Shown: positions 1 to 64,000 of the stretch, piece by piece
How the letters are laid out: every line of letters starts with the position of its first letter
Numbering within the stretch: position 1 is the first letter of the stretch
From: Methanomethylovorans hollandica DSM 15978
Lineage (GTDB): Archaea; Halobacteriota; Methanosarcinia; Methanosarcinales; Methanosarcinaceae
DNA length: 64,000 nt
NCBI RefSeq assembly: GCF_000328665.1
Contig: NC_019977.1
Location: 1-64,000, forward strand
Direction: 5' to 3'
Made by a program: the position numbers and the translations under genes
Notes under the pieces: generated by a model
The model's database searches: none
What the model was told of the DNA's origin: nothing
Seen by the model: only the letters and a program-made list of their open reading frames with translations

Positions 1-202
1 TGGAACACTAAGGTTATGTGTTAGAGGTAAAAGTTGGATGTAAAGATTAACAGTAGTTTTATTTTTTATTTGTTTTGCTATTATATTTATCAAAGACAGT
101 TTTTGTACTCAGAAATAAAGCTTAAATAGTATAAGCTACATAATTGAAGTAGGCTTTTTTTTTGTATATAGTTAAAAATTGTTCACCAATTTTTTTTTAT
201 GG

Positions 203-224
203 CTCCACTGGAAACAATAGGGTT
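203..224 (+). repeat. Origin recognition box-like element 1
   Basis: CTCCACTGGAAACAATAGGG matches the archaeal ORB pattern of a short dyad (TCCACTGGA) followed by a G-run, the likely Orc1/Cdc6 binding site. Confidence 0.65.
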
Positions 225-240
225 CCTCTCTTTTATAAAC

Positions 241-262
241 CTTCCACTGGAAATAAAGGGGT
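241..262 (+). repeat. Origin recognition box-like element 2
   Basis: CTTCCACTGGAAATAAAGGG, followed by GT, is the best ORB match in the window: the TTCCACTGGAA dyad plus GGGGT tail. It has the same orientation as element 1, 38 bp downstream. Confidence 0.7.
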
Positions 263-375
263 CTCACATTTTAAGTTCCATTTGAAATTCACAATTAGAT
301 GTATCTTTTTTCTCATTAAATTTTGATAAAGGTGCTAAGCACTGTTTTTTCTCCATAACTTTATTTTTATAAATG

Positions 376-397
376 CTTGCAATGGAAACAAAGGGGT
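376..397 (+). repeat. Origin recognition box-like element 3
   Basis: This copy reads CTTGCAATGGAAACAAAGGG and then GT. The left half of the dyad is degenerate, but the GGAAACAAAGGGGT half is intact. It has the same orientation as the other two boxes. Confidence 0.6.
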
Positions 398-625
398 TAT
401 CACCATAAGGATTAATAACCCTAATTTCCAATGTAGCGAATGGAAGAAAAGGATGAAATAAAGACTTCAGTTAGTTATAGTAGATTTTCTTTATTCAAGG
501 GTACTGAATTACAGAAGAGTTTATTTTTTCTTCTTTTAGTTCCCTTTACAATACATTTATCTGAAATGGTACCTTTACAGGCTATTTCACGTTGGTGAGT
601 TAAGTCCAAGGTCTTCAGTGGTAGG

Positions 626-1873
626 ATGGTAGTCAATATGCAAAATAAAGCTTTAGATGGTCTTTTTCAGGAATTACTTGCAACTGAACCTATTTTTAAC
701 AATAAGGAGGTTTTAAGGCCAACATATACTCCTGATACCTTAGTGCATAGAGATGAGCAAATAAACAGTCTTGCAACTATATTGGTTTCAGCTTTAAGAG
801 GTGACACTCCTTCTAATATTCTTATCTACGGCAAAACAGGAACTGGAAAAACAGCTGCTTCCAGGCATGTGGGAAGAGAGCTGGAAAGAATAGGTGAACA
901 ACTTAATGTTCAGTGTAGTGTAGTTTATGTTAATTGTGAAGTGATCGATACTCAATACAGGTTGCTTGCTAATCTGGCAAGACAGTTTGGAGAAGATGTA
1001 CCAATGACCGGTTGGCCTACTGATCAGGTATTTGCAAAATTTAAAGAGGTTATAGACTCAAAAAAGCAAGTAATTGTTGTAATTCTTGATGAAATTGATA
1101 AGCTTGTTAAAAAGGGAGATGATGTACTTTATAATCTATCCAGAGCAAATTCAGATCTCAAACAGGCTAAGGTTAGCATGATCGGAGTCTCTAACGACCT
1201 TAAATTCACTGAATTTTTAGATCCACGAGTAAAAAGCTCTCTTGGAGAAGAAGAAATCATTTTCCCACCTTATGATGCAGATCAGATCAGTGACATCTTG
1301 ATGGAAAGAGCAGAAATTGCTTATAAAAATGGAGTTTTGGAAGAAAGTGTCATCCCTTTATGTGCAGCTTTTGCGGCTCAGGAGCATGGTGATGCAAGGC
1401 GTGCATTGGATCTATTAAGGGTTGCAGGAGAACTTGCTGAACGCGAAAAGAAACCGCATGTACAGGAAGAGCATGTTAGAAGGGCTCAGGATAAAATAGA
1501 AGTTGATCGTGTTATTGAAGTAGTAAAGACCCTTCCCACTCAATCAAAACTTGCACTTTGTGCAGTCATAAATTTGAGAAACAACGGATATAAGAACGTT
1601 ACCACTGGAGAAGTGTACAATGTTTACCGTCAACTTTGTATTAATGTAGACATGGACATTCTAACCCAGAGGCGCGTGACCGATCTGATGTCAGAACTGG
1701 ACATGCTTGGTATAGTAAATGCTCTTGTTGTGAGTAAGGGTAGATATGGAAGAACAAAAGAAATAGTTTTGAGTGTCCCCGTTTCCAGTACACAGCGCGT
1801 ACTTTTTGAGGATTACAGACTGAAGCCACTTGAGGACTTCAAACCTGTAATTACCACTCAAATGCACTTATGA
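626..1873 (+). CDS. cdc6: Orc1/Cdc6 replication initiator
   Basis: This AAA+ initiator binds origin recognition boxes and loads the MCM helicase. The 415-residue protein has a Walker A motif (YGKTGTGKTAAS, about residue 70), Walker B (VVILDEIDKL, about 150), sensor 1 (IGVSND), sensor 2 (GDARRALDLL) and a C-terminal winged helix from about 300 to 400. Length and order are normal for archaeal Orc1/Cdc6. Two in-frame ATGs occur at the start (626 and 638) and neither has a clear ribosome binding site, so the exact start is open. It sits directly downstream of ORB-like repeats, so it probably acts on the adjacent origin and may regulate itself. Confidence 0.95.
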   Translation: MVVNMQNKALDGLFQELLATEPIFNNKEVLRPTYTPDTLVHRDEQINSLATILVSALRGDTPSNILIYGKTGTGKTAASRHVGRELERIGEQLNVQCSVVYVNCEVIDTQYRLLANLARQFGEDVPMTGWPTDQVFAKFKEVIDSKKQVIVVILDEIDKLVKKGDDVLYNLSRANSDLKQAKVSMIGVSNDLKFTEFLDPRVKSSLGEEEIIFPPYDADQISDILMERAEIAYKNGVLEESVIPLCAAFAAQEHGDARRALDLLRVAGELAEREKKPHVQEEHVRRAQDKIEVDRVIEVVKTLPTQSKLALCAVINLRNNGYKNVTTGEVYNVYRQLCINVDMDILTQRRVTDLMSELDMLGIVNALVVSKGRYGRTKEIVLSVPVSSTQRVLFEDYRLKPLEDFKPVITTQMHL

Positions 1874-1897
1874 TGCTGTTTTCTGATAAAGTCCATA

Positions 1898-2455
1898 TCA
1901 GAAAGGCAACATCAGCCTTATCTTCCCTATATATGGTATTCGATATCTGGCAATTCCTATGATCCACTCTTCTTTTACCGGTGTAAGATAGCTTATTTGT
2001 CCCTGCTGATCATATATCATATTAGTTTGCTCATTATCCCCTTTAGTGATATAACCATCATGAGGGGCAACTGGCCCTCCTTTCCACATTGGTTCACCTG
2101 CTTTAACAAAGTACATCGCTCTATGTATAATAGGTATAACCTCTTCTCTGCCGTAAGGCCGGTATAATATAACATCCCCTTTATCCTTAAATGATACATA
2201 ATCAGTGGATGCATCATCTTTGGTTATTACAGATGTTCTTTCTATATTTTGGATAAAAATTATATCTCCTATATTCATATGTGGTTCCATACTACCGGAT
2301 TCCACAGCTACCATTGGTGTCCACATCCCGAATATCAGGTATGAAATTGTTGAAAATAAAAGCACAGCTGCAGCTACAGAAGTTATGTCTCTGGCAAGGG
2401 AAATATAAAAGTTCTCGCTTTCTCTAAAAGTTTTAATACCTTCCTTTAAATCCAT
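1898..2455 (-). CDS. Signal peptidase I (archaeal Sec11 type)
   Basis: This is a membrane endopeptidase that removes Sec signal peptides outside the membrane. An N-terminal membrane segment (about residues 25-45) is followed by the catalytic serine in VESGSMEPHM, the basic residue replaced by histidine in VIPIIHRA, and an aspartate box (ITKGDNEQT). The Ser-His pair is typical of archaeal and eukaryotic Sec11. A second hydrophobic stretch is absent. The start at 2455 is preferred over an ATG 78 bp upstream because GGTGA lies seven bases before it; this gives 185 residues. It is convergent with cdc6 and divergent from the DNA polymerase gene. Confidence 0.85.
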   Translation of the reverse strand: MDLKEGIKTFRESENFYISLARDITSVAAAVLLFSTISYLIFGMWTPMVAVESGSMEPHMNIGDIIFIQNIERTSVITKDDASTDYVSFKDKGDVILYRPYGREEVIPIIHRAMYFVKAGEPMWKGGPVAPHDGYITKGDNEQTNMIYDQQGQISYLTPVKEEWIIGIARYRIPYIGKIRLMLPF

Positions 2456-2617
2456 TCTTTCACCGGATGCTTTTAGATAAAAATGATATAATAGTTTCCT
2501 CCTTTCCATTACAACTATATAACAACATAGCATATAGAATACATCGCTCTCCTTGGAGTGCCAGAGGATTGAAAATCTGTGATCAAAATATTTCGCTATT
2601 CATAACGCTGATCCTCT

Positions 2618-4171
2618 ATGAATCAGATCGAAGTGATTACCGTTTTCCTAGAAGAAGGATATCAGATAAGCCCGAATGCTGTGGAATTGATATGTTGTCA
2701 TTGTAACCCACGCAGTCTTCTGGACGATGTCCTGCAGAACATGGACCCTTCTGTGTTAGTAGTGGATATTGAGCATATTAATGAGTGCATTAATGAAAGA
2801 GATATTCAAAAAAAATATGAAGTGCCTGTAAAAGCTCCTTTTTCTAAAAGCAGCAATATTATTCCTGCACAAGTAAACCCTATGGTTTCCACTCTTACCT
2901 GTCCTCAGTCTTACAATCCTGTTGATGTTTTATTGGACATTACTGATAATTCAACATGTGTAGGCGAATATATGGAATTTGTCCAGTTTTTCAGGAATAG
3001 ATATAGCAGATTAAGTGAAATGATAAGGGGCAGGTTAAATTCAAGACCTATAGAAAGTCTGAACAAATACCGTAATAAAAAAGGCGGTCGTCGCGAGGGC
3101 ATGGATAAGGATATGAATGAAGTTTCCATCATTGGTATGATCTCAGACATTAAGAGTACAAGTAATGGTCATAAAATGGTAGAACTTGAGGATACTACGG
3201 GTTCTATCTCAGTGCTGATAAGAATGGCTGATAAAGAGCTATTTGAGCTTGCCAGTTGCTTTGTACTGGATGAAGTTGTGGGTATTACTGGTGCTCTTAC
3301 TAACGATGGTAAACTGCTTATAGCTAAAAAGATCACGATTCCAGACTTACCTAATACTCTGGGTGAAAGAAAAAGATCATACGGCAAAGCTGTCCTCACC
3401 TCTGATGTTCATGTAGGTAGTTCTACATTTTTAGAAGAAGAATGGTATCGTTTTATTGATTTTCTCAAAGGTGATACTGACAATGAAGTGATGGCTGAGT
3501 TGTCCACGGAGGTACGTTATCTTGTTGTGGCTGGAGATCTTGTAGATGGAGTAGGTATTTATCCGGGACAGGAGATGGAATTAAATATACCGGATGTATA
3601 TGAACAGTATAAAAAAACTGCAGAATATTTTAGTGAAATACCAAAGCACATTAAAGTTATAATATCTCCTGGTAATCATGATGCTGTGAGACAAGCAGAA
3701 CCACAGCCCATGCTGCCGGAAAACATACGGGCAGATTTCTCTGAAAATGTATTATTTGTGGGTAATCCCTCTGTTGTTGATCTTGATGGTGTCAAACTTA
3801 TGATATATCATGGTAGGTCTATTGACGATCTGGTAGCCTCCATACCTGGTGTATCCTATCAGGAACCCACAAAGGCAATGGTGGAAATGATGAAAAGAAG
3901 ACATCTTTCTCCCATTTATGGCAGCCGGGTATCTATAGCTCCTGAAAAACAGGATCATTTTGTTATTAGCCAGGTGCCAGATATACTGCATTGTGGTCAT
4001 GTTCACACAGTGGGTGTGGAATGGTACAAGAATGTTCTATTGGTTAATTCGGGTACATGGCAGTCCCAGACCGAGTTCCAGAAAAGAGTAAATGTCGTGC
4101 CTACTCCTGCACAGGTGCCTATAGTAGACCTCAGCACTCTTAAGACCACTATCCTTAAGTTTGCTGAGTGA
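2618..4171 (+). CDS. polB: DNA polymerase D small subunit (DP1)
   Basis: This is the small, exonuclease subunit of the archaeal replicative polymerase PolD. The 517-residue protein has a poorly conserved N-terminal region, an OB-fold at about 165-245, and a calcineurin/Mre11-like phosphoesterase domain. The metal-binding motifs are all visible: SDVHVGS, AGDLVDG, SPGNHDA, YHGRS and CGHVHT, so the 3'-5' exonuclease should be active. The C-terminal residues (VPIVDLSTLKTTILKF) fit the family. The large subunit DP2 is not in this window. Its place beside cdc6 supports a replication-gene cluster at the origin. Confidence 0.92.
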   Translation: MNQIEVITVFLEEGYQISPNAVELICCHCNPRSLLDDVLQNMDPSVLVVDIEHINECINERDIQKKYEVPVKAPFSKSSNIIPAQVNPMVSTLTCPQSYNPVDVLLDITDNSTCVGEYMEFVQFFRNRYSRLSEMIRGRLNSRPIESLNKYRNKKGGRREGMDKDMNEVSIIGMISDIKSTSNGHKMVELEDTTGSISVLIRMADKELFELASCFVLDEVVGITGALTNDGKLLIAKKITIPDLPNTLGERKRSYGKAVLTSDVHVGSSTFLEEEWYRFIDFLKGDTDNEVMAELSTEVRYLVVAGDLVDGVGIYPGQEMELNIPDVYEQYKKTAEYFSEIPKHIKVIISPGNHDAVRQAEPQPMLPENIRADFSENVLFVGNPSVVDLDGVKLMIYHGRSIDDLVASIPGVSYQEPTKAMVEMMKRRHLSPIYGSRVSIAPEKQDHFVISQVPDILHCGHVHTVGVEWYKNVLLVNSGTWQSQTEFQKRVNVVPTPAQVPIVDLSTLKTTILKFAE

Positions 4172-4440
4172 TACTTGTAACAGTTTTTATCTAGAAATAA
4201 GATTGGCAGTTGAACAGAAAATTATAAATAGAAAATATTTACTACTCAACACCACATCCAATATAAATTTTGAAATTTTTGGTTACAGTATCAAATAAGT
4301 TTTTTTAGGTGTTTCTCTTATCTACTTCTTTTTTTCCAAAGCCCCCCATCTTAGATCTCAGAGCAAAAAATATATATTGGTGTGTCCTCAAGTCAAAGTT
4401 AAAACTTAATTGCCTGTAAATGCTTTTTGAAGGTATCTTC

Positions 4441-6063
4441 ATGTATGTAATTGCACTAGACCTTGGTACTAGCGGTTTCAGATCGCAGCTGATAGATATA
4501 GAGACAAGAGAAACTATTAAAACTGTGATCACTATGGGTCATCCACTCCCTGGCGGGAATGTAATGGACCATCTGGATTTTGCGATCAGCACAGGCAAGG
4601 ATGTAGCTCATGGATTGATAATTGAGGCTGTGAAGAAAGTACTGGAAAGATTCAATGTTGATCCATTAAGTATACAGAGAATAGCTGTTTGTGGTAATCC
4701 TATACAGTTATCCCTTTTTCAGAATAGTGAGATTCTGGACCTTGCGTATGCAGGCGAGGCCAAGCAGAAAAAACTGGGTGTTCACGATGTGAAAAGAGAT
4801 GCTCGGATCTTCCCTGCCAACCAGATATTCAAAGGCATCTATGAGATGGACAACTGTGAGATAGTAGTCCCTCCTGCAATAAAACATGAGATAGGTGCTG
4901 ATGCCCTTGCCATGATGATGGAAACCGATTTCATAAACCAGAATGAACCGTGTTTGGTAACAGATTATGGAACAAATGCAGAGATGGCATTAAAAGTAGG
5001 AGAGAGGATCATCACTGCAAGCGCTGCAGCTGGTCCGGCCATTGAAGGTCAGGGCATCAATTGCGGTATGCTGGCAGGTCCCGGAGCCATAAGTGATGTT
5101 AATCTTGAGGGTTCCTACTGGCGGCTCATAGTGCTCAACGAGGAGATGGAACCCATAGAAAGTGATCTTGTAGATCCAGTTTCCGGTGAAATCATTGAAT
5201 CTTCTGGAATAAAGGCCAAAGGTATTACAGGAACAGGGGTTATTTCTACCATTGCTTTGGCTATCAAGGAAGGCCTGACGAAAAAGTTGCCGCATCTTCC
5301 AGAGGGAAGGATTGTTTTGGGTGATGGGATCATAATCACCGATAAGGATGTGGAAGAAGTGGGTAAGGCGATCGGTGCCATCTGGGCTGCTCACATGACT
5401 CTCATGATAGAAGCCGGTATTGAATACTCTGACTTGAAATACGTTTATATGTCGGGGGCTACGGGCACATACGTTGATGCTGAAAAGGCGAGACATTTAG
5501 GTTCTGTACCGGGTTTTATCCCTAATATTGTCCAGTTTGGCAACACTTCCATCGGTCTTGCAAGAAAGCTTGCTGTGGATCCTATAAAGTTGTGTGATGT
5601 CATATCTGTAGCAAAGAAAATACATGCCGATCATCTCATGATGGCTACAAGTGAAACATTTAAAGACATATATCTCTGTGAACTGTCTTACTGGCAACAG
5701 GGAATGCCTTTGGAGATCTATGATCAGATGCTTCAGTTATATAAAATTAAACCTTTCCCCCAAAACCTTGAAAAGGTGAATATAGAAAGACGTGTTTCAA
5801 AGGATATTGATGATGTGGGGGAAAAAGGCATAGAGATTGTAAAGGATATAGGTATCATCCTTGAGGCACCTGTGGTAAAATGTATAATGTGCCATAAATG
5901 TGAAAAAGACTGTCCTGAAGATGCTGTAATTATCATTGAAAGAGAAGGTAAGAGGTTTGCAAATATAGACAGCCAGCATTGCCTTGGTACAAGTTGTAGA
6001 CGTTGTGTTACCATCTGTCCCGAACAAACAATGAACCATTCAATTTTGAAGGTGAAGCGTTAA
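4441..6063 (+). CDS. ramA: RamA, ATP-dependent reductive activase of methylamine corrinoid proteins
   Basis: RamA reduces the oxidised Co(II) corrinoid of MtmC, MtbC and MttC to the active Co(I) state, using ATP. The protein starts with an actin-like/ASKHA fold (ALDLGTSGFRSQLID) and has further nucleotide-binding glycine motifs (VTDYGTNAEMAL, SGATGTYVDAEKA). It ends with two [4Fe-4S] ferredoxin motifs: C481-x2-C484-x2-C487-x3-C491 and C514-x4-C519-x2-C522-x3-C526. This CX2CX2CX3C plus CX4CX2CX3C arrangement is that known for RamA. The start at 4441 is chosen over 4420 because GAAGGT lies six bases upstream; this gives 540 residues. It is the only activase in the window and would serve all three methylamine systems. 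Confidence 0.93.
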   Translation: MYVIALDLGTSGFRSQLIDIETRETIKTVITMGHPLPGGNVMDHLDFAISTGKDVAHGLIIEAVKKVLERFNVDPLSIQRIAVCGNPIQLSLFQNSEILDLAYAGEAKQKKLGVHDVKRDARIFPANQIFKGIYEMDNCEIVVPPAIKHEIGADALAMMMETDFINQNEPCLVTDYGTNAEMALKVGERIITASAAAGPAIEGQGINCGMLAGPGAISDVNLEGSYWRLIVLNEEMEPIESDLVDPVSGEIIESSGIKAKGITGTGVISTIALAIKEGLTKKLPHLPEGRIVLGDGIIITDKDVEEVGKAIGAIWAAHMTLMIEAGIEYSDLKYVYMSGATGTYVDAEKARHLGSVPGFIPNIVQFGNTSIGLARKLAVDPIKLCDVISVAKKIHADHLMMATSETFKDIYLCELSYWQQGMPLEIYDQMLQLYKIKPFPQNLEKVNIERRVSKDIDDVGEKGIEIVKDIGIILEAPVVKCIMCHKCEKDCPEDAVIIIEREGKRFANIDSQHCLGTSCRRCVTICPEQTMNHSILKVKR

Positions 6064-6099
6064 ACCTTTGCATGCTAACACTTCTAAAGGTCATAGTAT

Positions 6100-6348
6100 A
6101 TGGAACCCTCAGAACTTACTGACAGTAATAGAGCAACTTATGGCAGGTATTTTGGCATCTGTACTTCATACCATCATTCTAAAGGTTGCCTCTGTATAAA
6201 ATGTCCTTCTTATCAGGAAAAAGGGATGATGTTCTGTGCCAGGAAAAATCAGCAAACGCCATCTTTAAAGGCAGGTTGTCTGTGTCTCTCATGTCATACT
6301 TATGAGAAGTTCAGACTTGAAGGAGATTATTTTTGTTTTATTCAGTAG
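6100..6348 (+). CDS. Small Cys-rich protein, DUF2769-like
   Basis: This 82-residue protein of unknown function has ten cysteines arranged in repeated blocks (C-T-S-Y-H, CLCIKC, FC, CLCLSC, FC), suggesting a metal or iron-sulfur site. The pattern resembles the DUF2769 family, which occurs in methanogens, often near methyltransferase genes. It lies 36 bp after ramA and 15 bp before a TPR gene, so the three may form one transcript. It ends in TAG immediately followed by an in-frame TGA, which would limit any amber readthrough in this pyrrolysine-using organism. Confidence 0.7.
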   Translation: MEPSELTDSNRATYGRYFGICTSYHHSKGCLCIKCPSYQEKGMMFCARKNQQTPSLKAGCLCLSCHTYEKFRLEGDYFCFIQ

Positions 6349-6363
6349 TGAGGTAGATACTAA

Positions 6364-7134
6364 TTGAAATTATTTAAAAAAATATTTACTGGCAACTCTA
6401 CGAAGAAAGACATCAAAAAGATTCACGATGGTGCATTACAGGCTTATAAGAAGGGACATGTTCTTCTTAAGATGCAGAAGTTTGAAGAGTGTATAGCTGC
6501 TTATGATCTGGCAGAAGATTTGTGGGAAGAAGAGGTGGACATGCTTACATCTCAGGGTGATTATGAAGCTGCAAAGATATCAAAAGCAAGTGTCCTTAAT
6601 AGTTTGGCTGGAAAAAGCTATGCAAATTATATGATAGGAAAATATGATAATTCTCTCGAACTCCTTGAAAAGATGTTGGATCAAGTTCCAGATGATCCTG
6701 AAAGCCTTTTTAGAAAAGGCTTTGTGCTTTATAAAACTGGGAGATACAATGAAGCTTTGTTTTGTCTTGACAGTGCATTGTCCAAATGTATGCAATTCCC
6801 TGAGGCATGGTACTGTAAAGGAAATATTTTAAGAGAGCTTGGAAATTATGAGGGTGCACTTGAAGCTTTTGAGTATTCTATTGAATGTTCGCAGCCTCTT
6901 AACTATCAGTTCCCACGGTTTACATGGATTCCTCTCACATCATCTTCTCACATTAAAATGGATAGTGCAGAAGCATGGTACTGCAAAGGTGACATATTTT
7001 TCAGACAGACTAAGTATGCAGATGCTCTAGAAGCTTTTAACAGAGCTTTGGCAATAAAACCCGGGTTTGAAGATGCTGCTAAGTTCAGGGATACAGTGCT
7101 TCATGAACTTGGAAAGAAAAGTATATCAAATTAG
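6364..7134 (+). CDS. TPR-repeat protein
   Basis: This 256-residue protein contains several tetratricopeptide repeats. Clear units run from about 85 to 155 (PDDPESLFRKGFVLYKTGRY, then EAWYCKGNILRELGNYEGAL) and from about 200 to 240 (AEAWYCKGDIFFRQTKYADA). Such repeats are protein-binding scaffolds; no enzymatic domain is seen. The start is TTG, preceded by GAGGT at a suitable distance, and no ATG occurs until residue 38 or so. It ends in TAG, with a second in-frame TAG two codons later. The gene follows ramA and the Cys-rich gene and may assist corrinoid activation, but that rests only on position. Confidence 0.8.
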   Translation: MKLFKKIFTGNSTKKDIKKIHDGALQAYKKGHVLLKMQKFEECIAAYDLAEDLWEEEVDMLTSQGDYEAAKISKASVLNSLAGKSYANYMIGKYDNSLELLEKMLDQVPDDPESLFRKGFVLYKTGRYNEALFCLDSALSKCMQFPEAWYCKGNILRELGNYEGALEAFEYSIECSQPLNYQFPRFTWIPLTSSSHIKMDSAEAWYCKGDIFFRQTKYADALEAFNRALAIKPGFEDAAKFRDTVLHELGKKSISN

Positions 7135-7186
7135 GAATGCTAGTTGAAAACCTATCCTTTTTTTAGTGATAGATAATTAAAAACTA

Positions 7187-7212
7187 ATGCAGGGTCTTTA
7201 CTAACCCTGCAT
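7187..7212 (-). terminator. Stem-loop terminator of mtbA copy 1
   Basis: ATGCAGGGT and ACCCTGCAT form a perfect 9-bp stem with an 8-nt loop. On the minus strand it is followed by a T-rich run, so it fits as the terminator for mtbA, which ends at 7228. It may also stop transcripts from the convergent TPR gene. Confidence 0.65.
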
Positions 7213-7225
7213 ATTTCAGGTTTTA

Positions 7226-8259
7226 GTTCAATACTTATGTGCTTTCGCCATTTCCACCATTGCCTGCAGGTTCACTGTGGGTGTCTTGCTGACAATACCA
7301 CAACCTGGTGCAAGCAATGCGACCCCTGCATCAAGGACTTCCTTTGATTTCTCTTTGATGAACTCAGGTGTCTTGTTCCAGAGCACATTCACAGGGTCCA
7401 GGTTACCAACTATCAATGCCTTTTTGACTGCATTGACGGCTGTTGCAGGATCTACATTCTGATCGATACTGATGGCGTTCACACCACTGGATTCCATGAG
7501 TGCAAGACCAGCTGTGGTATCACCGCAGATGTGGAGTACTGTAGGCACGTTCAGCTCGTTCATGGCATCTACCAGTTTCTTGTGGAATGGTACTACGAAC
7601 TTCTCATAGAACTCAGCTCCAATCAGCTGGTAACTTGCTGTTGGGTCGATAATAACCATAGTATCAGCACCGTTCTCCACCATCTTCTTTGCGTATGCAA
7701 CACTGAAAGCTGTGGAGAACTCCATAAGCTTCAAGCCAAGGTTCTCATCTGTAAAGATATTCATGAACCAGTCATCACCGTTCAAATGCTGGGCAAGGGA
7801 GAAAGGACCTATCATACTGCCAATGATGGGTAATTCCTTACCGTACTTGTCTGCCAGGATCTTAATAGCCTCACAGACAACGCCTATCCTGCCGTGGTCC
7901 AGACTGTAACCTTCCAATTTAGCTATGTCATCAACGCTCTTGACCACATGGCCTACCACAGAAGGCTGTTGTTCCTGTGTACCTGCCTTGATCTGGCAGC
8001 CGAAGAACTCAGCTTCAGCAGTGATATCAAAGGGTACACGTACCGCTTCAAAACCTACAACGGTATGACCAGCTTCGCCTAAATTTGCCATGAGCTGGGC
8101 ATCTTCATTGGCCTGCGGCCAGAATGCGCCACAAGCTTCCATTTGTTCTACGGTACCGGTCTGCGTGACAGAAATAGCTGCCATACGGTCTACGCTCTGC
8201 CCTGTTAAAATACGGGCAAGCCTTTCTTTAGGGGTGTAATCGGACATAATCAGTCTCCT
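7226..8259 (-). repeat. Inverted repeat arm A1 (mtbA copy 1)
   Basis: This 1034-bp segment is nearly identical, in inverted orientation, to 41885-42918. Similarity begins at AGGAGACTGATTATG just before the start codon and ends two bases after the stop codon. Only a few silent substitutions are visible and the two proteins are identical. Flanking promoters and terminators differ. Confidence 0.9.
7228..8247 (-). CDS. mtbA: Methylcobamide:CoM methyltransferase MtbA, copy 1
   Basis: MtbA transfers the methyl group from methylated MtmC, MtbC or MttC to coenzyme M, the shared final step of methylamine use. The 339-residue protein is a UroD-like TIM barrel. The zinc ligands are seen as His and Cys in VLHICGDT and the distal Cys in LAPGCGIVS. 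It is the last gene of a minus-strand series downstream of mtmCB-mtmP, but 198 bp separate it from the gene before it and TATA-like boxes lie in the gap, so it probably has its own promoter. A GGAG ribosome site precedes the ATG. The protein is identical to the copy at 41897-42916. Confidence 0.93.
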
Positions 8260-8384
8260 TAAAAATTATGTTCTTTCAAAAGCTTTTCACTGTTAAAATG
8301 AAACAAGTGGCTATATACAATCCTCACAGATATGATGGTCTTTGAAAAACCAAAAGGTGAGGTGCTACTTATTATATCAGTTAT

Positions 8385-8400
8385 GAGATTTATATAAACT
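8385..8400 (-). promoter_or_regulatory. Possible TATA box for mtbA copy 1
   Basis: AGTTTATATAAATCTC on the minus strand resembles an archaeal TATA box. A second candidate (TTGTATATAG, 8311-8320) lies nearer the gene; the sequence alone does not decide between them. Confidence 0.4.
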
Positions 8401-8445
8401 AGTTCCGTTACTGTTTTTTCACTTTGATTTCTCACTTAAAGTTCA

Positions 8446-8907
8446 TTATTCCCACTTGCAGGGTTTGCCTTCACTCTGTATCTTCGACATGACCTCTATA
8501 CGTTTGAAACTTTCCCAGAGTCCGTGAACATTGCAACTTGCGACTGCAATTAGATCTGTGAGCACTGATTTTGTACCACAATCACCACACACATTGACCC
8601 CATGGATATTACATTGTTCTAACACTTTCACAGCAACAACTTCTTCAGGGATTGTTACTGTGAACTCCGCAGTGGTGCTGGTATCAGATGGTGAATAATT
8701 CACTTCTCCTAACTTTATTCCATGCATGGAGAGCTTTATCCATTCGATGTAATGAGATTGTTCCATTACATGTGGAACTGTCACCTTAACAATGAAAGGC
8801 TGTCCAGTGAGGACAAGTTCCGGTGCTTCTATCATAGGCACATGCTTCTGCTCAAGCTCTGTGAGGTGAGCTGGATCTACAGGCTTATTGATTTTTTTAT
8901 CAGTCAT
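8446..8907 (-). CDS. Desulfoferrodoxin/superoxide reductase-like (SORL) protein
   Basis: This 153-residue protein matches the single-domain class II superoxide reductase fold, which reduces superoxide at a mononuclear Fe(His)4Cys centre. All five iron ligands can be placed: H22 (QKHVP), H46 (VPHV), H52 (SHYIEWI), C125 and H128 (CNVHGLW). The usual glutamate before H22 is Gln20. An extra segment carries a second CNIHG motif followed by C106 and C109, so a further metal site is possible. GGTGATCA precedes the ATG. Its place between the mtmP operon and mtbA suggests protection or redox tuning of oxygen-sensitive corrinoid enzymes, but that is inference. Confidence 0.8.
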   Translation of the reverse strand: MTDKKINKPVDPAHLTELEQKHVPMIEAPELVLTGQPFIVKVTVPHVMEQSHYIEWIKLSMHGIKLGEVNYSPSDTSTTAEFTVTIPEEVVAVKVLEQCNIHGVNVCGDCGTKSVLTDLIAVASCNVHGLWESFKRIEVMSKIQSEGKPCKWE

Positions 8908-8944
8908 TTGATCACCATTTTCCTGAGTTCTATATCAATAAATA

Positions 8945-8969
8945 AAATAAAAAGCCAGCAGAGCCGGCA
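8945..8969 (-). terminator. Terminator after the mtmCBP operon
   Basis: On the minus strand GCCGGC and GCTGGC form a short hairpin with one wobble pair, followed by a TTTTTATTTT run. It lies directly after the stop codon of the last small membrane-protein gene and separates it from the SORL gene. Confidence 0.6.
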
Positions 8970-9224
8970 TTAGAACTTATAGTGTTTCACAGAGTGGTAC
9001 AGTATAACCACAAAGAACACTATTATTACTCCAAGAGATGAGAAATAGGCTACAGGATCCCATACAAAGCTCATAGCTCCGCTTTCTCCCCAGCCTACAA
9101 GCACAGTTCCCTGCAAGACCACTGGTGTTACCACGCAGGTAAAAGCAACTATGAAGACAAAGAGGATGTCAAAGATCCTCATGAAAATTCCTGTTTCTCC
9201 TTCCTGTTTAACTGCTGCTGCCAT
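8970..9224 (-). CDS. Small two-helix membrane protein in mtmP operon
   Basis: This 84-residue protein has two hydrophobic segments (about 15-37 and 56-77) and a basic C-terminus. I do not recognise a family. AGGAGG precedes the ATG at good spacing and the gene begins 11 bp after its neighbour, so it is clearly translated and part of the mtmCB-mtmP operon. A role as accessory subunit or stabiliser of the monomethylamine permease is plausible by position only. Confidence 0.7.
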   Translation of the reverse strand: MAAAVKQEGETGIFMRIFDILFVFIVAFTCVVTPVVLQGTVLVGWGESGAMSFVWDPVAYFSSLGVIIVFFVVILYHSVKHYKF

Positions 9225-9235
9225 CTTATACCTCC

Positions 9236-9511
9236 TTAATCATAGTATTCAAATTCGAACATGTGTTTCTTGATGGATTTATATACACCCACACATCCCA
9301 ATGTTTCTATTCCCAGCAACAGGATTATGAACAGTACATACAGTCCTATGAGGAGAGGTGGTATAGGTACACTGGCTCCTATTATTGACACTATGTTGTA
9401 TATCATGTACAGTTCGGAGAAGTACAGCAGTGCTAGCAGCAACACAATGACTCCGGCATCCTGATGCAATTTGCTATGGTATCTGTTATTGTCTATATTT
9501 GCCAACTTCAT
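9236..9511 (-). CDS. Small two-helix membrane protein in mtmP operon
   Basis: This 91-residue protein has two long hydrophobic segments (about 20-42 and 48-72) and an acidic C-terminal tail (KKHMFEFEYYD). No family is recognised. It starts 9 bp after mtmP. The ribosome site AAGGAGGG abuts the ATG at 9511 with no spacer, while an in-frame TTG two codons later is correctly spaced, so the real start may be TTG at 9505. It is probably co-transcribed with mtmP and the following 84-residue protein. Confidence 0.65.
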   Translation of the reverse strand: MKLANIDNNRYHSKLHQDAGVIVLLLALLYFSELYMIYNIVSIIGASVPIPPLLIGLYVLFIILLLGIETLGCVGVYKSIKKHMFEFEYYD

Positions 9512-9520
9512 CCCTCCTTA

Positions 9521-10903
9521 TTAGCTCCTGTGCATTACCGGATTTGGCCATCCCATATCGCGTTCCCAGTCATGCTCACTTTCCATGCTCTTGTACCTCC
9601 AGTTGAAGTAGAAGTACGCTACTATGTAGAACACCAGCCCAAAGATCAGATTGTAACGGTATCCCCAATTGAGTGTCGAGAGAATTATTATTGCAAGGAA
9701 TATAGTAAAGTAAGCTATCCATGGCTGCAAGGGTCCTATGAACGGACGCACCTTGCTCGAATGCTGTGGGAACATTTTTCTGAACCTTATAAGAGCAAAT
9801 GGGATCATGACATAGGCAACCATTCCTGATGTGATCGAGAAGGTTATAACCTGGTCAAGGAAACCACTAAATGCAAAAGCAATAGCTATAGGCATTGTAA
9901 AGATCACAGCTCTGTAAGGTGTGTAATATCTTGGGTGCACGGCTGCGAACCAGGGTGTCAGGAAATTATCCCTGGACAATGCAAACCATGACCTTGAAGA
10001 GTCACACACACATCCGTTTGCACTGGCAATACAGGTAAACAATGTACCTATGGCCAGGAACACTACCAGGAAATACATACCACTTGAAGTTGCTGCCTCA
10101 TAAAGGGGATATACAGATACTCCGAGTACTGATGCGGGTATAAGGCCAGAACATAGAAACAGCGTCATACCTGCTCCAATAAGCAGAGTGATCATACCAG
10201 CCTGTTGTCCCAGTGGAACTGCCCTTGAGGGATGCTTGCATTCTTCTGCGCACATTGCCGCACCTTCTATTCCCAGATAGAACCAGGGACCGAACTGCAA
10301 TGCAGCAAATATTCCCACAATCCCGTTAGGCATTGCGCCTGAGATCAATTCTGCAGGGTTCCATGGTATATTTCCTATTCCCAGGAGATTGAAGAAGAAG
10401 AACATGATTATAGCTATGAAAGCGGTCATGGTTAGCGCAAAGTTAAGAGTAAGTGCAGCCACGACTCCGCGGTAGTTGATAAATGTAAGGATCGATATCA
10501 CAAGCAATGTAACTGGTAATACTTGTATCTCCGGAAAGATCGATTGGGCTATTGATGCCACGACAATTGAATCTGCAGCTTCCAAGGCAATATATTCCAT
10601 GTACACGGCAAGACCAACTATGGCAGCTGCTCCTGGTCCTATGAACAATCTTGCCCAGTCATAGGGACCTCCCGCAAGTTTTGTAGCGGCTCCAAGTTCA
10701 CTAGCACACAGTGCTACCATAACATACATCGTACCTGCTACAAGCAGTGCAAACAGGGAACCAAGTATACCACCCTTTGCAACTGTGAAGTTCCACCCCA
10801 TATATTCTCCGACAAGCACTATGCCGACACCAAGAGCCCATACGTGATAAGGTCTCAATGTTTTTACAAGGGTGGGGGATTCTGAACTCGTTTCTTCGGT
10901 CAT
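9521..10903 (-). CDS. mtmP: Monomethylamine permease MtmP (APC superfamily)
   Basis: The protein is 460 residues with about 12 membrane segments and the amino acid-polyamine-organocation (APC) fold. The glycine-rich first helix (VWALGVGIVLVGEYMGWNF) and the GPWFYLGIEGAAMCAEE stretch are typical. In Methanosarcina an APC permease follows mtmC-mtmB and is named MtmP, and the order here is the same, so import of monomethylamine is the likely role. AGGAGG precedes the ATG. Only the first mtmCB copy has this permease gene. Three tiny membrane-protein genes surround it. Confidence 0.82.
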   Translation of the reverse strand: MTEETSSESPTLVKTLRPYHVWALGVGIVLVGEYMGWNFTVAKGGILGSLFALLVAGTMYVMVALCASELGAATKLAGGPYDWARLFIGPGAAAIVGLAVYMEYIALEAADSIVVASIAQSIFPEIQVLPVTLLVISILTFINYRGVVAALTLNFALTMTAFIAIIMFFFFNLLGIGNIPWNPAELISGAMPNGIVGIFAALQFGPWFYLGIEGAAMCAEECKHPSRAVPLGQQAGMITLLIGAGMTLFLCSGLIPASVLGVSVYPLYEAATSSGMYFLVVFLAIGTLFTCIASANGCVCDSSRSWFALSRDNFLTPWFAAVHPRYYTPYRAVIFTMPIAIAFAFSGFLDQVITFSITSGMVAYVMIPFALIRFRKMFPQHSSKVRPFIGPLQPWIAYFTIFLAIIILSTLNWGYRYNLIFGLVFYIVAYFYFNWRYKSMESEHDWERDMGWPNPVMHRS

Positions 10904-10918
10904 TGAGTTTTCCTCCTT

Positions 10919-11020
10919 TTATGATTTTTTAGACACTTTTACAGCATCCAGCAACACCCAACCTATCAACAAGAAATCGATGAGATAAATTGCACCATTT
11001 ATCATGGTCCATGTGTCCAT
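10919..11020 (-). CDS. 33-residue single-pass membrane peptide between mtmB and mtmP
   Basis: A short reading frame, ATG at 11020 and TAA at 10919, encodes one hydrophobic helix (AIYLIDFLLIGWVLLDAV) with a basic end (KVSKKS). GGAGG lies eight bases before the ATG. It ends 15 bp before the mtmP start. The ribosome site, the transmembrane pattern and the place in the operon support a real gene. Function is unknown; an accessory peptide for MtmP is possible. Confidence 0.6.
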   Translation of the reverse strand: MDTWTMINGAIYLIDFLLIGWVLLDAVKVSKKS

Positions 11021-11089
11021 TTTAATATGCCTCCGCTGTTTTATATAATTAATAGATATTTCTACTTGGGCTAACCTCCATAAAAAAAA

Positions 11090-11113
11090 AGCCAGCGATT
11101 AATTCGCCGGCTT
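11090..11113 (-). terminator. Terminator-like hairpin after mtmB copy 1
   Basis: On the minus strand GCCGGCGA and TCGCTGGC pair around a short AT loop, followed by nine T residues. Because mtmP lies downstream, this would act as a partial terminator that lowers expression of the permease relative to mtmCB. Confidence 0.65.
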
Positions 11114-11125
11114 GGTTTTGGAGGC

Positions 11126-12502
11126 TTAGAACACCAGCCCCAGTCCTTCGAGCTTCTTTCTTGCTCCTTCGTAGACTTTCATGTATTCATCCGTTGGTTC
11201 GATTGTCTTGACGTTGTAGCATTCCTGGAACGTCTTGCCAGCAGGTGCTTTAGCATAGTCGTTCTCGTACATCTTGACGAGGTTGTCCAAGATCTTGTTG
11301 ACCTCTGGGATCTCCATTCCGGCAGTAGCCCTTGCAGTTTCTCCCATCATCCTGGCTTCCATACCTGTGGTCTTGTCAAGTGCAACACCCTTTGCGGCTG
11401 CGACACCAGAGAGGATCTCACGTCCGGAAGCAGTGTCTGTGACGGACTGTGCTGCAGCTTCCAGCAGGCACATCTCGGTACATGGACCTGCACATGGGTA
11501 GTACTGGTTGCCTGAGAGAATGTTAGTGAACTCACTGATGGTTGCACATGTCCAGCCTGCGATCATGAGGGTTTCTCTGGTGTTGGTGGAACCCCATCTG
11601 ATGTGGACAGGACCGTCAAGGTGCCAGCTTGCATTGCTCATCACCATTGCGTTGATGTGGGTTGCAATGTCCACAATTGCTGTCTCTTCTACGCCGCCGG
11701 TGTAACCACCGAATATGGGCATCTGTTCGTCCATAATGATGTTGCTGTTAGCCTGATAGTGTGCTATTACAGCAATTGCGTCCAGGTCGATCTTGAGCTC
11801 ATTGAGCTGTGAGACCTCGTGACTGTCACTGCTTTTCATGCCACCGGCACAGTCTGCAGCTATATTTCCCTGAGCGGACAGGGAAGTCTCTGGTCCCTAT
11901 ATGCCCATACCTGGGCGGCCTGCCATAGCACATGCCTGCTTGATAAGCCTGGTTTCTGTCTTGGCTGCAAGTATTTCGTATGGGCTGCCTGGTACAGGTG
12001 ACTTGCCGCGGATGGACATCATCACACCATCTACAATGGTGTCGACTTCCTTCTCAAGGGCATAGCTCATGTGTATTGGCATGAACATATCTTCGGATAT
12101 TGGGGAACCAGTTGGGCCACCCTGAATAATAGGTTTCTTCTTGTCGCCGACATTTCTCTTGCTGACACGCACAGCGTCCCTGCCAGTTCCCAGCCTGAAG
12201 TCCTCGCCTGAATTCTTAATGGCATCCCAGATCTCGTCTTCAGTATACTTGACGACCCTGTGGGTGTCGGTACAGAAGATACCACATTCAAGAAGTAACT
12301 CGAAACCTGCCTTGAACAGTTTCTCCATCATGTCCTTGTCAGTGGGGACGAACTCGCCCTTGAAATCCAGACCATACTTCTGCTTAAGTTCCATTGTCTT
12401 GGATGGGAGGACCATAAGATCCCAGTCGTCCTGAGTTATCTTCTCGCCGCTCTTTGCGCGGTCATAGAAATCATAAACATCAAATGATTTTCTGTATGTC
12501 AT
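11126..12502 (-). CDS. mtmB: Monomethylamine methyltransferase MtmB, copy 1 (pyrrolysine at residue 202)
   Basis: MtmB transfers the methyl group of monomethylamine to the corrinoid of MtmC. The reading frame is interrupted by one TAG at 11897-11899, codon 202, exactly where MtmB carries pyrrolysine; translation through it gives 458 residues, the normal length. Residues known to lie near pyrrolysine in the MtmB structure are present: Glu259, Gln333 and Tyr335. The flanking sequence GRPGMGI-Pyl-GPETSLSAQGN is typical. GGAGG precedes the ATG, 12 bp after mtmC. It differs from copy 2 by one visible residue (Thr268 here, Ala268 there). It is not a pseudogene, because pylTSBCD is present. Confidence 0.95.
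11866..11885 (-). promoter_or_regulatory. PYLIS-like hairpin after the mtmB copy 1 amber codon
   Basis: TTCCCT and AGGGAA form a 6-bp stem with an 8-nt loop, starting 11 bases after the TAG on the minus strand. It occupies the place of the proposed pyrrolysine insertion element of mtmB. That element is not strictly required in Methanosarcina, so its role is uncertain. Confidence 0.45.
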
Positions 12503-12514
12503 CTACAAACCTCC

Positions 12515-13165
12515 TTATTTCATGATATCAATGGCTACACGGGCTGCTTCAGCTGCGTTCTCTGCTGTTGCATCAGCACCGATTTCTTTTATCCATTCCT
12601 TGGTAACAGGTGCGCCACCGAACATGCACTTTACACTGTCCCTGAGGCCTGCTTCCTTGAGCAGTATGACCACGTCTTTCTGGCCAAGCATGGAGGTTGT
12701 CATGAGTGCAGAACCTACGAGGACGACTTTATGTCCCTTGAGTTTGGCTACTTCTTCAACGACAGTCTCGTTAGGTACATCCACACCCAAATCAACGATG
12801 GTAAATCCGCTGGCACCCAGCATTGTGGACACTAACCTGTGACCTATGTCGTGAATGTCTCCTTCCTGCACAAAAGTAATTGCGGTACCTGTGCCTTCTC
12901 CCGGCTTCTCCTTTGCAAGTTCAGGGGCCAGGATTTCCATTGCGCCGTTCATGGCCTTAGCTGACATCATGATCTGAGGTAAGTAGATCTCAGCTTTCTC
13001 AAATTTTTCACCAACAATATTCATACCCAATGCAAGGCCATCGTTGATAGCATCAAATGCAGGAACACCGGCTTCAAGGGCTTCCTTTGCTGCTGCAACG
13101 CAACCATTGATGTCCTGTTTGACTATGGTGTCTCTAAGTTTGTCAAGAATTTCTTGTTTACCCAT
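12515..13165 (-). CDS. mtmC: Monomethylamine corrinoid protein MtmC, copy 1
   Basis: MtmC carries the corrinoid that accepts a methyl group from MtmB and gives it to MtbA. The 216-residue protein has an N-terminal helical cap (about 1-85) and a Rossmann-type B12 domain with the cobalt-ligand motif D-x-H-x-x-G at EGDIHDIG (His105), then SALMTT and GGAP. AGGAGG precedes the ATG. It is the first gene of the operon with mtmB and has the same protein sequence as the copy at 37857-38507. Confidence 0.94.
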   Translation of the reverse strand: MGKQEILDKLRDTIVKQDINGCVAAAKEALEAGVPAFDAINDGLALGMNIVGEKFEKAEIYLPQIMMSAKAMNGAMEILAPELAKEKPGEGTGTAITFVQEGDIHDIGHRLVSTMLGASGFTIVDLGVDVPNETVVEEVAKLKGHKVVLVGSALMTTSMLGQKDVVILLKEAGLRDSVKCMFGGAPVTKEWIKEIGADATAENAAEAARVAIDIMK

Positions 13166-13206
13166 TTAAGTTCCTCCTATTGTAAATCAACTGTACTTTC
13201 AGCAAT

Positions 13207-13230
13207 GCCATTACACGCTATGCTAATGGC
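13207..13230 (-). promoter_or_regulatory. Leader hairpin upstream of mtmC copy 1
   Basis: GCCATTA and TAATGGC form a perfect 7-bp stem around a 10-nt loop, about 40 nt before the mtmC start codon. The same structure lies before copy 2 (37792-37815). It sits at the outer limit of the duplicated segment and may affect mRNA stability or translation. Confidence 0.45.
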
Positions 13231-13296
13231 TTACCTTCAGAACAGTTTATGATCAGGAAGTCATTCTGAAAACTTCCTACCCCATGATGGTATACG

Positions 13297-13314
13297 CTAA
13301 TATATAGTATAATT
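13297..13314 (-). promoter_or_regulatory. Possible TATA box for mtmC copy 1
   Basis: AATTATACTATATATTAG on the minus strand resembles an archaeal TATA element and would give a leader of about 110 nt. It lies outside the duplicated arm, so copy 1 and copy 2 have different promoters. The rest of 13240-13597 holds only the divergent promoter region and no convincing gene. Confidence 0.45.
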
Positions 13315-13597
13315 TGTAGCTGCTTTTCCATAGAAGTACTAATATTGCACTTCTTTTTGATTTTAAGTAAAGTATATGACTTTGTGTAGGAACAGGATAT
13401 TACAGATGTCATATGAAAGGCAGAAGATATGTGATATTACATGAGGTATATGATCTTGCAATATATATGCGAATTAACTGTCAATATCTAAATTTTCATG
13501 AGCATCTGGCGCTGGACAATCTTCACTCTGCACAAAGTATTAATAGAGCATTAGAAAGATACGTTATCAATGGCAATAAAGTGAGTTTTAGAGTATT

Positions 13598-14407
13598 ATG
13601 CGATATTCACTGATGAACATTATCTGGTATTCAGAAAAGAGAAAGAATATTCTTCTCCTGTTAAAAGAAGGACCAAGGGATATAGATAGAATAAAAATTT
13701 CCCTTAATGAGACCTCACGGTCTATAATGCCTCAGATCAAAAAACTCTTGCAAAAGAAACTCATAGTTCAGGATGGAGAAAAGTACTATCTATCTGAAAT
13801 AGGAGAACTGATAGTAGAGAATATTGAGCCGCTATTGAATACAATGAGAGTGATAGAAGAGAACAAAGAATTCTGGGCGACAAGGGATCTTAGCGCTCTT
13901 CCTCAAAATCTTTTTAATAGATTAGGTGAACTGGGACATTACTTGCTAATAGAACCTGATCTAGATCGTATGTTCGAGCTCCCTAAAGAATTCAAAGATA
14001 ACGTACTTAAGTCCAAAAAAATGTCCACTTTTATATCTTATGTACATCCACATATCCCTTCCTTTTACTTAGAATTAGCAGACAAAGGTGTTTCTCTTTC
14101 ATTGTTCATGACTAACGCAGCATTCCAGAAAATGAATTCTGAATATATTACAGAGATGGAAGCTATTTCATCTTACAATGATGTTGAAATCTTTCTGTGC
14201 GATGAGAACATACCTTTGCCAACAGTGGCTGTAACTGGATGGTTCACATATCTTTGCTTTTTAAACAGTGAGGGAAGATACGACCACAGGGACATAATTA
14301 GTTTTGATGAAAGTGCATTGCTTTGGAGTACTGAACTTATTGATTATTGCAGAAGCAAATCTGAAAGAGTCTGTCTTCCTAAGGAAAAGAGCAACTTAGA
14401 TCATTGA
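13598..14407 (+). CDS. FilR1/Msr-type winged-helix transcriptional regulator
   Basis: The 269-residue protein begins with an ArsR-like winged helix (about 10-75, KRKNILLLLKEGPRDIDRIK) and continues with the C-terminal effector domain known as DUF1724 or FilR1 middle domain (about 120-255, ending GRYDHRDIISFDESALLWS). Members called Msr control methyltransferase genes in Methanosarcina. It stands divergent from mtmC copy 1 and 12 bp before a paralog, so control of methylamine genes is a reasonable guess. The start could also be the ATG at 13613; neither has a strong ribosome site. Confidence 0.85.
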   Translation: MRYSLMNIIWYSEKRKNILLLLKEGPRDIDRIKISLNETSRSIMPQIKKLLQKKLIVQDGEKYYLSEIGELIVENIEPLLNTMRVIEENKEFWATRDLSALPQNLFNRLGELGHYLLIEPDLDRMFELPKEFKDNVLKSKKMSTFISYVHPHIPSFYLELADKGVSLSLFMTNAAFQKMNSEYITEMEAISSYNDVEIFLCDENIPLPTVAVTGWFTYLCFLNSEGRYDHRDIISFDESALLWSTELIDYCRSKSERVCLPKEKSNLDH

Positions 14408-14419
14408 GGGGGTGGATAA

Positions 14420-15196
14420 ATGGAAACATTATCAGAAACAATTTGGTTTTCAGAAAAACGTAAAGAGCTCATGTTCTTACTATTGGAAGGCCCAAAAACT
14501 TCTGAAGAAATAGAACATAAAATGGGAGTAGCCTGGAGATCGATGATGCTCCCAGTAAAAGAACTTAAGGAAATGGACCTGCTTGTAACTGAAAATAGCA
14601 GATATATGCTATCTAGCATCGGTAGGATCGTAACAGAGAATGCAAAGCCTGTTTCAGATATCATAGATGTACTGGACAAGAACACTGATTATTGGGCAAA
14701 CAGAAATCTAAAGTTGATTCCCAGGAGACTCTGCAGAAGGCTTGGAGAACTGGGAAATTTTTCTCTCATAGAGCCTGAACTAAAAGATATGTTCGAATTG
14801 CCTGAAAAATATATGACTTCAATTTCCAGATCTACCCACATAATGTCAGTATTATCCTTTTTCCATCCCTCTTACCTTTCAATTTTTAGTGAGATGGCCT
14901 CAAAAGGTGTTGAGATTTCACTTCTGCTAACAGAATCTGTGTGGCAGAGAATAAAAGAGGATTTCCAGGAACATAAGGACCAATTGGAAAATATCGGTAA
15001 TGCACATGTATTCGTTTATCAGCATGAATCTGCACCTCCAACTATAGTTGCCACTGATGTTTTCCTGCTTTTAAGCATCTTTAATAAAGAAGGCAGGTAT
15101 GACCACAGAGATATTCTGAGTTTCGATGCAAGTGCACTGCAATGGGGCAAAGAGTTGTTCCTTCATTATGTTGAAAGTTCCATTAAAGTGATTTGA
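14420..15196 (+). CDS. FilR1/Msr-type winged-helix transcriptional regulator, paralog
   Basis: This 258-residue protein shares the layout of the preceding gene: winged helix at about 8-70 (FSEKRKELMFLLLEGPKTSEEI) and FilR1-type effector domain ending GRYDHRDILSFDASALQWG. The two are tandem paralogs of moderate similarity. A GGGGGTGG stretch precedes the ATG. The histidine kinase gene begins 17 bp downstream, so regulators, kinase and response regulator are likely co-transcribed. The ligand is unknown. Confidence 0.86.
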   Translation: METLSETIWFSEKRKELMFLLLEGPKTSEEIEHKMGVAWRSMMLPVKELKEMDLLVTENSRYMLSSIGRIVTENAKPVSDIIDVLDKNTDYWANRNLKLIPRRLCRRLGELGNFSLIEPELKDMFELPEKYMTSISRSTHIMSVLSFFHPSYLSIFSEMASKGVEISLLLTESVWQRIKEDFQEHKDQLENIGNAHVFVYQHESAPPTIVATDVFLLLSIFNKEGRYDHRDILSFDASALQWGKELFLHYVESSIKVI

Positions 15197-15213
15197 AACA
15201 CTGAAGAGGCACA

Positions 15214-18084
15214 ATGATGGGATTTAACGATCTATCCATAAAATTTAAATTAACTCTTTATATAGTAGTAGGGGTTTTTCTGGTGCTGGCAGTGTCCACA
15301 GGAGTTATTATTACCACAGTGACTACTCAGCAGGAGAAATTGGCCTATCAGCAATCCATTGAGCTGGCCAGGGACTACGCCAACCAGTTCGATGGCGATA
15401 TGAGGCAGTCAAAAGCTATTGCTCAGACACTTGCAAATTCAATGGAAGTTTATTCGTCTTCAGACAGGGATGAGGTAAATGATATGCTCAGGAACTTGCT
15501 GCTGAAAAACCCCTCAATTACAGGTGTCTATGTCGGATACGAACCCAATGCTTTCGACGGTAAAGATGATGAATACTCTGGCACTAATGGTCATGATGAA
15601 ACCGGGCGTTTTATTCCTTATTGGAACAAGATCAGTGGTAGTGTGGCTCTGGTGCCTCTTGAGTATTACGATGAATATGATTACTATCAAAAGACAAAAA
15701 AAACAACCATGGATGTTGTTACAGAACCATACTACTACCAAGGCATATTCATGGTAAGCTTTGATTCACCAATTATCAAGGATGGCAGTTTCGTGGGGAT
15801 AGGGGGAGTGGATGTTTCCCTGAAGTACATAGATGATGTCATGGACAATGTAAAGGCATTCGATACGGGTTATGCTTTTGTGACCGGGAACACCGGTATC
15901 CTGGTCTCTCATCCTGTGCACAAGGACTGGATAGCTTCAAAAACTCTATACGACTTTGGCATACCAGAAATATCTGAAGCTGCAGACAATATAAAAGAAG
16001 GAAAAGGTGGTAACTTCGAAACAGTAGATCCAGCTACAGGTAAAGATGCAATAATGTTCTATGAGCCGGTGAAGACCGGAAACTATTCTTTTATTCTCGT
16101 AGTTCCTAAAGATGAGATGCTTGCAGGTGTGGCTTCCCTTAGGAACAAACTCATCATAATCTCTGCCATCTCTATTGCGTTCATGGGACTTGTGGCTTAT
16201 CTCATAGCAATGTCCATAACCAGACCGATCAATAAGATCGTCACCAGTTTTAAAATGATCTCACAGGATGCTGTAGAAGGTAAACTGGATGCGAGGGCAA
16301 ATACTGACGTAGGAGTAGACTTCAGGGAGATACCTAAAGGCCTCAATGAAATACTTGATGCTGTGACAGCTCCAATTCGGGAGAATATGAGAGTTACTAA
16401 TGCTCTTGCTAAAGGAGAACTTAAAACAAGGATACAACTTGATCTGAAGGGTAAATTTAAGCAGGCAGGCGATACATTGGATAATTTCGCCGAATATCTG
16501 GATAGGATCATAGAAGACTCTAATAGCGTGCTTACTGCTATCCAGAATAATGACTTCTCTAAACCTGTTAAAGTATATGGAGAAGGTGATCTACGCATAC
16601 TCACTAATGGTATCGAACAGACACGCTTGTCTCTGGACGAGGCCACTACAGAGCGCATAAAGGCTGAATATGCACTACGAGAATCCGAAAAGAAGTTCAG
16701 AACACTCTTTGATAGTACGAGTGATGCAATATATCTCCATGACATGGAAGGAAAAATACTTGAGGTCAACCAGTTAGCATGTGAAAGAATGGGTTATACC
16801 CATGACGAATTCCTTCAGATGAAACAGACTGATATAGATGGTACTTTTACAGGTAAATATTTACTTGAACTGATCAAGGAACTTTGTAAGCTAAAAAGTA
16901 ATATTTTTGAGACAGTGCATGTTACAAAAAGTGGTAAGATACTGCCTGTAGAACTCAGCAGCCGCCTCATCAAGTATGATGGTAAAAAAGCTGTATTGAC
17001 CATAGCTCGTGACATCACTGAGCGCAAACGCATAGAAAAGGCTCTTAAGCAATACGCTGAACAACTTGAGATTTCTAACAAACTAAAAGAAGAAATGGAA
17101 AGAGTTGTGAATAGCAGTCCTGTAATCGTATTTAAATGGAGAATGGAAAAAGACTGGCCAGTTGAATTTGTTTCTGAGAACATCACCCAGATAGGTTATA
17201 CTGTCGAAGATTTTATTTCTGGTCAAATCAAGTATGCGGATATTTTACATCCAGAGGATCGCGAAAGATTCCACTATAGGCTTGAGCAACATCAAGGCAC
17301 TCCTTCTGATCAGTTCAATCAAGAATACAGGATCTTCACGAAATCAGGAGATGTCAGGTGGGTAGATGAAAGAACTTTTATCCAGACAGAACCATCTGAA
17401 GAAATTATGCTTCAGGGTATCATTCTTGACGTTACTGAACGTAAAAAGGCTGAGGAAGCACTTTTAAGGACAGAGGAGATCCGTAAGAAAGAGATCCATC
17501 ACAGAGTTAAAAATAATCTCCAGGTAATATCAAGTCTGCTATTCCTTGAATCTGAGAATTTCAAAGATAAAGAGATAGTTGAGGCTTTTCTGGACAGCCG
17601 TAACCGTGTGAGATCGATGGCATTGATCCATGAGGAATTATATCAATCAGGAGATATGTCCACAATTGATTTTGCAGATTATACCCGCAACTTACTGAAT
17701 TTCCTGACAAAATCCTATTTTATGGAATCCAAAAAGATTAAATTAAATTCAAAGATAGAAAATGTTTATCTGGGCATGGACACTGCCATTCCTCTGGGAA
17801 TGATAATAAATGAACTGGTCTCCAATTCGCTCAAGCATGGATTCCCGCATACTATCGAAGGGAATGTTAATGTTACTCTTGAGCTTGATGGTAATGAGTT
17901 CACCCTACAGATAAGTGATGATGGCATAGGATTCCCTGAAAGCATCAATTTCAGACAAACTACTTCTCTGGGCCTGCAGCTTGTGACAACTCTTGTTGAG
18001 CAGATAAACGGAACTATTGAACTTGAAAACAATAGGGGAACATCTTTTAAAATACGTTTTAAAGAGTTTAAGTGTAAGGTTTAG
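15214..18084 (+). CDS. Membrane sensor histidine kinase: Cache-HAMP-PAS-PAS-HisKA_2-HATPase
   Basis: The 956-residue protein has membrane helices at about 12-34 and 310-335 enclosing an extracellular double-Cache domain (YVGYEPNAFDGKDDEY; FDSPIIKDGSFVGIGGVDVS). Next come HAMP and HAMP-like linkers (about 336-480), two PAS domains (about 490-600 and 620-745), a HisKA_2 dimerisation helix with the phospho-acceptor in EIHHRVKNNLQ, and a HATPase domain with N box (INELVSNSLKHGFP) and G box (ISDDGIGFPE). It should sense an extracellular solute and phosphorylate the adjacent response regulator. A methylamine ligand is suggested only by position. It ends in TAG with an in-frame TGA three codons later. 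Confidence 0.9.
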   Translation: MMGFNDLSIKFKLTLYIVVGVFLVLAVSTGVIITTVTTQQEKLAYQQSIELARDYANQFDGDMRQSKAIAQTLANSMEVYSSSDRDEVNDMLRNLLLKNPSITGVYVGYEPNAFDGKDDEYSGTNGHDETGRFIPYWNKISGSVALVPLEYYDEYDYYQKTKKTTMDVVTEPYYYQGIFMVSFDSPIIKDGSFVGIGGVDVSLKYIDDVMDNVKAFDTGYAFVTGNTGILVSHPVHKDWIASKTLYDFGIPEISEAADNIKEGKGGNFETVDPATGKDAIMFYEPVKTGNYSFILVVPKDEMLAGVASLRNKLIIISAISIAFMGLVAYLIAMSITRPINKIVTSFKMISQDAVEGKLDARANTDVGVDFREIPKGLNEILDAVTAPIRENMRVTNALAKGELKTRIQLDLKGKFKQAGDTLDNFAEYLDRIIEDSNSVLTAIQNNDFSKPVKVYGEGDLRILTNGIEQTRLSLDEATTERIKAEYALRESEKKFRTLFDSTSDAIYLHDMEGKILEVNQLACERMGYTHDEFLQMKQTDIDGTFTGKYLLELIKELCKLKSNIFETVHVTKSGKILPVELSSRLIKYDGKKAVLTIARDITERKRIEKALKQYAEQLEISNKLKEEMERVVNSSPVIVFKWRMEKDWPVEFVSENITQIGYTVEDFISGQIKYADILHPEDRERFHYRLEQHQGTPSDQFNQEYRIFTKSGDVRWVDERTFIQTEPSEEIMLQGIILDVTERKKAEEALLRTEEIRKKEIHHRVKNNLQVISSLLFLESENFKDKEIVEAFLDSRNRVRSMALIHEELYQSGDMSTIDFADYTRNLLNFLTKSYFMESKKIKLNSKIENVYLGMDTAIPLGMIINELVSNSLKHGFPHTIEGNVNVTLELDGNEFTLQISDDGIGFPESINFRQTTSLGLQLVTTLVEQINGTIELENNRGTSFKIRFKEFKCKV

Positions 18085-18092
18085 GTGGGAGA

Positions 18093-18509
18093 ATGACAGA
18101 AGCAAAGATACTTGTAGTTGAAGATGAGAACATAGTTGCTCTTGAAATAAAGAAAAGATTGCAGAAGTTAGGCTATATAGTGCCGAGTGTGGCGTCAACC
18201 GGGGAAGACGCGATCAGTAAGGTTGAAGGTATTCTTCCGGATCTTGTGTTGATGGACATAATGCTCAAAGGTGAGATCGACGGAATAGATGCTGCAGGGG
18301 AGATCAGGAAGCGTTTTAACATACCTGTAGTCTATCTAACTGCATATTCTGATGAGGAGACATTGCAGAGGGCCAAGTTGACAGAACCCTATGGTTATAT
18401 TCTGAAACCTTTTGAGGAAAATGATCTGCGTACAACAATAGAAATTGCACTATATAGACATCAAAATTTAAATGGCAGCAAAAAAAAAGAAGGTTATATC
18501 ACTGAATAA
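18093..18509 (+). CDS. Single-domain response regulator
   Basis: This 138-residue receiver domain has the acidic pocket (VVEDEN), the phospho-acceptor aspartate in LVLMDIML, the switch threonine in VVYLTAYS and the conserved lysine in YILKPFEEND. It has no output domain, so it must act through another protein, perhaps the neighbouring FilR1-type regulators. It begins 8 bp after the kinase gene with GGTGGGAG as ribosome site. The last 16 bp overlap the end of the convergent pylD gene. Confidence 0.9.
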   Translation: MTEAKILVVEDENIVALEIKKRLQKLGYIVPSVASTGEDAISKVEGILPDLVLMDIMLKGEIDGIDAAGEIRKRFNIPVVYLTAYSDEETLQRAKLTEPYGYILKPFEENDLRTTIEIALYRHQNLNGSKKKEGYITE

Positions 18510-19273
18510 AGCATAGATGTAACTCCTATGAAGAGAGGTTCCATGACTAGATCTACTCTGTATTTACCTCCGACTTCCTGAGGCAATCCACAGGGTATTC
18601 CAGGTGTTGAGACCAGACATCTCTCTGCTATCATACCCTCGGTTATTGTGTTTGCATTGGGTGTTGCTTCGAATACCATGGAAAACTTCTTTCGATCCTC
18701 TTTGCAGTATTCCTTAATTCCAATTTCATGAGCTGCTTTATCCAGAAAATCTCTGTTAGGATCACAGGCATAAACATCGAACCCTTTTTCTGCAAGATGT
18801 TTAGCTCCTGCATATCCTACTCTTCCAAGGCCTATAACAAGGATCTCACTTGAGCCTGAGTCCTTAAACCTGGAAGCGATCTCTGAATAGATGATGCCTG
18901 TTGCTTCATGGTTAGTGACCAATTTTCCATTCCTGAGATTGTGAGCGATGAAAAGATGATCATCAGCCATTAATAGTATATCTGCGCCATCCCTTATAGC
19001 CTCATAATATCCTGCCACATCTGTATGCTGAGTAATGAAACCTTCAAGCCCAAGGCGCTGAGCTATGAAAAGCAAGGAAGAGGTAAAATTGCTTATGATT
19101 CCATTACCTGCGGTTATGGGTATTATACCAACCTTTTCCGATCCCAGGTCTTTTCCATAGAGTTCTTTGCAGATATCTGTAAGTCTGGTTCCTGTAACTC
19201 TTTCAATGGTAGACTCACTCTCTTCAAATTGAGCAGAGAGATTATCAAGGTCTTCGGGTGTGAGCAATGCCAT
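18494..19273 (-). CDS. pylD: Pyrrolysine biosynthesis protein PylD
   Basis: PylD is the dehydrogenase that oxidises (3R)-3-methyl-D-ornithyl-N6-lysine, after which the pyrroline ring of pyrrolysine closes. The 259-residue protein has the Rossmann NAD-binding motif VIGLGRVGYAGAKHL at about 145. Its start codon overlaps the pylC stop codon (TAATG), so the two are translationally coupled. It is the last gene of pylTSBCD. Confidence 0.93.
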   Translation of the reverse strand: MALLTPEDLDNLSAQFEESESTIERVTGTRLTDICKELYGKDLGSEKVGIIPITAGNGIISNFTSSLLFIAQRLGLEGFITQHTDVAGYYEAIRDGADILLMADDHLFIAHNLRNGKLVTNHEATGIIYSEIASRFKDSGSSEILVIGLGRVGYAGAKHLAEKGFDVYACDPNRDFLDKAAHEIGIKEYCKEDRKKFSMVFEATPNANTITEGMIAERCLVSTPGIPCGLPQEVGGKYRVDLVMEPLFIGVTSMLYSVI

Positions 19274-20364
19274 TATGGTACCTCCTGTTCTGGCGTACTA
19301 AGTATCATTTCGTGTGCCTTTTTTCTGTTCGTTTCAGCTTTTTCCTGGTCTCCACCCCAGGTTATAACTGTAAATGCCTTATGTTCTCCATCACGCTGGA
19401 ATATCTCTATACTTTCCGATTCATGGATCGGCCTGTAATTGTTTCCCATTGACAGAATGTGCTCACCAACAGGTGACAATTTTCCATCCTTGAGGATAAG
19501 GTGCTCATATATGCAGTAATTACCCTCTGGTGCCTGGACTATCTCCTGTACACCTTCTGTAAAAGCCTGCATAAGTAGTTCCAGAAGATTAACTCCTGAA
19601 GAATGATAGACAGCTGTAGGTGTCTGGCTGGGGAACCTGGCGTCTATTTCTAGCACTTTCAGTCCCTGAGGACTGTAAATTGCTTCCACGTCCATGATAC
19701 CCTTGAGCTTAAGATTGCGTGCAAGTTCATAGGTGATCCTCCTTAGTTCAGGATTGTGACTGACAGGTGTTACCATATGGCAATCGTGGGTATCATCAAT
19801 ATGGATCTTTGTTTCCTTTACCACCGCAAAATGTTCTCCATCTCCTACAACTTCAAGAGACAACACATCTCCTTCCACATATTCTTCTATGAGCATGGTA
19901 GGGTCAAGACCTTTCAGGCCTTCATCATCATAGATTATGGCTGTACCAATGCTGCTGCTCATGCAGGAAGGTTTTACAAAATATGGTGGATGAGTGGGTT
20001 TATCTGTAGGTGTTGGAATACCTATGGATCTGAAGTATTTTTTCGATGTGTTCTTATCCCTGCTTATCCTGTATGCATCAAAATCAAAGAGCAAAGAACA
20101 ATGAAGCCTATCCTTTATGGTCTCAAGGAAATCGATAGTATCGAAATTTTCGTTTACAGGGATCATGGCATCGACAGCTGCTGATATCTCTATGAGCCTT
20201 TCAGGTTGCTCCACAATGTCAAAACAATGGAACGTATCAACCAGATCCTTTATGAACGCATTTTTATTCCTGTCTATCAATACAACTCTAATGCCTGCTT
20301 TTCTGGCATGGTATGCTACCTCGAAACCCTGCAGCTTACCTCCGATCAAACATATTTGTTTCAT
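19273..20364 (-). CDS. pylC: Pyrrolysine biosynthesis protein PylC
   Basis: PylC is an ATP-grasp ligase that joins (3R)-3-methyl-D-ornithine to the epsilon-amino group of lysine. The 363-residue protein has an N-terminal Rossmann-like preATP domain (CLIGGKLQGFEVAYHARKAG), then the ATP-grasp region (YFVKPSCMSSSIG, MLIEEYVEGDVLSLEV, LKVLEIDARFPSQTP). CGGAGG precedes the ATG, and the gene begins 10 bp after the pylB stop. Confidence 0.93.
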   Translation of the reverse strand: MKQICLIGGKLQGFEVAYHARKAGIRVVLIDRNKNAFIKDLVDTFHCFDIVEQPERLIEISAAVDAMIPVNENFDTIDFLETIKDRLHCSLLFDFDAYRISRDKNTSKKYFRSIGIPTPTDKPTHPPYFVKPSCMSSSIGTAIIYDDEGLKGLDPTMLIEEYVEGDVLSLEVVGDGEHFAVVKETKIHIDDTHDCHMVTPVSHNPELRRITYELARNLKLKGIMDVEAIYSPQGLKVLEIDARFPSQTPTAVYHSSGVNLLELLMQAFTEGVQEIVQAPEGNYCIYEHLILKDGKLSPVGEHILSMGNNYRPIHESESIEIFQRDGEHKAFTVITWGGDQEKAETNRKKAHEMILSTPEQEVP

Positions 20365-20374
20365 GCCACCACTC

Positions 20375-21424
20375 CTATCCTAGTAAATTGTTGAAATCTG
20401 ATTGTGCAGCTGGTTCCATTCCCATGGTCCTGAGCTTTTCTACCACGCTCTTAGGGTCCCTCTTTCTCTCTTCATGTTTGCGGTCATAGTTTGCCACACC
20501 CTCAAGTGGAGAATCTGAAGGAATTATAGATGTTACCACATTAGCACCTGCATTTAAGCGGTATACCATACCTTCAATGCCTTCTACGTCAAGAGATGCA
20601 GGTATAAGTCTATCTGGGAACATCAGCCTTAATACTGATATTATCTTGAGTTCTGACAGGTTTGATTCCTGCACTTTTTTCTCAAGAGGGGTTCCTTCCT
20701 GGGGAATGAAGGTCATCACCCGGACCATCTGAGGATTCTCTTTTGCCATGCTCCTCAGAGAAATTAGTGTTGATTCGACATCATTACCCACACCTGTGAG
20801 CAGCCCATCCTCAACACAGTAACCTATCGTCTGAGCAAATTCACGGGCATGCATCCGGTCTGAGAAGGATTGCCCGACTCTCAGCTTCTCATAGAGTTCT
20901 TGATCATAAGTTTCCTGATACAAGGCTAAGAAGTTAGCACCATGCTCCCGCAGCATTTTCAGTGTTTTGTCATCCAGCACCCCTGGGGATATCATGACTG
21001 GAAGACCGAGTTCCTCTTTGACTATATCTATGACCTTAGCGAATTGTCTAGGATTTTCATGAAAGTACGGGTCTTCCCCCATGGTGAGGTCCACCATGTG
21101 GATCTGTTCTCCTTTAAGTTTCCTGCATATATTACGGATATCTTCAAGTTCCAGCCGGTACCTGTTGATCTTGTTCATTGTGTTGTAGTAACAGAATGCA
21201 CACCTGTTCTTACAGTGTGTGGAAAAGTAGACGAAACTGTAGAGGAACACCTTGTTCCCGAAATAGTGATCTCTAACTTTCCTTGCTACATAATGAAGCT
21301 TTTCAAGTTCTGTACTGTCCGTAATCAAAAGCATTTCCCGAAGTTCATCTTCAGGTATTTCTATTCTATTTATGACCTTTAGTGCATATGCATCAAGGTC
21401 ATTTTTGTCCATATTAGTGAACAT
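20375..21424 (-). CDS. pylB: Pyrrolysine biosynthesis protein PylB (methylornithine synthase)
   Basis: PylB is a radical SAM mutase that converts lysine to (3R)-3-methyl-D-ornithine. The [4Fe-4S] motif is visible as HCKNRCAFCYYN (CX3CX2C) near residue 65. The start at 21424 is preferred over the ATG at 21472: GAGGGGATC lies just before it, it avoids overlap with pylS, and it gives 349 residues, close to the known length. The gene ends in TAG (20375-20377), an amber codon; readthrough would add about 12 residues before TAA. This may be harmless or a form of feedback. Confidence 0.93.
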   Translation of the reverse strand: MFTNMDKNDLDAYALKVINRIEIPEDELREMLLITDSTELEKLHYVARKVRDHYFGNKVFLYSFVYFSTHCKNRCAFCYYNTMNKINRYRLELEDIRNICRKLKGEQIHMVDLTMGEDPYFHENPRQFAKVIDIVKEELGLPVMISPGVLDDKTLKMLREHGANFLALYQETYDQELYEKLRVGQSFSDRMHAREFAQTIGYCVEDGLLTGVGNDVESTLISLRSMAKENPQMVRVMTFIPQEGTPLEKKVQESNLSELKIISVLRLMFPDRLIPASLDVEGIEGMVYRLNAGANVVTSIIPSDSPLEGVANYDRKHEERKRDPKSVVEKLRTMGMEPAAQSDFNNLLG

Positions 21425-21434
21425 TGAGATCCCC

Positions 21435-23000
<1,566 letters not shown>

Positions 23001-23072
23001 TGGCGGAAACCCCGGGAATTTAACCCGGCTGAACGGATTTAGAGTCCATTTGATCAACATGATCCGGTTTCC
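23001..23072 (-). tRNA. pylT: tRNA-Pyl (anticodon CUA), amber decoding
   Basis: On the minus strand the 72-nt gene starts GGAAACCGGATCATG and ends in GGTTTCCG followed by encoded CCA. The acceptor stem GGAAACC/GGTTTCC pairs perfectly. The anticodon CTA is at 23042-23040 within ACTCTAAATCC, and the T arm is CCGGG-loop-CCCGG. The small D loop and short variable region match known tRNA-Pyl. It reads UAG in mtmB, mtbB and mttB. Confidence 0.97.
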
Positions 23073-23100
23073 ATTTAATCAAATGTAATCGCTTTATTTG

Positions 23101-23111
23101 ATATTTATATT
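23101..23111 (-). promoter_or_regulatory. TATA box of pylT
   Basis: AAATATAAATAT on the minus strand lies about 33 nt before the tRNA 5' end, a suitable distance for an archaeal promoter starting transcription close to the tRNA. Confidence 0.55.
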
Positions 23112-23148
23112 TTGTGGTTATCTTCCTTAATCAAAAATAAAAAAAGGA

Positions 23149-25080
23149 TCAGGATTTCTTACCAACCTTCAGACTTCCCACTCCCATGAACACAAGTTTT
23201 GTTTCAATGGGGACAGGGCTTCCTTCATGTAGATTTATATCTTCCCTGGACATATCTATTCTCACATCGTTCCAGTCCATATCAGCTTCTCTCATATAAT
23301 CCATGACCAGATTTTCTCCTACATGTTCAGCATACTTAAGAGCTTCTCCATGAGTCGAAAACTCCTCAAATCCTCCGGGAGTGAACACAAGGAAAAATCT
23401 TTGTTTCTCCCTGAATACAGCTTTGATGAGAATTTGTATTCTCTTGACACCCTGTCCTACCAATGCACCTACAGCGTTACCGACTTCTGCAAAAGGTGGT
23501 AATATTATCTCTGCATCGATGATGCTCTGCATCTGCTGCACATAGGCCCTCACCGGTCCACCCAACAATACAACAGGTACAGAAAGCCTGAACTTAGAGA
23601 AGAACTCACCTCTGAGTATTTTTTCTATCTCTTTTCCGTTAACTCCTTTAAGCATGTAGGACATCAGGTTCAAGGCCATGTTGTAGGCAACTTCTTTCTT
23701 TATATGCTCAGCAAGTTCCTGCTCGTTCATTTGTACAAGCCTTGACATAATAGTTGCACCTATGAACGAAGCTTCCTTATCCCATTCATTGTAATCATCC
23801 AATATATGCAGTGCATCTGTGGGTGTGAACCCAATGGCTTGTATAAGCCTTTTCTTAATAAGGTAATCCAGATGTTCTACTGATACAGGACGACCGAACT
23901 TCCAATAAATATCGCTTATTGATACCGGTTCATTACCTATTGTACTAAGTATATCCTGTTCATACGAACTGAGTTTTACCGGCTCTTTTCCTGTGCGTAC
24001 GAAGAACTTGGTCGGTTGCACGTTCTCTCCGAGTTCCACACGTGCAGGAGTGCGTCCCATTTTCAGTGTTTCCTTGAAACCCGGATACTGAACAGCAGCC
24101 ACACACAGAGGTATTACCCTGCGCGGCCCGATGTTTATCTTCCTGTTCTTTATCCATACGTGACTATCCCCCCCCATGGCAGATGTTTCCATCCGGATAG
24201 CTTTAACTTTTGTATTCCAGCCACCTACTTTAGCACCATCTTCGCAGAGTTCGGGCAGTCCTTTATACAAGAGAGAAACATCAGTACTTGTACCGCCCAC
24301 ATCTATCACTGCACATGTGTCCCTCTCGGACAGGAAGGAAGCTCCTACAAGGCTTGCTGCAGGACCTGTAAAAATGGACTCTATAGGTTTCTGGATGGCT
24401 TCTTTGATATTTATTAACGAACCATCACATTTCAGCATCATGAGCTTTGCGTTGATACCTCTTCTCTCAATATCAGATACAATTGCATCGATGAACTGAC
24501 GGGCAATGGGTATGAGCTGGGCGTTAAGATAGGCTGTAATACCTCTGTCATAGGCTCCCAGGTCCTGCGAGAGCTCATGTCCGCATACCACAGGCATCCC
24601 TGTTGCTTTTACTATGTGATCTTTAATCTGCAATTCATGTTCAGGGTTACGCACACTGAAGTATGAAGAAACTGCAAAAGCGGATACATTATCCTTCACC
24701 CTGTTCACAAATTCTGTTACTGCCTCTATATCAAGAGCATCTGCTTCAGCTCCGGTAGCAGTATGTCCTCCTCTGACCATCACATATTCCTGGACAGACG
24801 TGTCTTGGGGTACCAGATAATTACCCACAAGGATAAGACCTACCGGATAGCCTGTTCGCTCAAGTATTGTATTAGTTGCTAAGGTCGTGGATACTGAGAC
24901 GAGCTTTATATCTTTCAGGTATTGAGGGTCCAGGCCATCTATAGCGTTCTCGATGCCCTCAAGCAATTCAGGATAAGTAGTAAGGGCTTTGTATGAAGCC
25001 ATAACTTTCTTGTCAGAGTTCCTTATGATCACTGCATCTGTATAAGTGCCACCTGCATCAATGCCCAGACTATATTGCAT
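23149..25080 (-). CDS. Hydantoinase/oxoprolinase-family (HyuA-like) ATPase, copy 1
   Basis: This 643-residue protein belongs to COG0145-type ASKHA ATPases. It has phosphate motif 1 (GIDAGGTYTDAV) and phosphate motif 2 (CAVIDVGGTSTDVSLL), and GGP motifs near residue 530. The known HyuA enzymes hydrolyse cyclic amides with ATP and usually need a HyuB subunit, which is absent. The start at 25080 is chosen because GAGAGGG precedes it and the paralog aligns from there; an ATG 45 bp upstream has no ribosome site. It follows its paralog by 70 bp. Substrate unknown; a role in methylamine metabolism or corrinoid handling is a guess from context. Confidence 0.8.
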   Translation of the reverse strand: MQYSLGIDAGGTYTDAVIIRNSDKKVMASYKALTTYPELLEGIENAIDGLDPQYLKDIKLVSVSTTLATNTILERTGYPVGLILVGNYLVPQDTSVQEYVMVRGGHTATGAEADALDIEAVTEFVNRVKDNVSAFAVSSYFSVRNPEHELQIKDHIVKATGMPVVCGHELSQDLGAYDRGITAYLNAQLIPIARQFIDAIVSDIERRGINAKLMMLKCDGSLINIKEAIQKPIESIFTGPAASLVGASFLSERDTCAVIDVGGTSTDVSLLYKGLPELCEDGAKVGGWNTKVKAIRMETSAMGGDSHVWIKNRKINIGPRRVIPLCVAAVQYPGFKETLKMGRTPARVELGENVQPTKFFVRTGKEPVKLSSYEQDILSTIGNEPVSISDIYWKFGRPVSVEHLDYLIKKRLIQAIGFTPTDALHILDDYNEWDKEASFIGATIMSRLVQMNEQELAEHIKKEVAYNMALNLMSYMLKGVNGKEIEKILRGEFFSKFRLSVPVVLLGGPVRAYVQQMQSIIDAEIILPPFAEVGNAVGALVGQGVKRIQILIKAVFREKQRFFLVFTPGGFEEFSTHGEALKYAEHVGENLVMDYMREADMDWNDVRIDMSREDINLHEGSPVPIETKLVFMGVGSLKVGKKS

Positions 25081-25150
25081 ATTTTCCCTCTCTACTATTC
25101 TATAGTTTGATGTGTTCAAATCCACACATTAAATAACCTTTATTTACCCT

Positions 25151-27073
25151 TTACTGCCCTATACCAAGGAAACTCAGCCTTGTTTCCAGAGGTGTGGTGC
25201 CTTCTTCCAAACTTATGTCGTTACGGCTTATATTAATCTTTACTCCAGTAAGGTCCAGACAAGATGATGACATATAATCCATCACAAGTTCAGAACCGAT
25301 ATTCTCTGCATGATTTAATGCTTCAGCATAGGATGAAAACTCTTTTCTCCCACCTGGATAGAAAACAATATAAGATTTAGGTTTAGCATTATATTTAGAT
25401 TCTGATAAAGAAGCTTTTACAAGCACTTCCAGCCTTTTAATACCTTTAGCTGCAAGTGCTCCAATTGCATTGCCCACATCTGCATGTTCCGGAACAACGA
25501 TAAGAGAGTCGAAATATTTACCGAGACCATCCTTGTAAGCAGTTACAGGCCCTCCCAGCAATACAACTGGCATTTTGACCTTGATACTTGCAAAGAATTT
25601 ACCACTAATCATCTTCTTTATTTCTTTCCTATCCACATCTTCCAGCAAAAAAGCAGCAAGGTTAAGGGCTATATTGCTTGTTACTTGTTCCTTTACCCTG
25701 GAACAGAGTTCCATCTTTTCCATGCCTGCAAACCTGGACAAAACTTCAGAGCCTATATGTGCTGCTTCTACATCCCACTTTTGATATTCTCCCAGAACAT
25801 GAAGAGCATCAGTAGGTGTAAAGCCTATGGTCCTTACTAACCTTTTCTGGATGAGCATATCCATGGTCATAGGACTTGGCATTCTATTTTCGTTCCAGTA
25901 GATGTCACTCACTTTATAGGGGACATCACTGAGGCGGTCGAACAAGTCCTTTTCTTCAGGGCTCAGTTCATCAGGTATCTTTCCGCTTCTCATGAAAAAC
26001 TTCGTTGGTTGTATATTTTCCCCTATTTGATTGCGTAGGATATTTTGCTGCATCATCAGTTTTTCCTTGATCTCCGGATACTTCAATGCCGCTAAACATA
26101 AGGGTATGACCCTGCGCGGTCCTATATGTATCTCATGGTTAAGTATCCAGACGTGGCTATCTCCTCCGATAGCGGAAGTTTCCATTCTGAGGGCCTTTAC
26201 TTTTGTCTGCCACTTCCCTACAACTGCTCCCAGATCAGAGATTTCAGGAAGGCCTTCGTGCATCACAGAAACATCAGTGCTTGTTCCACCTACATCGACC
26301 ACTGCACAGGTTTCAAAACCTGAAAGATGAGACGCGCCCAATAAACTAGCTGCAGGGCCAGAAAAAATGGATTGAATAGGTTTTTTAAGTGCTTCCTCGA
26401 TGCTCACCATTGATCCGTCACATTTGAGCATCATTAGTTTTGCTTCAATGTTCCTCTTTTTGATCTCGGAAGTTACAGCCTGCATAAATTGATTAGTGAG
26501 AGGTATCAGCTGTGCATTAAGATAAGCAGTCACACCTCTTTCATAAACTCCCAGGTCCTGAGATAGTTCGTGTCCACACACAACCGGAAGGCCTGTAAGC
26601 TGCATAACACTTTCCTTTACCTGCAACTCATGTTCCGGATTACGGACACTAAAATAGGAAGATACAGCAAAAGCTGAGACCTTGTTCTTTACTTTCAGAA
26701 TGAACTCCTCTACTGGCTGGATATCCAGGGGCTCAACTTCATTGCCAGCACTGTTGTGCCCTCCTCTTATCTGGATACTGTACTCTATTTTCCTATCAGT
26801 GGGTATACCCGTTTTTCCTATCAGTATTAGACCTGCCGGATAACCCGTATTTTCAAGTATCGTGTTTGTTGCAAGAGTTGTTGAAACACATGCCAACCTC
26901 ACGTCAGAAAGTAGTTTTTGATCAAGACCGTCCAAAGCTTCACGTATTCCAAATATCAGGTCAGGGTATGTTGTCAATGCTTTGTTTGCCTGCAAGACCC
27001 TGCCATCATCACTGTTAAGAAGAACTGCATCAGTATATGTTCCTCCGGCATCTATTCCCAGACTATATCTCAT
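25151..27073 (-). CDS. Hydantoinase/oxoprolinase-family (HyuA-like) ATPase, copy 2
   Basis: This 640-residue paralog of the downstream gene has the same motifs: GIDAGGTYTDAV at the N-terminus, CAVVDVGGTSTDVSVM near 260, and a GGP motif near 530. Similarity extends along the whole length, so the pair arose by tandem duplication. It overlaps the end of the DUF1638 gene by 11 bp, showing one operon. No HyuB or amidase partner is visible. Its function cannot be read from sequence. Confidence 0.8.
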   Translation of the reverse strand: MRYSLGIDAGGTYTDAVLLNSDDGRVLQANKALTTYPDLIFGIREALDGLDQKLLSDVRLACVSTTLATNTILENTGYPAGLILIGKTGIPTDRKIEYSIQIRGGHNSAGNEVEPLDIQPVEEFILKVKNKVSAFAVSSYFSVRNPEHELQVKESVMQLTGLPVVCGHELSQDLGVYERGVTAYLNAQLIPLTNQFMQAVTSEIKKRNIEAKLMMLKCDGSMVSIEEALKKPIQSIFSGPAASLLGASHLSGFETCAVVDVGGTSTDVSVMHEGLPEISDLGAVVGKWQTKVKALRMETSAIGGDSHVWILNHEIHIGPRRVIPLCLAALKYPEIKEKLMMQQNILRNQIGENIQPTKFFMRSGKIPDELSPEEKDLFDRLSDVPYKVSDIYWNENRMPSPMTMDMLIQKRLVRTIGFTPTDALHVLGEYQKWDVEAAHIGSEVLSRFAGMEKMELCSRVKEQVTSNIALNLAAFLLEDVDRKEIKKMISGKFFASIKVKMPVVLLGGPVTAYKDGLGKYFDSLIVVPEHADVGNAIGALAAKGIKRLEVLVKASLSESKYNAKPKSYIVFYPGGRKEFSSYAEALNHAENIGSELVMDYMSSSCLDLTGVKINISRNDISLEEGTTPLETRLSFLGIGQ

Positions 27074-27884
27074 TCAAGTCTGCCCTCTTTTTTGTTATAG
27101 AATCTTTTGCCCGCTGATATGACTGTTCTGCGATCCTGATAGTGCCTTGCATATCGACTATTCGGAAATCAAATGCTTGAGCAAACTCTTCCACCTTTGC
27201 ATCAAAACTCTCCTCGTAAACAAGACCTGTATTGATCTTACCTACATTCTTGTATCCTGCGTAATCGAAAACTATCTTGGTCATGACAGTGTTATCAGGG
27301 TCGTTCGTAAGACGGGCAATTACAGCCATCTCCTTCCAGAAAGCTGCACCCATGGGCGTAAGGAAATATACGCCTTCTCCACCGGTTTCTTTTAGAGCTT
27401 TAAGATATGGTTCTCTTCCTCCAAGGGAAGCGCCTATACAGTCATCGATTATCTCTCCATCTTCTTCTCTTAGAATGTGCACAGGACAAGAAAGATGTGC
27501 AAAGTCTCTGTTTAGATTGCCCAGTACATTCCCACACAAACCATAGAATACTAGGATAGTGTCGGCATACACGGACATGATGCTGATCTCTTTATACACG
27601 CTTTCTTTGAGTAATTGAGGAGATGCATCAAGGGAAAAACCAAGGATATTCACAAGAATACAATAATTTGTATCATTTGTATCTTGTTCATTATGCATTA
27701 AGTCCTCTATGTCATTTGGTGAACAAACTGTATGGTCTATATTATTTTCAGATAATTTCCTTAGAATGCCTGCGGCATCCAAGCTGTCTACAACTAGAAT
27801 TCTGGTGATCTGAGAGTCGTTCTTGATGAGGTGTACGATCTCATCCTCAAAGATTCTGCAGGCAATTATGGACATTAAAGTCAT
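27063..27884 (-). CDS. DUF1638 family protein
   Basis: The 273-residue protein matches the DUF1638 pattern: a conserved CR motif at the N-terminus (SIIACRIFEDEI), LCGNVLGNL, a cysteine in CPVHILREEDGEIIDDCIG and GGREPYLKAL. Function is unknown; such genes occur beside methylamine or other methyltransferase genes in methanogens. The start at 27884 is chosen because GAGGT lies four bases upstream; an ATG 48 bp before it lacks a ribosome site. It is the first gene of an operon with two HyuA-like ATPases and ends in TAG. Confidence 0.8.
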   Translation of the reverse strand: MTLMSIIACRIFEDEIVHLIKNDSQITRILVVDSLDAAGILRKLSENNIDHTVCSPNDIEDLMHNEQDTNDTNYCILVNILGFSLDASPQLLKESVYKEISIMSVYADTILVFYGLCGNVLGNLNRDFAHLSCPVHILREEDGEIIDDCIGASLGGREPYLKALKETGGEGVYFLTPMGAAFWKEMAVIARLTNDPDNTVMTKIVFDYAGYKNVGKINTGLVYEESFDAKVEEFAQAFDFRIVDMQGTIRIAEQSYQRAKDSITKKRADLNEI

Positions 27885-27962
27885 TAGAACCTCATATATA
27901 TTCTTATGCAGATGCGTGAACTGCACACTCACTTTGCTCGTGTGTAAAAAGCATAGTCCATA

Positions 27963-27980
27963 TTTGCTATATATATTTAC
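27963..27980 (-). promoter_or_regulatory. TATA box of the DUF1638-hyuA operon
   Basis: GTAAATATATATAGC on the minus strand is a good archaeal TATA box, about 85 nt before the DUF1638 start codon. The rest of 27985-28302 is AT-rich with no gene seen. Confidence 0.5.
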
Positions 27981-28302
27981 CCATTTTGGGGTTCAAACCA
28001 CTACTAATTAATGTTCTTCACGCTGTGCTAAAACTGTTAAACAATCATGTATTTATATTTTTTGATGAGCTGCTGTAAAATCATTTTCAGTTCTGAAAAA
28101 AAGAGCTAGAATGATACTGGTTATTTTTCATATTTTGTTTTTGAGCTGCCCATACTTTTTGTAAAAACAAAAAATATTTAAGTATTTGAATTATACTCCT
28201 ACGAATACCTTTAAATATGTAGTTTCTAGTTTTTTAACTTGATAATAGAGTTATTTCCATTAAAAAAAGCATATACTCATGAATTCTTATTTCACATGAT
28301 AT

Positions 28303-30897
28303 TTGGTAAAATATTGGTCCTCAGAGGTGATCATAATTTCCAAAATTACAACAGTTTCTGAATATGAAAAAAAACGTGCAGAGTACTATTTACCAGAGGA
28401 CCCCGATACAATAAAAAAGCTTGAAGCTCTTCATAAAGTAAGTCCGGTGATATCTTTCATTTGGAAAGTGGACGAAAGATGGCATGTTGAGTGGGTTTCA
28501 GAAAATATCACACAGTTAGGATACACTCCTGAAGATCTTATGTCTGGAAAAATCAATTATGCTGATATTATTCATCCGGAAGATTATGTAAAGATTAACT
28601 CAGAGGTCAAAAAACTGGTTAAAAAGGGTAATACCTCTTACTTTACTCTAGTCTACAGAATACTTTCCAAATCCGGGGAAGTGAGATATGTAACCGAAAG
28701 ATCTCTTTTAAAGAGGGATGGTAATGGAAATATTTCACGTTATCAGGGTATAATAATTGACAATACCGAAAAAGAAAAGGCAGAAAACACTTTCAGAGAT
28801 CTGGAAAGGAAATATCGTCTTATCTTTGAACGTTCTCCTCTGGGTATTCTTTGTTTTGATGAGAACGGCGCGATCATTAACTGTAATAGCGTCTGTGCAA
28901 AAATTATAGCGGATCCTAAAAGTAAGATAAATGGTCTTAGTGTACTCAAATATGTAGAAGAAGGACCTTTAAAAGCTGCTATTGATCTGGTTTTTTTGGG
29001 TGAGTCGGGTCGCTATGAAGGCGAATATATCTCCCCTGCCGGAAAGAGATCTATTATAAAAGCAGAATTTTCTCCTATAATGTCTGAGGATGGTTACCTG
29101 ATAGGAGGACTTGGACTTATCCAGGATGTAAGTGACATTCAAGAAACTGCAGAAAAGATACATCTAAACGAAGCACGTCTGGAAGCACTTCTTGAATTGT
29201 ATCAAAGGGGGAATTCCTCTATTTCAGAAATCGCTGAATTTACAATAGAGGAAGCTGTAAAACTAACACATAGTCAGGTAGGTTATCTTGGTCTGCTGAA
29301 AGCAGATAATATCCTTGAAATGTATGAATGGCCTACACAGAAAAAAAATCATGATAAAAAGGCCTGGAGATGTCCTGTAAATTCCACAGGCATGTGGGGA
29401 GAAGCGATAAGGGAAAGAGAACCTATTGTGAATAATAATCCATCTGGATCTGGTCTTACAAAAGGAATAAAACCTGAACTTGAGGGTAAAGTCAATCGTT
29501 ATATAAATGTGCCGGTGATGGATGGAGATCAGGTAGTTGCTGTTGCTGCTGTGGCCAATAAATCACAAGAATATGACAGTTCGGATGTAAGACAGATAAC
29601 GCTGCTTTTTGATGGAATGTGGAAAATTATACAGCGTAAGTTTGCTGATGAACAAATCCTTGAGACCCGCAGGATACTCAAAGTACTCGAATCAGTGATA
29701 AATGACAGCCCTGCAGTTGTCTTTATGTGGAGTCCTGAAAAAGATTGGCCAGTTAAATTTGTTTCAAAGAACATTGAACGTTTTGGCTATTTGGTAGAAG
29801 ATTTCCTTTCAGGTAAAATGATATATGGTGACATCATCCATCCTGCAGATCTCGAAAAAGTGCGTGCACAGGTAGGTAGATGTTATAAAGAAGGATATTC
29901 TGATTTCAGCCAGGAATACAGGATCCTTACCCGATCAGGTGAAGTAAGGTGGGTAGATGAAAGAACAATGATCCATCATGGTCAAAATGGAGATATTGAT
30001 TTTCTGCAGGGAATAGTCGTTGATATCACCGAGCGCAAGCAGGCAAATAACTTTGTTCGGATAGAGTATGATTTTGATGATGTCTTAAGCCCAGGTGATA
30101 ATCTTCAGGATATATTTGAAAAAATACTGGATTTTGTTCTGCAGATCAAAGCTGTGGATTGCGGAGCTATATACTTATTGGATGGTTCAAAAGGAGATCT
30201 TGAGCTTATAGCTTACCGGGGCCTGTCTGAAAAGTTCGCGGATAGTATCAGATATTTTGGTGTTAATACTATCCAAGCAAGACTTTTCACTACCGGTTAT
30301 CCTGTTTATAAGTATTTCTCTGAGATAAGTGCAATGATCAAGGAAGATTTTGATTATGAAGGCTTGCAGGCAATGGGTTTCATACCGGTACACTATAATG
30401 ACAAGATTGTTGCTGCAATGATACTCGGTTCACATAGAGAACTGGAAATACCTGCTAATTCCAGAAATGTTATTGATACTATTGCAAGTCAGTTGGGAAT
30501 GATCGTAACCCGTTTCAAAGAAGGCACTTTGATAAAGAAGGATCATGGACTGCAAGATCTTTTTGATACTATGGATGACCTTATATTCATAATGGACATG
30601 GGTGGCTTGATCATCCATACAAATCATGCTTTGCAGAAATATTTGCAGTACTCCAAAAAGGATCTCTCTAAAATGGATTTCCTGGAACTGTTCCCTCCGG
30701 GCAAAGAAAAGGAAGTACTTGAGAGTATTGATCTAGAGGGACTGATTTCAGGCAATTCTTCAAGATGTTATGTACCTCTTATGAACAGTAATCATAAATT
30801 CTTATCTGCAGACACTAAGTTCTTTGTGGGAAAATGGGGTGGGAGAGAAGTTCTGATTGGAGTATCCAGATTATCCTTGAATGAATCGGCAAATTAA
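28303..30897 (+). CDS. Cytoplasmic PAS/GAF multi-sensor protein without kinase domain
   Basis: The protein of up to 864 residues has the domain order PAS (about 45-155), PAS (165-285), GAF (295-450), PAS (465-580), GAF (600-740), PAS (750-860). No HisKA, HATPase or other output domain is present, nor membrane helices. The first PAS domain is closely similar to one in the kinase at 15214-18084. MsmS-type sensors of Methanosarcina use related PAS/GAF arrays to control methyltransferase genes. Start unclear: the listed start is TTG without ribosome site, GTG at 28327 is possible, and a near-perfect ribosome site (GAGGTGATC, 28324-28332) precedes ATA and ATT codons. It lies upstream of mttB on the same strand. 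Confidence 0.8.
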   Translation: MVKYWSSEVIIISKITTVSEYEKKRAEYYLPEDPDTIKKLEALHKVSPVISFIWKVDERWHVEWVSENITQLGYTPEDLMSGKINYADIIHPEDYVKINSEVKKLVKKGNTSYFTLVYRILSKSGEVRYVTERSLLKRDGNGNISRYQGIIIDNTEKEKAENTFRDLERKYRLIFERSPLGILCFDENGAIINCNSVCAKIIADPKSKINGLSVLKYVEEGPLKAAIDLVFLGESGRYEGEYISPAGKRSIIKAEFSPIMSEDGYLIGGLGLIQDVSDIQETAEKIHLNEARLEALLELYQRGNSSISEIAEFTIEEAVKLTHSQVGYLGLLKADNILEMYEWPTQKKNHDKKAWRCPVNSTGMWGEAIREREPIVNNNPSGSGLTKGIKPELEGKVNRYINVPVMDGDQVVAVAAVANKSQEYDSSDVRQITLLFDGMWKIIQRKFADEQILETRRILKVLESVINDSPAVVFMWSPEKDWPVKFVSKNIERFGYLVEDFLSGKMIYGDIIHPADLEKVRAQVGRCYKEGYSDFSQEYRILTRSGEVRWVDERTMIHHGQNGDIDFLQGIVVDITERKQANNFVRIEYDFDDVLSPGDNLQDIFEKILDFVLQIKAVDCGAIYLLDGSKGDLELIAYRGLSEKFADSIRYFGVNTIQARLFTTGYPVYKYFSEISAMIKEDFDYEGLQAMGFIPVHYNDKIVAAMILGSHRELEIPANSRNVIDTIASQLGMIVTRFKEGTLIKKDHGLQDLFDTMDDLIFIMDMGGLIIHTNHALQKYLQYSKKDLSKMDFLELFPPGKEKEVLESIDLEGLISGNSSRCYVPLMNSNHKFLSADTKFFVGKWGGREVLIGVSRLSLNESAN

Positions 30898-31415
30898 ATT
30901 TTTTACATATTGTTTCATGAAACAGATAAGGGCTACTATATTTATATAATTCCTACAGTCCCCTGCGCACAGGACCTTAAACTTTTATGAAGAAACTAAG
31001 AAATTAATATAAGTTATTTACTGACTTTTTTGATGAGGGGACATAAAAACAATAGGCAGAGGCTTTTTATTGGACTTTTCTTTTTCCTTAAATAAAGGAC
31101 TTATTTAAGTTGGAAGCAATAATTATTTATAGTAGTGTAATTCCATTAAATGTACTTTTGTACGAACATCAATAGCTATAAAGCATACATGTCTTTTTTA
31201 ATACATTTTATACGTGTGTAGTTATCCATTCTCTCCCCGTAATCTTTAAATAGGGTGTTCTATTTTTCTCTTACCAAAATATATATATAGGCGAGTTTGG
31301 AGAAAAATATATATACGAGAAAAGAGAAGCCCTGGGTAAGGATCAATGCAAGCCACAATTGTACGCTCAGATACTCAATGTTTGGCATGCATGACTGAAG
31401 TAAGGAGGAAAGAAT
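30898..31415 (+). promoter_or_regulatory. Long upstream region of mttB with two TATA boxes
   Basis: No gene is seen in this 518-bp AT-rich gap. Two good archaeal TATA boxes occur, CCAAAATATATATATAGG at 31274-31291 and GAAAAATATATATACG at 31302-31317, giving a leader of roughly 75-115 nt before the mttB start. AGGAGG follows at 31404. The paired boxes suggest two start points or different regulation. Confidence 0.55.
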
Positions 31416-32906
31416 ATGGTAAACCACTATTATCCAGGCAGGAAAATGCTGGACGGTGTGAAGTTGGAATTGTTCTCTAGCGAAGATCTGAGAGCAATTC
31501 ACTACGCCACCATGGATGTATTTATGAACCCAGGTATCCAGGTATCAGATGCTGATGCAAGGGCTGTTTTCAAGAAAGCCGGATGCCAGGTAGACGAGAC
31601 GACACAAATTGTCAAGATCCCTGAGTATGTTGTTAACAGAGCACTTCTGGACTGTCCATCCAGGTTTACACTATATGGACGCGACCCAAAGAAAAAAGTA
31701 GTACAGGAGCATAAAGGTAAGGTTCATTGGACATGTTTCGGTACTGGTGTCAAGATGTGCAACTACAAAGCACCAGGACAGTACGAAACAGTTGACTCCA
31801 CAGAAGCTGATGTTGCAGCAACTGCAAAGCTTGTGGACTGGGCAGAGAACATAGACTATTACTCACTTGCAGTTTCCGCCAGGGATTGGGCAGGCAAGGG
31901 AATGCAGGATGTTCACGAGACACTTACTCCTCTGATGAACACCACAAAGCACTTCCACCACATAGACCCTGTCGGTGAACATGTAGAATATTACAGAGAT
32001 ATCGTAAAGGCATACTATGGTGGAGATGACGAGGAGTTCCGCAAGAAGCCTCTTTTCTCAATGCTGGTTTGTCCAACAAGCCCACTTGAGCTCAGCTCCA
32101 ACGCATGTCAGGTCATCATGAAGGGTGCAAAGTTCGGCATGCCTGTCAACGTGCTGAGTATGGCAATGGCTGGCGGTTCATCCCCTGTTCATCTTGCAGG
32201 CACACTGGTAACCCACAATGCAGAGGTTCTTTCAGGTATCGTACTGGCTCAACTCACTCAACCAGGAGCTTCTGTATGGTACGGTAGTTCTACAACCACA
32301 TTCGATCTGAAGAAAGGTACAGCACCAGTAGGTTCTCCAGAGCTTGCGCTTATCAGTGCTGGAGTAGCAAAACTGGGACAATACTATGGTCTACCCACAT
32401 ATGTAGCAGGCTCGTAGTCCGATTCCAAGATACCAGACGGTCAGGCAGGTCACGAGAAGACCATGACAACGTTGTTGCCAGCCCTGTCCGGTGCAAACAC
32501 TCTGTATGGTTCAGGTATGCTTGAACTCGGTATGACTTTCTCAATGGAACAGCTTGTCTTTGACAACGATATGATCTCCATGACAAAGAAGGCAATGCAG
32601 GGTATTCCAGTATCTGAGGAGACGCTTTCGGTGGAAGCTATCCAGCAGGTAGGAATTGGAAACAACTTCCTTGCACACAAGACCACAAGAAAGAACATAG
32701 ATCTCCCATCCAGCCCAACGCTTATCAACAGGCTGATGTACGGAGACTGGGTGGCGGCCGGTTCAAAGGATATTGCAACAGTGGCCCACGAAAAGGTAGT
32801 TGATGTAATGAAGAACCACGAGGTCACACCAATAGATGCAGATCTGCTTAAGGATATGAAGGCTATCGTAGACAAGGCAGATAAGGCATTCAGGGACAAC
32901 CTGTGA
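31416..32906 (+). CDS. mttB: Trimethylamine methyltransferase MttB (pyrrolysine at residue 334)
   Basis: MttB moves one methyl group of trimethylamine to the corrinoid of MttC. The frame contains one TAG at 32415-32417, codon 334, the position of pyrrolysine in Methanosarcina MttB; read through, the protein is 496 residues. The sequence around it is TYVAGS[17 protein letters not shown]. AAGGAGG precedes the ATG. The gene is followed after 30 bp by mttC. This is the pyrrolysine member of a superfamily whose relatives without pyrrolysine (for example MtgB) demethylate quaternary amines. Confidence 0.95.
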
Positions 32907-32936
32907 TCTCATAAGAATTTAAATGGAGGATTATCA

Positions 32937-33584
32937 ATGGCAACAAAAGCAGAAATTATTGCAAAAGCAAAAGCAGCAATCCTTGACTTTGATGAAGAGG
33001 CAGCCGAGGAAGTAGCTAATGAATCCCTTAAAGCAGGGATCAATCCAGCAGAGCTCATTCAGGAAGGTTTCACTGCTGCAATGACAGAAGTAGGCGATCA
33101 GTTCGAAGCAGGCGTTGTGTTCCTGCCACACGTCATTGCTGCATCCGAAGCAATGAGCGCAGGTGTAAAAATACTGACTCCAGCACTGGAAAAGATGGGT
33201 TCAGAGGCCGAAAACAAGGGTACGGTCATGATTTGTACCATTGAGGGTGACATTCACACAATCGGTAAGGACATAGTAGCTACTATGCTGAAGATCGCAG
33301 GCTTCAAGGTTGTAGACATTGGAAGGGACATTGCAGTCAAAGACATAGTCAGTAAAACCGCTGAAGTCAAACCCAATGTAGTTGCAACTTCTGCTCTGAT
33401 GACTACCACAATGGTCAATCAGATACAGGTAGAAGAGCAGCTTAAAGAAGCAGGCCTGCGTGCAGGTGTCAAGACAATGGTCGGTGGAGCACCTGTCACC
33501 CAGGATTGGGCAGATAAGATCGGTGCAGACATCTACGCAGAAAACGCAGCAGATGCAGTAACAAAGCTTAAAGCTTTGTTCTAA
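32937..33584 (+). CDS. mttC: Trimethylamine corrinoid protein MttC
   Basis: MttC accepts the methyl group from MttB and donates it to MtbA. The 215-residue protein has an N-terminal helical domain and a B12 domain with the cobalt ligand His107 in EGDIHTIG, SALMTTT and VGGAPVT. GGAGG precedes the ATG. It is co-transcribed with mttB. Confidence 0.94.
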   Translation: MATKAEIIAKAKAAILDFDEEAAEEVANESLKAGINPAELIQEGFTAAMTEVGDQFEAGVVFLPHVIAASEAMSAGVKILTPALEKMGSEAENKGTVMICTIEGDIHTIGKDIVATMLKIAGFKVVDIGRDIAVKDIVSKTAEVKPNVVATSALMTTTMVNQIQVEEQLKEAGLRAGVKTMVGGAPVTQDWADKIGADIYAENAADAVTKLKALF

Positions 33585-33617
33585 CCCCCTTAAATCCGGG
33601 GTCTAAATCCAAAATAA

Positions 33618-33640
33618 GGGGTGTACTCTCCATACACCCC
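33618..33640 (+). terminator. Hairpin after mttBC
   Basis: GGGGTGTA and TACACCCC form a perfect 8-bp stem with a 7-nt loop, 33 bp after mttC. Another small CCCC/GGGG hairpin lies just upstream. They may protect the mttBC mRNA end or weaken transcription into mttP. Confidence 0.55.
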
Positions 33641-33716
33641 AACTCCTTCAACTATGGGTGGTTGAAGTAGAATATGAGAAGAAAAGGGGAATGGTATCAA
33701 AACAATCCTTTCATCA

Positions 33717-33749
33717 AGTTCTGAGCTATGTATACAGTTCTGAGCTATG
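33717..33749 (+). repeat. Tandem 14-bp direct repeat upstream of mttP
   Basis: AGTTCTGAGCTATG occurs twice, at 33717-33730 and 33736-33749, with starts 19 bp apart. It lies 73 bp before mttP and could be a regulator site or a replication slip. Confidence 0.6.
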
Positions 33750-33822
33750 ATGATAGTAATTGGACCTAATCTCAATATGAAGTCTGGCGGATAGACCTGC
33801 CAGTAAAAGAAGGAGGTAAAAT

Positions 33823-34869
33823 ATGGATCTGCAAGCTTTAAGAAAACTCGAACATAAAAGACGAGTAAGATATGGATACATGTGGGCTCTTTTCTGTGCT
33901 GTGCTCTGGGGACTGTGGTACCTTCCTGGTACAGTTGTATGGGCACTAAATCCTTTTGATCAAATGTATGTTGAGATCGCTGCTGAAAGCGGTGATAGTA
34001 TGGCTTTGATCATAACTGCTGTGTTGATCACGGCATTCAATGCTTTGACAGTTATAATTGCACTTATGGTATGGAATGGTGTCCTTGGTAAGTTTGGTGA
34101 AATGAAGAGGACTCTCAAGGAATTCAAACCCTGTTCAAAATGGTTCTTTTTGGCATCTTTTTTCGGTGGACCTATGGCTATTCTAGGTTCTTTCATTGCA
34201 ATGGGCTTTGTAGGTGGCGCTTTTGCAGCTGTTGCAGCTTTGATGTATCCTGTAATTGGCTCCATAGTTGCATCTCAATGGTACGGTGAAAAGATCAGTA
34301 AGAGAGCAGCAATTGGAATCTTCTTTATCATCACTGGCGGTTTTGTGATATTTGGTGGCGGACTGCTTTCAGAAATGGCTGCCGGCAACGTTGCATGGAT
34401 CGGATATATTGGTGGCTTGATGGCGGCAGCAGGTTGGGGTATTGAAGGTGCTATAGCCGGCAAAGGTCTGGATGTTGCAGAACCCGATGTTGGACTTACC
34501 CTGCGTTTCCTGGGAGAAAATATAATCTGGTGGATTATTGCAATACCACTTCTGTCCATTGCCGGATTCCCGATGATAAAGTACGCTCTGCTTGCATTTG
34601 AACCATTCACAATGATGGTACTTATATTTGCAGGTATAACATTCGGTTATTGCTATGTTACCTGGTACAAATCTTTCCCGCTCATAGGAGTTGGAAGAGG
34701 ACAGGGTATAGGAAACCTCTACGGACTTTTCGCTGTGATCTTTATAATCCTCTTCTTCGGGGATATTCCTTCATGGACCCTGTTGCTAGGAGGTGCATTC
34801 TGTCTTGCAGGCAGTTTCACTATGTTCTCTGAAGACACCAGCGGTCTTGAATCTCTAAGAGGTGAATGA
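33823..34869 (+). CDS. mttP: Trimethylamine permease MttP (DMT superfamily)
   Basis: The 348-residue protein has about ten hydrophobic segments and the drug/metabolite-transporter layout, in contrast with the APC-type MtmP. In Methanosarcina the DMT-type permease next to mttBC is called MttP and is thought to import trimethylamine. AGGAGG precedes the ATG. The next gene starts 1 bp after its stop, so they form an operon with two further small genes. Confidence 0.82.
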   Translation: MDLQALRKLEHKRRVRYGYMWALFCAVLWGLWYLPGTVVWALNPFDQMYVEIAAESGDSMALIITAVLITAFNALTVIIALMVWNGVLGKFGEMKRTLKEFKPCSKWFFLASFFGGPMAILGSFIAMGFVGGAFAAVAALMYPVIGSIVASQWYGEKISKRAAIGIFFIITGGFVIFGGGLLSEMAAGNVAWIGYIGGLMAAAGWGIEGAIAGKGLDVAEPDVGLTLRFLGENIIWWIIAIPLLSIAGFPMIKYALLAFEPFTMMVLIFAGITFGYCYVTWYKSFPLIGVGRGQGIGNLYGLFAVIFIILFFGDIPSWTLLLGGAFCLAGSFTMFSEDTSGLESLRGE

Positions 34870-34870
34870 A

Positions 34871-35167
34871 ATGGCAGGAAATCGTCCGATCAAGTTCAGA
34901 ATACTGGAATTATTCAGTGATGAACAACCTCACTGGAATTATGAGATCGTACAGAAGATACAGAAAGAATATAACCTCAATGGAGACTTCTACAGAGACT
35001 CGATAAACTTCGATCTTATCGAACTGGCTTCCGGAGGTATGTTAAAAGGTCTTGAGAGCAAAGTTGATGATAAAGGGATCTACAAAAAGGGTTTCCTTCT
35101 TCACAAATATGCGATCACAGACTTCGGAAAGATCAGAGCATCTAATGTGTGTCTTGTATATGTCTGA
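34871..35167 (+). CDS. Small winged-helix-like protein in mttP operon
   Basis: This 98-residue protein has a helix-helix-helix-strand pattern like a winged helix (KFRILELFSDEQPHWNYEI; YAITDFGKIRA). No exact family is recognised. The start at 34871 is preferred, with AGAGGTGA upstream, over a GTG nine bases earlier. It follows mttP immediately and precedes a single-pass membrane peptide. It could be a DNA-binding regulator or a permease-associated protein. Confidence 0.65.
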   Translation: MAGNRPIKFRILELFSDEQPHWNYEIVQKIQKEYNLNGDFYRDSINFDLIELASGGMLKGLESKVDDKGIYKKGFLLHKYAITDFGKIRASNVCLVYV

Positions 35168-35179
35168 GGAGGAGTTGAA

Positions 35180-35329
35180 ATGGTACAAAGTGCAGCCGCA
35201 ATGGAAGCATATAATGGATACTGGGCAAACTCATATCTTCCTGCCGCAGATATCCTTTGGATGGTAGTGATAGTAATAGTAGCTCTCTTGGCTTTATGGC
35301 AAGCCAGGACTTTTGTATCAAAATTCTAA
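35180..35329 (+). CDS. 49-residue single-pass membrane peptide in mttP operon
   Basis: An ATG at 35180, preceded by GAGGAGTTG, opens a frame ending in TAA at 35329. The protein has one hydrophobic helix (ILWMVVIVIVALLALW) and a basic end (ARTFVSKF). It is 12 bp after the winged-helix gene and before the terminator at 35365. It parallels the 33-residue peptide next to mtmP. Function unknown. Confidence 0.65.
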   Translation: MVQSAAAMEAYNGYWANSYLPAADILWMVVIVIVALLALWQARTFVSKF

Positions 35330-35364
35330 CAGTGATACATTAAAAATAAGTTCAATGTGTAAAT

Positions 35365-35391
35365 ATCCCAGCGTCCTAGTGATGCTGGGAT
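35365..35391 (+). terminator. Terminator of the mttP operon
   Basis: ATCCCAGC and GCTGGGAT form a perfect 8-bp stem, followed by a T-rich stretch (TTTCGTTTTTATTTGG), 36 bp after the 49-residue peptide gene. Confidence 0.7.
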
Positions 35392-35477
35392 GCTATGTAT
35401 TTCGTTTTTATTTGGTGAAGATGAAATTGAAATCTGTAGCAGCACATTGGATCTTATACACCCCATCACAAAATAAA

Positions 35478-35505
35478 GTTTATATATTGCGATAAAAAGC
35501 AATAT
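35478..35505 (+). promoter_or_regulatory. Promoter and inverted repeat upstream of mtbC
   Basis: AGTTTATATATTGC (35478-35490) is a TATA-like element about 95 nt before mtbC. It overlaps a perfect inverted repeat, ATATTGC (35484-35490) and GCAATAT (35499-35505). A regulator binding here would compete with or help the basal factors. Confidence 0.45.
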
Positions 35506-35578
35506 AGTAAAATCAAAAGGTAGCCCACCTTTTTCCCAAAAATGGGTACACTCTAAGATAACAAGAAAGAGGTAAATC

Positions 35579-36223
35579 ATGAGCAAAGAAGAAATGTTCA
35601 AGGAATTAGCAGATGCTATAATTTCCTGTAAAAAGGATGTTGTGGTCGCTGCTGTGAGCAAGGCAAAAGGCCAGGGTATCGCACCTGCTGAGATCATAGA
35701 AAAGGGTCTTGCAGCAGGTATGAACGAAGTGGGTGTCATGTTCGAGAGAGGTAAACTGTTCTTACCCCACGTTATGATGGCTGCAGGTGCTATGCAGGAA
35801 GGCGTCAATCTCCTGGAAGCCGACATGCCTAAGGGAGAAGCTTCCAAGAAACTGGGCGTTATCGTCAACGGTACCGTTGAGGGTGACGTGCATGACATTG
35901 GCAAGTCCATTGTGTCCACCATGCTGCAATCTGCAGGTTTTGAAGTACATGACATCGGCAGGGACGTACCTTTGCAGAACTTTATTGACAAGGCCAAGGA
36001 AACCAACGCCCAGATGATAGGTCTTTCCGCTCTGATGACCACCACGCTGGCAGGTCAGAAGGATGTCATCGAGATGCTCAAGGAACAGGGCATGAGGGAT
36101 AAGATCAAGGTCATGGTAGGCGGTGCACCGGCAACCCAGACATGGGCCGATAAGATAGGCGCTGACTGCTATGCAGAAAATGCAAGCGAAGCCGTTACAA
36201 GGGCAAAAGAGCTTCTGCTTTAA
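35579..36223 (+). CDS. mtbC: Dimethylamine corrinoid protein MtbC
   Basis: MtbC accepts a methyl group from MtbB and donates it to MtbA. The 214-residue protein has the helical cap and the B12 domain with His105 in EGDVHDIGKS, SALMTTT and VGGAPAT. Assignment to dimethylamine rests on the adjacent mtbB, 11 bp downstream. AAGAGGT precedes the ATG. Confidence 0.92.
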   Translation: MSKEEMFKELADAIISCKKDVVVAAVSKAKGQGIAPAEIIEKGLAAGMNEVGVMFERGKLFLPHVMMAAGAMQEGVNLLEADMPKGEASKKLGVIVNGTVEGDVHDIGKSIVSTMLQSAGFEVHDIGRDVPLQNFIDKAKETNAQMIGLSALMTTTLAGQKDVIEMLKEQGMRDKIKVMVGGAPATQTWADKIGADCYAENASEAVTRAKELLL

Positions 36224-36234
36224 AGGTGATATAA

Positions 36235-37635
36235 ATGACAGAATATGCTTTGAGGATGGGAGACGGTAAGAGGATCTTCCTTACGAAGGAACAGATCCGA
36301 GCCGATCTGGAAGCAGGTACTGCAGATGCTGCAGACCTGGGAAGTATTCCAGCACTGACCGGCAATGAGCTGGACAAGCTGGCCGAGATCCTGATGATGC
36401 CTGCCAGAATGGTCGGTGTAGAGCCAGGTAAAGAAGTACCAGTAACCCATGACATAGGCACCATCAGGCTTGATGGTGATCAGGGTAACAGCGGTGTGGG
36501 TATCCCCACAAGCAGGCTTGCAGGGTGTATGGTACACGAGAGGGCCATGGGCGCAGACACCATGGAACTTGGTCACATAGACTACAGCTATAAGCCAGTG
36601 AAGCCTGTCATCTCACAGGAACAGCAGGCAATGGAAGTATGCCAGCAGAACATGATAGTACCTCTGTTCTACGGTGCTATGCCTAACATGGGCCTGTACT
36701 ACACTCCTGATGGTCCTTTCGAGAACCCTGGTGACCTGATGAAGGCATTCAAGATCACTGAGGCCCAGGCATCTATGGAGCACGCTGCTGATCATCTGAC
36801 CAGAGACATAGTCTGGATCATGCAGAAGATGATGTTCGCGGGTGCAGATGGTGCTAACTTTGATACTACCGGTGCAGCCGGCGATGGTGACATGTTCGCA
36901 ACCCTGAGGGCAGTGGAAGCCTTGAGAAAACAGTATCCTGACATGTATATTGAAGTGGGTATGGCAGGCGAACTTGTACTGGGTATGCACGGTGAGCTGC
37001 AGTATGATAACACCACACTCGCAGGTCTGTGGCCACACCAGCAGGCTCCTCTGGCAGCAAAGGCAGGTGCCAATGTATTCGGACCTGTGGTGAACACAAA
37101 CACCAGCAAATCCTCAGCCTGGAACCTCGCCAGGGCAGTCACTTTTGTAAAAGAGGCTGTGAAGGTATCACCAATACCATGTCATGTTAACATGGGTATG
37201 GGTGTGGGTGGTATCCCAATGCTTGAGACCCCGACCATTGATGCAGTTTCCAGGGCCAGCAAGGCCATGGTGGAAATTGCTGGCGTGGATGGTATATAGA
37301 TAGGGGTCGGCGACCCGATGGGTATGCCGATCACTCACATAATGACCTCCGGTATGAGCGGTATCAGGGCAGCTGGTGACCTTGTGGCAAGGATGGAATT
37401 CTCCAAGAACATGAGGCTTAACGATGCAAAGGACTATGTGGCTAAGAAACTGGGAGTTTCCACAATGGATCTTTCTGACGAGTATGTCATGAGAGATCTC
37501 AGGGAAGAGCTCGGTATCGGTGTCATAACATCCGTTGCAGGTGCCCCCAAGGGAATTGCTGCAAAGATGAACATCGAAAAGCTGCTTGATATCAAGATCA
37601 ACTGCTGTGAGAAGTTCAGAGGTAAGCTGAGATAA
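36235..37635 (+). CDS. mtbB: Dimethylamine methyltransferase MtbB (pyrrolysine at residue 355)
   Basis: MtbB moves a methyl group from dimethylamine to MtbC. The frame has one TAG at 37297-37299, codon 355, matching the pyrrolysine position of MtbB (356 in M. barkeri). Read through, it is 466 residues with sequence GVDGI[16 protein letters not shown] at the junction. AAGGTGAT precedes the ATG. Only one mtbCB copy is present here, unlike mtmCB. Confidence 0.94.
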
Positions 37636-37642
37636 CTTAGTT

Positions 37643-37690
37643 TAAGTCGCGGGGCCGGGAACTTGCGGTGCAGGGGAACGGCCCGACTTA
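37643..37690 (+). terminator. Stem-loop after mtbB
   Basis: TAAGTCG-GGGCCG and CGGCCCGACTTA pair as a long GC-rich stem with a 2-nt bulge and a loop of about 20 nt, beginning 8 bp after mtbB. T-rich sequence follows. It separates mtbCB from the second mtmCB operon. Confidence 0.7.
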
Positions 37691-37724
37691 TCTCATTTTA
37701 TTCTTTTTAATTTAGACAAATATT

Positions 37725-37736
37725 GTATTTATAATC
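37725..37736 (+). promoter_or_regulatory. Possible TATA box for mtmC copy 2
   Basis: GTATTTATAATC lies about 120 nt before mtmC and outside the duplicated arm, so this promoter differs from that of copy 1. Confidence 0.45.
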
Positions 37737-37791
37737 ATGTCGGAATGTTAATGCCGGATGACTTACTTAGAAATACTTGTTTTGAAGGTAA

Positions 37792-37815
37792 GCCATTAGC
37801 ATAGCGTGTAATGGC
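37792..37815 (+). promoter_or_regulatory. Leader hairpin upstream of mtmC copy 2
   Basis: GCCATTA and TAATGGC form a perfect 7-bp stem with a 10-nt loop in the mRNA leader, identical to the one before copy 1. Confidence 0.45.
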
Positions 37816-37856
37816 ATTGCTGAAAGTACAGTTGATTTTCAATAGGAGGAACTTAA

Positions 37857-38507
37857 ATGGGTAAACAAGAAATTCTTGACAAACTTAGAGACACCATAGT
37901 CAAACAGGACATCAATGGTTGCGTTGCAGCAGCAAAGGAAGCCCTTGAAGCCGGTGTTCCTGCATTTGATGCTATCAACGATGGCCTTGCATTGGGTATG
38001 AATATTGTTGGTGAAAAATTTGAGAAAGCTGAGATCTACTTACCCCAGATCATGATGTCAGCTAAGGCCATGAACGGCGCAATGGAAATCCTGGCCCCTG
38101 AACTTGCAAAGGAGAAGCCGGGAGAAGGCACAGGTACCGCAATTACTTTTGTGCAGGAAGGAGACATTCACGACATAGGTCACAGGTTAGTGTCCACAAT
38201 GCTGGGTGCCAGCGGATTTACCATCGTTGATTTGGGTGTGGATGTACCTAACGAGACTGTCGTTGAAGAAGTAGCCAAACTCAAGGGACATAAAGTCGTC
38301 CTCGTAGGTTCTGCACTCATGACAACCTCCATGCTTGGCCAGAAAGACGTGGTCATACTGCTCAAGGAAGCAGGCCTCAGGGACAGTGTAAAGTGCATGT
38401 TCGGTGGCGCACCTGTTACCAAGGAATGGATAAAAGAAATCGGTGCTGATGCAACAGCAGAGAACGCAGCTGAAGCAGCCCGTGTAGCCATTGATATCAT
38501 GAAATAA
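37857..38507 (+). CDS. mtmC: Monomethylamine corrinoid protein MtmC, copy 2
   Basis: The 216-residue protein is identical to copy 1, with cobalt ligand His105 in EGDIHDIGHR. AGGAGG precedes the ATG. It is followed after 12 bp by mtmB copy 2. A separate promoter suggests that the two copies may be expressed under different conditions. Confidence 0.94.
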   Translation: MGKQEILDKLRDTIVKQDINGCVAAAKEALEAGVPAFDAINDGLALGMNIVGEKFEKAEIYLPQIMMSAKAMNGAMEILAPELAKEKPGEGTGTAITFVQEGDIHDIGHRLVSTMLGASGFTIVDLGVDVPNETVVEEVAKLKGHKVVLVGSALMTTSMLGQKDVVILLKEAGLRDSVKCMFGGAPVTKEWIKEIGADATAENAAEAARVAIDIMK

Positions 38508-38519
38508 GGAGGTTTGTAG

Positions 38520-39896
38520 ATGACATACAGAAAATCGTTTGATGTTTATGATTTCTATGACCGCGCAAAGAGCGGCGAGAAGATAACTCAGGACGACTGG
38601 GATCTTATGGTCCTCCCATCCAAGACAATGGAACTTAAGCAGAAGTATGGTCTGGATTTCAAGGGCGAGTTCGTCCCCACTGACAAGGACATGATGGAGA
38701 AACTGTTCAAGGCAGGTTTCGAGTTACTTCTTGAATGTGGTATCTTCTGTACCGACACCCACAGGGTCGTCAAGTATACTGAAGACGAGATCTGGGATGC
38801 CATTAAGAATTCAGGCGAGGACTTCAGGCTGGGAACTGGCAGGGACGCTGTGCGTGTCAGCAAGAGAAATGTCGGCGACAAGAAGAAACCTATTATTCAG
38901 GGTGGCCCAACTGGTTCCCCAATATCCGAAGATATGTTCATGCCAATACACATGAGCTATGCCCTTGAGAAGGAAGTCGACACCATTGTAGATGGTGTGA
39001 TGATGTCCATCCGCGGCAAGTCACCTGTACCAGGCAGCCCATACGAAATACTTGCAGCCAAGACAGAAACCAGGCTTATCAAGCAGGCATGTGCTATGGC
39101 AGGCCGCCCAGGTATGGGCATATAGGGACCAGAGACTTCCCTGTCCGCTCAGGGAAATATAGCTGCAGACTGTGCCGGTGGCATGAAAAGCAGTGACAGT
39201 CACGAGGTCTCACAGCTCAATGAGCTCAAGATCGACCTGGACGCAATTGCTGTAATAGCACACTATCAAGCTAACAGCAACATCATTATGGACGAACAGA
39301 TGCCCATATTCGGTGGTTACGCCGGCGGCGTAGAAGAGACAGCAATTGTGGACATTGCAACCCACATCAACGCAATGGTGATGAGCAATGCAAGCTGGCA
39401 CCTTGACGGTCCTGTCCACATCAGATGGGGTTCCACCAACACCAGAGAAACCCTCATGATCGCAGGCTGGACATGTGCAACCATCAGTGAGTTCACTAAC
39501 ATTCTCTCAGGCAACCAGTACTACCCATGTGCAGGTCCATGTACCGAGATGTGCCTGCTGGAAGCTGCAGCACAGTCCGTCACAGACACTGCTTCCGGAC
39601 GTGAGATCCTCTCTGGTGTCGCAGCCGCAAAGGGTGTTGCACTTGACAAGACCACAGGTATGGAAGCCAGGATGATGGGAGAAACTGCAAGGGCTACTGC
39701 CGGAATGGAGATCCCAGAGGTCAACAAGATCTTGGACAACCTCGTCAAGATGTACGAGAACGACTATGCTAAAGCACCTGCTGGCAAGACGTTCCAGGAA
39801 TGCTACAACGTCAAGACAATCGAACCAACGGATGAATACATGAAAGTCTACGAAGGAGCAAGAAAGAAGCTCGAAGGACTGGGGCTGGTGTTCTAA
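38520..39896 (+). CDS. mtmB: Monomethylamine methyltransferase MtmB, copy 2 (pyrrolysine at residue 202)
   Basis: The amber codon is at 39123-39125, codon 202; the read-through product is 458 residues. Glu259, Gln333 and Tyr335 are present. It differs from copy 1 by Ala268 instead of Thr268. No permease follows this copy: a terminator and a convergent MtmB-like gene lie downstream. Confidence 0.95.
39137..39156 (+). promoter_or_regulatory. PYLIS-like hairpin after the mtmB copy 2 amber codon
   Basis: TTCCCT and AGGGAA form a 6-bp stem with an 8-nt loop, beginning 11 bases after the TAG, as in copy 1. Similar structures are proposed to help pyrrolysine insertion in mtmB. Confidence 0.45.
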
Positions 39897-39908
39897 GCCT
39901 CCAAAACC

Positions 39909-39939
39909 AAGCCGGCGAATTAATCGCTGGCTTTTTTTT
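39909..39939 (+). terminator. Terminator of mtmCB copy 2
   Basis: AGCCGGCGA pairs with TCGCTGGCT around a short AT loop and is followed by eight T residues, 12 bp after the mtmB stop codon. Confidence 0.75.
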
Positions 39940-39998
39940 GAACTGATATTTCTATCTTTAACTGTAATTTTTCTATGTTTGAATAAAATTTATAAACT

Positions 39999-41372
39999 TT
40001 AAAAAGCTTCTCCGGGGAAATGACCCATTATCTCATAGGACACTTTTCTGTAGATTAATTCATACTCTTCAGTAGGTTCGAGATCATATTCTGATTTTAT
40101 TCTATAACATTTATCAAAAGACTTTCCTGCTGGAGGATTAATTAATTTGTTCTCATACTTCGAATATATCTTTGTGATTAGTCTGTTGGCTTCAGATAAT
40201 GACAAATGTGTAGCCATTTGTGCTATTTCTCCCATGAACCTTGATTCCAGTCCTGAAGAATGATCAGGTATTCCACCACGTGCACCTACTGGTCCCAGTA
40301 ACATGTCCCTGCCGCATACAGTGTCCCCTATAGCCTGAGCAGCAGTTTCATAGAACATCATATCAGTAGATATACCAGCAGCATTCCAATAATATCTCGC
40401 AGTGTAATAGTCCATATTCCTTGATATTGCAAGTGAGGAGAGATTTGAAGCCCAAAGTATCTCTTTTGCAGAGGAAGATCCAGTAGCTGCGTGTGAAGCT
40501 CCAGAGGCATGTATACTTGAATGTACGAGCACTTTTGACTGTAACGTCTCAGCAACATCTATTATTGCAAGTCCTTCAGCCGAACCAATGCAAGGTCCTC
40601 CAAAAACAGGTACCTGTCCAGAAATATAATGATTTCCGTGCTCTTGGTGAAAGATACATTTGGACAATGTCTCGTAGTCTATTTTGAGATCATCCATGTA
40701 GACTTCCTGAGGGTCATATTTTGAGTATAGCTCGTCAGATGAAACAAGCAAATATGATGTAGGAAGTGTGGGTGTGCTGGGTCCCATCAATGCAAGCCCT
40801 TCACGCCCTCCGATCTTTGTAGCAAGTCTTTCATTACGTGCAGCTTTTAGGACAGCTAACATCTCCAATGGGCTCTTTGGTCTTACATATTCTCCACAGA
40901 ACTGCTTCATTGAACCGCTATAGATTCCCTGCACAACATTCTCAAGTACTGCACTTAAGTTAATGTAAAGGAAGTTTTCTTCGGAAACACTTCCCCCCAT
41001 TGGTCCACCAATAATAATGGGGGGAATTGGTGATAAAGGATATCTGCGGTTAACAGTTACTTTTTCTTTCAGTCTGCCGATCTCTAGAGAATTGATCACA
41101 TTGAGAGATGTCAGGATATCTTCTTCGTCTATCTGAATCACTTTTTCTGTGCTTTTACAGTACACACCTACAGAATGCAATAGTTCTATACCTGCCTCAA
41201 ATGTCGCATCTGCAAGTTCAAGGTTATCAGGTACAAAACTTTTTCCATCATATTTGATCCCATATTTTAAAGCAAGTTCTTCTGATTTCTTAAAAACATT
41301 TAGGTCATGTTGCTTCTCAGTCCTGCTTTCGCCTTCAATTGCGCTCTTGAGGTACTTATACATGTTTTTCAT
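39999..41372 (-). CDS. MtmB paralog lacking pyrrolysine (methionine at that position)
   Basis: This uninterrupted 457-residue protein aligns with MtmB along its length (GREGLALMGPST with GRPGMGI-Pyl-GPET; QVPVFGG with QMPIFGG; PPAGKSFDKCY with APAGKTFQECY). Where MtmB has Pyl202 it has Met196, codon ATG at 40787-40785. The three other active-site residues of MtmB are also changed: Glu259 to Gly252, Gln333 to Tyr327, Tyr335 to Trp329. It is therefore unlikely to demethylate monomethylamine in the same way. By analogy with MttB relatives without pyrrolysine, it may use another methylated substrate, or be regulatory. No corrinoid protein gene is adjacent. It is convergent with mtmB copy 2. Confidence 0.88.
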   Translation of the reverse strand: MKNMYKYLKSAIEGESRTEKQHDLNVFKKSEELALKYGIKYDGKSFVPDNLELADATFEAGIELLHSVGVYCKSTEKVIQIDEEDILTSLNVINSLEIGRLKEKVTVNRRYPLSPIPPIIIGGPMGGSVSEENFLYINLSAVLENVVQGIYSGSMKQFCGEYVRPKSPLEMLAVLKAARNERLATKIGGREGLALMGPSTPTLPTSYLLVSSDELYSKYDPQEVYMDDLKIDYETLSKCIFHQEHGNHYISGQVPVFGGPCIGSAEGLAIIDVAETLQSKVLVHSSIHASGASHAATGSSSAKEILWASNLSSLAISRNMDYYTARYYWNAAGISTDMMFYETAAQAIGDTVCGRDMLLGPVGARGGIPDHSSGLESRFMGEIAQMATHLSLSEANRLITKIYSKYENKLINPPAGKSFDKCYRIKSEYDLEPTEEYELIYRKVSYEIMGHFPGEAF

Positions 41373-41834
41373 GTCGACACCCAGATAAAAAGGGACTTAA
41401 TTAGTTACATTTATTTTTTAAAATTATTTAGTTTAACTTTCAACGCTCATCCTTATATTTATTTTGATATTCTAGGTATGCATAATATAAAAAACATCTT
41501 ATATCATATTCTGACTATATTTAACGAAGTTTTTCTTTAAAACAGCCAGTTTCATTGTATGCATCTTATCTCATTTTTTTACGGTTTCTGAGTCTTAAGA
41601 TAGTATTACTTATATTTTTCTATTATTTACAATCTATGGAATGTAGGTTTTTAAAAGAAAAACTCAATTTTCTTTTTGTTTATTGTTATGAACTCTTGTA
41701 AAAAAAGCCTACAATCATTGATTCTCATTTCTTTCTTTTTTTTAATTAGAACAATATATTTTATTGTGCTGTGCTTGTATTTCCTTTCCTAACTTTTCCT
41801 TTTTGTTCTTATATATATTTATGCATGTTGCAAC
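41373..41834. other. AT-rich gap between the MtmB paralog and mtbA copy 2
   Basis: No gene or clear repeat is seen in these 462 bp. The region is rich in T and A runs and separates two divergent genes, so it should hold the promoter of the MtmB paralog (a weak TATA-like AAAAAATAAATG lies near 41410-41425 on the minus strand). Confidence 0.4.
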
Positions 41835-41851
41835 CAAAAAATATATATTTA
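41835..41851 (+). promoter_or_regulatory. TATA box of mtbA copy 2
   Basis: CCAAAAAATATATATTTA is a strong BRE/TATA match about 47 nt before the mtbA start codon, which implies a leader of about 20 nt. Copy 1 has a different upstream region. Confidence 0.6.
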
Positions 41852-41884
41852 AGTCTCTCCCTTTTGTCACGATCAATATAAAAG

Positions 41885-42918
41885 AGGAGACTGATTATGT
41901 CCGATTACACCCCTAAAGAAAGGCTTGCCCGTATTTTAACAGGGCAGAGCGTAGACCGTATGGCAGCTATTTCTGTCACGCAGACCGGTACCGTAGAACA
42001 AATGGAAGCTTGTGGCGCATTCTGGCCGCAGGCCAATGAAGATGCCCAGCTCATGGCAAATTTAGGCGAAGCTGGTCATACCGTTGTAGGTTTTGAAGCG
42101 GTACGTGTGCCCTTTGATATCACTGCTGAAGCTGAGTTCTTCGGCTGCCAGATCAAGGCAGGTACACAGGAACAACAGCCTTCTGTGGTAGGCCATGTGG
42201 TCAAGAGCGTTGATGACATAGCTAAATTGGAAGGTTACAGTCTGGACCACGGCAGGATAGGCGTTGTCTGTGAGGCTATTAAGATCCTGGCAGACAAGTA
42301 CGGTAAGGAATTACCCATCATTGGCAGTATGATAGGTCCTTTCTCCCTTGCCCAGCATTTGAACGGTGATGACTGGTTCATGAATATCTTTACAGATGAG
42401 AACCTTGGCTTGAAGCTTATGGAGTTCTCCACAGCTTTCAGTGTTGCATACGCAAAGAAGATGGTGGAGAACGGTGCTGATACTATGGTCATTATCGACC
42501 CAACAGCAAGTTACCAGCTGATTGGAGCTGAGTTCTATGAGAAGTTCGTAGTACCATTCCACAAGAAACTGGTAGATGCCATGAACGAGCTGAACGTGCC
42601 TACAGTACTCCACATCTGCGGTGATACCACAGCTGGTCTTGCACTCATGGAATCCAGTGGTGTGAACGCCATCAGTATCGATCAGAATGTAGATCCTGCA
42701 ACAGCCGTCAATGCAGTCAAAAAGGCATTGATAGTTGGTAACCTGGATCCTGTGAATGTGCTCTGGAACAAGACACCTGAGTTCATCAAAGAGAAATCAA
42801 AGGAAGTCCTTGATGCAGGGGTCGCATTGCTTGCACCAGGTTGTGGTATTGTCAGCAAGACACCCACAGTGAACCTGCAGGCAATGGTGGAAATGGCGAA
42901 GGCACATAAGTATTGAAC
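41885..42918 (+). repeat. Inverted repeat arm A2 (mtbA copy 2)
   Basis: This 1034-bp partner of 7226-8259 lies in inverted orientation. It covers the ribosome site, the whole mtbA gene and two bases after the stop codon. Confidence 0.9.
41897..42916 (+). CDS. mtbA: Methylcobamide:CoM methyltransferase MtbA, copy 2
   Basis: The 339-residue protein is identical to copy 1, with zinc ligands in VLHICGDT and LAPGCGIVS. It stands alone, with its own strong TATA box and a short leader; no co-transcribed methyltransferase gene is adjacent. Confidence 0.93.
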
Positions 42919-43036
42919 ATTTAATTTTAAATATTTGGTTTCTGGGGAAAAATGTATCTAGGCTTTCCCCATATTATTTTATTTTCATGGTAAATTCACT
43001 AAATTATATATACTCCAAATCTTAACTAAACCTCAA

Positions 43037-43975
43037 ATGTCCTCTCAGGAATATAATTTCTCAGATCTTACAGATCTTCATTCACTTCTCAAAAAGCAAG
43101 GTTATAATCTTGCAGGCAACCACTCGGCTGTGAAGACGTGTCTATGGCTTCGCAGGGCAATGAGAGAAGAAGGTAAATGCTACAAAGCTTCCTTCTATGG
43201 GATAGAATCCCATAGATGTCTCCAGATGACTCCGACTCTTATGTGCAACCAGAGATGCTTGCATTGCTGGCGTCCTGTAGAGGTAGACGCACCTGCACCT
43301 GAAGAGTGGGATTCTCCATCGGAAATAGTGGGGTCATGTATAAAATCTCAGAGAAAGTTAATATCAGGTTTTGGTGATGCTGATCGCAGGGAGCTATGGT
43401 TAGAGGGCAATGAACCCAGGCATGTTGCCATATCTCTATCAGGCGAGCCTACAATGTATCCTTATCTTCCAGAACTTGTGGAAGAGTTCAAAAATCAAGG
43501 ATTGACAACTTTTGTGGTCAGCAATGGGACTAACCCTGAAATGATGCGTCTTATAGATCCTTCACAGCTTTATATGAGCCTGGATGCACCTAATGAAGAA
43601 ACCTATAATAAGGTATGTCGGCCCAGATCCACTCAATTATGGAACAAACTGAACGAGTCTCTTGAAATATTGAAAAACAAAGAGACAAGAACAGTAATAC
43701 GCATCACTCTGATAAAGGGAGTTAATATGTTCCAACCACAAGGTTATGCTGATCTAATAAGGAAAGCTTCTCCAGACTATGTGGAGGTAAAGGCTTATAT
43801 GCATCTGGGTTTTTCAAGGAATCGTCTTCCAAGGGAGGCAATGCCATCACATGAGGAAGTTTTGAATTTCTCCAGGCAAATTGCGGATTATCTGGGTTAT
43901 GTAGTTGCTGATGATGTTGAGATCAGCAGGGTAGTATTGCTTTCAAGAGATGGTTATGTTTCTTTTCTCAAATAG
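43037..43975 (+). CDS. taw1: tRNA 4-demethylwyosine synthase (Taw1/TYW1)
   Basis: Taw1 is a radical SAM enzyme that builds the imidazole ring of wyosine at G37 of tRNA-Phe from N1-methylguanosine and pyruvate. The 312-residue protein has the CX3CX2C motif in MCNQRCLHCWRP (about residue 75), LSGEPTMYPYLPE and KGVNMFQPQGYADLI, all typical of TYW1. It ends in TAG. It starts the run of translation-related genes taw1-prf1-argS. Confidence 0.9.
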   Translation: MSSQEYNFSDLTDLHSLLKKQGYNLAGNHSAVKTCLWLRRAMREEGKCYKASFYGIESHRCLQMTPTLMCNQRCLHCWRPVEVDAPAPEEWDSPSEIVGSCIKSQRKLISGFGDADRRELWLEGNEPRHVAISLSGEPTMYPYLPELVEEFKNQGLTTFVVSNGTNPEMMRLIDPSQLYMSLDAPNEETYNKVCRPRSTQLWNKLNESLEILKNKETRTVIRITLIKGVNMFQPQGYADLIRKASPDYVEVKAYMHLGFSRNRLPREAMPSHEEVLNFSRQIADYLGYVVADDVEISRVVLLSRDGYVSFLK

Positions 43976-44099
43976 CATCTATGTATCTTTCGACTGGTAA
44001 CAATACCTGTCATAATCTATATTTATCACTAGACCTACATAAAGACAAATTCTAAATTGATATTATCTGATTTCAATCTTATCACGGAGTATTTACAAA

Positions 44100-45344
44100 A
44101 TGACAGAACAATCTGCTCATAAGAAGTATGAATTCAAAAAGAAACTTGAGGAACTCAGGATCAAGAAAGGTCGTGGGACAGAACTCATTTCTCTATATAT
44201 TCCCCCCGACAAGCAAATATCTGATATTACCTCACAGCTCAAAGGAGAACATGGCCAGGCGGCAAACATTAAGTCTAAAATCACAAAGGACAATGTGCAG
44301 GGTGCTATAGAGTCCTTGCTTGCAAGGCTCAGATATGTCGAAGTTCCGGAAAATGGTATTGTTTTCTTTACAGGTGCTGTTGATATCGGTGCTAACAAGA
44401 CTAATATGGAAACCACTATTGTAGAACCTCCTCAGCCAATTGTGACATACAGGTACCACTGTGACTCTAGTTTTTATCTCGAGCCCCTTGAAGAAATGCT
44501 CAAGGATGCAAAGACCTATGGACTGCTGGTGCTGGATAGGCGTGAGGCAGCCGTGGGCTTGCTCGTGGGAAAGCATATAGAGGCTCATAGAACCCTAACT
44601 TCCACTGTACCCGGTAAACAGAGAAAAGGTGGTCAGAGTGCCCATAGATTCCAGCAGTTGAGGCTCATTGCTATTCATGATTTCTACAAACGTATAGGAG
44701 ATGCTGCAAGTGACGTGTTCATGGCAGTGGACCAGAAGAATTTCGAAGGTATACTTATAGGTGGTCCTTCTCCCACCAAAGAAGAGTTTGAATCAGGAGA
44801 GTTCCTGCACCATGAGATGAGGAAAAAGATGCTTGGTCTTTTTGATGTTGCCTACACAGATGAATCCGGTCTTCCGGAGCTTGTCAACGCAGCAAGCGAA
44901 AAATTATCGGATATAGATCTCATTGCCGAAAAAAAACTTATCCAGCGTTTCTTCACAGAATTGGTTTCCGATTCAGGTAAAGCAGCTTACGGAGAAGAGT
45001 CTGTCAGGGCTAATCTCAACATCGGTGCAGTGGAAGTTCTCCTGATATCTGAAGATCTGAGGGCAGAACGATTGACGATCCGATGTCCAAATGGGGACCA
45101 TGAGGCAAAACTGACAAAAGACTTCAAGCCCGGAGAGGACAATTTTGTCCCTGGACCTTGTCCTGTTTGTGGTTATTCCATGGAAGTCATTGAAAAGGTG
45201 GATATTGTGGACGAACTTTCTGAGATGGCGGATCAGATGAACACTCAGGTGGAATTCATTTCAACTGACTTTGATGAAGGTTCACAACTTATGAATGCCT
45301 TTGGTGGTCTGGTTGCTATATTAAGGTTTAATACGGGTGTATAA
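44100..45344 (+). CDS. prf1: Peptide chain release factor aRF1
   Basis: aRF1 recognises all three stop codons and releases the peptide. The 414-residue protein has the NIKS motif (ANIKSKITKDNVQ), the YxCxxxF motif (YRYHCDSSF) and the catalytic GGQ loop (RKGGQSAHRFQQ). A zinc-type CPVCG motif is near the C-terminus. It would compete with tRNA-Pyl at UAG codons in mtmB, mtbB and mttB. No change in the recognition motifs that would spare UAG is evident. argS follows after 14 bp at the preferred start. Confidence 0.95.
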   Translation: MTEQSAHKKYEFKKKLEELRIKKGRGTELISLYIPPDKQISDITSQLKGEHGQAANIKSKITKDNVQGAIESLLARLRYVEVPENGIVFFTGAVDIGANKTNMETTIVEPPQPIVTYRYHCDSSFYLEPLEEMLKDAKTYGLLVLDRREAAVGLLVGKHIEAHRTLTSTVPGKQRKGGQSAHRFQQLRLIAIHDFYKRIGDAASDVFMAVDQKNFEGILIGGPSPTKEEFESGEFLHHEMRKKMLGLFDVAYTDESGLPELVNAASEKLSDIDLIAEKKLIQRFFTELVSDSGKAAYGEESVRANLNIGAVEVLLISEDLRAERLTIRCPNGDHEAKLTKDFKPGEDNFVPGPCPVCGYSMEVIEKVDIVDELSEMADQMNTQVEFISTDFDEGSQLMNAFGGLVAILRFNTGV

Positions 45345-45358
45345 AGCGGGTGGTATTT

Positions 45359-47062
45359 ATGTATCTGGATTTCAGAGAACAGGTTGAAACATTATTAAAT
45401 GAAACTCTTTTCCAGCTTGGGATAGAAGCTGCAGACCTTGACCTTGAGTCATCCAGGCATGCGGATCTGGCCTCAAAAGTTGCTTTCAGGATCGCATCCA
45501 GGGAAAAGAAGAATCCAAAAGAGTTAGCAGAAACAATAGTTAAGGCCGCTGATATCAAGAAATTTCCACTGATCGGTGAAATGCGGGCTATGGGTCCATA
45601 TATTAATATAAGCACTTCCAGGAACTATATAGAAGAAACATTTTCAAGAATAAGGACTGAAGGTGCATCTTTTGGAGGAGGTTTCTCTGAAGGTCGAATC
45701 CTTCTTGAACATACTTCTGCTAACCCCAATGGTCCATTGCATGTGGGCCATATAAGGAACTCTGTCATTGGTGACACTTTAGTACGGATTCTCAGGAAAG
45801 CGGGTTATGATGTTGAAACCCAATACTATGTGAACGATATGGGACGTCAGATAGCTATTGTTTCCTGGGCCCTTTCGCATTTTGAGTTCGACACATCAAA
45901 AAAGTCTGATCATTCCATAGCAGATGTTTACATTAAGGCCAACGCGAATCTTGGAGATGATCCCGAAAAGGTGGCAGAGATAGACAGGCTTATGCAGCTG
46001 GTGGAAAGAGGGGATGAGGCTACAATTAAAAGCTTTAGTGAAGCTGTTTCCTTCGCCCTTGAAGGCATCAAAGCAACTCTTTTACGCATGAACATACACC
46101 ATGATAGTTTCCCTTATGAATCGACTTTTGTAAGGTCCGGTGCTGTTAAAAGGATGATCGAGGAGATAAAAGCTACCGGTCGTACAACTGTAGATGACGG
46201 AGCTCTTGTATTGGATCTGGAGGATTATGGCTTTGAGAAGAAACTGGTGGTGCAGCGTTCAGATGGTACTTCTCTATACTCAACAAGGGATCTGGCATAC
46301 CATGAGTGGAAAGGCGAAAGAGCTGACCGTATGATCAATATTCTGGGAGCTGATCACAAACTAATTTCAGGCCAGTTAAAGGCCACTCTTAATCTTCTGG
46401 AAAAACCTGAACCAGAAGTGGTCATCTTTGAGTTCGTTTCTTTGCCCGAGGGTTCCATGAGTACCCGCAGAGGCAAATTCATTTCTGCAGATGAGTTGTT
46501 AGATCAGGTGGAAGAACAGGCTTTTATTGAAGTTGACATGCGCAGGCCGGAGATGCCCGAGGATTTCAAAAAGAAAGTAGCCAGGATGGTTGGCATTGGT
46601 GCTGTCAGATATGATGTTATCCGTGTGTCACCGGAGAAATCTACGGTGTTCAACTGGAAAGAGGCACTTGACTTCGAAAAACAAGGTGCACCGTTCATCC
46701 AGTATTCACATGCCAGAGCATGCAGTATATTGAAAAAAGCTCATGAAGAAGGGCTATGGAATGAGGCTTTTGATACCGATCCCTCAATGCTTGTAGAGGA
46801 TACGGAAGTGGAATTGATCAAGAAAATGGCTGTTTTTGATAGTATCATAGAGCAGTGTGCAAGGGAGTTGAAACCACATACAATGGCCATATATGCAAGG
46901 GAGCTTGCTGAAGCTTTCAACCAGTTCTATCGTTTCGTACCTGTGATCAATATCGATGATGCAAAATTAAGAGCCACAAGGCTTGGGTTGGTGGAATGCG
47001 CACGCATTACATTGGCGAGTTCATTAGAGACCCTGGGTATCGATGCCCCAGAGTCCATGTGA
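45359..47062 (+). CDS. argS: Arginyl-tRNA synthetase
   Basis: This class I synthetase attaches arginine to tRNA-Arg. It has the HIGH-type motif HVGHIRN, GRQIAI in the Rossmann core, the KMSKS-region SMSTRRGKFI, and a DALR anticodon-binding domain at the end. The start at 45359 is preferred over 45350 because it is preceded by GGTGG at good spacing; this gives 567 residues. It is likely co-transcribed with prf1. Confidence 0.94.
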   Translation: MYLDFREQVETLLNETLFQLGIEAADLDLESSRHADLASKVAFRIASREKKNPKELAETIVKAADIKKFPLIGEMRAMGPYINISTSRNYIEETFSRIRTEGASFGGGFSEGRILLEHTSANPNGPLHVGHIRNSVIGDTLVRILRKAGYDVETQYYVNDMGRQIAIVSWALSHFEFDTSKKSDHSIADVYIKANANLGDDPEKVAEIDRLMQLVERGDEATIKSFSEAVSFALEGIKATLLRMNIHHDSFPYESTFVRSGAVKRMIEEIKATGRTTVDDGALVLDLEDYGFEKKLVVQRSDGTSLYSTRDLAYHEWKGERADRMINILGADHKLISGQLKATLNLLEKPEPEVVIFEFVSLPEGSMSTRRGKFISADELLDQVEEQAFIEVDMRRPEMPEDFKKKVARMVGIGAVRYDVIRVSPEKSTVFNWKEALDFEKQGAPFIQYSHARACSILKKAHEEGLWNEAFDTDPSMLVEDTEVELIKKMAVFDSIIEQCARELKPHTMAIYARELAEAFNQFYRFVPVINIDDAKLRATRLGLVECARITLASSLETLGIDAPESM

Positions 47063-47117
47063 ATTTTGATAATGGTATTTAAATATAGTTGTATGGTATG
47101 AACTCTTGTATTTGTTA

Positions 47118-47309
47118 ATGAATTGCCCAAAATATAAGAATTCTAATAACAGAAAGAATGATGTGGTCACTGGCTATCAATGATATAAATGTCATTATTG
47201 TGGCCATGACTATTCAGCAGAGACTTTGCAAACTCTATATTGAAATGCTAAATGGCTCTACTCTTTTTTTAATGGATTAAGAAACAAAAAGCTAGCTATA
47301 TTTAGTTAA
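47118..47309 (+). pseudogene. Degenerate IS1-family-like transposase N-terminus
   Basis: In one frame the sequence reads as a zinc ribbon (MNCPKYKNSNNRKN, then a TGA at 47181, then YKCHYCGHDYSAE), a second TGA at 47241, and a helix-turn-helix-like stretch (AKWLYSFFNGLRNKKLAIFS). The pattern resembles the InsA-type N-terminus of IS1-family transposases, with GYQR changed to a stop. No catalytic part or terminal repeats are seen, so it is a decayed fragment. Confidence 0.55.
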
Positions 47310-47393
47310 CAGCACCAGAATATGCACTGTTATTTAATAGTCATGGCTTGAACTGATCATCTCTCAAAATTACTTTTTAATTCTGCTGGTACA

Positions 47394-48302
47394 TCAGCCA
47401 TCTGTACTAGTTAGGTCTACTCCCATAAGTCCAAGGAACACTTCTTCTAAAGCAGGCTCCATAGTGCGCATTTCAATTATCCTGCCACGTTTTCTCACTA
47501 CACGTCCTGTGATCTCATTGACGGTACCCATATCTGCTGTCACAAGTACGAACCTGTCCTGCAGACGTTTCACACCTTCGATACAAAGATCAGCATGGTC
47601 ATCGACTATGAACTCCAACCTGTAAAGTATCTTAGAATGATTCTTACGTATCTCTGCGGATGAGCCCAGTATAACCTGTCTTCCATCCTTTATTATGAGA
47701 ATACGGTCACATAGCTTCTCCATTTGATATAGGTTATGTGCACTGAAAATAATGGTCTTTCCGTTTTTCTTGAGTGACCTTATGTATTCTGTTATGAATC
47801 TGGAGGTCATAGGGTCAAGCCCCGAACCTGGTTCATCATAGATAAGAAGTTCCGGGTCATTGATAAGGGACCTTGCGATAGCAACCTTACGGCGCATACC
47901 TTTGGAAAAATCGCCAATTCGTTTGCATGCTGCATTAAGTGAAAGGTCTTTGAGCAAAGAATTGATCCTTTTTCTGGCAACATGTTTCTCCACATCATAT
48001 AGTTCACTGAAGAAGAGTAAGTAATCTTCCACATACATGCTTTCATAGAGGGGAGATTCTTCTGGCAAGAATCCAATTATGGACTTTACTCCCACAGGAT
48101 TCACTGATATATCGATATCTTTTATCTGTATGCTGCCTGCCGTAGGATGTACCAGGCAGCTTAGCATTTTCAGGGTAGTGGTCTTACCTGCGCCATTGGG
48201 ACCTACAATGCCAAATATCTCTCCTTTTTCCACATTAAAACTTAACCTGTCTACAGCAACAAATTCACCGTATTCCTTTCTCAAGCCGTTAACTTCTATC
48301 AT
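47394..48302 (-). CDS. ABC transporter ATP-binding protein
   Basis: The 302-residue ATPase has Walker A (GPNGAGKTT, residues 34-42), Q loop, signature FSKGMRRKVAIARS, Walker B (LLIYDEPGSGLD) and H loop (IIFSAHNL). It resembles ATPases that pair with ABC-2 permeases in export. It stands divergent from the two permease genes at 48435 and 50215, its probable partners. Confidence 0.88.
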   Translation of the reverse strand: MIEVNGLRKEYGEFVAVDRLSFNVEKGEIFGIVGPNGAGKTTTLKMLSCLVHPTAGSIQIKDIDISVNPVGVKSIIGFLPEESPLYESMYVEDYLLFFSELYDVEKHVARKRINSLLKDLSLNAACKRIGDFSKGMRRKVAIARSLINDPELLIYDEPGSGLDPMTSRFITEYIRSLKKNGKTIIFSAHNLYQMEKLCDRILIIKDGRQVILGSSAEIRKNHSKILYRLEFIVDDHADLCIEGVKRLQDRFVLVTADMGTVNEITGRVVRKRGRIIEMRTMEPALEEVFLGLMGVDLTSTDG

Positions 48303-48434
48303 GTGTACATATATAATAATAAGTTAAATTATATATAATTACTTGACATTATCAACTAGTAGCTGTTCTTCATATGAATCAGCCAGCACAATTATTCCAT
48401 AGATATTAATATAATAAATTTATTATATATTATA

Positions 48435-50207
48435 ATGCCAGGCTGGTATACTGTTGCCAAATGGGAATTGATCAGGTCGGGAATGAAGTTCAGCCGCAGG
48501 TCTATAGTTGCAGTCCTGCTCACGCTACTGCTGCTCTCAGGCGTATCTTATGCAGTATCTCTTACAGGCATGAATCTTGACCAGAAGATATACAGTGTGG
48601 TCACTTCTTCTTCGGAACTGAGCAATATTATCTACAATGATGGCAGATTCGATGTATTGCCTGCAGACAGCAAGGATGCCGATATAACTATCGTTGATGA
48701 TCGTGCCTATATTTCAGGCACAAAAAAATCAATTGCAGCTGCAGATGCATTGGAAAAGGTATTCATCAATTACAGAGAAACTGTCCTTTCATCATACAAC
48801 GATATCAATAACAGCCATACGATATGGATTACCATCCATGACCTTGAAAGGCCTGAGAGTTTTCAGGTACTGGGAAGTACTACTAAGAAGAATGATCAGT
48901 CATCAGATGCCGGGAACGAGAACACTGATGGCTCCGGAGAAAATAAAAGAACCTCAACAGCAGGAAAACGTGCTTCAACCATTACCTCACCTGAGGAACT
49001 GGAAGATCTGGAAAACAGTAATTCTAAAACACTATTTGAGAGGCAGACCATTGCCACACCTTCCAATTTCACTCCACCCATACCTTTTACAGCGATACTA
49101 TACTCTTTCCTTTTCATATTTCCGATATACTTTGTATCCCAGTTCTATTCTTCCAGTATAATGGAAGAAAGGACGAACCGCAGATGTGAACTGCTACTTG
49201 TGGCACCGCTTAAAAGCAGGGATATAGTGCTTGGAAAAAGCATGCCGTACATACTCGTTGCTCTGCTTTTGCTATCTATTATCTCCCTTTACATAGAAAG
49301 ACCATCAGACATTCGGGAATTGAGAACATCCCTTGCAATGATAGCAGTGATATTTCCGGTGTTGTTGCTGTTCTTTTCATTATCCTTCATAGCAGCTATA
49401 TTTTCCCGCAGTTTCAAAGAACTGACATTTGCCATGGTGTTCTTCTCAGTGATCGTTTCAGGATACGTATTCTTTCCTGCGATGTTCGCAAATGTACATA
49501 CAGTGAGCTCCATATCCCCAATGACGCTCATAGTGAACCTGATTGAAAAGGGAAATATAAGCTTTGGAAAGTATATCTTCTCCACGCTACCTTTTTATCT
49601 TGTTGCATTGAGCATCTATGGATTTGGTACGGCTATCTTCAGGGAAGAGGATCTTTTCAGCCAGAAGACCATACCCGAAAAAATAATGGATTGTGTGGAA
49701 ATCTTTCTGTTATCGCCTTTGGGATCTGTATTTTCCCTCAGTATCGTATCCATTCCTTTTGTGTACATGGCTCAATTGATGCTGATAGTCATGCTCTTCA
49801 ATCTGCCACTTCCTTATTCAGTGATCACAATGATAATATTCGCAGCTTTCGTGGAGGAAACAGCAAAATCCATAGGTATCTACACTATCATGAAAAGGGG
49901 ATCGAAACCCGTGAAGCTGAAAACTGCCGGATCACTTGCATTGCTTGCAGGAGGTGGCTTCTTCTTTGGAGAGAAACTCGTATCTGTGATCACTCTTGCA
50001 CCCATTGCCTCCTCAGCATTCGGCTCAGTAATGACCATGGGTACATTGCTCCTGATACCTCTCTTATTACATGTGACAACGACGATGGTCACTTCTCTTG
50101 GAATGCATTTTACAGGCCACAGATACTATGTGTTTTTCCTGTTATTGGCAACTGCAATACATACAATTTATAATACATACATAATCAGGGGGCTTCTTTT
50201 TAGCTGA
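48435..50207 (+). CDS. ABC-2 permease fused to a PrsW-like intramembrane protease domain
   Basis: The 590-residue protein has an ABC-2 permease half (about 1-410): one N-terminal membrane helix, a large extracellular domain with a Ser/Asn/Lys-rich linker, then a bundle of helices. The C-terminal part (about 420-590) has the marks of the PrsW/CAAX-type protease family: AAFVEETAKS, GGGFFFGEKL, a His in LLLHVTT and AIHTIYNTY. It could export a substrate and process it or a partner. It is followed after 7 bp by a second permease gene. Confidence 0.78.
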   Translation: MPGWYTVAKWELIRSGMKFSRRSIVAVLLTLLLLSGVSYAVSLTGMNLDQKIYSVVTSSSELSNIIYNDGRFDVLPADSKDADITIVDDRAYISGTKKSIAAADALEKVFINYRETVLSSYNDINNSHTIWITIHDLERPESFQVLGSTTKKNDQSSDAGNENTDGSGENKRTSTAGKRASTITSPEELEDLENSNSKTLFERQTIATPSNFTPPIPFTAILYSFLFIFPIYFVSQFYSSSIMEERTNRRCELLLVAPLKSRDIVLGKSMPYILVALLLLSIISLYIERPSDIRELRTSLAMIAVIFPVLLLFFSLSFIAAIFSRSFKELTFAMVFFSVIVSGYVFFPAMFANVHTVSSISPMTLIVNLIEKGNISFGKYIFSTLPFYLVALSIYGFGTAIFREEDLFSQKTIPEKIMDCVEIFLLSPLGSVFSLSIVSIPFVYMAQLMLIVMLFNLPLPYSVITMIIFAAFVEETAKSIGIYTIMKRGSKPVKLKTAGSLALLAGGGFFFGEKLVSVITLAPIASSAFGSVMTMGTLLLIPLLLHVTTTMVTSLGMHFTGHRYYVFFLLLATAIHTIYNTYIIRGLLFS

Positions 50208-50214
50208 AGCAAAA

Positions 50215-51300
50215 GTGCACCCTAAAAAGATCATGTCTATCTCCAGGAGGGAATATAAAGCACTACTGCTTGAAAAGACATTCGTCCTTTCCTTGCTTGT
50301 GCAACTGTTCATTGCTTCCTTTTCTGTATTCCTCGTTGTAGGCCTTACATCCTTCTATGATCCTATGGCTCTGCAAGGCATGCAAATGAAAGAATCAAAG
50401 ATAGGGGTCATTGGAGACAGCGGGGGAGAACTTTTCAAGCTAATGGAAATAAGAGATCTGGAACCTGTGCAGTATGCAGATTTCGGGGTAGCATATAATG
50501 ATTTCTATGACAGGGAGATAGACGCCATCATTAACATACCTAACGAAACGGCCGAAGGCAATGATCTGATCAATCTGGATATATATCTGCCCAGATCCGA
50601 ACTCAAAGCAACCATCGTTTCGCTGCAGTTGAAAAAGCCTCTTGAGAAATTCGAGCAAAGTGTAAGGAGTGTAAGAACTATGAGACTTGATGGTTACACG
50701 CCTCTTGATATCCAGATAATCCGGGGTAATAGAGGTTCTTCTTCCAGCAAGTTGGAGTTCATCTACGTGGCACTTCTGCCATTACTTATGTTCACTCCGG
50801 CTTTCATATCAGGGGGGCTTGTTATTGATATGATCACCGAAGAGTTCGAACGCAAAACGTTGGAGCTGTTGCTTGCTTCGCCGGTGTCCCTGCTTGATGT
50901 AGTGGGAGGGAAAACACTGATGGTTACTGCCATCGCACCTGTGCAATCATTGGCGTGGATGTTACTGCTGGGACTTAATGGTATACAGATCAATAACTTT
51001 ACTGAAATACTGCTTTTAGTTACTATGATATCCCTGATACTGGTAACTGCAGGGAGCATGATAGCTGTCCTGTGTAAAGAGAGAGGGACAGCCCAGTTGT
51101 TCTATTCGCTTGTACTGATATTGTTGTTCATGTCATCATACCTGTACACCAACTCACCACTTAATCTTGTTTCAAGGCTTGCACTTGACAGTATACGAGG
51201 TCTGGAAGCTTTTATCTGGACTACAGGATACATGTGCTTTGCTCTCCTATTGCTGTGGCTGCTGACCATGGTAGTAAAAAAAGAACAGATGAAGGTATGA
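50215..51300 (+). CDS. ABC-2 type permease
   Basis: The 361-residue protein has an N-terminal helix, a large extracellular loop (about 45-175) and five or six helices (about 180-360), with the EEFERKTLELLLASP motif of ABC-2 permeases. The start is GTG at 50215 or ATG at 50233; no clear ribosome site distinguishes them. It is likely partnered with the divergent ATPase and the upstream fused permease. Confidence 0.85.
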   Translation: MHPKKIMSISRREYKALLLEKTFVLSLLVQLFIASFSVFLVVGLTSFYDPMALQGMQMKESKIGVIGDSGGELFKLMEIRDLEPVQYADFGVAYNDFYDREIDAIINIPNETAEGNDLINLDIYLPRSELKATIVSLQLKKPLEKFEQSVRSVRTMRLDGYTPLDIQIIRGNRGSSSSKLEFIYVALLPLLMFTPAFISGGLVIDMITEEFERKTLELLLASPVSLLDVVGGKTLMVTAIAPVQSLAWMLLLGLNGIQINNFTEILLLVTMISLILVTAGSMIAVLCKERGTAQLFYSLVLILLFMSSYLYTNSPLNLVSRLALDSIRGLEAFIWTTGYMCFALLLLWLLTMVVKKEQMKV

Positions 51301-51301
51301 T

Positions 51302-53110
51302 ATGAAAAGAACGATACATGTCCTTTTCAGTTCCTTTATGATAATATTGCTGGTTTCGATCTATCCTGCCAGTGCATATGATTTCCAGCATGAGGATATC
51401 TGGGTGTATATGGGAAGTTTTGAGCTTGGAACAGGAGAGAAGGCTAGCATTGAACGATACACCCTGAAGATCTATAGCCTTGACCAGAACACTACAGAAA
51501 CATCTGCTGTTATCCTTGTATACAAGAATGGTGACTTCAAAAAAGCCTATTATGTAGATGCTGGTCCCAACAGCCAGAGAGTATATGACAATGACCTTAA
51601 GATCGAAGTAGTCGGAATTAATGCAGGCAAAGTTTCGTTCATTGTGTATAAACATGAATTTGAAAAGGTATGGATGCTTTCCACTCCTAAAATTTCGTTG
51701 TCTATGGGAGATGTGGTCCGTGATGGAGTATATACACTTTCATTAACAAACATTTCCAGCAAAGAAGTAAACATTGCTGTTGTATCTCCATCCGGGAAAT
51801 ATGAGAATGTATTTACTTTGAGGGACTACAAAAGATATGACAATGCATTTATGGTCAGGCTGGTCTATATCGACATAGCCAGATCACAGGCATTCATTGA
51901 AACCTACAGACCTGGAAAACCGAATGTAGAGGCAATTATCTCTCCTTCAAAGAATACTTTTGAGGCCGATGAGCCTGTTTCCTGCATTCTGAGACTTACC
52001 AACAATGGTACTTTAGCTTTGAGGGACATAAAAATAGATAATAAGGCCAGTGAAGGTGTGTTTACAGAGCCAAGAATTTCATTGGAAACACTGGCACCAA
52101 TGCAAACAGTGACTTTATTCACGGGTCTTGAGATCCCTGTAGCTGCAACAGGCAAGTCTATATCAGTCACCACAGAAGTATCAGGAGGGGATTATTCGGG
52201 GAATGCATATTATGCAACCGATACGAATGAGTTCTTTATGGATCCCTATATTTCCATGGTCAAGGAGGTCCTTGGGAATAAAGGTCCTTCTGGAAGAACT
52301 ATTGTTCCTGTAAATGAACAGCTGAAAGTGCGCCTGGAGCTGAAGAATATGAACACTATTCCCGTAGCATTAAAGATTACAGACAGGTTACCCGAGTCTT
52401 TCAGTTTGCAGGATACAGATAAACTTGAATGGGAAATGCAAGTAGATCCACATGCTACGAATGAGGTAACTTACATTGTTACCCCAAACTTTCCCGGTAA
52501 TTTCACATTGGGAAATGCCGTTGCCACCTGGGAGGATAATGGCGATCTGTATGAAGTAACTTCTGCTGCACCAGAGATACTGGTAAACGGGTCCTGTGTG
52601 ATGCCTGATAAAACCGTGAGTAGCAGATATGCAATGGAAGGAGTGATAATTACTGTGGCCTTGCAGGTATCGAATATTGGTGAGAGTGAAGTTAAATTCC
52701 ATGTACACGACGATCTGCCCACGGAAGCTGATCTTGTCAGCGGCAACCTGCAGTGGTCGGGTAAACTTGCTCCAGGAGAAGCGGCCTTGCAGAGCTATGA
52801 TATTATGTTTACAGAAGCAGGAGAATACACATTGCCTGAATTTAAGATGGAATATACTGATATGCAGATGAAGGAAATGACAGTTTACTCGAACCCTGTA
52901 GAAATGTACGTTGACAGGAAAGTTGCGTCTGAAGACTTTGATGAATATGGAGCTGACAGGATAACATCTGTTGCAAACGGGCAGCAACCCAGGGAACTTA
53001 CAAAAACACAGGCTGCAGGCTTCCTTGTGTCTTCTTTTTTGAGTTTGTTATGCATTGTAGCATTGATACCTATAGCAGTACTTTTTTTATTAAGGAAAGT
53101 ATATAATTAA
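51302..53110 (+). CDS. Secreted, membrane-anchored protein with DUF11/CARDB-like domains
   Basis: The 602-residue protein has an N-terminal signal sequence (about 1-25, cleavage probably after PASA), an all-beta extracellular region and a C-terminal helix (about 570-597) with a basic tail. Repeated beta-sandwich stretches (VSCILRLTNNGTLALRDIKI; LKVRLELKNMNTIPVALKIT; VALQVSNIGESEVKFHVHD) resemble DUF11/CARDB adhesion domains. It begins 1 bp after the permease gene, so it should work with the exporter at the cell surface. Confidence 0.75.
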   Translation: MKRTIHVLFSSFMIILLVSIYPASAYDFQHEDIWVYMGSFELGTGEKASIERYTLKIYSLDQNTTETSAVILVYKNGDFKKAYYVDAGPNSQRVYDNDLKIEVVGINAGKVSFIVYKHEFEKVWMLSTPKISLSMGDVVRDGVYTLSLTNISSKEVNIAVVSPSGKYENVFTLRDYKRYDNAFMVRLVYIDIARSQAFIETYRPGKPNVEAIISPSKNTFEADEPVSCILRLTNNGTLALRDIKIDNKASEGVFTEPRISLETLAPMQTVTLFTGLEIPVAATGKSISVTTEVSGGDYSGNAYYATDTNEFFMDPYISMVKEVLGNKGPSGRTIVPVNEQLKVRLELKNMNTIPVALKITDRLPESFSLQDTDKLEWEMQVDPHATNEVTYIVTPNFPGNFTLGNAVATWEDNGDLYEVTSAAPEILVNGSCVMPDKTVSSRYAMEGVIITVALQVSNIGESEVKFHVHDDLPTEADLVSGNLQWSGKLAPGEAALQSYDIMFTEAGEYTLPEFKMEYTDMQMKEMTVYSNPVEMYVDRKVASEDFDEYGADRITSVANGQQPRELTKTQAAGFLVSSFLSLLCIVALIPIAVLFLLRKVYN

Positions 53111-53161
53111 TAAATTAATAATATTGTTCACGTCTTTTGATAAATAAACTATGAGGATATC

Positions 53162-53494
53162 ATGGATATTGCATATTCCGTTATTTCAATTATAATATTC
53201 GCCCTCCTCACTTTGCTGGCGATAGTACTCATGGTGTATGTATCTTCGGCAGTTGCCATACTTGCTCTTTTAATGGTGCCTCTCATATGCATTTTCATAA
53301 TGCCCGATACTGTACTGTCTTTCCTGGTTTTCAGGCACATAGTGCTTGCAGAAGGCAATGTGCCCATAAATAACTACCATTTGCTGCTGTTCGTCTGGTC
53401 AACCCTTATTGGTATGATAGTTTATTCGGAGATCTTCACCTGGTACCTGGGAAGGAGAGACATGAAGAAGGCAGCAGTAAAAACCTACAAATGA
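53162..53494 (+). CDS. Small membrane protein
   Basis: The 110-residue protein has three or four hydrophobic segments (about 5-30, 30-48, 75-97) and a basic C-terminus. No family is recognised. GAGGATATC precedes the ATG. It is probably the last gene of the export operon. Confidence 0.65.
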   Translation: MDIAYSVISIIIFALLTLLAIVLMVYVSSAVAILALLMVPLICIFIMPDTVLSFLVFRHIVLAEGNVPINNYHLLLFVWSTLIGMIVYSEIFTWYLGRRDMKKAAVKTYK

Positions 53495-53599
53495 AAAGCC
53501 TGAAAAGAATATCACAGCTTCTGCCAGAGGCATTGTTACAAAGGCCGGTTCTTTGCTGCACAGGTAATACCAGGACATAGGATTTTACCTGGAAGGAGA

Positions 53600-53845
53600 T
53601 TAAAACAGAATCAGGCTGCTTAGCAATTCCAGCCATTCTTTTCTGGAGATCCTTACATCTTCCATCAGTTTCTTAACCATACCTTTACCAAGGTCCTGAC
53701 CACTGTGAATAGGGATGACAGTCGTTCTTCCATCGGGATGCTGCATAAAAAGATGGCTGCCTTTCTGGCGCACCTGTACAAATCCCAGTGATTCCAGGGC
53801 TTTAATCGCTTTTTTGGCAGGAACAGGCCGTATTTTCTCGGTCAT
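53600..53845 (-). CDS. hicA: HicA family toxin (module 1)
   Basis: HicA toxins are small mRNA interferases with a double-stranded RNA-binding fold. The 81-residue protein has the catalytic histidine in RQKGSHLFMQH and the typical DGRTTVIPIHSGQDLGKG stretch. Its start overlaps the hicB stop by 4 bp. Confidence 0.88.
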   Translation of the reverse strand: MTEKIRPVPAKKAIKALESLGFVQVRQKGSHLFMQHPDGRTTVIPIHSGQDLGKGMVKKLMEDVRISRKEWLELLSSLILF

Positions 53846-54072
53846 ACTCCAACTCTTACTTTCTGTATGCCTACAAAATCAAGGTGCTTTTCACGCTCTT
53901 TCTCAGAAGTTACTTCAAGATACAGTTCTATTGCCTCTTTGATACGCTGGCTGAGCTCGTCAAGCGTCCTGGCCTGTGTATGACAACCCGGTAGCTCCGG
54001 CACAGAAGCTACGTATATACCGTCCTCATCCTGCTCTATTACAACTGTGAATTCTTTCATGATCTTAGCCAT
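53842..54072 (-). CDS. hicB: HicB family antitoxin (module 1)
   Basis: The 76-residue protein has the partial RNase H-like HicB fold (VVIEQDEDGIYVASVPELPG, then TLDELSQRIKEAIELYLE). There is no C-terminal DNA-binding domain, as in many short HicB proteins. It is translated just before hicA and would neutralise it. Confidence 0.87.
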   Translation of the reverse strand: MAKIMKEFTVVIEQDEDGIYVASVPELPGCHTQARTLDELSQRIKEAIELYLEVTSEKEREKHLDFVGIQKVRVGV

Positions 54073-54193
54073 TTTGTGTATAGAGAAAGATGGTATTCAG
54101 GATTAAAATAACTGACCGTTCAATGTATTTGTCAAAAAGAGTCATGGATTCATTTCAATAAAGTTATATTTCTTGAAACTGTCTATTAGTGGG

Positions 54194-54370
54194 ATGTCAC
54201 TGGAAGATCTTGGAAAACCTTTTGAAGGTCCATCATGGTCAAATCGTATATTTTTCTATTTTTGTCTCTTTAGTTTTCTACTTATAATATTCCTATTAGT
54301 ATTCATCGGCTTTGCAGCAATAAATCCTGATTTTGCAATCCCTAATAGACCTCACTATAACACCACTTAA
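54194..54370 (+). CDS. Small single-pass membrane protein
   Basis: A 58-residue frame from ATG 54194 has one long hydrophobic helix (IFFYFCLFSFLLIIFLLVFI). An in-frame TTG at 54173 is an alternative start. It lies 9 bp before the DUF2254-like gene, so the two are probably one operon. No ribosome site is clear, so confidence is moderate. Confidence 0.5.
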   Translation: MSLEDLGKPFEGPSWSNRIFFYFCLFSFLLIIFLLVFIGFAAINPDFAIPNRPHYNTT

Positions 54371-54379
54371 TTAAGAAAC

Positions 54380-55627
54380 ATGGGTTTCTTCGACAACGAG
54401 CGCTACCTTATCAGCGCCCTTGTACAAAGTCTTGCAGCAACCATCGCCCTCGTCATAACTCTAAGCCTCGTGGCAGTACAGCTTGCAGCCCAATCATATT
54501 CCACAAGAGTAATTGATGTTTACAAAAAAAACCCTGATATGTGGATCCTCCTCTGCATTTATATTGCTGTAATTTTCTACGGGCTTGGACTGCTGAAGGT
54601 AATAGATATTGGTGTTGCAGGCATCAACATGGAATTTGCTATTTTTTGGGTCTATTTCCTGGGATTCTTTGCTTTTATTTGTCTGGTTCCGTATATACTG
54701 AAGACATTGGATTTGCTGAAACCTTCAACTGTGATTAATTTGCTGGCAGAAGAGATTACAAAAGAAAACGTGCTGGCAGCTTTGAAAAATCATGAAGTTG
54801 TAGCTGAAATAGATCCCATTCAGCCTATCATCGATATAATAAATAGTGCTCTAGAGAAAAATGAATATGAAACAGTAAGAAATGTACTTAAAGCGATTAC
54901 AAACTCTACAGTGTCCATATTAGAAGAATCTCATTTTGAGTGGGGAGAGGAAGATGAGTTTTCAAGGTATATAGTAGATTCTATCAAAAATATTGCAATT
55001 TCGGCAATTCAAAAAGAAAACACAAATTCGACTTTGGCAGCAATCAAGAACCTTGAAATAATTGGAACTAAAGCAGTAGAAAATAATCACGAAAAAACTG
55101 CGGGATGGACTGCAAAAGTACTTGAGAAAATAGGAATTAATGTAGCAGAGACACAACTTGAAGAAGCGGTAAGGAGAACTGTCAAAGCACTCGAAAAAAT
55201 GGGATATGAAGCAGTTTGCAAAAAACTTACAAGATCAATATGGAGTGCTACTACAGCACTCGAAAAAATAGGAGATAAAGCAGTTGAGAATAAACTTAGA
55301 AAAACCGTAAGTGAAATTGCTTATTCACTTCAGAATATAGGAACTAAAGCAACAGAGAACAAATTTGAAGAAGCTATATGGAGAACTACAATTACTCTTG
55401 AAAATCTAGGAAAAGGAATAATAGAAAGTGAACTTGATGGGATTTATTTAGTAGTAGAAGCCATTGAAATTATAGGAACTAAAGCAGCCAAAAACAGATT
55501 TGAAATAGGAACTCTGCATTCAAAACAAATGCTAAATTCACTATTGGAAAAATCTAAAGAAAAAGGAAGGACTGAAATCTCGAATACAATAGAAGAATCC
55601 ATTCAATCTATTGATAAAATACCTTGA
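54380..55627 (+). CDS. DUF2254-like membrane protein with 23-residue repeats
   Basis: The 415-residue protein has three hydrophobic segments (about 14-36, 54-75, 84-110) resembling the DUF2254 N-terminus. From about residue 205 there is a soluble helical part made of seven units of 23 residues, with pattern I-G-x-K-A-x-E-N-x-x-E, a middle region, then L-E-K/N. One unit is one residue short. Such a regular helical solenoid suggests protein binding. It lies between two outward-facing HicBA modules. Confidence 0.75.
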   Translation: MGFFDNERYLISALVQSLAATIALVITLSLVAVQLAAQSYSTRVIDVYKKNPDMWILLCIYIAVIFYGLGLLKVIDIGVAGINMEFAIFWVYFLGFFAFICLVPYILKTLDLLKPSTVINLLAEEITKENVLAALKNHEVVAEIDPIQPIIDIINSALEKNEYETVRNVLKAITNSTVSILEESHFEWGEEDEFSRYIVDSIKNIAISAIQKENTNSTLAAIKNLEIIGTKAVENNHEKTAGWTAKVLEKIGINVAETQLEEAVRRTVKALEKMGYEAVCKKLTRSIWSATTALEKIGDKAVENKLRKTVSEIAYSLQNIGTKATENKFEEAIWRTTITLENLGKGIIESELDGIYLVVEAIEIIGTKAAKNRFEIGTLHSKQMLNSLLEKSKEKGRTEISNTIEESIQSIDKIP

Positions 55628-55920
55628 ACTCCACATCTAAACAACCTTCCAGCCTTTTTACCTCACCTCAGAAAATCATTATTATCAACATTCTAAGTTC
55701 AAAACACAGAAAAGTCAATACATCTTATGAGTTTGTCCCAGCAAGCCAAATAAATTGCCTATTATTTGGTCTGCTAAACCAAATAGGAAAAAATCCAATC
55801 TTTACTGATGATGAAAAAGATGAATTACAGGAAAATATTTGTAAAAGCCATCTGGAAATGGCTGCTGAGCTAAAGATAGCCGATATCACAAGATTGAATT
55901 TTTACCTAGCCCATATATAG
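55624..55920 (+). CDS. Hypothetical protein
   Basis: The frame starts with TTG overlapping the stop of the previous gene and encodes 98 residues without recognisable motifs. Amphipathic helices are predicted in the C-terminal half (DDEKDELQENICKSHLEMAA). It ends with TAG followed by an in-frame TAA. Start and function are uncertain. Confidence 0.5.
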   Translation: MNSTSKQPSSLFTSPQKIIIINILSSKHRKVNTSYEFVPASQINCLLFGLLNQIGKNPIFTDDEKDELQENICKSHLEMAAELKIADITRLNFYLAHI

Positions 55921-55950
55921 TAAAAAAGCAAATAGAAAGTGGGATACCAG

Positions 55951-56175
55951 ATGATAAGCAAATTCACTGCATATATAGAGAAAGATGTGGAAACCGGCTG
56001 CTATGTTGCTATTGTCCCGGGAATTCCCGGAGCTCATACACAAGCTGAAACACTGGATGAATTGCAGGTTCGGTTAAAAGAAGTGATCGAGCTGTGCCTT
56101 GAAGAAATGAGCCCTGAAGATAAAGAATCGATCCCCGAGTTCGTAGGCCTTCAGCAAATTGAGGTTGCTGTATGA
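55951..56175 (+). CDS. hicB: HicB family antitoxin (module 2)
   Basis: The 74-residue protein has the HicB core (FTAYIEKDVETGCYVAIVPG, then TLDELQVRLKEVIELCLEE). ATG 55951 is chosen; an in-frame GTG at 55939 is possible. It overlaps hicA by 4 bp, the usual coupling. Confidence 0.87.
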   Translation: MISKFTAYIEKDVETGCYVAIVPGIPGAHTQAETLDELQVRLKEVIELCLEEMSPEDKESIPEFVGLQQIEVAV

Positions 56176-56405
56176 GCAGATTGCCATTGGTCGATGCCCG
56201 AACAATGGAAAAGATACTGTATAATCTTGGATTTGAAAAGGTCAGACAAAAAGGCAGTCATGCATTTTACAGGCATGCCGATGGTAGAACGACCACAATA
56301 CCCTTTCATTCAAGCAAAGAACTTGCAAGGCCTCTCATAAGAGTCATTCTGAATGAGATCAACCTCACTATTGAAGAATATGGCGAATTATTGAAGGATA
56401 TTTAG
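56172..56405 (+). CDS. hicA: HicA family toxin (module 2)
   Basis: The 77-residue protein has the catalytic histidine in RQKGSHAFYRH and the DGRTTTIPFHSSKEL stretch. It is clearly related to, but different from, the HicA at 53600-53845, so the two modules may be independent. It ends in TAG. Confidence 0.88.
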   Translation: MSRLPLVDARTMEKILYNLGFEKVRQKGSHAFYRHADGRTTTIPFHSSKELARPLIRVILNEINLTIEEYGELLKDI

Positions 56406-56485
56406 CCTAGAGTGCTCCTGAACAATCTTAAATGTAGAATCTATGACACAATAATAAAATTCTTTTTCAACCTCTTTTGATACTT

Positions 56486-57184
56486 TTATTTCTCGCCCTC
56501 ATCCACGAACATCCGCGCCAGCAAGCCCAGATGGTCCTCGTGGAATGGGTCGAGCTCTTTGCGTTGCAGCACCTCGAACTCCACGCCAAAGTCGCTTTCC
56601 AGCTTTTTGACCTCGTCCTTGAATACCTTTTTTGGACTGGCTACAGTGTCGATGCTGCGGGATTTTATGGAAAGCATCAGATGTCCGTCCTCTTCTAAGA
56701 AGTGTTTGCAGTTAAGAGCAGCTATCTCAGCCTGGTTGGGCTGGGCTACGTCCTGGAAGATAACATCCACCTTTTCCACGATATGAGCATAGGAGCGGGG
56801 CTGATTAGCATCTGCAAGTATGGGGATGATGTTGGGGCGCTGGTCGCACAGTTTGATAAGATCGCGCATAGTGCGCGGAGAGAACTCTACAGCATACACC
56901 AGGCCATCAGTCAGGATATCCGAAACATGGCTTACGGTGGTGCCCGATGCAGCTCCCAGGTATAGTACGTGGGAATCATATTCGATGGGAATATCAAAAT
57001 TCTTGAGTACCATAGCGCCCAGCTTGCTTCTGTGAGGATCCCACTGGCGGTATTCCACCCCATCCACATCAATAAGCCTTTCACCATACACACTATGGGC
57101 AGGATAGAGGTTATGTGTGGCCAGTATCTTCCTGTCGTCCATGACCACTTCAAAGATACCGTCTGACAATTGTTCAATCATCAT
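56486..57184 (-). CDS. flpA: Fibrillarin-like rRNA/tRNA 2'-O-methyltransferase FlpA
   Basis: FlpA is the catalytic subunit of box C/D RNPs, methylating the 2'-OH of rRNA and tRNA. The 232-residue protein has the SAM-binding motif VLYLGAASGTTVSHVSDI, YAVEFSPR, VDVIFQDVAQPNQ and the catalytic lysine in LSIKSRSID. Its ATG overlaps the nop5 stop codon. Confidence 0.93.
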   Translation of the reverse strand: MMIEQLSDGIFEVVMDDRKILATHNLYPAHSVYGERLIDVDGVEYRQWDPHRSKLGAMVLKNFDIPIEYDSHVLYLGAASGTTVSHVSDILTDGLVYAVEFSPRTMRDLIKLCDQRPNIIPILADANQPRSYAHIVEKVDVIFQDVAQPNQAEIAALNCKHFLEEDGHLMLSIKSRSIDTVASPKKVFKDEVKKLESDFGVEFEVLQRKELDPFHEDHLGLLARMFVDEGEK

Positions 57185-58281
57185 ACAGGTCTGCCTCCCG
57201 ATCTGTCACCTGTGCCTTTAGAGCCTTTTTTCATGCCACTTTTATTTTGACCCCGGTGCTTCTTGGCAGGCCTGCCGCCTGCTCTGCCCGGTCCCGGCTG
57301 TGTGAACTTTGTGGATTGCTTCTTAGGCGCCTCAGGATTAGCTTTCTTAATAGATTCAACTTTGCGCTCAAGTTTTTCCTTTATGGAAGGATCATGTTTC
57401 CCTCCATAAACATCCATGCGTACAGCCAGACTGATCTTCGCTGCCAGTGCCCTGGCGATCTTACCTCTCTGCCACCACGGTGAACCCTTGATGAGAGGAT
57501 GATTGAAGATCACACCATGCTTGGGAGAAGGAGCGCGTGACCTAAGGTGCTTGAACAGTGCATTGCTCGCGCCGATGACCTGCACGGTACTTGAAGGAAA
57601 TGCCGCAAGCTTATCCAGTCCTCCGGCCAAGCTGATAAGCCGTGCACCAAGAGGGGCACCAGCTATATTTGTAAGGTTGGGAGCCACTGCACCCATATTC
57701 GACATGATATACTGCTCCAGATGCTTGCGAGTGTCATATATTCCGCACAGACTGGCTGCAAAGTTGCGTAAAAGGTCCTCTTCCACCAGCGATAGTTCCG
57801 CACCCATGGAACTGCTGGCCTTTGCAAACATATCATGTCCCTCTGGCACATTTTCCCTGGAGCCAAACCTTAATACGAACCTAGCCATGGACTCTGCCGT
57901 AAGCTCCAGTTCCGGAAAATATGTGCCATACCACTCCGTAAGCCTTTCAGAGAGCTCATTGGCTGCTTTATCAATGTCATCCATGGCCTCAACTGCCTGG
58001 ATGATACGCTTGTCATCGGTATCTGTCATGGAGATCTGACGCTTTGCCGCTTTTATGGACACTTCCCGAAGCAACACATCATAATCTTCTTCAAGTTCAA
58101 CAAAACCACATTTCAGTGCCAATTCCCTCAGGTCCAGGCCATGTGAGGGCAAATCCTCGTTTCCCATGGAAAGCAGCATGTGTTCAGCCAGCTGTTCAAC
58201 ATCTTTCTCCAGCAGGCAGCATTCCTCAACTCCTCCATCTTCAGAAATTGCCAGCGTACCGAACCATGTAACTATCTTCAA
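57181..58281 (-). CDS. nop5: Nop5/Nop56-related C/D box RNP protein
   Basis: Nop5 bridges FlpA, L7Ae and the guide RNA. The protein has an N-terminal FlpA-binding domain, a coiled coil (about 110-210), the NOP domain (APNLTNIAGAPLGARLISLAG, GVIFNHPLIKG) and a Lys/Gly-rich tail (about 330-366) likely to contact RNA. A TTG at 58281 is chosen as start: GGGAGG lies nine bases before it and the family begins with a similar TWFG stretch. An ATG at 58305 would overlap the upstream gene by 23 bp. The result is 366 residues. Confidence 0.9.
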   Translation of the reverse strand: MKIVTWFGTLAISEDGGVEECCLLEKDVEQLAEHMLLSMGNEDLPSHGLDLRELALKCGFVELEEDYDVLLREVSIKAAKRQISMTDTDDKRIIQAVEAMDDIDKAANELSERLTEWYGTYFPELELTAESMARFVLRFGSRENVPEGHDMFAKASSSMGAELSLVEEDLLRNFAASLCGIYDTRKHLEQYIMSNMGAVAPNLTNIAGAPLGARLISLAGGLDKLAAFPSSTVQVIGASNALFKHLRSRAPSPKHGVIFNHPLIKGSPWWQRGKIARALAAKISLAVRMDVYGGKHDPSIKEKLERKVESIKKANPEAPKKQSTKFTQPGPGRAGGRPAKKHRGQNKSGMKKGSKGTGDRSGGRPV

Positions 58282-58282
58282 A

Positions 58283-59251
58283 TCATTCCTCCCAAATAGA
58301 AGCACCAGTATTGTTGGCTCTGGTAATTATGACATTACCCCCGATGGTGCTGTCCAGGAAAGCCTGTGCATCTTCCTTTAGGTAAGCTGCATCCTCTGGA
58401 TTGTCAGTGAAAGCGTATACAACAGGTCCGAAAGAGCTCATGCCTGCACCATAAGCACCACTATCCTGCAAAAGCTCTATCAGGTCTCTGACAGCCTGAT
58501 GTTGTAAACGTATTTCCCTTTGCTTGAACCCCAGGGTCTGCAAACGGTTTGTCGCCTGCCCGAAACTCTCAATATCCTTTTCTATGATGGCAGGCATCAT
58601 TTTCATGAGCACTATGTGGGCTACGGCCTGCACCTCATGCAACGGAATAGGACACTCCTTTCTGAATATATCCACTTCCTGAGCATCATGAGCCCCTATG
58701 TGCATGTCCTCACCCGGCAAAGCCACCACTATTTCCCAATCCGGAAAATCTTCCCTGAAAAGCACTGGCCCCGGAGGTGTTTTACTTGCCGATGACGGAG
58801 AGAAGGAACCCTTCTCCGCGAACTTATGCCCACCATCAACTATGAACCCACCTTTTTCAAAGGAGGCGACCCCAATACCAGAAGTGCCGCCGCGCTCCAC
58901 AGCAATGGCCATCTCCCGCACACTCAGACCAAGGTCATACAGCCTGTTCACCGCAGCTGCAACAGAAAGTGCTGCCTGGGTCCCGGAACCGCAGCCCACA
59001 TGAGGAGACATGTCTTCTTCTATGGTCACCCTGACACCCTGACCCTCTGGAAGCAATACCCTGGCAGCTGCCTCCATGCGCGGGGAGAGTAAAGATTTAC
59101 CTATTATCTCAATTTCATCAGCAATCTCCGCTGAGATTGCTACGTGAGGATGATCAATAGATATCCCTACCCCACCGTCCACTCTTCCAAGTTCTGCATT
59201 CATATCTATAAGACCCATGTGGATTCTTGAAGGGGACTTTACTCTTATCAT
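58283..59251 (-). CDS. Beta-ribofuranosylaminobenzene 5'-phosphate synthase
   Basis: This enzyme joins 4-aminobenzoate (or 4-hydroxybenzoate) and phosphoribosyl diphosphate with loss of CO2, the first committed step of methanopterin synthesis. The 322-residue GHMP-kinase-like protein shows SPSRIHMGLIDMNAELGRVDGG at the N-terminus, HVGCGSGTQAALSVA and GGTSGIGVASFEKGG. It is typical of methanogens and lies 1 bp before nop5 on the minus strand. Confidence 0.9.
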   Translation of the reverse strand: MIRVKSPSRIHMGLIDMNAELGRVDGGVGISIDHPHVAISAEIADEIEIIGKSLLSPRMEAAARVLLPEGQGVRVTIEEDMSPHVGCGSGTQAALSVAAAVNRLYDLGLSVREMAIAVERGGTSGIGVASFEKGGFIVDGGHKFAEKGSFSPSSASKTPPGPVLFREDFPDWEIVVALPGEDMHIGAHDAQEVDIFRKECPIPLHEVQAVAHIVLMKMMPAIIEKDIESFGQATNRLQTLGFKQREIRLQHQAVRDLIELLQDSGAYGAGMSSFGPVVYAFTDNPEDAAYLKEDAQAFLDSTIGGNVIITRANNTGASIWEE

Positions 59252-59322
59252 TCAGGTCTTAATCATCACTGCATGTTATTAAACTTTAACACTTGGACCT
59301 CTGTACAGCCCATATAAAGTGT

Positions 59323-60018
59323 TCATCTATAGGTGCGCACCAATAACCAGCCTGTTCTGAGCACACCCCTATCAAGTGCAAACCTCAGGAATGTGGGAAT
59401 GAATTTGTAAATACGCATCCTCACATCAGCCATCAATTCCAGGTCCAGCACTTTATCATCGAACCTGGGTTCCAGAAAATAATAAAAATTCTGCCAATAC
59501 TGATGCAGTGACCCAAATACTCCAAAAAGGATACTGCACAACATTCCGGTATCTGCAGGGTCTGGAAGTCCAAAAGCAACATCACATCTGCCACATCTCA
59601 ATACCAGATTACGCATTGTGCCTTTGAAAAGCCTTAAGAGAGGGTTTTTGATATCATAATAGATCTTAATGAAATCCTTAGCCTTCAATTCTCTTTTGTT
59701 TTTTGTGCTTTTTGCTTCATTTGTGATATTTTCTTCAGGCTCCTTCCTCCCATGTCCTGCATTAACATGGCTGTAATTACCCATTTCTTCCTTCTCACCG
59801 TTTACTTTCTCTTTTTTTGAAACAGAACTTCCGGGCTCAGCAGGATAGAAAACTTTGGAATAGGACAGAAAGAGCCATTTGATCAATATCTTTCCGGAAA
59901 TATCCTGATCCTTTTTCTTCAGATCCACTATCAGGTCTATAGCACAGAAAAGAACAAGCAACACCAACAATAGGATTGCTAGAGCCACTACCTGTACAAT
60001 CTGTATTAAAGTAAACAT
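59323..60018 (-). CDS. DUF2953 family membrane protein
   Basis: The 231-residue protein has one strong N-terminal membrane helix (about 5-30), a charged linker (about 65-115) and a C-terminal region with GRCDVAFGLPDPADTGMLCSI, typical of DUF2953. In Bacillus the comparable gene (ytfI) is next to ytfJ (gerW), and the same pairing is seen here with the adjacent gene. Function is unknown. Confidence 0.75.
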   Translation of the reverse strand: MFTLIQIVQVVALAILLLVLLVLFCAIDLIVDLKKKDQDISGKILIKWLFLSYSKVFYPAEPGSSVSKKEKVNGEKEEMGNYSHVNAGHGRKEPEENITNEAKSTKNKRELKAKDFIKIYYDIKNPLLRLFKGTMRNLVLRCGRCDVAFGLPDPADTGMLCSILFGVFGSLHQYWQNFYYFLEPRFDDKVLDLELMADVRMRIYKFIPTFLRFALDRGVLRTGWLLVRTYR

Positions 60019-60099
60019 GATATGCCCGGATCAAATACGGAATGGAAAAGTATAGAGAAACTATAGACATATTAAGTATATCAATTGTCAAGTTCCTGC

Positions 60100-60522
60100 T
60101 TACTGTCCTTCAACCTCTATTTCAACAGATCCTACACTTTTATCAGCTGTATCAGTGTTATCGTTCACTTTGTCCTTTTTTCCCTTCATGGTCTTGATCT
60201 TATCTATAAGACCCGGAACTGATTCAAGAAGGACACCAATATCAGATTTTCCTGAAATAGACATCAAACGGGTTTCTTCCTTGGATATGACTATAAAAGC
60301 CACGGGCTCTATCTTTGCGCCTGCTGCACCACCACCGCCAAAACCTTCTTCGTTGTTCTTGCTTTTACCCTCTCCACCACCTGTTCCGAAACCAAAGGAT
60401 ACCTTGGTCACAGGAATGATGGTCGTATCACCGATTGTTACGGCATCTCCGACAACTGTCTTGGTACTCACAAGTCTTTCAAGTTCACTGGATACTTCTT
60501 TCATCAGGTCTTCAAGTCCCAT
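60100..60522 (-). CDS. GerW/YtfJ family protein
   Basis: The 140-residue protein has the GerW signature: TIGDTTIIPVTKVSFGFGTGG, a glycine-rich centre, and GAKIEPVAFIVI. The acidic C-terminus is variable. It was first named from Bacillus sporulation, but archaea without spores have it too, so the general role must be different. It is upstream of the DUF2953 gene. Confidence 0.82.
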   Translation of the reverse strand: MGLEDLMKEVSSELERLVSTKTVVGDAVTIGDTTIIPVTKVSFGFGTGGGEGKSKNNEEGFGGGGAAGAKIEPVAFIVISKEETRLMSISGKSDIGVLLESVPGLIDKIKTMKGKKDKVNDNTDTADKSVGSVEIEVEGQ

Positions 60523-60601
60523 GATATCTACTCCCGTAATTTTCGATAACTACGCTTTATAGGTTTATGATTGACCCATATATAATTTGTCCTGATACCC
60601 A

Positions 60602-62779
60602 TTATGAATTATCCTGAAAGAAATTGATCAATGAGAACTTTACTTTTTCAGGCTGCACATCTACGAGCTCCTCTCTCTCATCCGGAGGAAATATCTCAAA
60701 AACAGCAAATTTCCCATATCTTTGACGGGATTCGCTAAGAAAACGTCCATCAAGTAATATCCTCACCCCATGATCCATAGGAGAACGCACGACCCTGCCC
60801 ATGGCCTGTCGTATCTTACGGATCGTAGGTATCTGCACAGCATAATCCCATCCAGCTCCGAACCCGTAAGAATGATCATAAGCTGACTCCACAGCATTCA
60901 TCCTGTCATTGAGAGCCGGATAACCGACACCTACGATTATAACCGTTCTGCCCCTGCCATCCCTGAAATCCACACCTTCGCTCAATGTACCCCAGAGATA
61001 TGAGAAAAGCACACCTTTTCCTCCCTTTTCTCCAAGTTCAAAGAAAGCTTCTCTCACTACATGGGAAGATACGCCTGCCTCATCCAGGAAAGTGGGCACA
61101 TTCAGATTGTCGCCAAGTTTTGAATAGTATTTTCTTGCTTCGGCTGCACTCTGGAAAAAGATAATTACATTACCTCTGGAATTCTCGATGGAATCTAGCA
61201 GTACCTGTTCCACGGCCTCCAAAGCATGCGGGTCGTCCCTGCTTCTTGCGAACAAAGGAGGAACATCTACAGCTATGGTGAGGCGTCTTTCAGGGGGGAA
61301 TGATGTCACATAGGAAAGCTCGCATGTTTCCCGCTTTATACCCAGGGTAGCCTTCACCATATCAAAGGGCCGAAGTGTGGCGGACATAAGAATGATAGAG
61401 AACACAGAAGCAAAAAGGGGCTCTGTTACATTGCTGGGAATACAGGTGAAAAGCTCCAGACGCCCGTAGATCTGATCGTTAGGGTCCCTGCGCACATTCA
61501 TAATGGGATAGTAGCGATAATCGTTGGACAGGACAAGATAAGAAGATAGAAAATCTGCAGCATATCGAATATGCGACCTTTTCAATATTTTGCTCAGGCC
61601 TTTCTTATATTGTTCCTTGTATTCCTCATCAAGCGTTTTTCCGAACTCACTTGCCTCAGAAAGCACAAGCTGCATGGCAGCCTCGTCCTTAAATCCCAAT
61701 TCCAGGGCCTGCCTCATAAATCTGCCCCTTACCATATCATTGCGCTCATAAGGATCACTGATGCGCATATCATACCAGATCCTGCCTACTCTTTCCCTTT
61801 CACCGAACTTGAACCTGTTGTTGTATGTTTCCCTTATGATTTCATTTAACATTTTGAACAAGTCAAATGCACGGCTTTCAGGCATTTGGTCCTGATTGGC
61901 TTCTATCTCTGCGATGGCTTTTTCAATGGTATGTTCAGTGATGGTCATGGATGAATGAGAGCGTGCTGCAGATTCCAGATTGTGTGCCTCATCAAAAATA
62001 ACTATAACATCCTGCGGCTCCTTGTCCAGCCAGGTAAGCAATGTTGCAAATATTTCAGCACTCAGTACATGGTGAAAATTACAGATTATGAGGTCAGCAT
62101 GTTTTAATTCCCTTTTAAGCAATTCGTAGCCACACATGCCTTTTTTTGTGGCATACTCGTTTATCTCCTCAGGGGTGCGTACATCAGCAAAAAGCCACTG
62201 CCTGAATACTTCACTTTCAAAACGCAACACCTCGTAGAGATCGTTACATGCCCTTTCCCTTACACCACGAGTCTTTTGTTCGGCTGCCTCTATTTCATTA
62301 AATAGAGCATCTCTTAAGGCTATAAGAGCTGGGTCCTTGGAACGTTTGTAGTTTTCTGAAGCTGACTTTAGCTCTTTTTTTTTAAGATCGAGTTCCTTTT
62401 CCAGCTCTATCAGTTCAAAAGTATTTTCCCTTTTGAGCCGGCACTCCTCGTAATCTACTTCATGGGGACACATGGCAGCCTTACCCTTTACTACTGCCAC
62501 CTTGACATCATTTCCCCGCTTTATCTCCTTAGCCTCGCTAATGAATTGCACCATCTGTTGATGCACATTAGTTGCAATTATCACAGTTTTTTCCAGCTGT
62601 TTGCCCACAAAGAGGGCAGGAGCAAGAGAACTGAGGGTCTTGCCAGTACCACATGCCCCCTCAAAAAGTATGATCTCCTTTCTTAGAAGCGCAGAATATA
62701 TCTTTTCCATAGCATCCTGTTGGTTAGGATAACAGTGTTCTTTGGGGAAATAGCGTAAGTATCCTCTCTGTCCGCTCAT
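60602..62779 (-). CDS. XPD/Rad3-like ATP-dependent DNA helicase
   Basis: The 725-residue superfamily 2 helicase has Walker A (EGACGTGKTLSSLAPAL), DEAH box (VIFDEAHNLESAARS), motif III region (ILMSATLRPFDMV) and motif VI (RQAMGRVVRSPMDHG). Four cysteines after Walker A (MCPHE, YEEC, RACND, GMCGYE) would hold the [4Fe-4S] cluster of XPD. It is a 5'-3' helicase in DNA repair. It is larger than the usual archaeal XPD by an inserted segment at about 135-175. Confidence 0.88.
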   Translation of the reverse strand: MSGQRGYLRYFPKEHCYPNQQDAMEKIYSALLRKEIILFEGACGTGKTLSSLAPALFVGKQLEKTVIIATNVHQQMVQFISEAKEIKRGNDVKVAVVKGKAAMCPHEVDYEECRLKRENTFELIELEKELDLKKKELKSASENYKRSKDPALIALRDALFNEIEAAEQKTRGVRERACNDLYEVLRFESEVFRQWLFADVRTPEEINEYATKKGMCGYELLKRELKHADLIICNFHHVLSAEIFATLLTWLDKEPQDVIVIFDEAHNLESAARSHSSMTITEHTIEKAIAEIEANQDQMPESRAFDLFKMLNEIIRETYNNRFKFGERERVGRIWYDMRISDPYERNDMVRGRFMRQALELGFKDEAAMQLVLSEASEFGKTLDEEYKEQYKKGLSKILKRSHIRYAADFLSSYLVLSNDYRYYPIMNVRRDPNDQIYGRLELFTCIPSNVTEPLFASVFSIILMSATLRPFDMVKATLGIKRETCELSYVTSFPPERRLTIAVDVPPLFARSRDDPHALEAVEQVLLDSIENSRGNVIIFFQSAAEARKYYSKLGDNLNVPTFLDEAGVSSHVVREAFFELGEKGGKGVLFSYLWGTLSEGVDFRDGRGRTVIIVGVGYPALNDRMNAVESAYDHSYGFGAGWDYAVQIPTIRKIRQAMGRVVRSPMDHGVRILLDGRFLSESRQRYGKFAVFEIFPPDEREELVDVQPEKVKFSLINFFQDNS

Positions 62780-62816
62780 CGCACTACCTTATACCTTTCT
62801 ATACTAATAATTTGGG

Positions 62817-63467
62817 TTAGCTCTTCTTTGCAGCCATAACATTTGTATTAAAGCTTGAGATCAGCCTGTTAGATGGACTTTCTATGATTTTCAAGATAAT
62901 TTCTGTTCCCTTCTTCAAGCCGAAGTTGTTTGACGTATTTGTGATACTTCCCACTTGCACACTTACTGTTGAATTATGACCCAGACCATCGTCACCATTA
63001 AGGACAATAACTTCTCCTGCGGACCAATAACCATCTTCTATACAGGAGTTCCTTTTGGCGTAATGTGTTTCTTTTCCTGCAGGACATAGATCAATGTATG
63101 TTACCTGCACATCTCCATTGATAATTCTTCCTCCATGTGCCACCACTCCGGTATAACTGCTGCCCTGCCCAACAATAACTATCTTTATGTTTTCAAGGGG
63201 TAGGGGATCCCCTCCCTTATGTGCCAGAGTTATGACATTTTCCTTGTATCTGATCTCATTGGGCACTCCGCCTTCTATTAATTCTAGTTCTACATCTGCT
63301 GTTAATCCCTTTTTCAAAGGGTTAGGTAGATCGGCAAGTGAAACAGCAGTGATTCCTATAAGCAACATTGTAATAGCCAGCATCAACAAAGTCCCTACAA
63401 CAGGACTTATTCCCTGGTCTGTGCACCGGACTTGCATAAAGTAGGGAAAAGGTCGTTTTTGGCCCAT
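62817..63467 (-). CDS. Archaeal type IV pilin-like protein
   Basis: The 216-residue protein has a class III signal sequence, with QGISPVVGTLLMLAIT at about 18-33, the mark of archaeal pilins (DUF1628/Pilin_N), cleaved by a PibD-type peptidase. After the hydrophobic helix comes a beta-rich extracellular region with one Cys pair (LCPAGKE; NSCIEDG). The surface role is inferred; no assembly genes are adjacent. GAGG lies close to the ATG. Confidence 0.8.
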   Translation of the reverse strand: MGQKRPFPYFMQVRCTDQGISPVVGTLLMLAITMLLIGITAVSLADLPNPLKKGLTADVELELIEGGVPNEIRYKENVITLAHKGGDPLPLENIKIVIVGQGSSYTGVVAHGGRIINGDVQVTYIDLCPAGKETHYAKRNSCIEDGYWSAGEVIVLNGDDGLGHNSTVSVQVGSITNTSNNFGLKKGTEIILKIIESPSNRLISSFNTNVMAAKKS

Positions 63468-63610
63468 ACCTCGAATTACAGATGACTAAATATATAAATT
63501 ATTCTAAAATAATTAAACACTTGTAATAATTAAGCTTTTGACAGCAATCACATTAAAAATGATCAGAAAAGAAGTAGTGAGAGAACAGAGACTTCGTTTT
63601 ATACACGCAC

Positions 63611-63660
63611 ATATATATCTATATCTATAGATATGTATATATATATATATATATATGTAT
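63611..63660. repeat. AT-dinucleotide microsatellite
   Basis: A 50-bp run of mostly AT and TATC units lies about 150 bp upstream of the pilin-like gene. The remaining 63468-63880 holds no gene that I can support. Confidence 0.8.
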
Positions 63661-63891
63661 AAAAAATAAATTTTGAGTTTCTGGTCGAAAAACGTATAAT
63701 CATCCAAAAATGATATTTTTAAGGCTGAATGAGTCCTATTCTATCAAAAAAACAAGAAGTCGCTTTACTTGACCCTAATCATCCCCTTTGGTCTGACAAC
63801 AATCATTTCTTCGACTCTTTTGTGTCACTCATATTAGTAGAGTTGATTTTATGTGCATAAGCCTTAGTGTAGGCATTACCTGCAGTGGCGC

Positions 63892-63943
63892 GTCAATTAC
63901 CCCTCCCTGCCACGCTACAGCGTGTCGAGGAAGAGGCTTGCAT
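63892..63943 (-). mobile_element. Possible right end of an IS200/IS605-type element
   Basis: On the minus strand the segment reads AAGCCTCTTCCTCG, then a perfect hairpin CACGCT-GT-AGCGTG, then a G-rich complement and TAATTGAC. A subterminal hairpin in a C-rich/G-rich stem followed by TTGAC resembles the right ends of archaeal IS200/IS605 elements. The adjoining minus-strand frame has stop codons, so any TnpB tail here is decayed or lies beyond 64000. Confidence 0.35.
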
Positions 63944-64000
63944 GTCACTGATAATAATATCAGATCATCTCATGCGTATGGGTGATTGACTGACACCCCT

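Follow-up and report, generated by a model that had tools for sequence, protein, structure and literature searches.

What does an MtmB do without pyrrolysine (Pyl)? The question is raised by a gene at 39999-41372 (-) in Methanomethylovorans hollandica, whose product is a homolog of the methyltransferase MtmB with methionine at the position of Pyl202. The gene lies in the window, by which we mean the whole 64,000-nucleotide stretch analysed, the first 64 kb of a 2,428,904-bp contig in a two-contig genome of 2.71 Mb. With moderate confidence, we propose that its product, which belongs to a separate clade within the MtmB superfamily, is a Pyl-independent corrinoid methyltransferase of the MT1 type; it would take a methyl group from a methylated, probably quaternary, amine and feed MtbA.

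The window gene and its surroundings

The frame is open throughout and yields a protein of 457 aa (P0001); from gene order, the gene is probably Metho_0036. The Pfam family PF05369 (MtmB) spans residues 4-448 (E 1.6e-145; 485.9 bits against a cut-off of 25; profile positions 3-445 of 450). BLASTP aligns the protein with the window's own MtmB over 451 columns with 8 gaps at 32% identity, and identity to both Pyl-MtmB copies in the window is about 32%. Thus, the first-pass annotation was right to describe an uninterrupted gene that aligns with MtmB over its full length; it also cited a gapless block of 75 residues, and gapless alignment is real, but the longest blocks are in fact 165 and 133 residues. 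A frameshift or misread TAG is ruled out by the open frame and the absence of a PYLIS element: Rfam found none in the window gene and matched PYLIS_1 at both mtmB genes. NCBIfam gave no match for either MtmB.

In the alignment, the ATG of codon 196 (40785-40787 (-)) stands opposite the TAG of mtmB, and Pyl202, Glu259, Gln333 and Tyr335 of MtmB become Met196, Gly252, Tyr327 and Trp329, exactly as had been claimed. Glu at the position of MtmB E229 is retained here and in the remainder of clades A and B (see below), so that the earlier statement that the whole amine-binding chemistry is changed applies to E259, Q333 and Y335 but not to E229. The solved structures nearest in sequence are MtmB 1L2Q/1NTH and 1TV2. 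An AlphaFold2 model of the protein (pLDDT 94.2, pTM 0.94) superimposes on MtmB 1NTH with a TM score of 0.95 and an rmsd of 1.6 Å, and the MtmB TIM-barrel fold is therefore kept, as had been supposed; against MttB and MtgB the TM score is about 0.54. The protein has no match to PF06253 (MttB superfamily, COG5598), and Pfam detects no DNA-binding or other additional domain in it.

The gene is embedded in a methylamine region, again in agreement with the first-pass annotation. Convergent to it lies an mtmB gene (38520-39896 (+)), a TAG read-through ORF with the in-frame TAG for Pyl202 at 39123-39125 and PYLIS_1 at 39123-39222 (Rfam), preceded by the corrinoid protein gene mtmC (37857-38507 (+); B12-binding_2). 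On its other side, an AT-rich divergent intergenic region of 524 bp (41373-41896) with two presumed promoters separates it from mtbA (41897-42916 (+); probably Metho_0037), which encodes the amine-specific methylcorrinoid:CoM methyltransferase. The mtmC, mtmB and mtbA genes occur in two near-identical sets within 36 kb, at 7228-13165 (-) and 37857-42916 (+). The MtmC proteins of the two sets are identical, as are the MtbA proteins (the other mtbA is at 7228-8247), and MtmB differs at about one residue; the second Pyl-mtmB copy, at 11126-12502 (-), served as a yardstick. Three mtbA genes have been named in M. hollandica, Metho_0007, Metho_0037 and Metho_0355 (PMC5748143); we find copies at 7228 and 41897 of the window and a third at about 354 kb. 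The window also holds the tRNA-Pyl gene pylT (23001-23072 (-); ARAGORN) and, adjoining it, ORFs that look like pylSBCD on inspection (18494-22733 (-)). The only MttB of the genome (31461-32879), which is also its sole PF06253 match, contains Pyl, and the window gene is thus the only non-Pyl MttB/MtmB-type enzyme found there. A plasmid location was considered and dropped, with no PLSDB match at the DNA or protein level in a search from which the window's own genome was perhaps excluded.

Two hydantoinase/oxoprolinase-family proteins and a DUF1638 protein are encoded next to the pyl genes (23149-27932 (-)). The association recurs in Methanococcoides, M. bombayensis and Methanohalophilus (L019, L106, L202-L204), where homologs of these adjoin a gene for a non-Pyl MtmB or for an orphan MtqC-like protein.

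A constrained clade and its genomic neighbours

Relatives were sought in the family (112 genomes) and in genome contigs; the genus names of the coded genome groups were assigned by matches to named contigs and are probable. Relatives of the window protein are 52-100% identical to it, and the next proteins only about 36%. Clade A (77-100% identity) is present in 24 of 27 Methanolobus-group genomes and, in the genus of the window itself, in 4 of 6. Clades B and C (52-64%) are present in 9 of 11 Methanococcoides-group genomes, in 4 of 8 Methanohalophilus-group genomes and in a small number of further genera. The 31 Methanosarcina-group genomes contain no member. In a tree built without bacterial and Asgard non-Pyl MtmBs, which says nothing on the root or on gain versus loss of Pyl, the window clade comprises 47 rows with support of 100/99. 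Pyl-MtmB, the MtqB-like loci and a third non-Pyl group all lie outside it.

Within the clade, dN/dS is 0.02-0.09 (MtbA, 0.04-0.07; MtmB, about 0.1). Residues are at least 95% conserved in 157 of 458 columns, and 62 of these are fixed to a residue unlike the strongly conserved one of Pyl-MtmB. Tyr occupies position 333 (Tyr327) in all 23 tabulated clade-A rows and in 42 of the 44 clade rows; Trp occupies position 335 (Trp329) in 23 of 23 clade-A rows and is nearly invariant in clade B, and in clade C the residues at 335 and 202 are variable. At the Pyl202 position the 44 tabulated rows have Met (33), Leu (4), Phe (3), Val (3) or Ile (1), with Met in three further rows, and clade A has only Met or Leu. 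Because of this variation, the residue seems to serve as hydrophobic filling and not as a catalytic Met. The expectation that Met-containing homologs would form a separate, constrained clade was therefore borne out for the clade and its constraint but not for Met, which is not fixed.

A conserved clade under purifying selection implies that the window gene is not a chance feature. The loss of the Pyl codon and of pocket residues could suggest a decaying pseudogene copy of mtmB, but we give this next to no weight, since the low dN/dS, the conservation, the 47 intact relatives in several genera and the deep, separate clade rule it out. The gene is neither a lone decayed copy nor a protein that aligns poorly outside short motifs.

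The third non-Pyl MtmB clade is uncharacterised and comes from Methanosarcina-group and Methanococcoides genomes (L113, L114, L115, L116, L117 and L143:11852-13204). Its members have Val or Asp at 333, and several adjoin mtbC-mtbB/mttB clusters.

The neighbours of clade A are strikingly constant. Wherever the upstream sequence can be read, in 24 genomes, its gene and mtbA are divergently oriented, across gaps of 253-678 bp where measured; this mtbA sits in an ArgS-aRF1-radical SAM-mtbA block wherever the contig extends far enough, and mtmCB is usually convergent, downstream of the clade-A gene. Such an arrangement, which holds in most clade-A loci, would suit a Pyl-free enzyme for MMA or DMA that acts as a pyrrolysine-independent backup of MtmB, and the non-Pyl MtmB called MtqB has residual MMA activity (PMC13044021). 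Against this, E259 and Q333 are both gone and the genome already has two Pyl-mtmB genes. Activation of MMA by MtmB is also held to need Pyl, and we consider a backup role quite improbable. The solo position of the clade-A gene, between mtmCB and mtbA and with no corrinoid gene of its own, could also fit the decoy or regulator suggested earlier, here a protein without catalytic activity that would bind to MtmC or to MtbA. We found no positive evidence for such a role and rate it lower still: the whole barrel and pocket are under strong constraint, there is no extra domain such as one for DNA binding, and the genes of relatives are coupled with those of a transporter and of a corrinoid protein, neither of which a decoy would need. 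The other earlier suggestion, a corrinoid methyltransferase for another substrate, stands as the best reading of an MtmB-fold paralog with a rebuilt pocket in a constrained clade.

These couplings are found in clade C and in M. bombayensis. The clade-C gene is divergent from a BCCT betaine/carnitine/choline transporter gene in 6 of 6 genomes, at a distance of 374-477 bp; the methyltransferases of these pairs share 68-97% identity and the transporters 79-98%, and the pairs occur in three different surroundings. In M. bombayensis, an MtqC-like corrinoid gene on the same strand precedes the clade paralog by 44 bp. An MttC-like gene that follows a clade gene elsewhere (L105/L026) was rejected as a dedicated partner, as it groups with ordinary MttC in the tree. 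In Methanococcoides and relatives, a Cdc6/Orc1-like AAA protein with a winged-helix domain, an odd neighbour for a methyltransferase and perhaps a repurposed regulator, is encoded directly downstream of the clade-B gene (L019, L092-L100, L101, L104).

Methyl donor and corrinoid partner

One non-Pyl MtmB, MtqB of Methanococcoides methylutens Q3c, is a tetramethylammonium/choline methyltransferase (QMA 37, choline 42 and MMA 11 nmol/min/mg), with its cognate MtqC encoded beside it, and is proof that a non-Pyl MtmB can demethylate quaternary amines (Kashyap 2026, PMC13044021). Therefore, the first-pass annotation, which knew of no established counterpart for MtmB, is out of date on this point. 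The likeliest class of donor is a quaternary or betaine-like amine, given the example of MtqB, the linkage to BCCT and the aromatic residues. Tetramethylammonium or choline itself would be a less likely, though possible, donor. The donor would be a methylated amine already activated for methyl loss, either quaternary or otherwise without need of a Pyl adduct. Judging from the residues aligned to MtmB, an aromatic pocket of Tyr327 and Trp329, together with the hydrophobic Met196, may hold the donor at the site that MtmB uses to bind methylamine through Pyl. From the donor, the methyl group would pass to Co(I) in a corrinoid protein that docks on the TIM barrel, and from there MtbA, the product of the divergent neighbouring gene, would move it to coenzyme M.

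Some observations count against this reading. The M. hollandica genome has no BCCT transporter, clade C varies at 335 and 202, and the substrates described for Methanomethylovorans species are methanol, simple methylamines and methylated sulfides. Use of tetramethylammonium in this genus is reportedly confined to one isolate.

A methylated sulfur compound (DMS, methanethiol or DMSP) could be demethylated instead. BCCT transporters are able to carry DMSP. Three clade genera, Methanolobus, Methanomethylovorans and Methanohalophilus, include known DMS users whose enzymes are unsettled (PMC11264916, PMC10762971). However, clade A is invariably paired with mtbA, the nearest characterised relatives use amines, and M. 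barkeri MtbA is cited as having failed to methylate cobalamin with DMS (PMC10762971). We regard a sulfur donor as improbable, though less so than a role on MMA or DMA.

For the proposed amine methyltransferase, the corrinoid partner may be encoded at a distance. No mtqC-type corrinoid gene adjoins the window gene; an orphan MtqC-like gene lies elsewhere in the M. hollandica genome (G000:C2:1561923-1562570), with no amine methyltransferase gene adjoining. Its product belongs to a clade of 14 proteins (support 100/99), sister to MtqC, that includes the M. bombayensis protein encoded upstream of the clade paralog. In 13 genomes read, M. hollandica included, an MtmB, MtbB or MttB homolog stood beside the orphan gene in none (MtaB-type proteins were left out of this search). 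Within the Methanohalophilus group, 4 genomes have both the orphan gene and the methyltransferase clade and 4 have neither. Family-wide, the orphan gene is present in 11 of the 22 genomes with a clade-B/C gene versus 3 of the 90 others, a figure inflated by genome relatedness. Of the 25 Methanolobus-group genomes with a clade gene, 24 lack the orphan gene, so that its product cannot be the partner in them: clade A there must use another corrinoid protein, and MtmC is the obvious one. Thus, we infer that the orphan MtqC-like protein is the leading candidate partner in M. hollandica, with MtmC as the alternative because most Methanolobus lack the orphan gene. The orphan protein makes the biochemistry directly testable.

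A further corrinoid protein (G000:C2:353445-354107; L154/L208), encoded without an MT1 gene between a flavin oxidoreductase-like gene and the third mtbA (about 70% identical), was rejected as a partner; it has orthologs in many Methanolobus, and its distribution does not track the clade. Another corrinoid-protein-like ORF, in the G000:C2:134551 region (L160:1207-1758), has a seemingly degraded DxHxxG cobalamin-ligand motif (GAQKEGESSIKRS). In one Methanococcoides genome, a 496-aa protein encoded next to the orphan MtqC-like gene (L195:4526-6013) resembles, by inspection, a sodium:solute symporter of the proline/betaine type.

MtqB and other known systems

Could the window gene simply be a functional MtqB, acting on tetramethylammonium and/or choline as in Methanococcoides Q3c? 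It belongs to the same superfamily without Pyl, and Q333Y with an aromatic residue at 335 is common to it and to the MtqB-like group (Y333/F335 in L140-L142). In a reactor degrading QMA, moreover, 85.6% of the archaeal reads came from Methanomethylovorans, and proteomics against the M. hollandica genome yielded no QMA enzyme (PMC5748143); the window gene encodes the only non-Pyl enzyme of MttB/MtmB type found in that genome. However, a tree joining the window clade to the MtqB-like loci L140-L143, recognised by anatomy (an MtqC-like gene directly upstream of a non-Pyl MtmB) and not by Q3c sequence or accession, is rejected (AU p=0.006), and identity to their members is 25-28%. In place of the Gly/Gln/Val of the window gene, these loci have Cys259 and Met260 and, in most cases, Cys261 next; Met260 and Cys261 are probably, on our reading of the sequence logo in the MtqB paper, the Met and Cys conserved near the ligand of MtqB. 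No mtqC adjoins the window gene. In addition, nearly all Methanolobus carry a clade gene, and growth on QMA or choline is not known to be a general trait of that genus. The window gene thus lies apart from the MtqB-like group that anatomy defines, and MtqB function is unlikely, although it is the most credible of the alternatives.

As a Pyl-independent amine methyltransferase distinct from MtqB, the window gene may represent a third functional kind of MtmB-fold enzyme. We suggest this more tentatively: such a Pyl-free family, shared by most of the obligately methylotrophic Methanosarcinaceae in our survey and missing from the Methanosarcina genomes in it, would act on a methanogenic substrate not yet recognised for these genera and, in some lineages, use a dedicated, genomically detached corrinoid protein sister to MtqC. 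The strong conservation of the clade and the coupling of its main branch to mtbA predict that a compound so far unrecognised as a methane precursor is used in sediments, both freshwater and marine. MtqB, reported in 2026, is the only non-Pyl MtmB of known function, and among the methylotrophic methanogens searched the window clade is more widespread than the MtqB-like genes seen.

Compared with Pyl-MtmB (1NTH/1L2Q), the window protein shares PF05369, length, the TIM barrel (TM 0.95) and a place beside mtmC and mtbA, but differs in having no Pyl, in E259G, Q333Y and Y335W, in its 32% identity, in the lack of a PYLIS and in its separate clade. It thus offers a clean comparison for the pyrrolysine requirement of MtmB, with the same fold and the same place in the pathway and with aromatic residues replacing the Pyl pocket. 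MtqB is likewise a non-Pyl MtmB homolog with MtbA as second methyltransferase and, in the MtqB-like loci, aromatic residues at 333 and 335; that group differs in forming a distinct clade with its own upstream mtqC and Met260/Cys261, whereas the window gene is solo and has Gln/Val. Finally, MtgB and other non-Pyl MttB proteins (COG5598; 9yce, 2qne) are Pyl-free corrinoid methyltransferases that act on quaternary amines, much as we propose for the product of the window gene, but they belong to a different superfamily, at a TM score of about 0.54 and 12-13% identity (9yce, 2qne).
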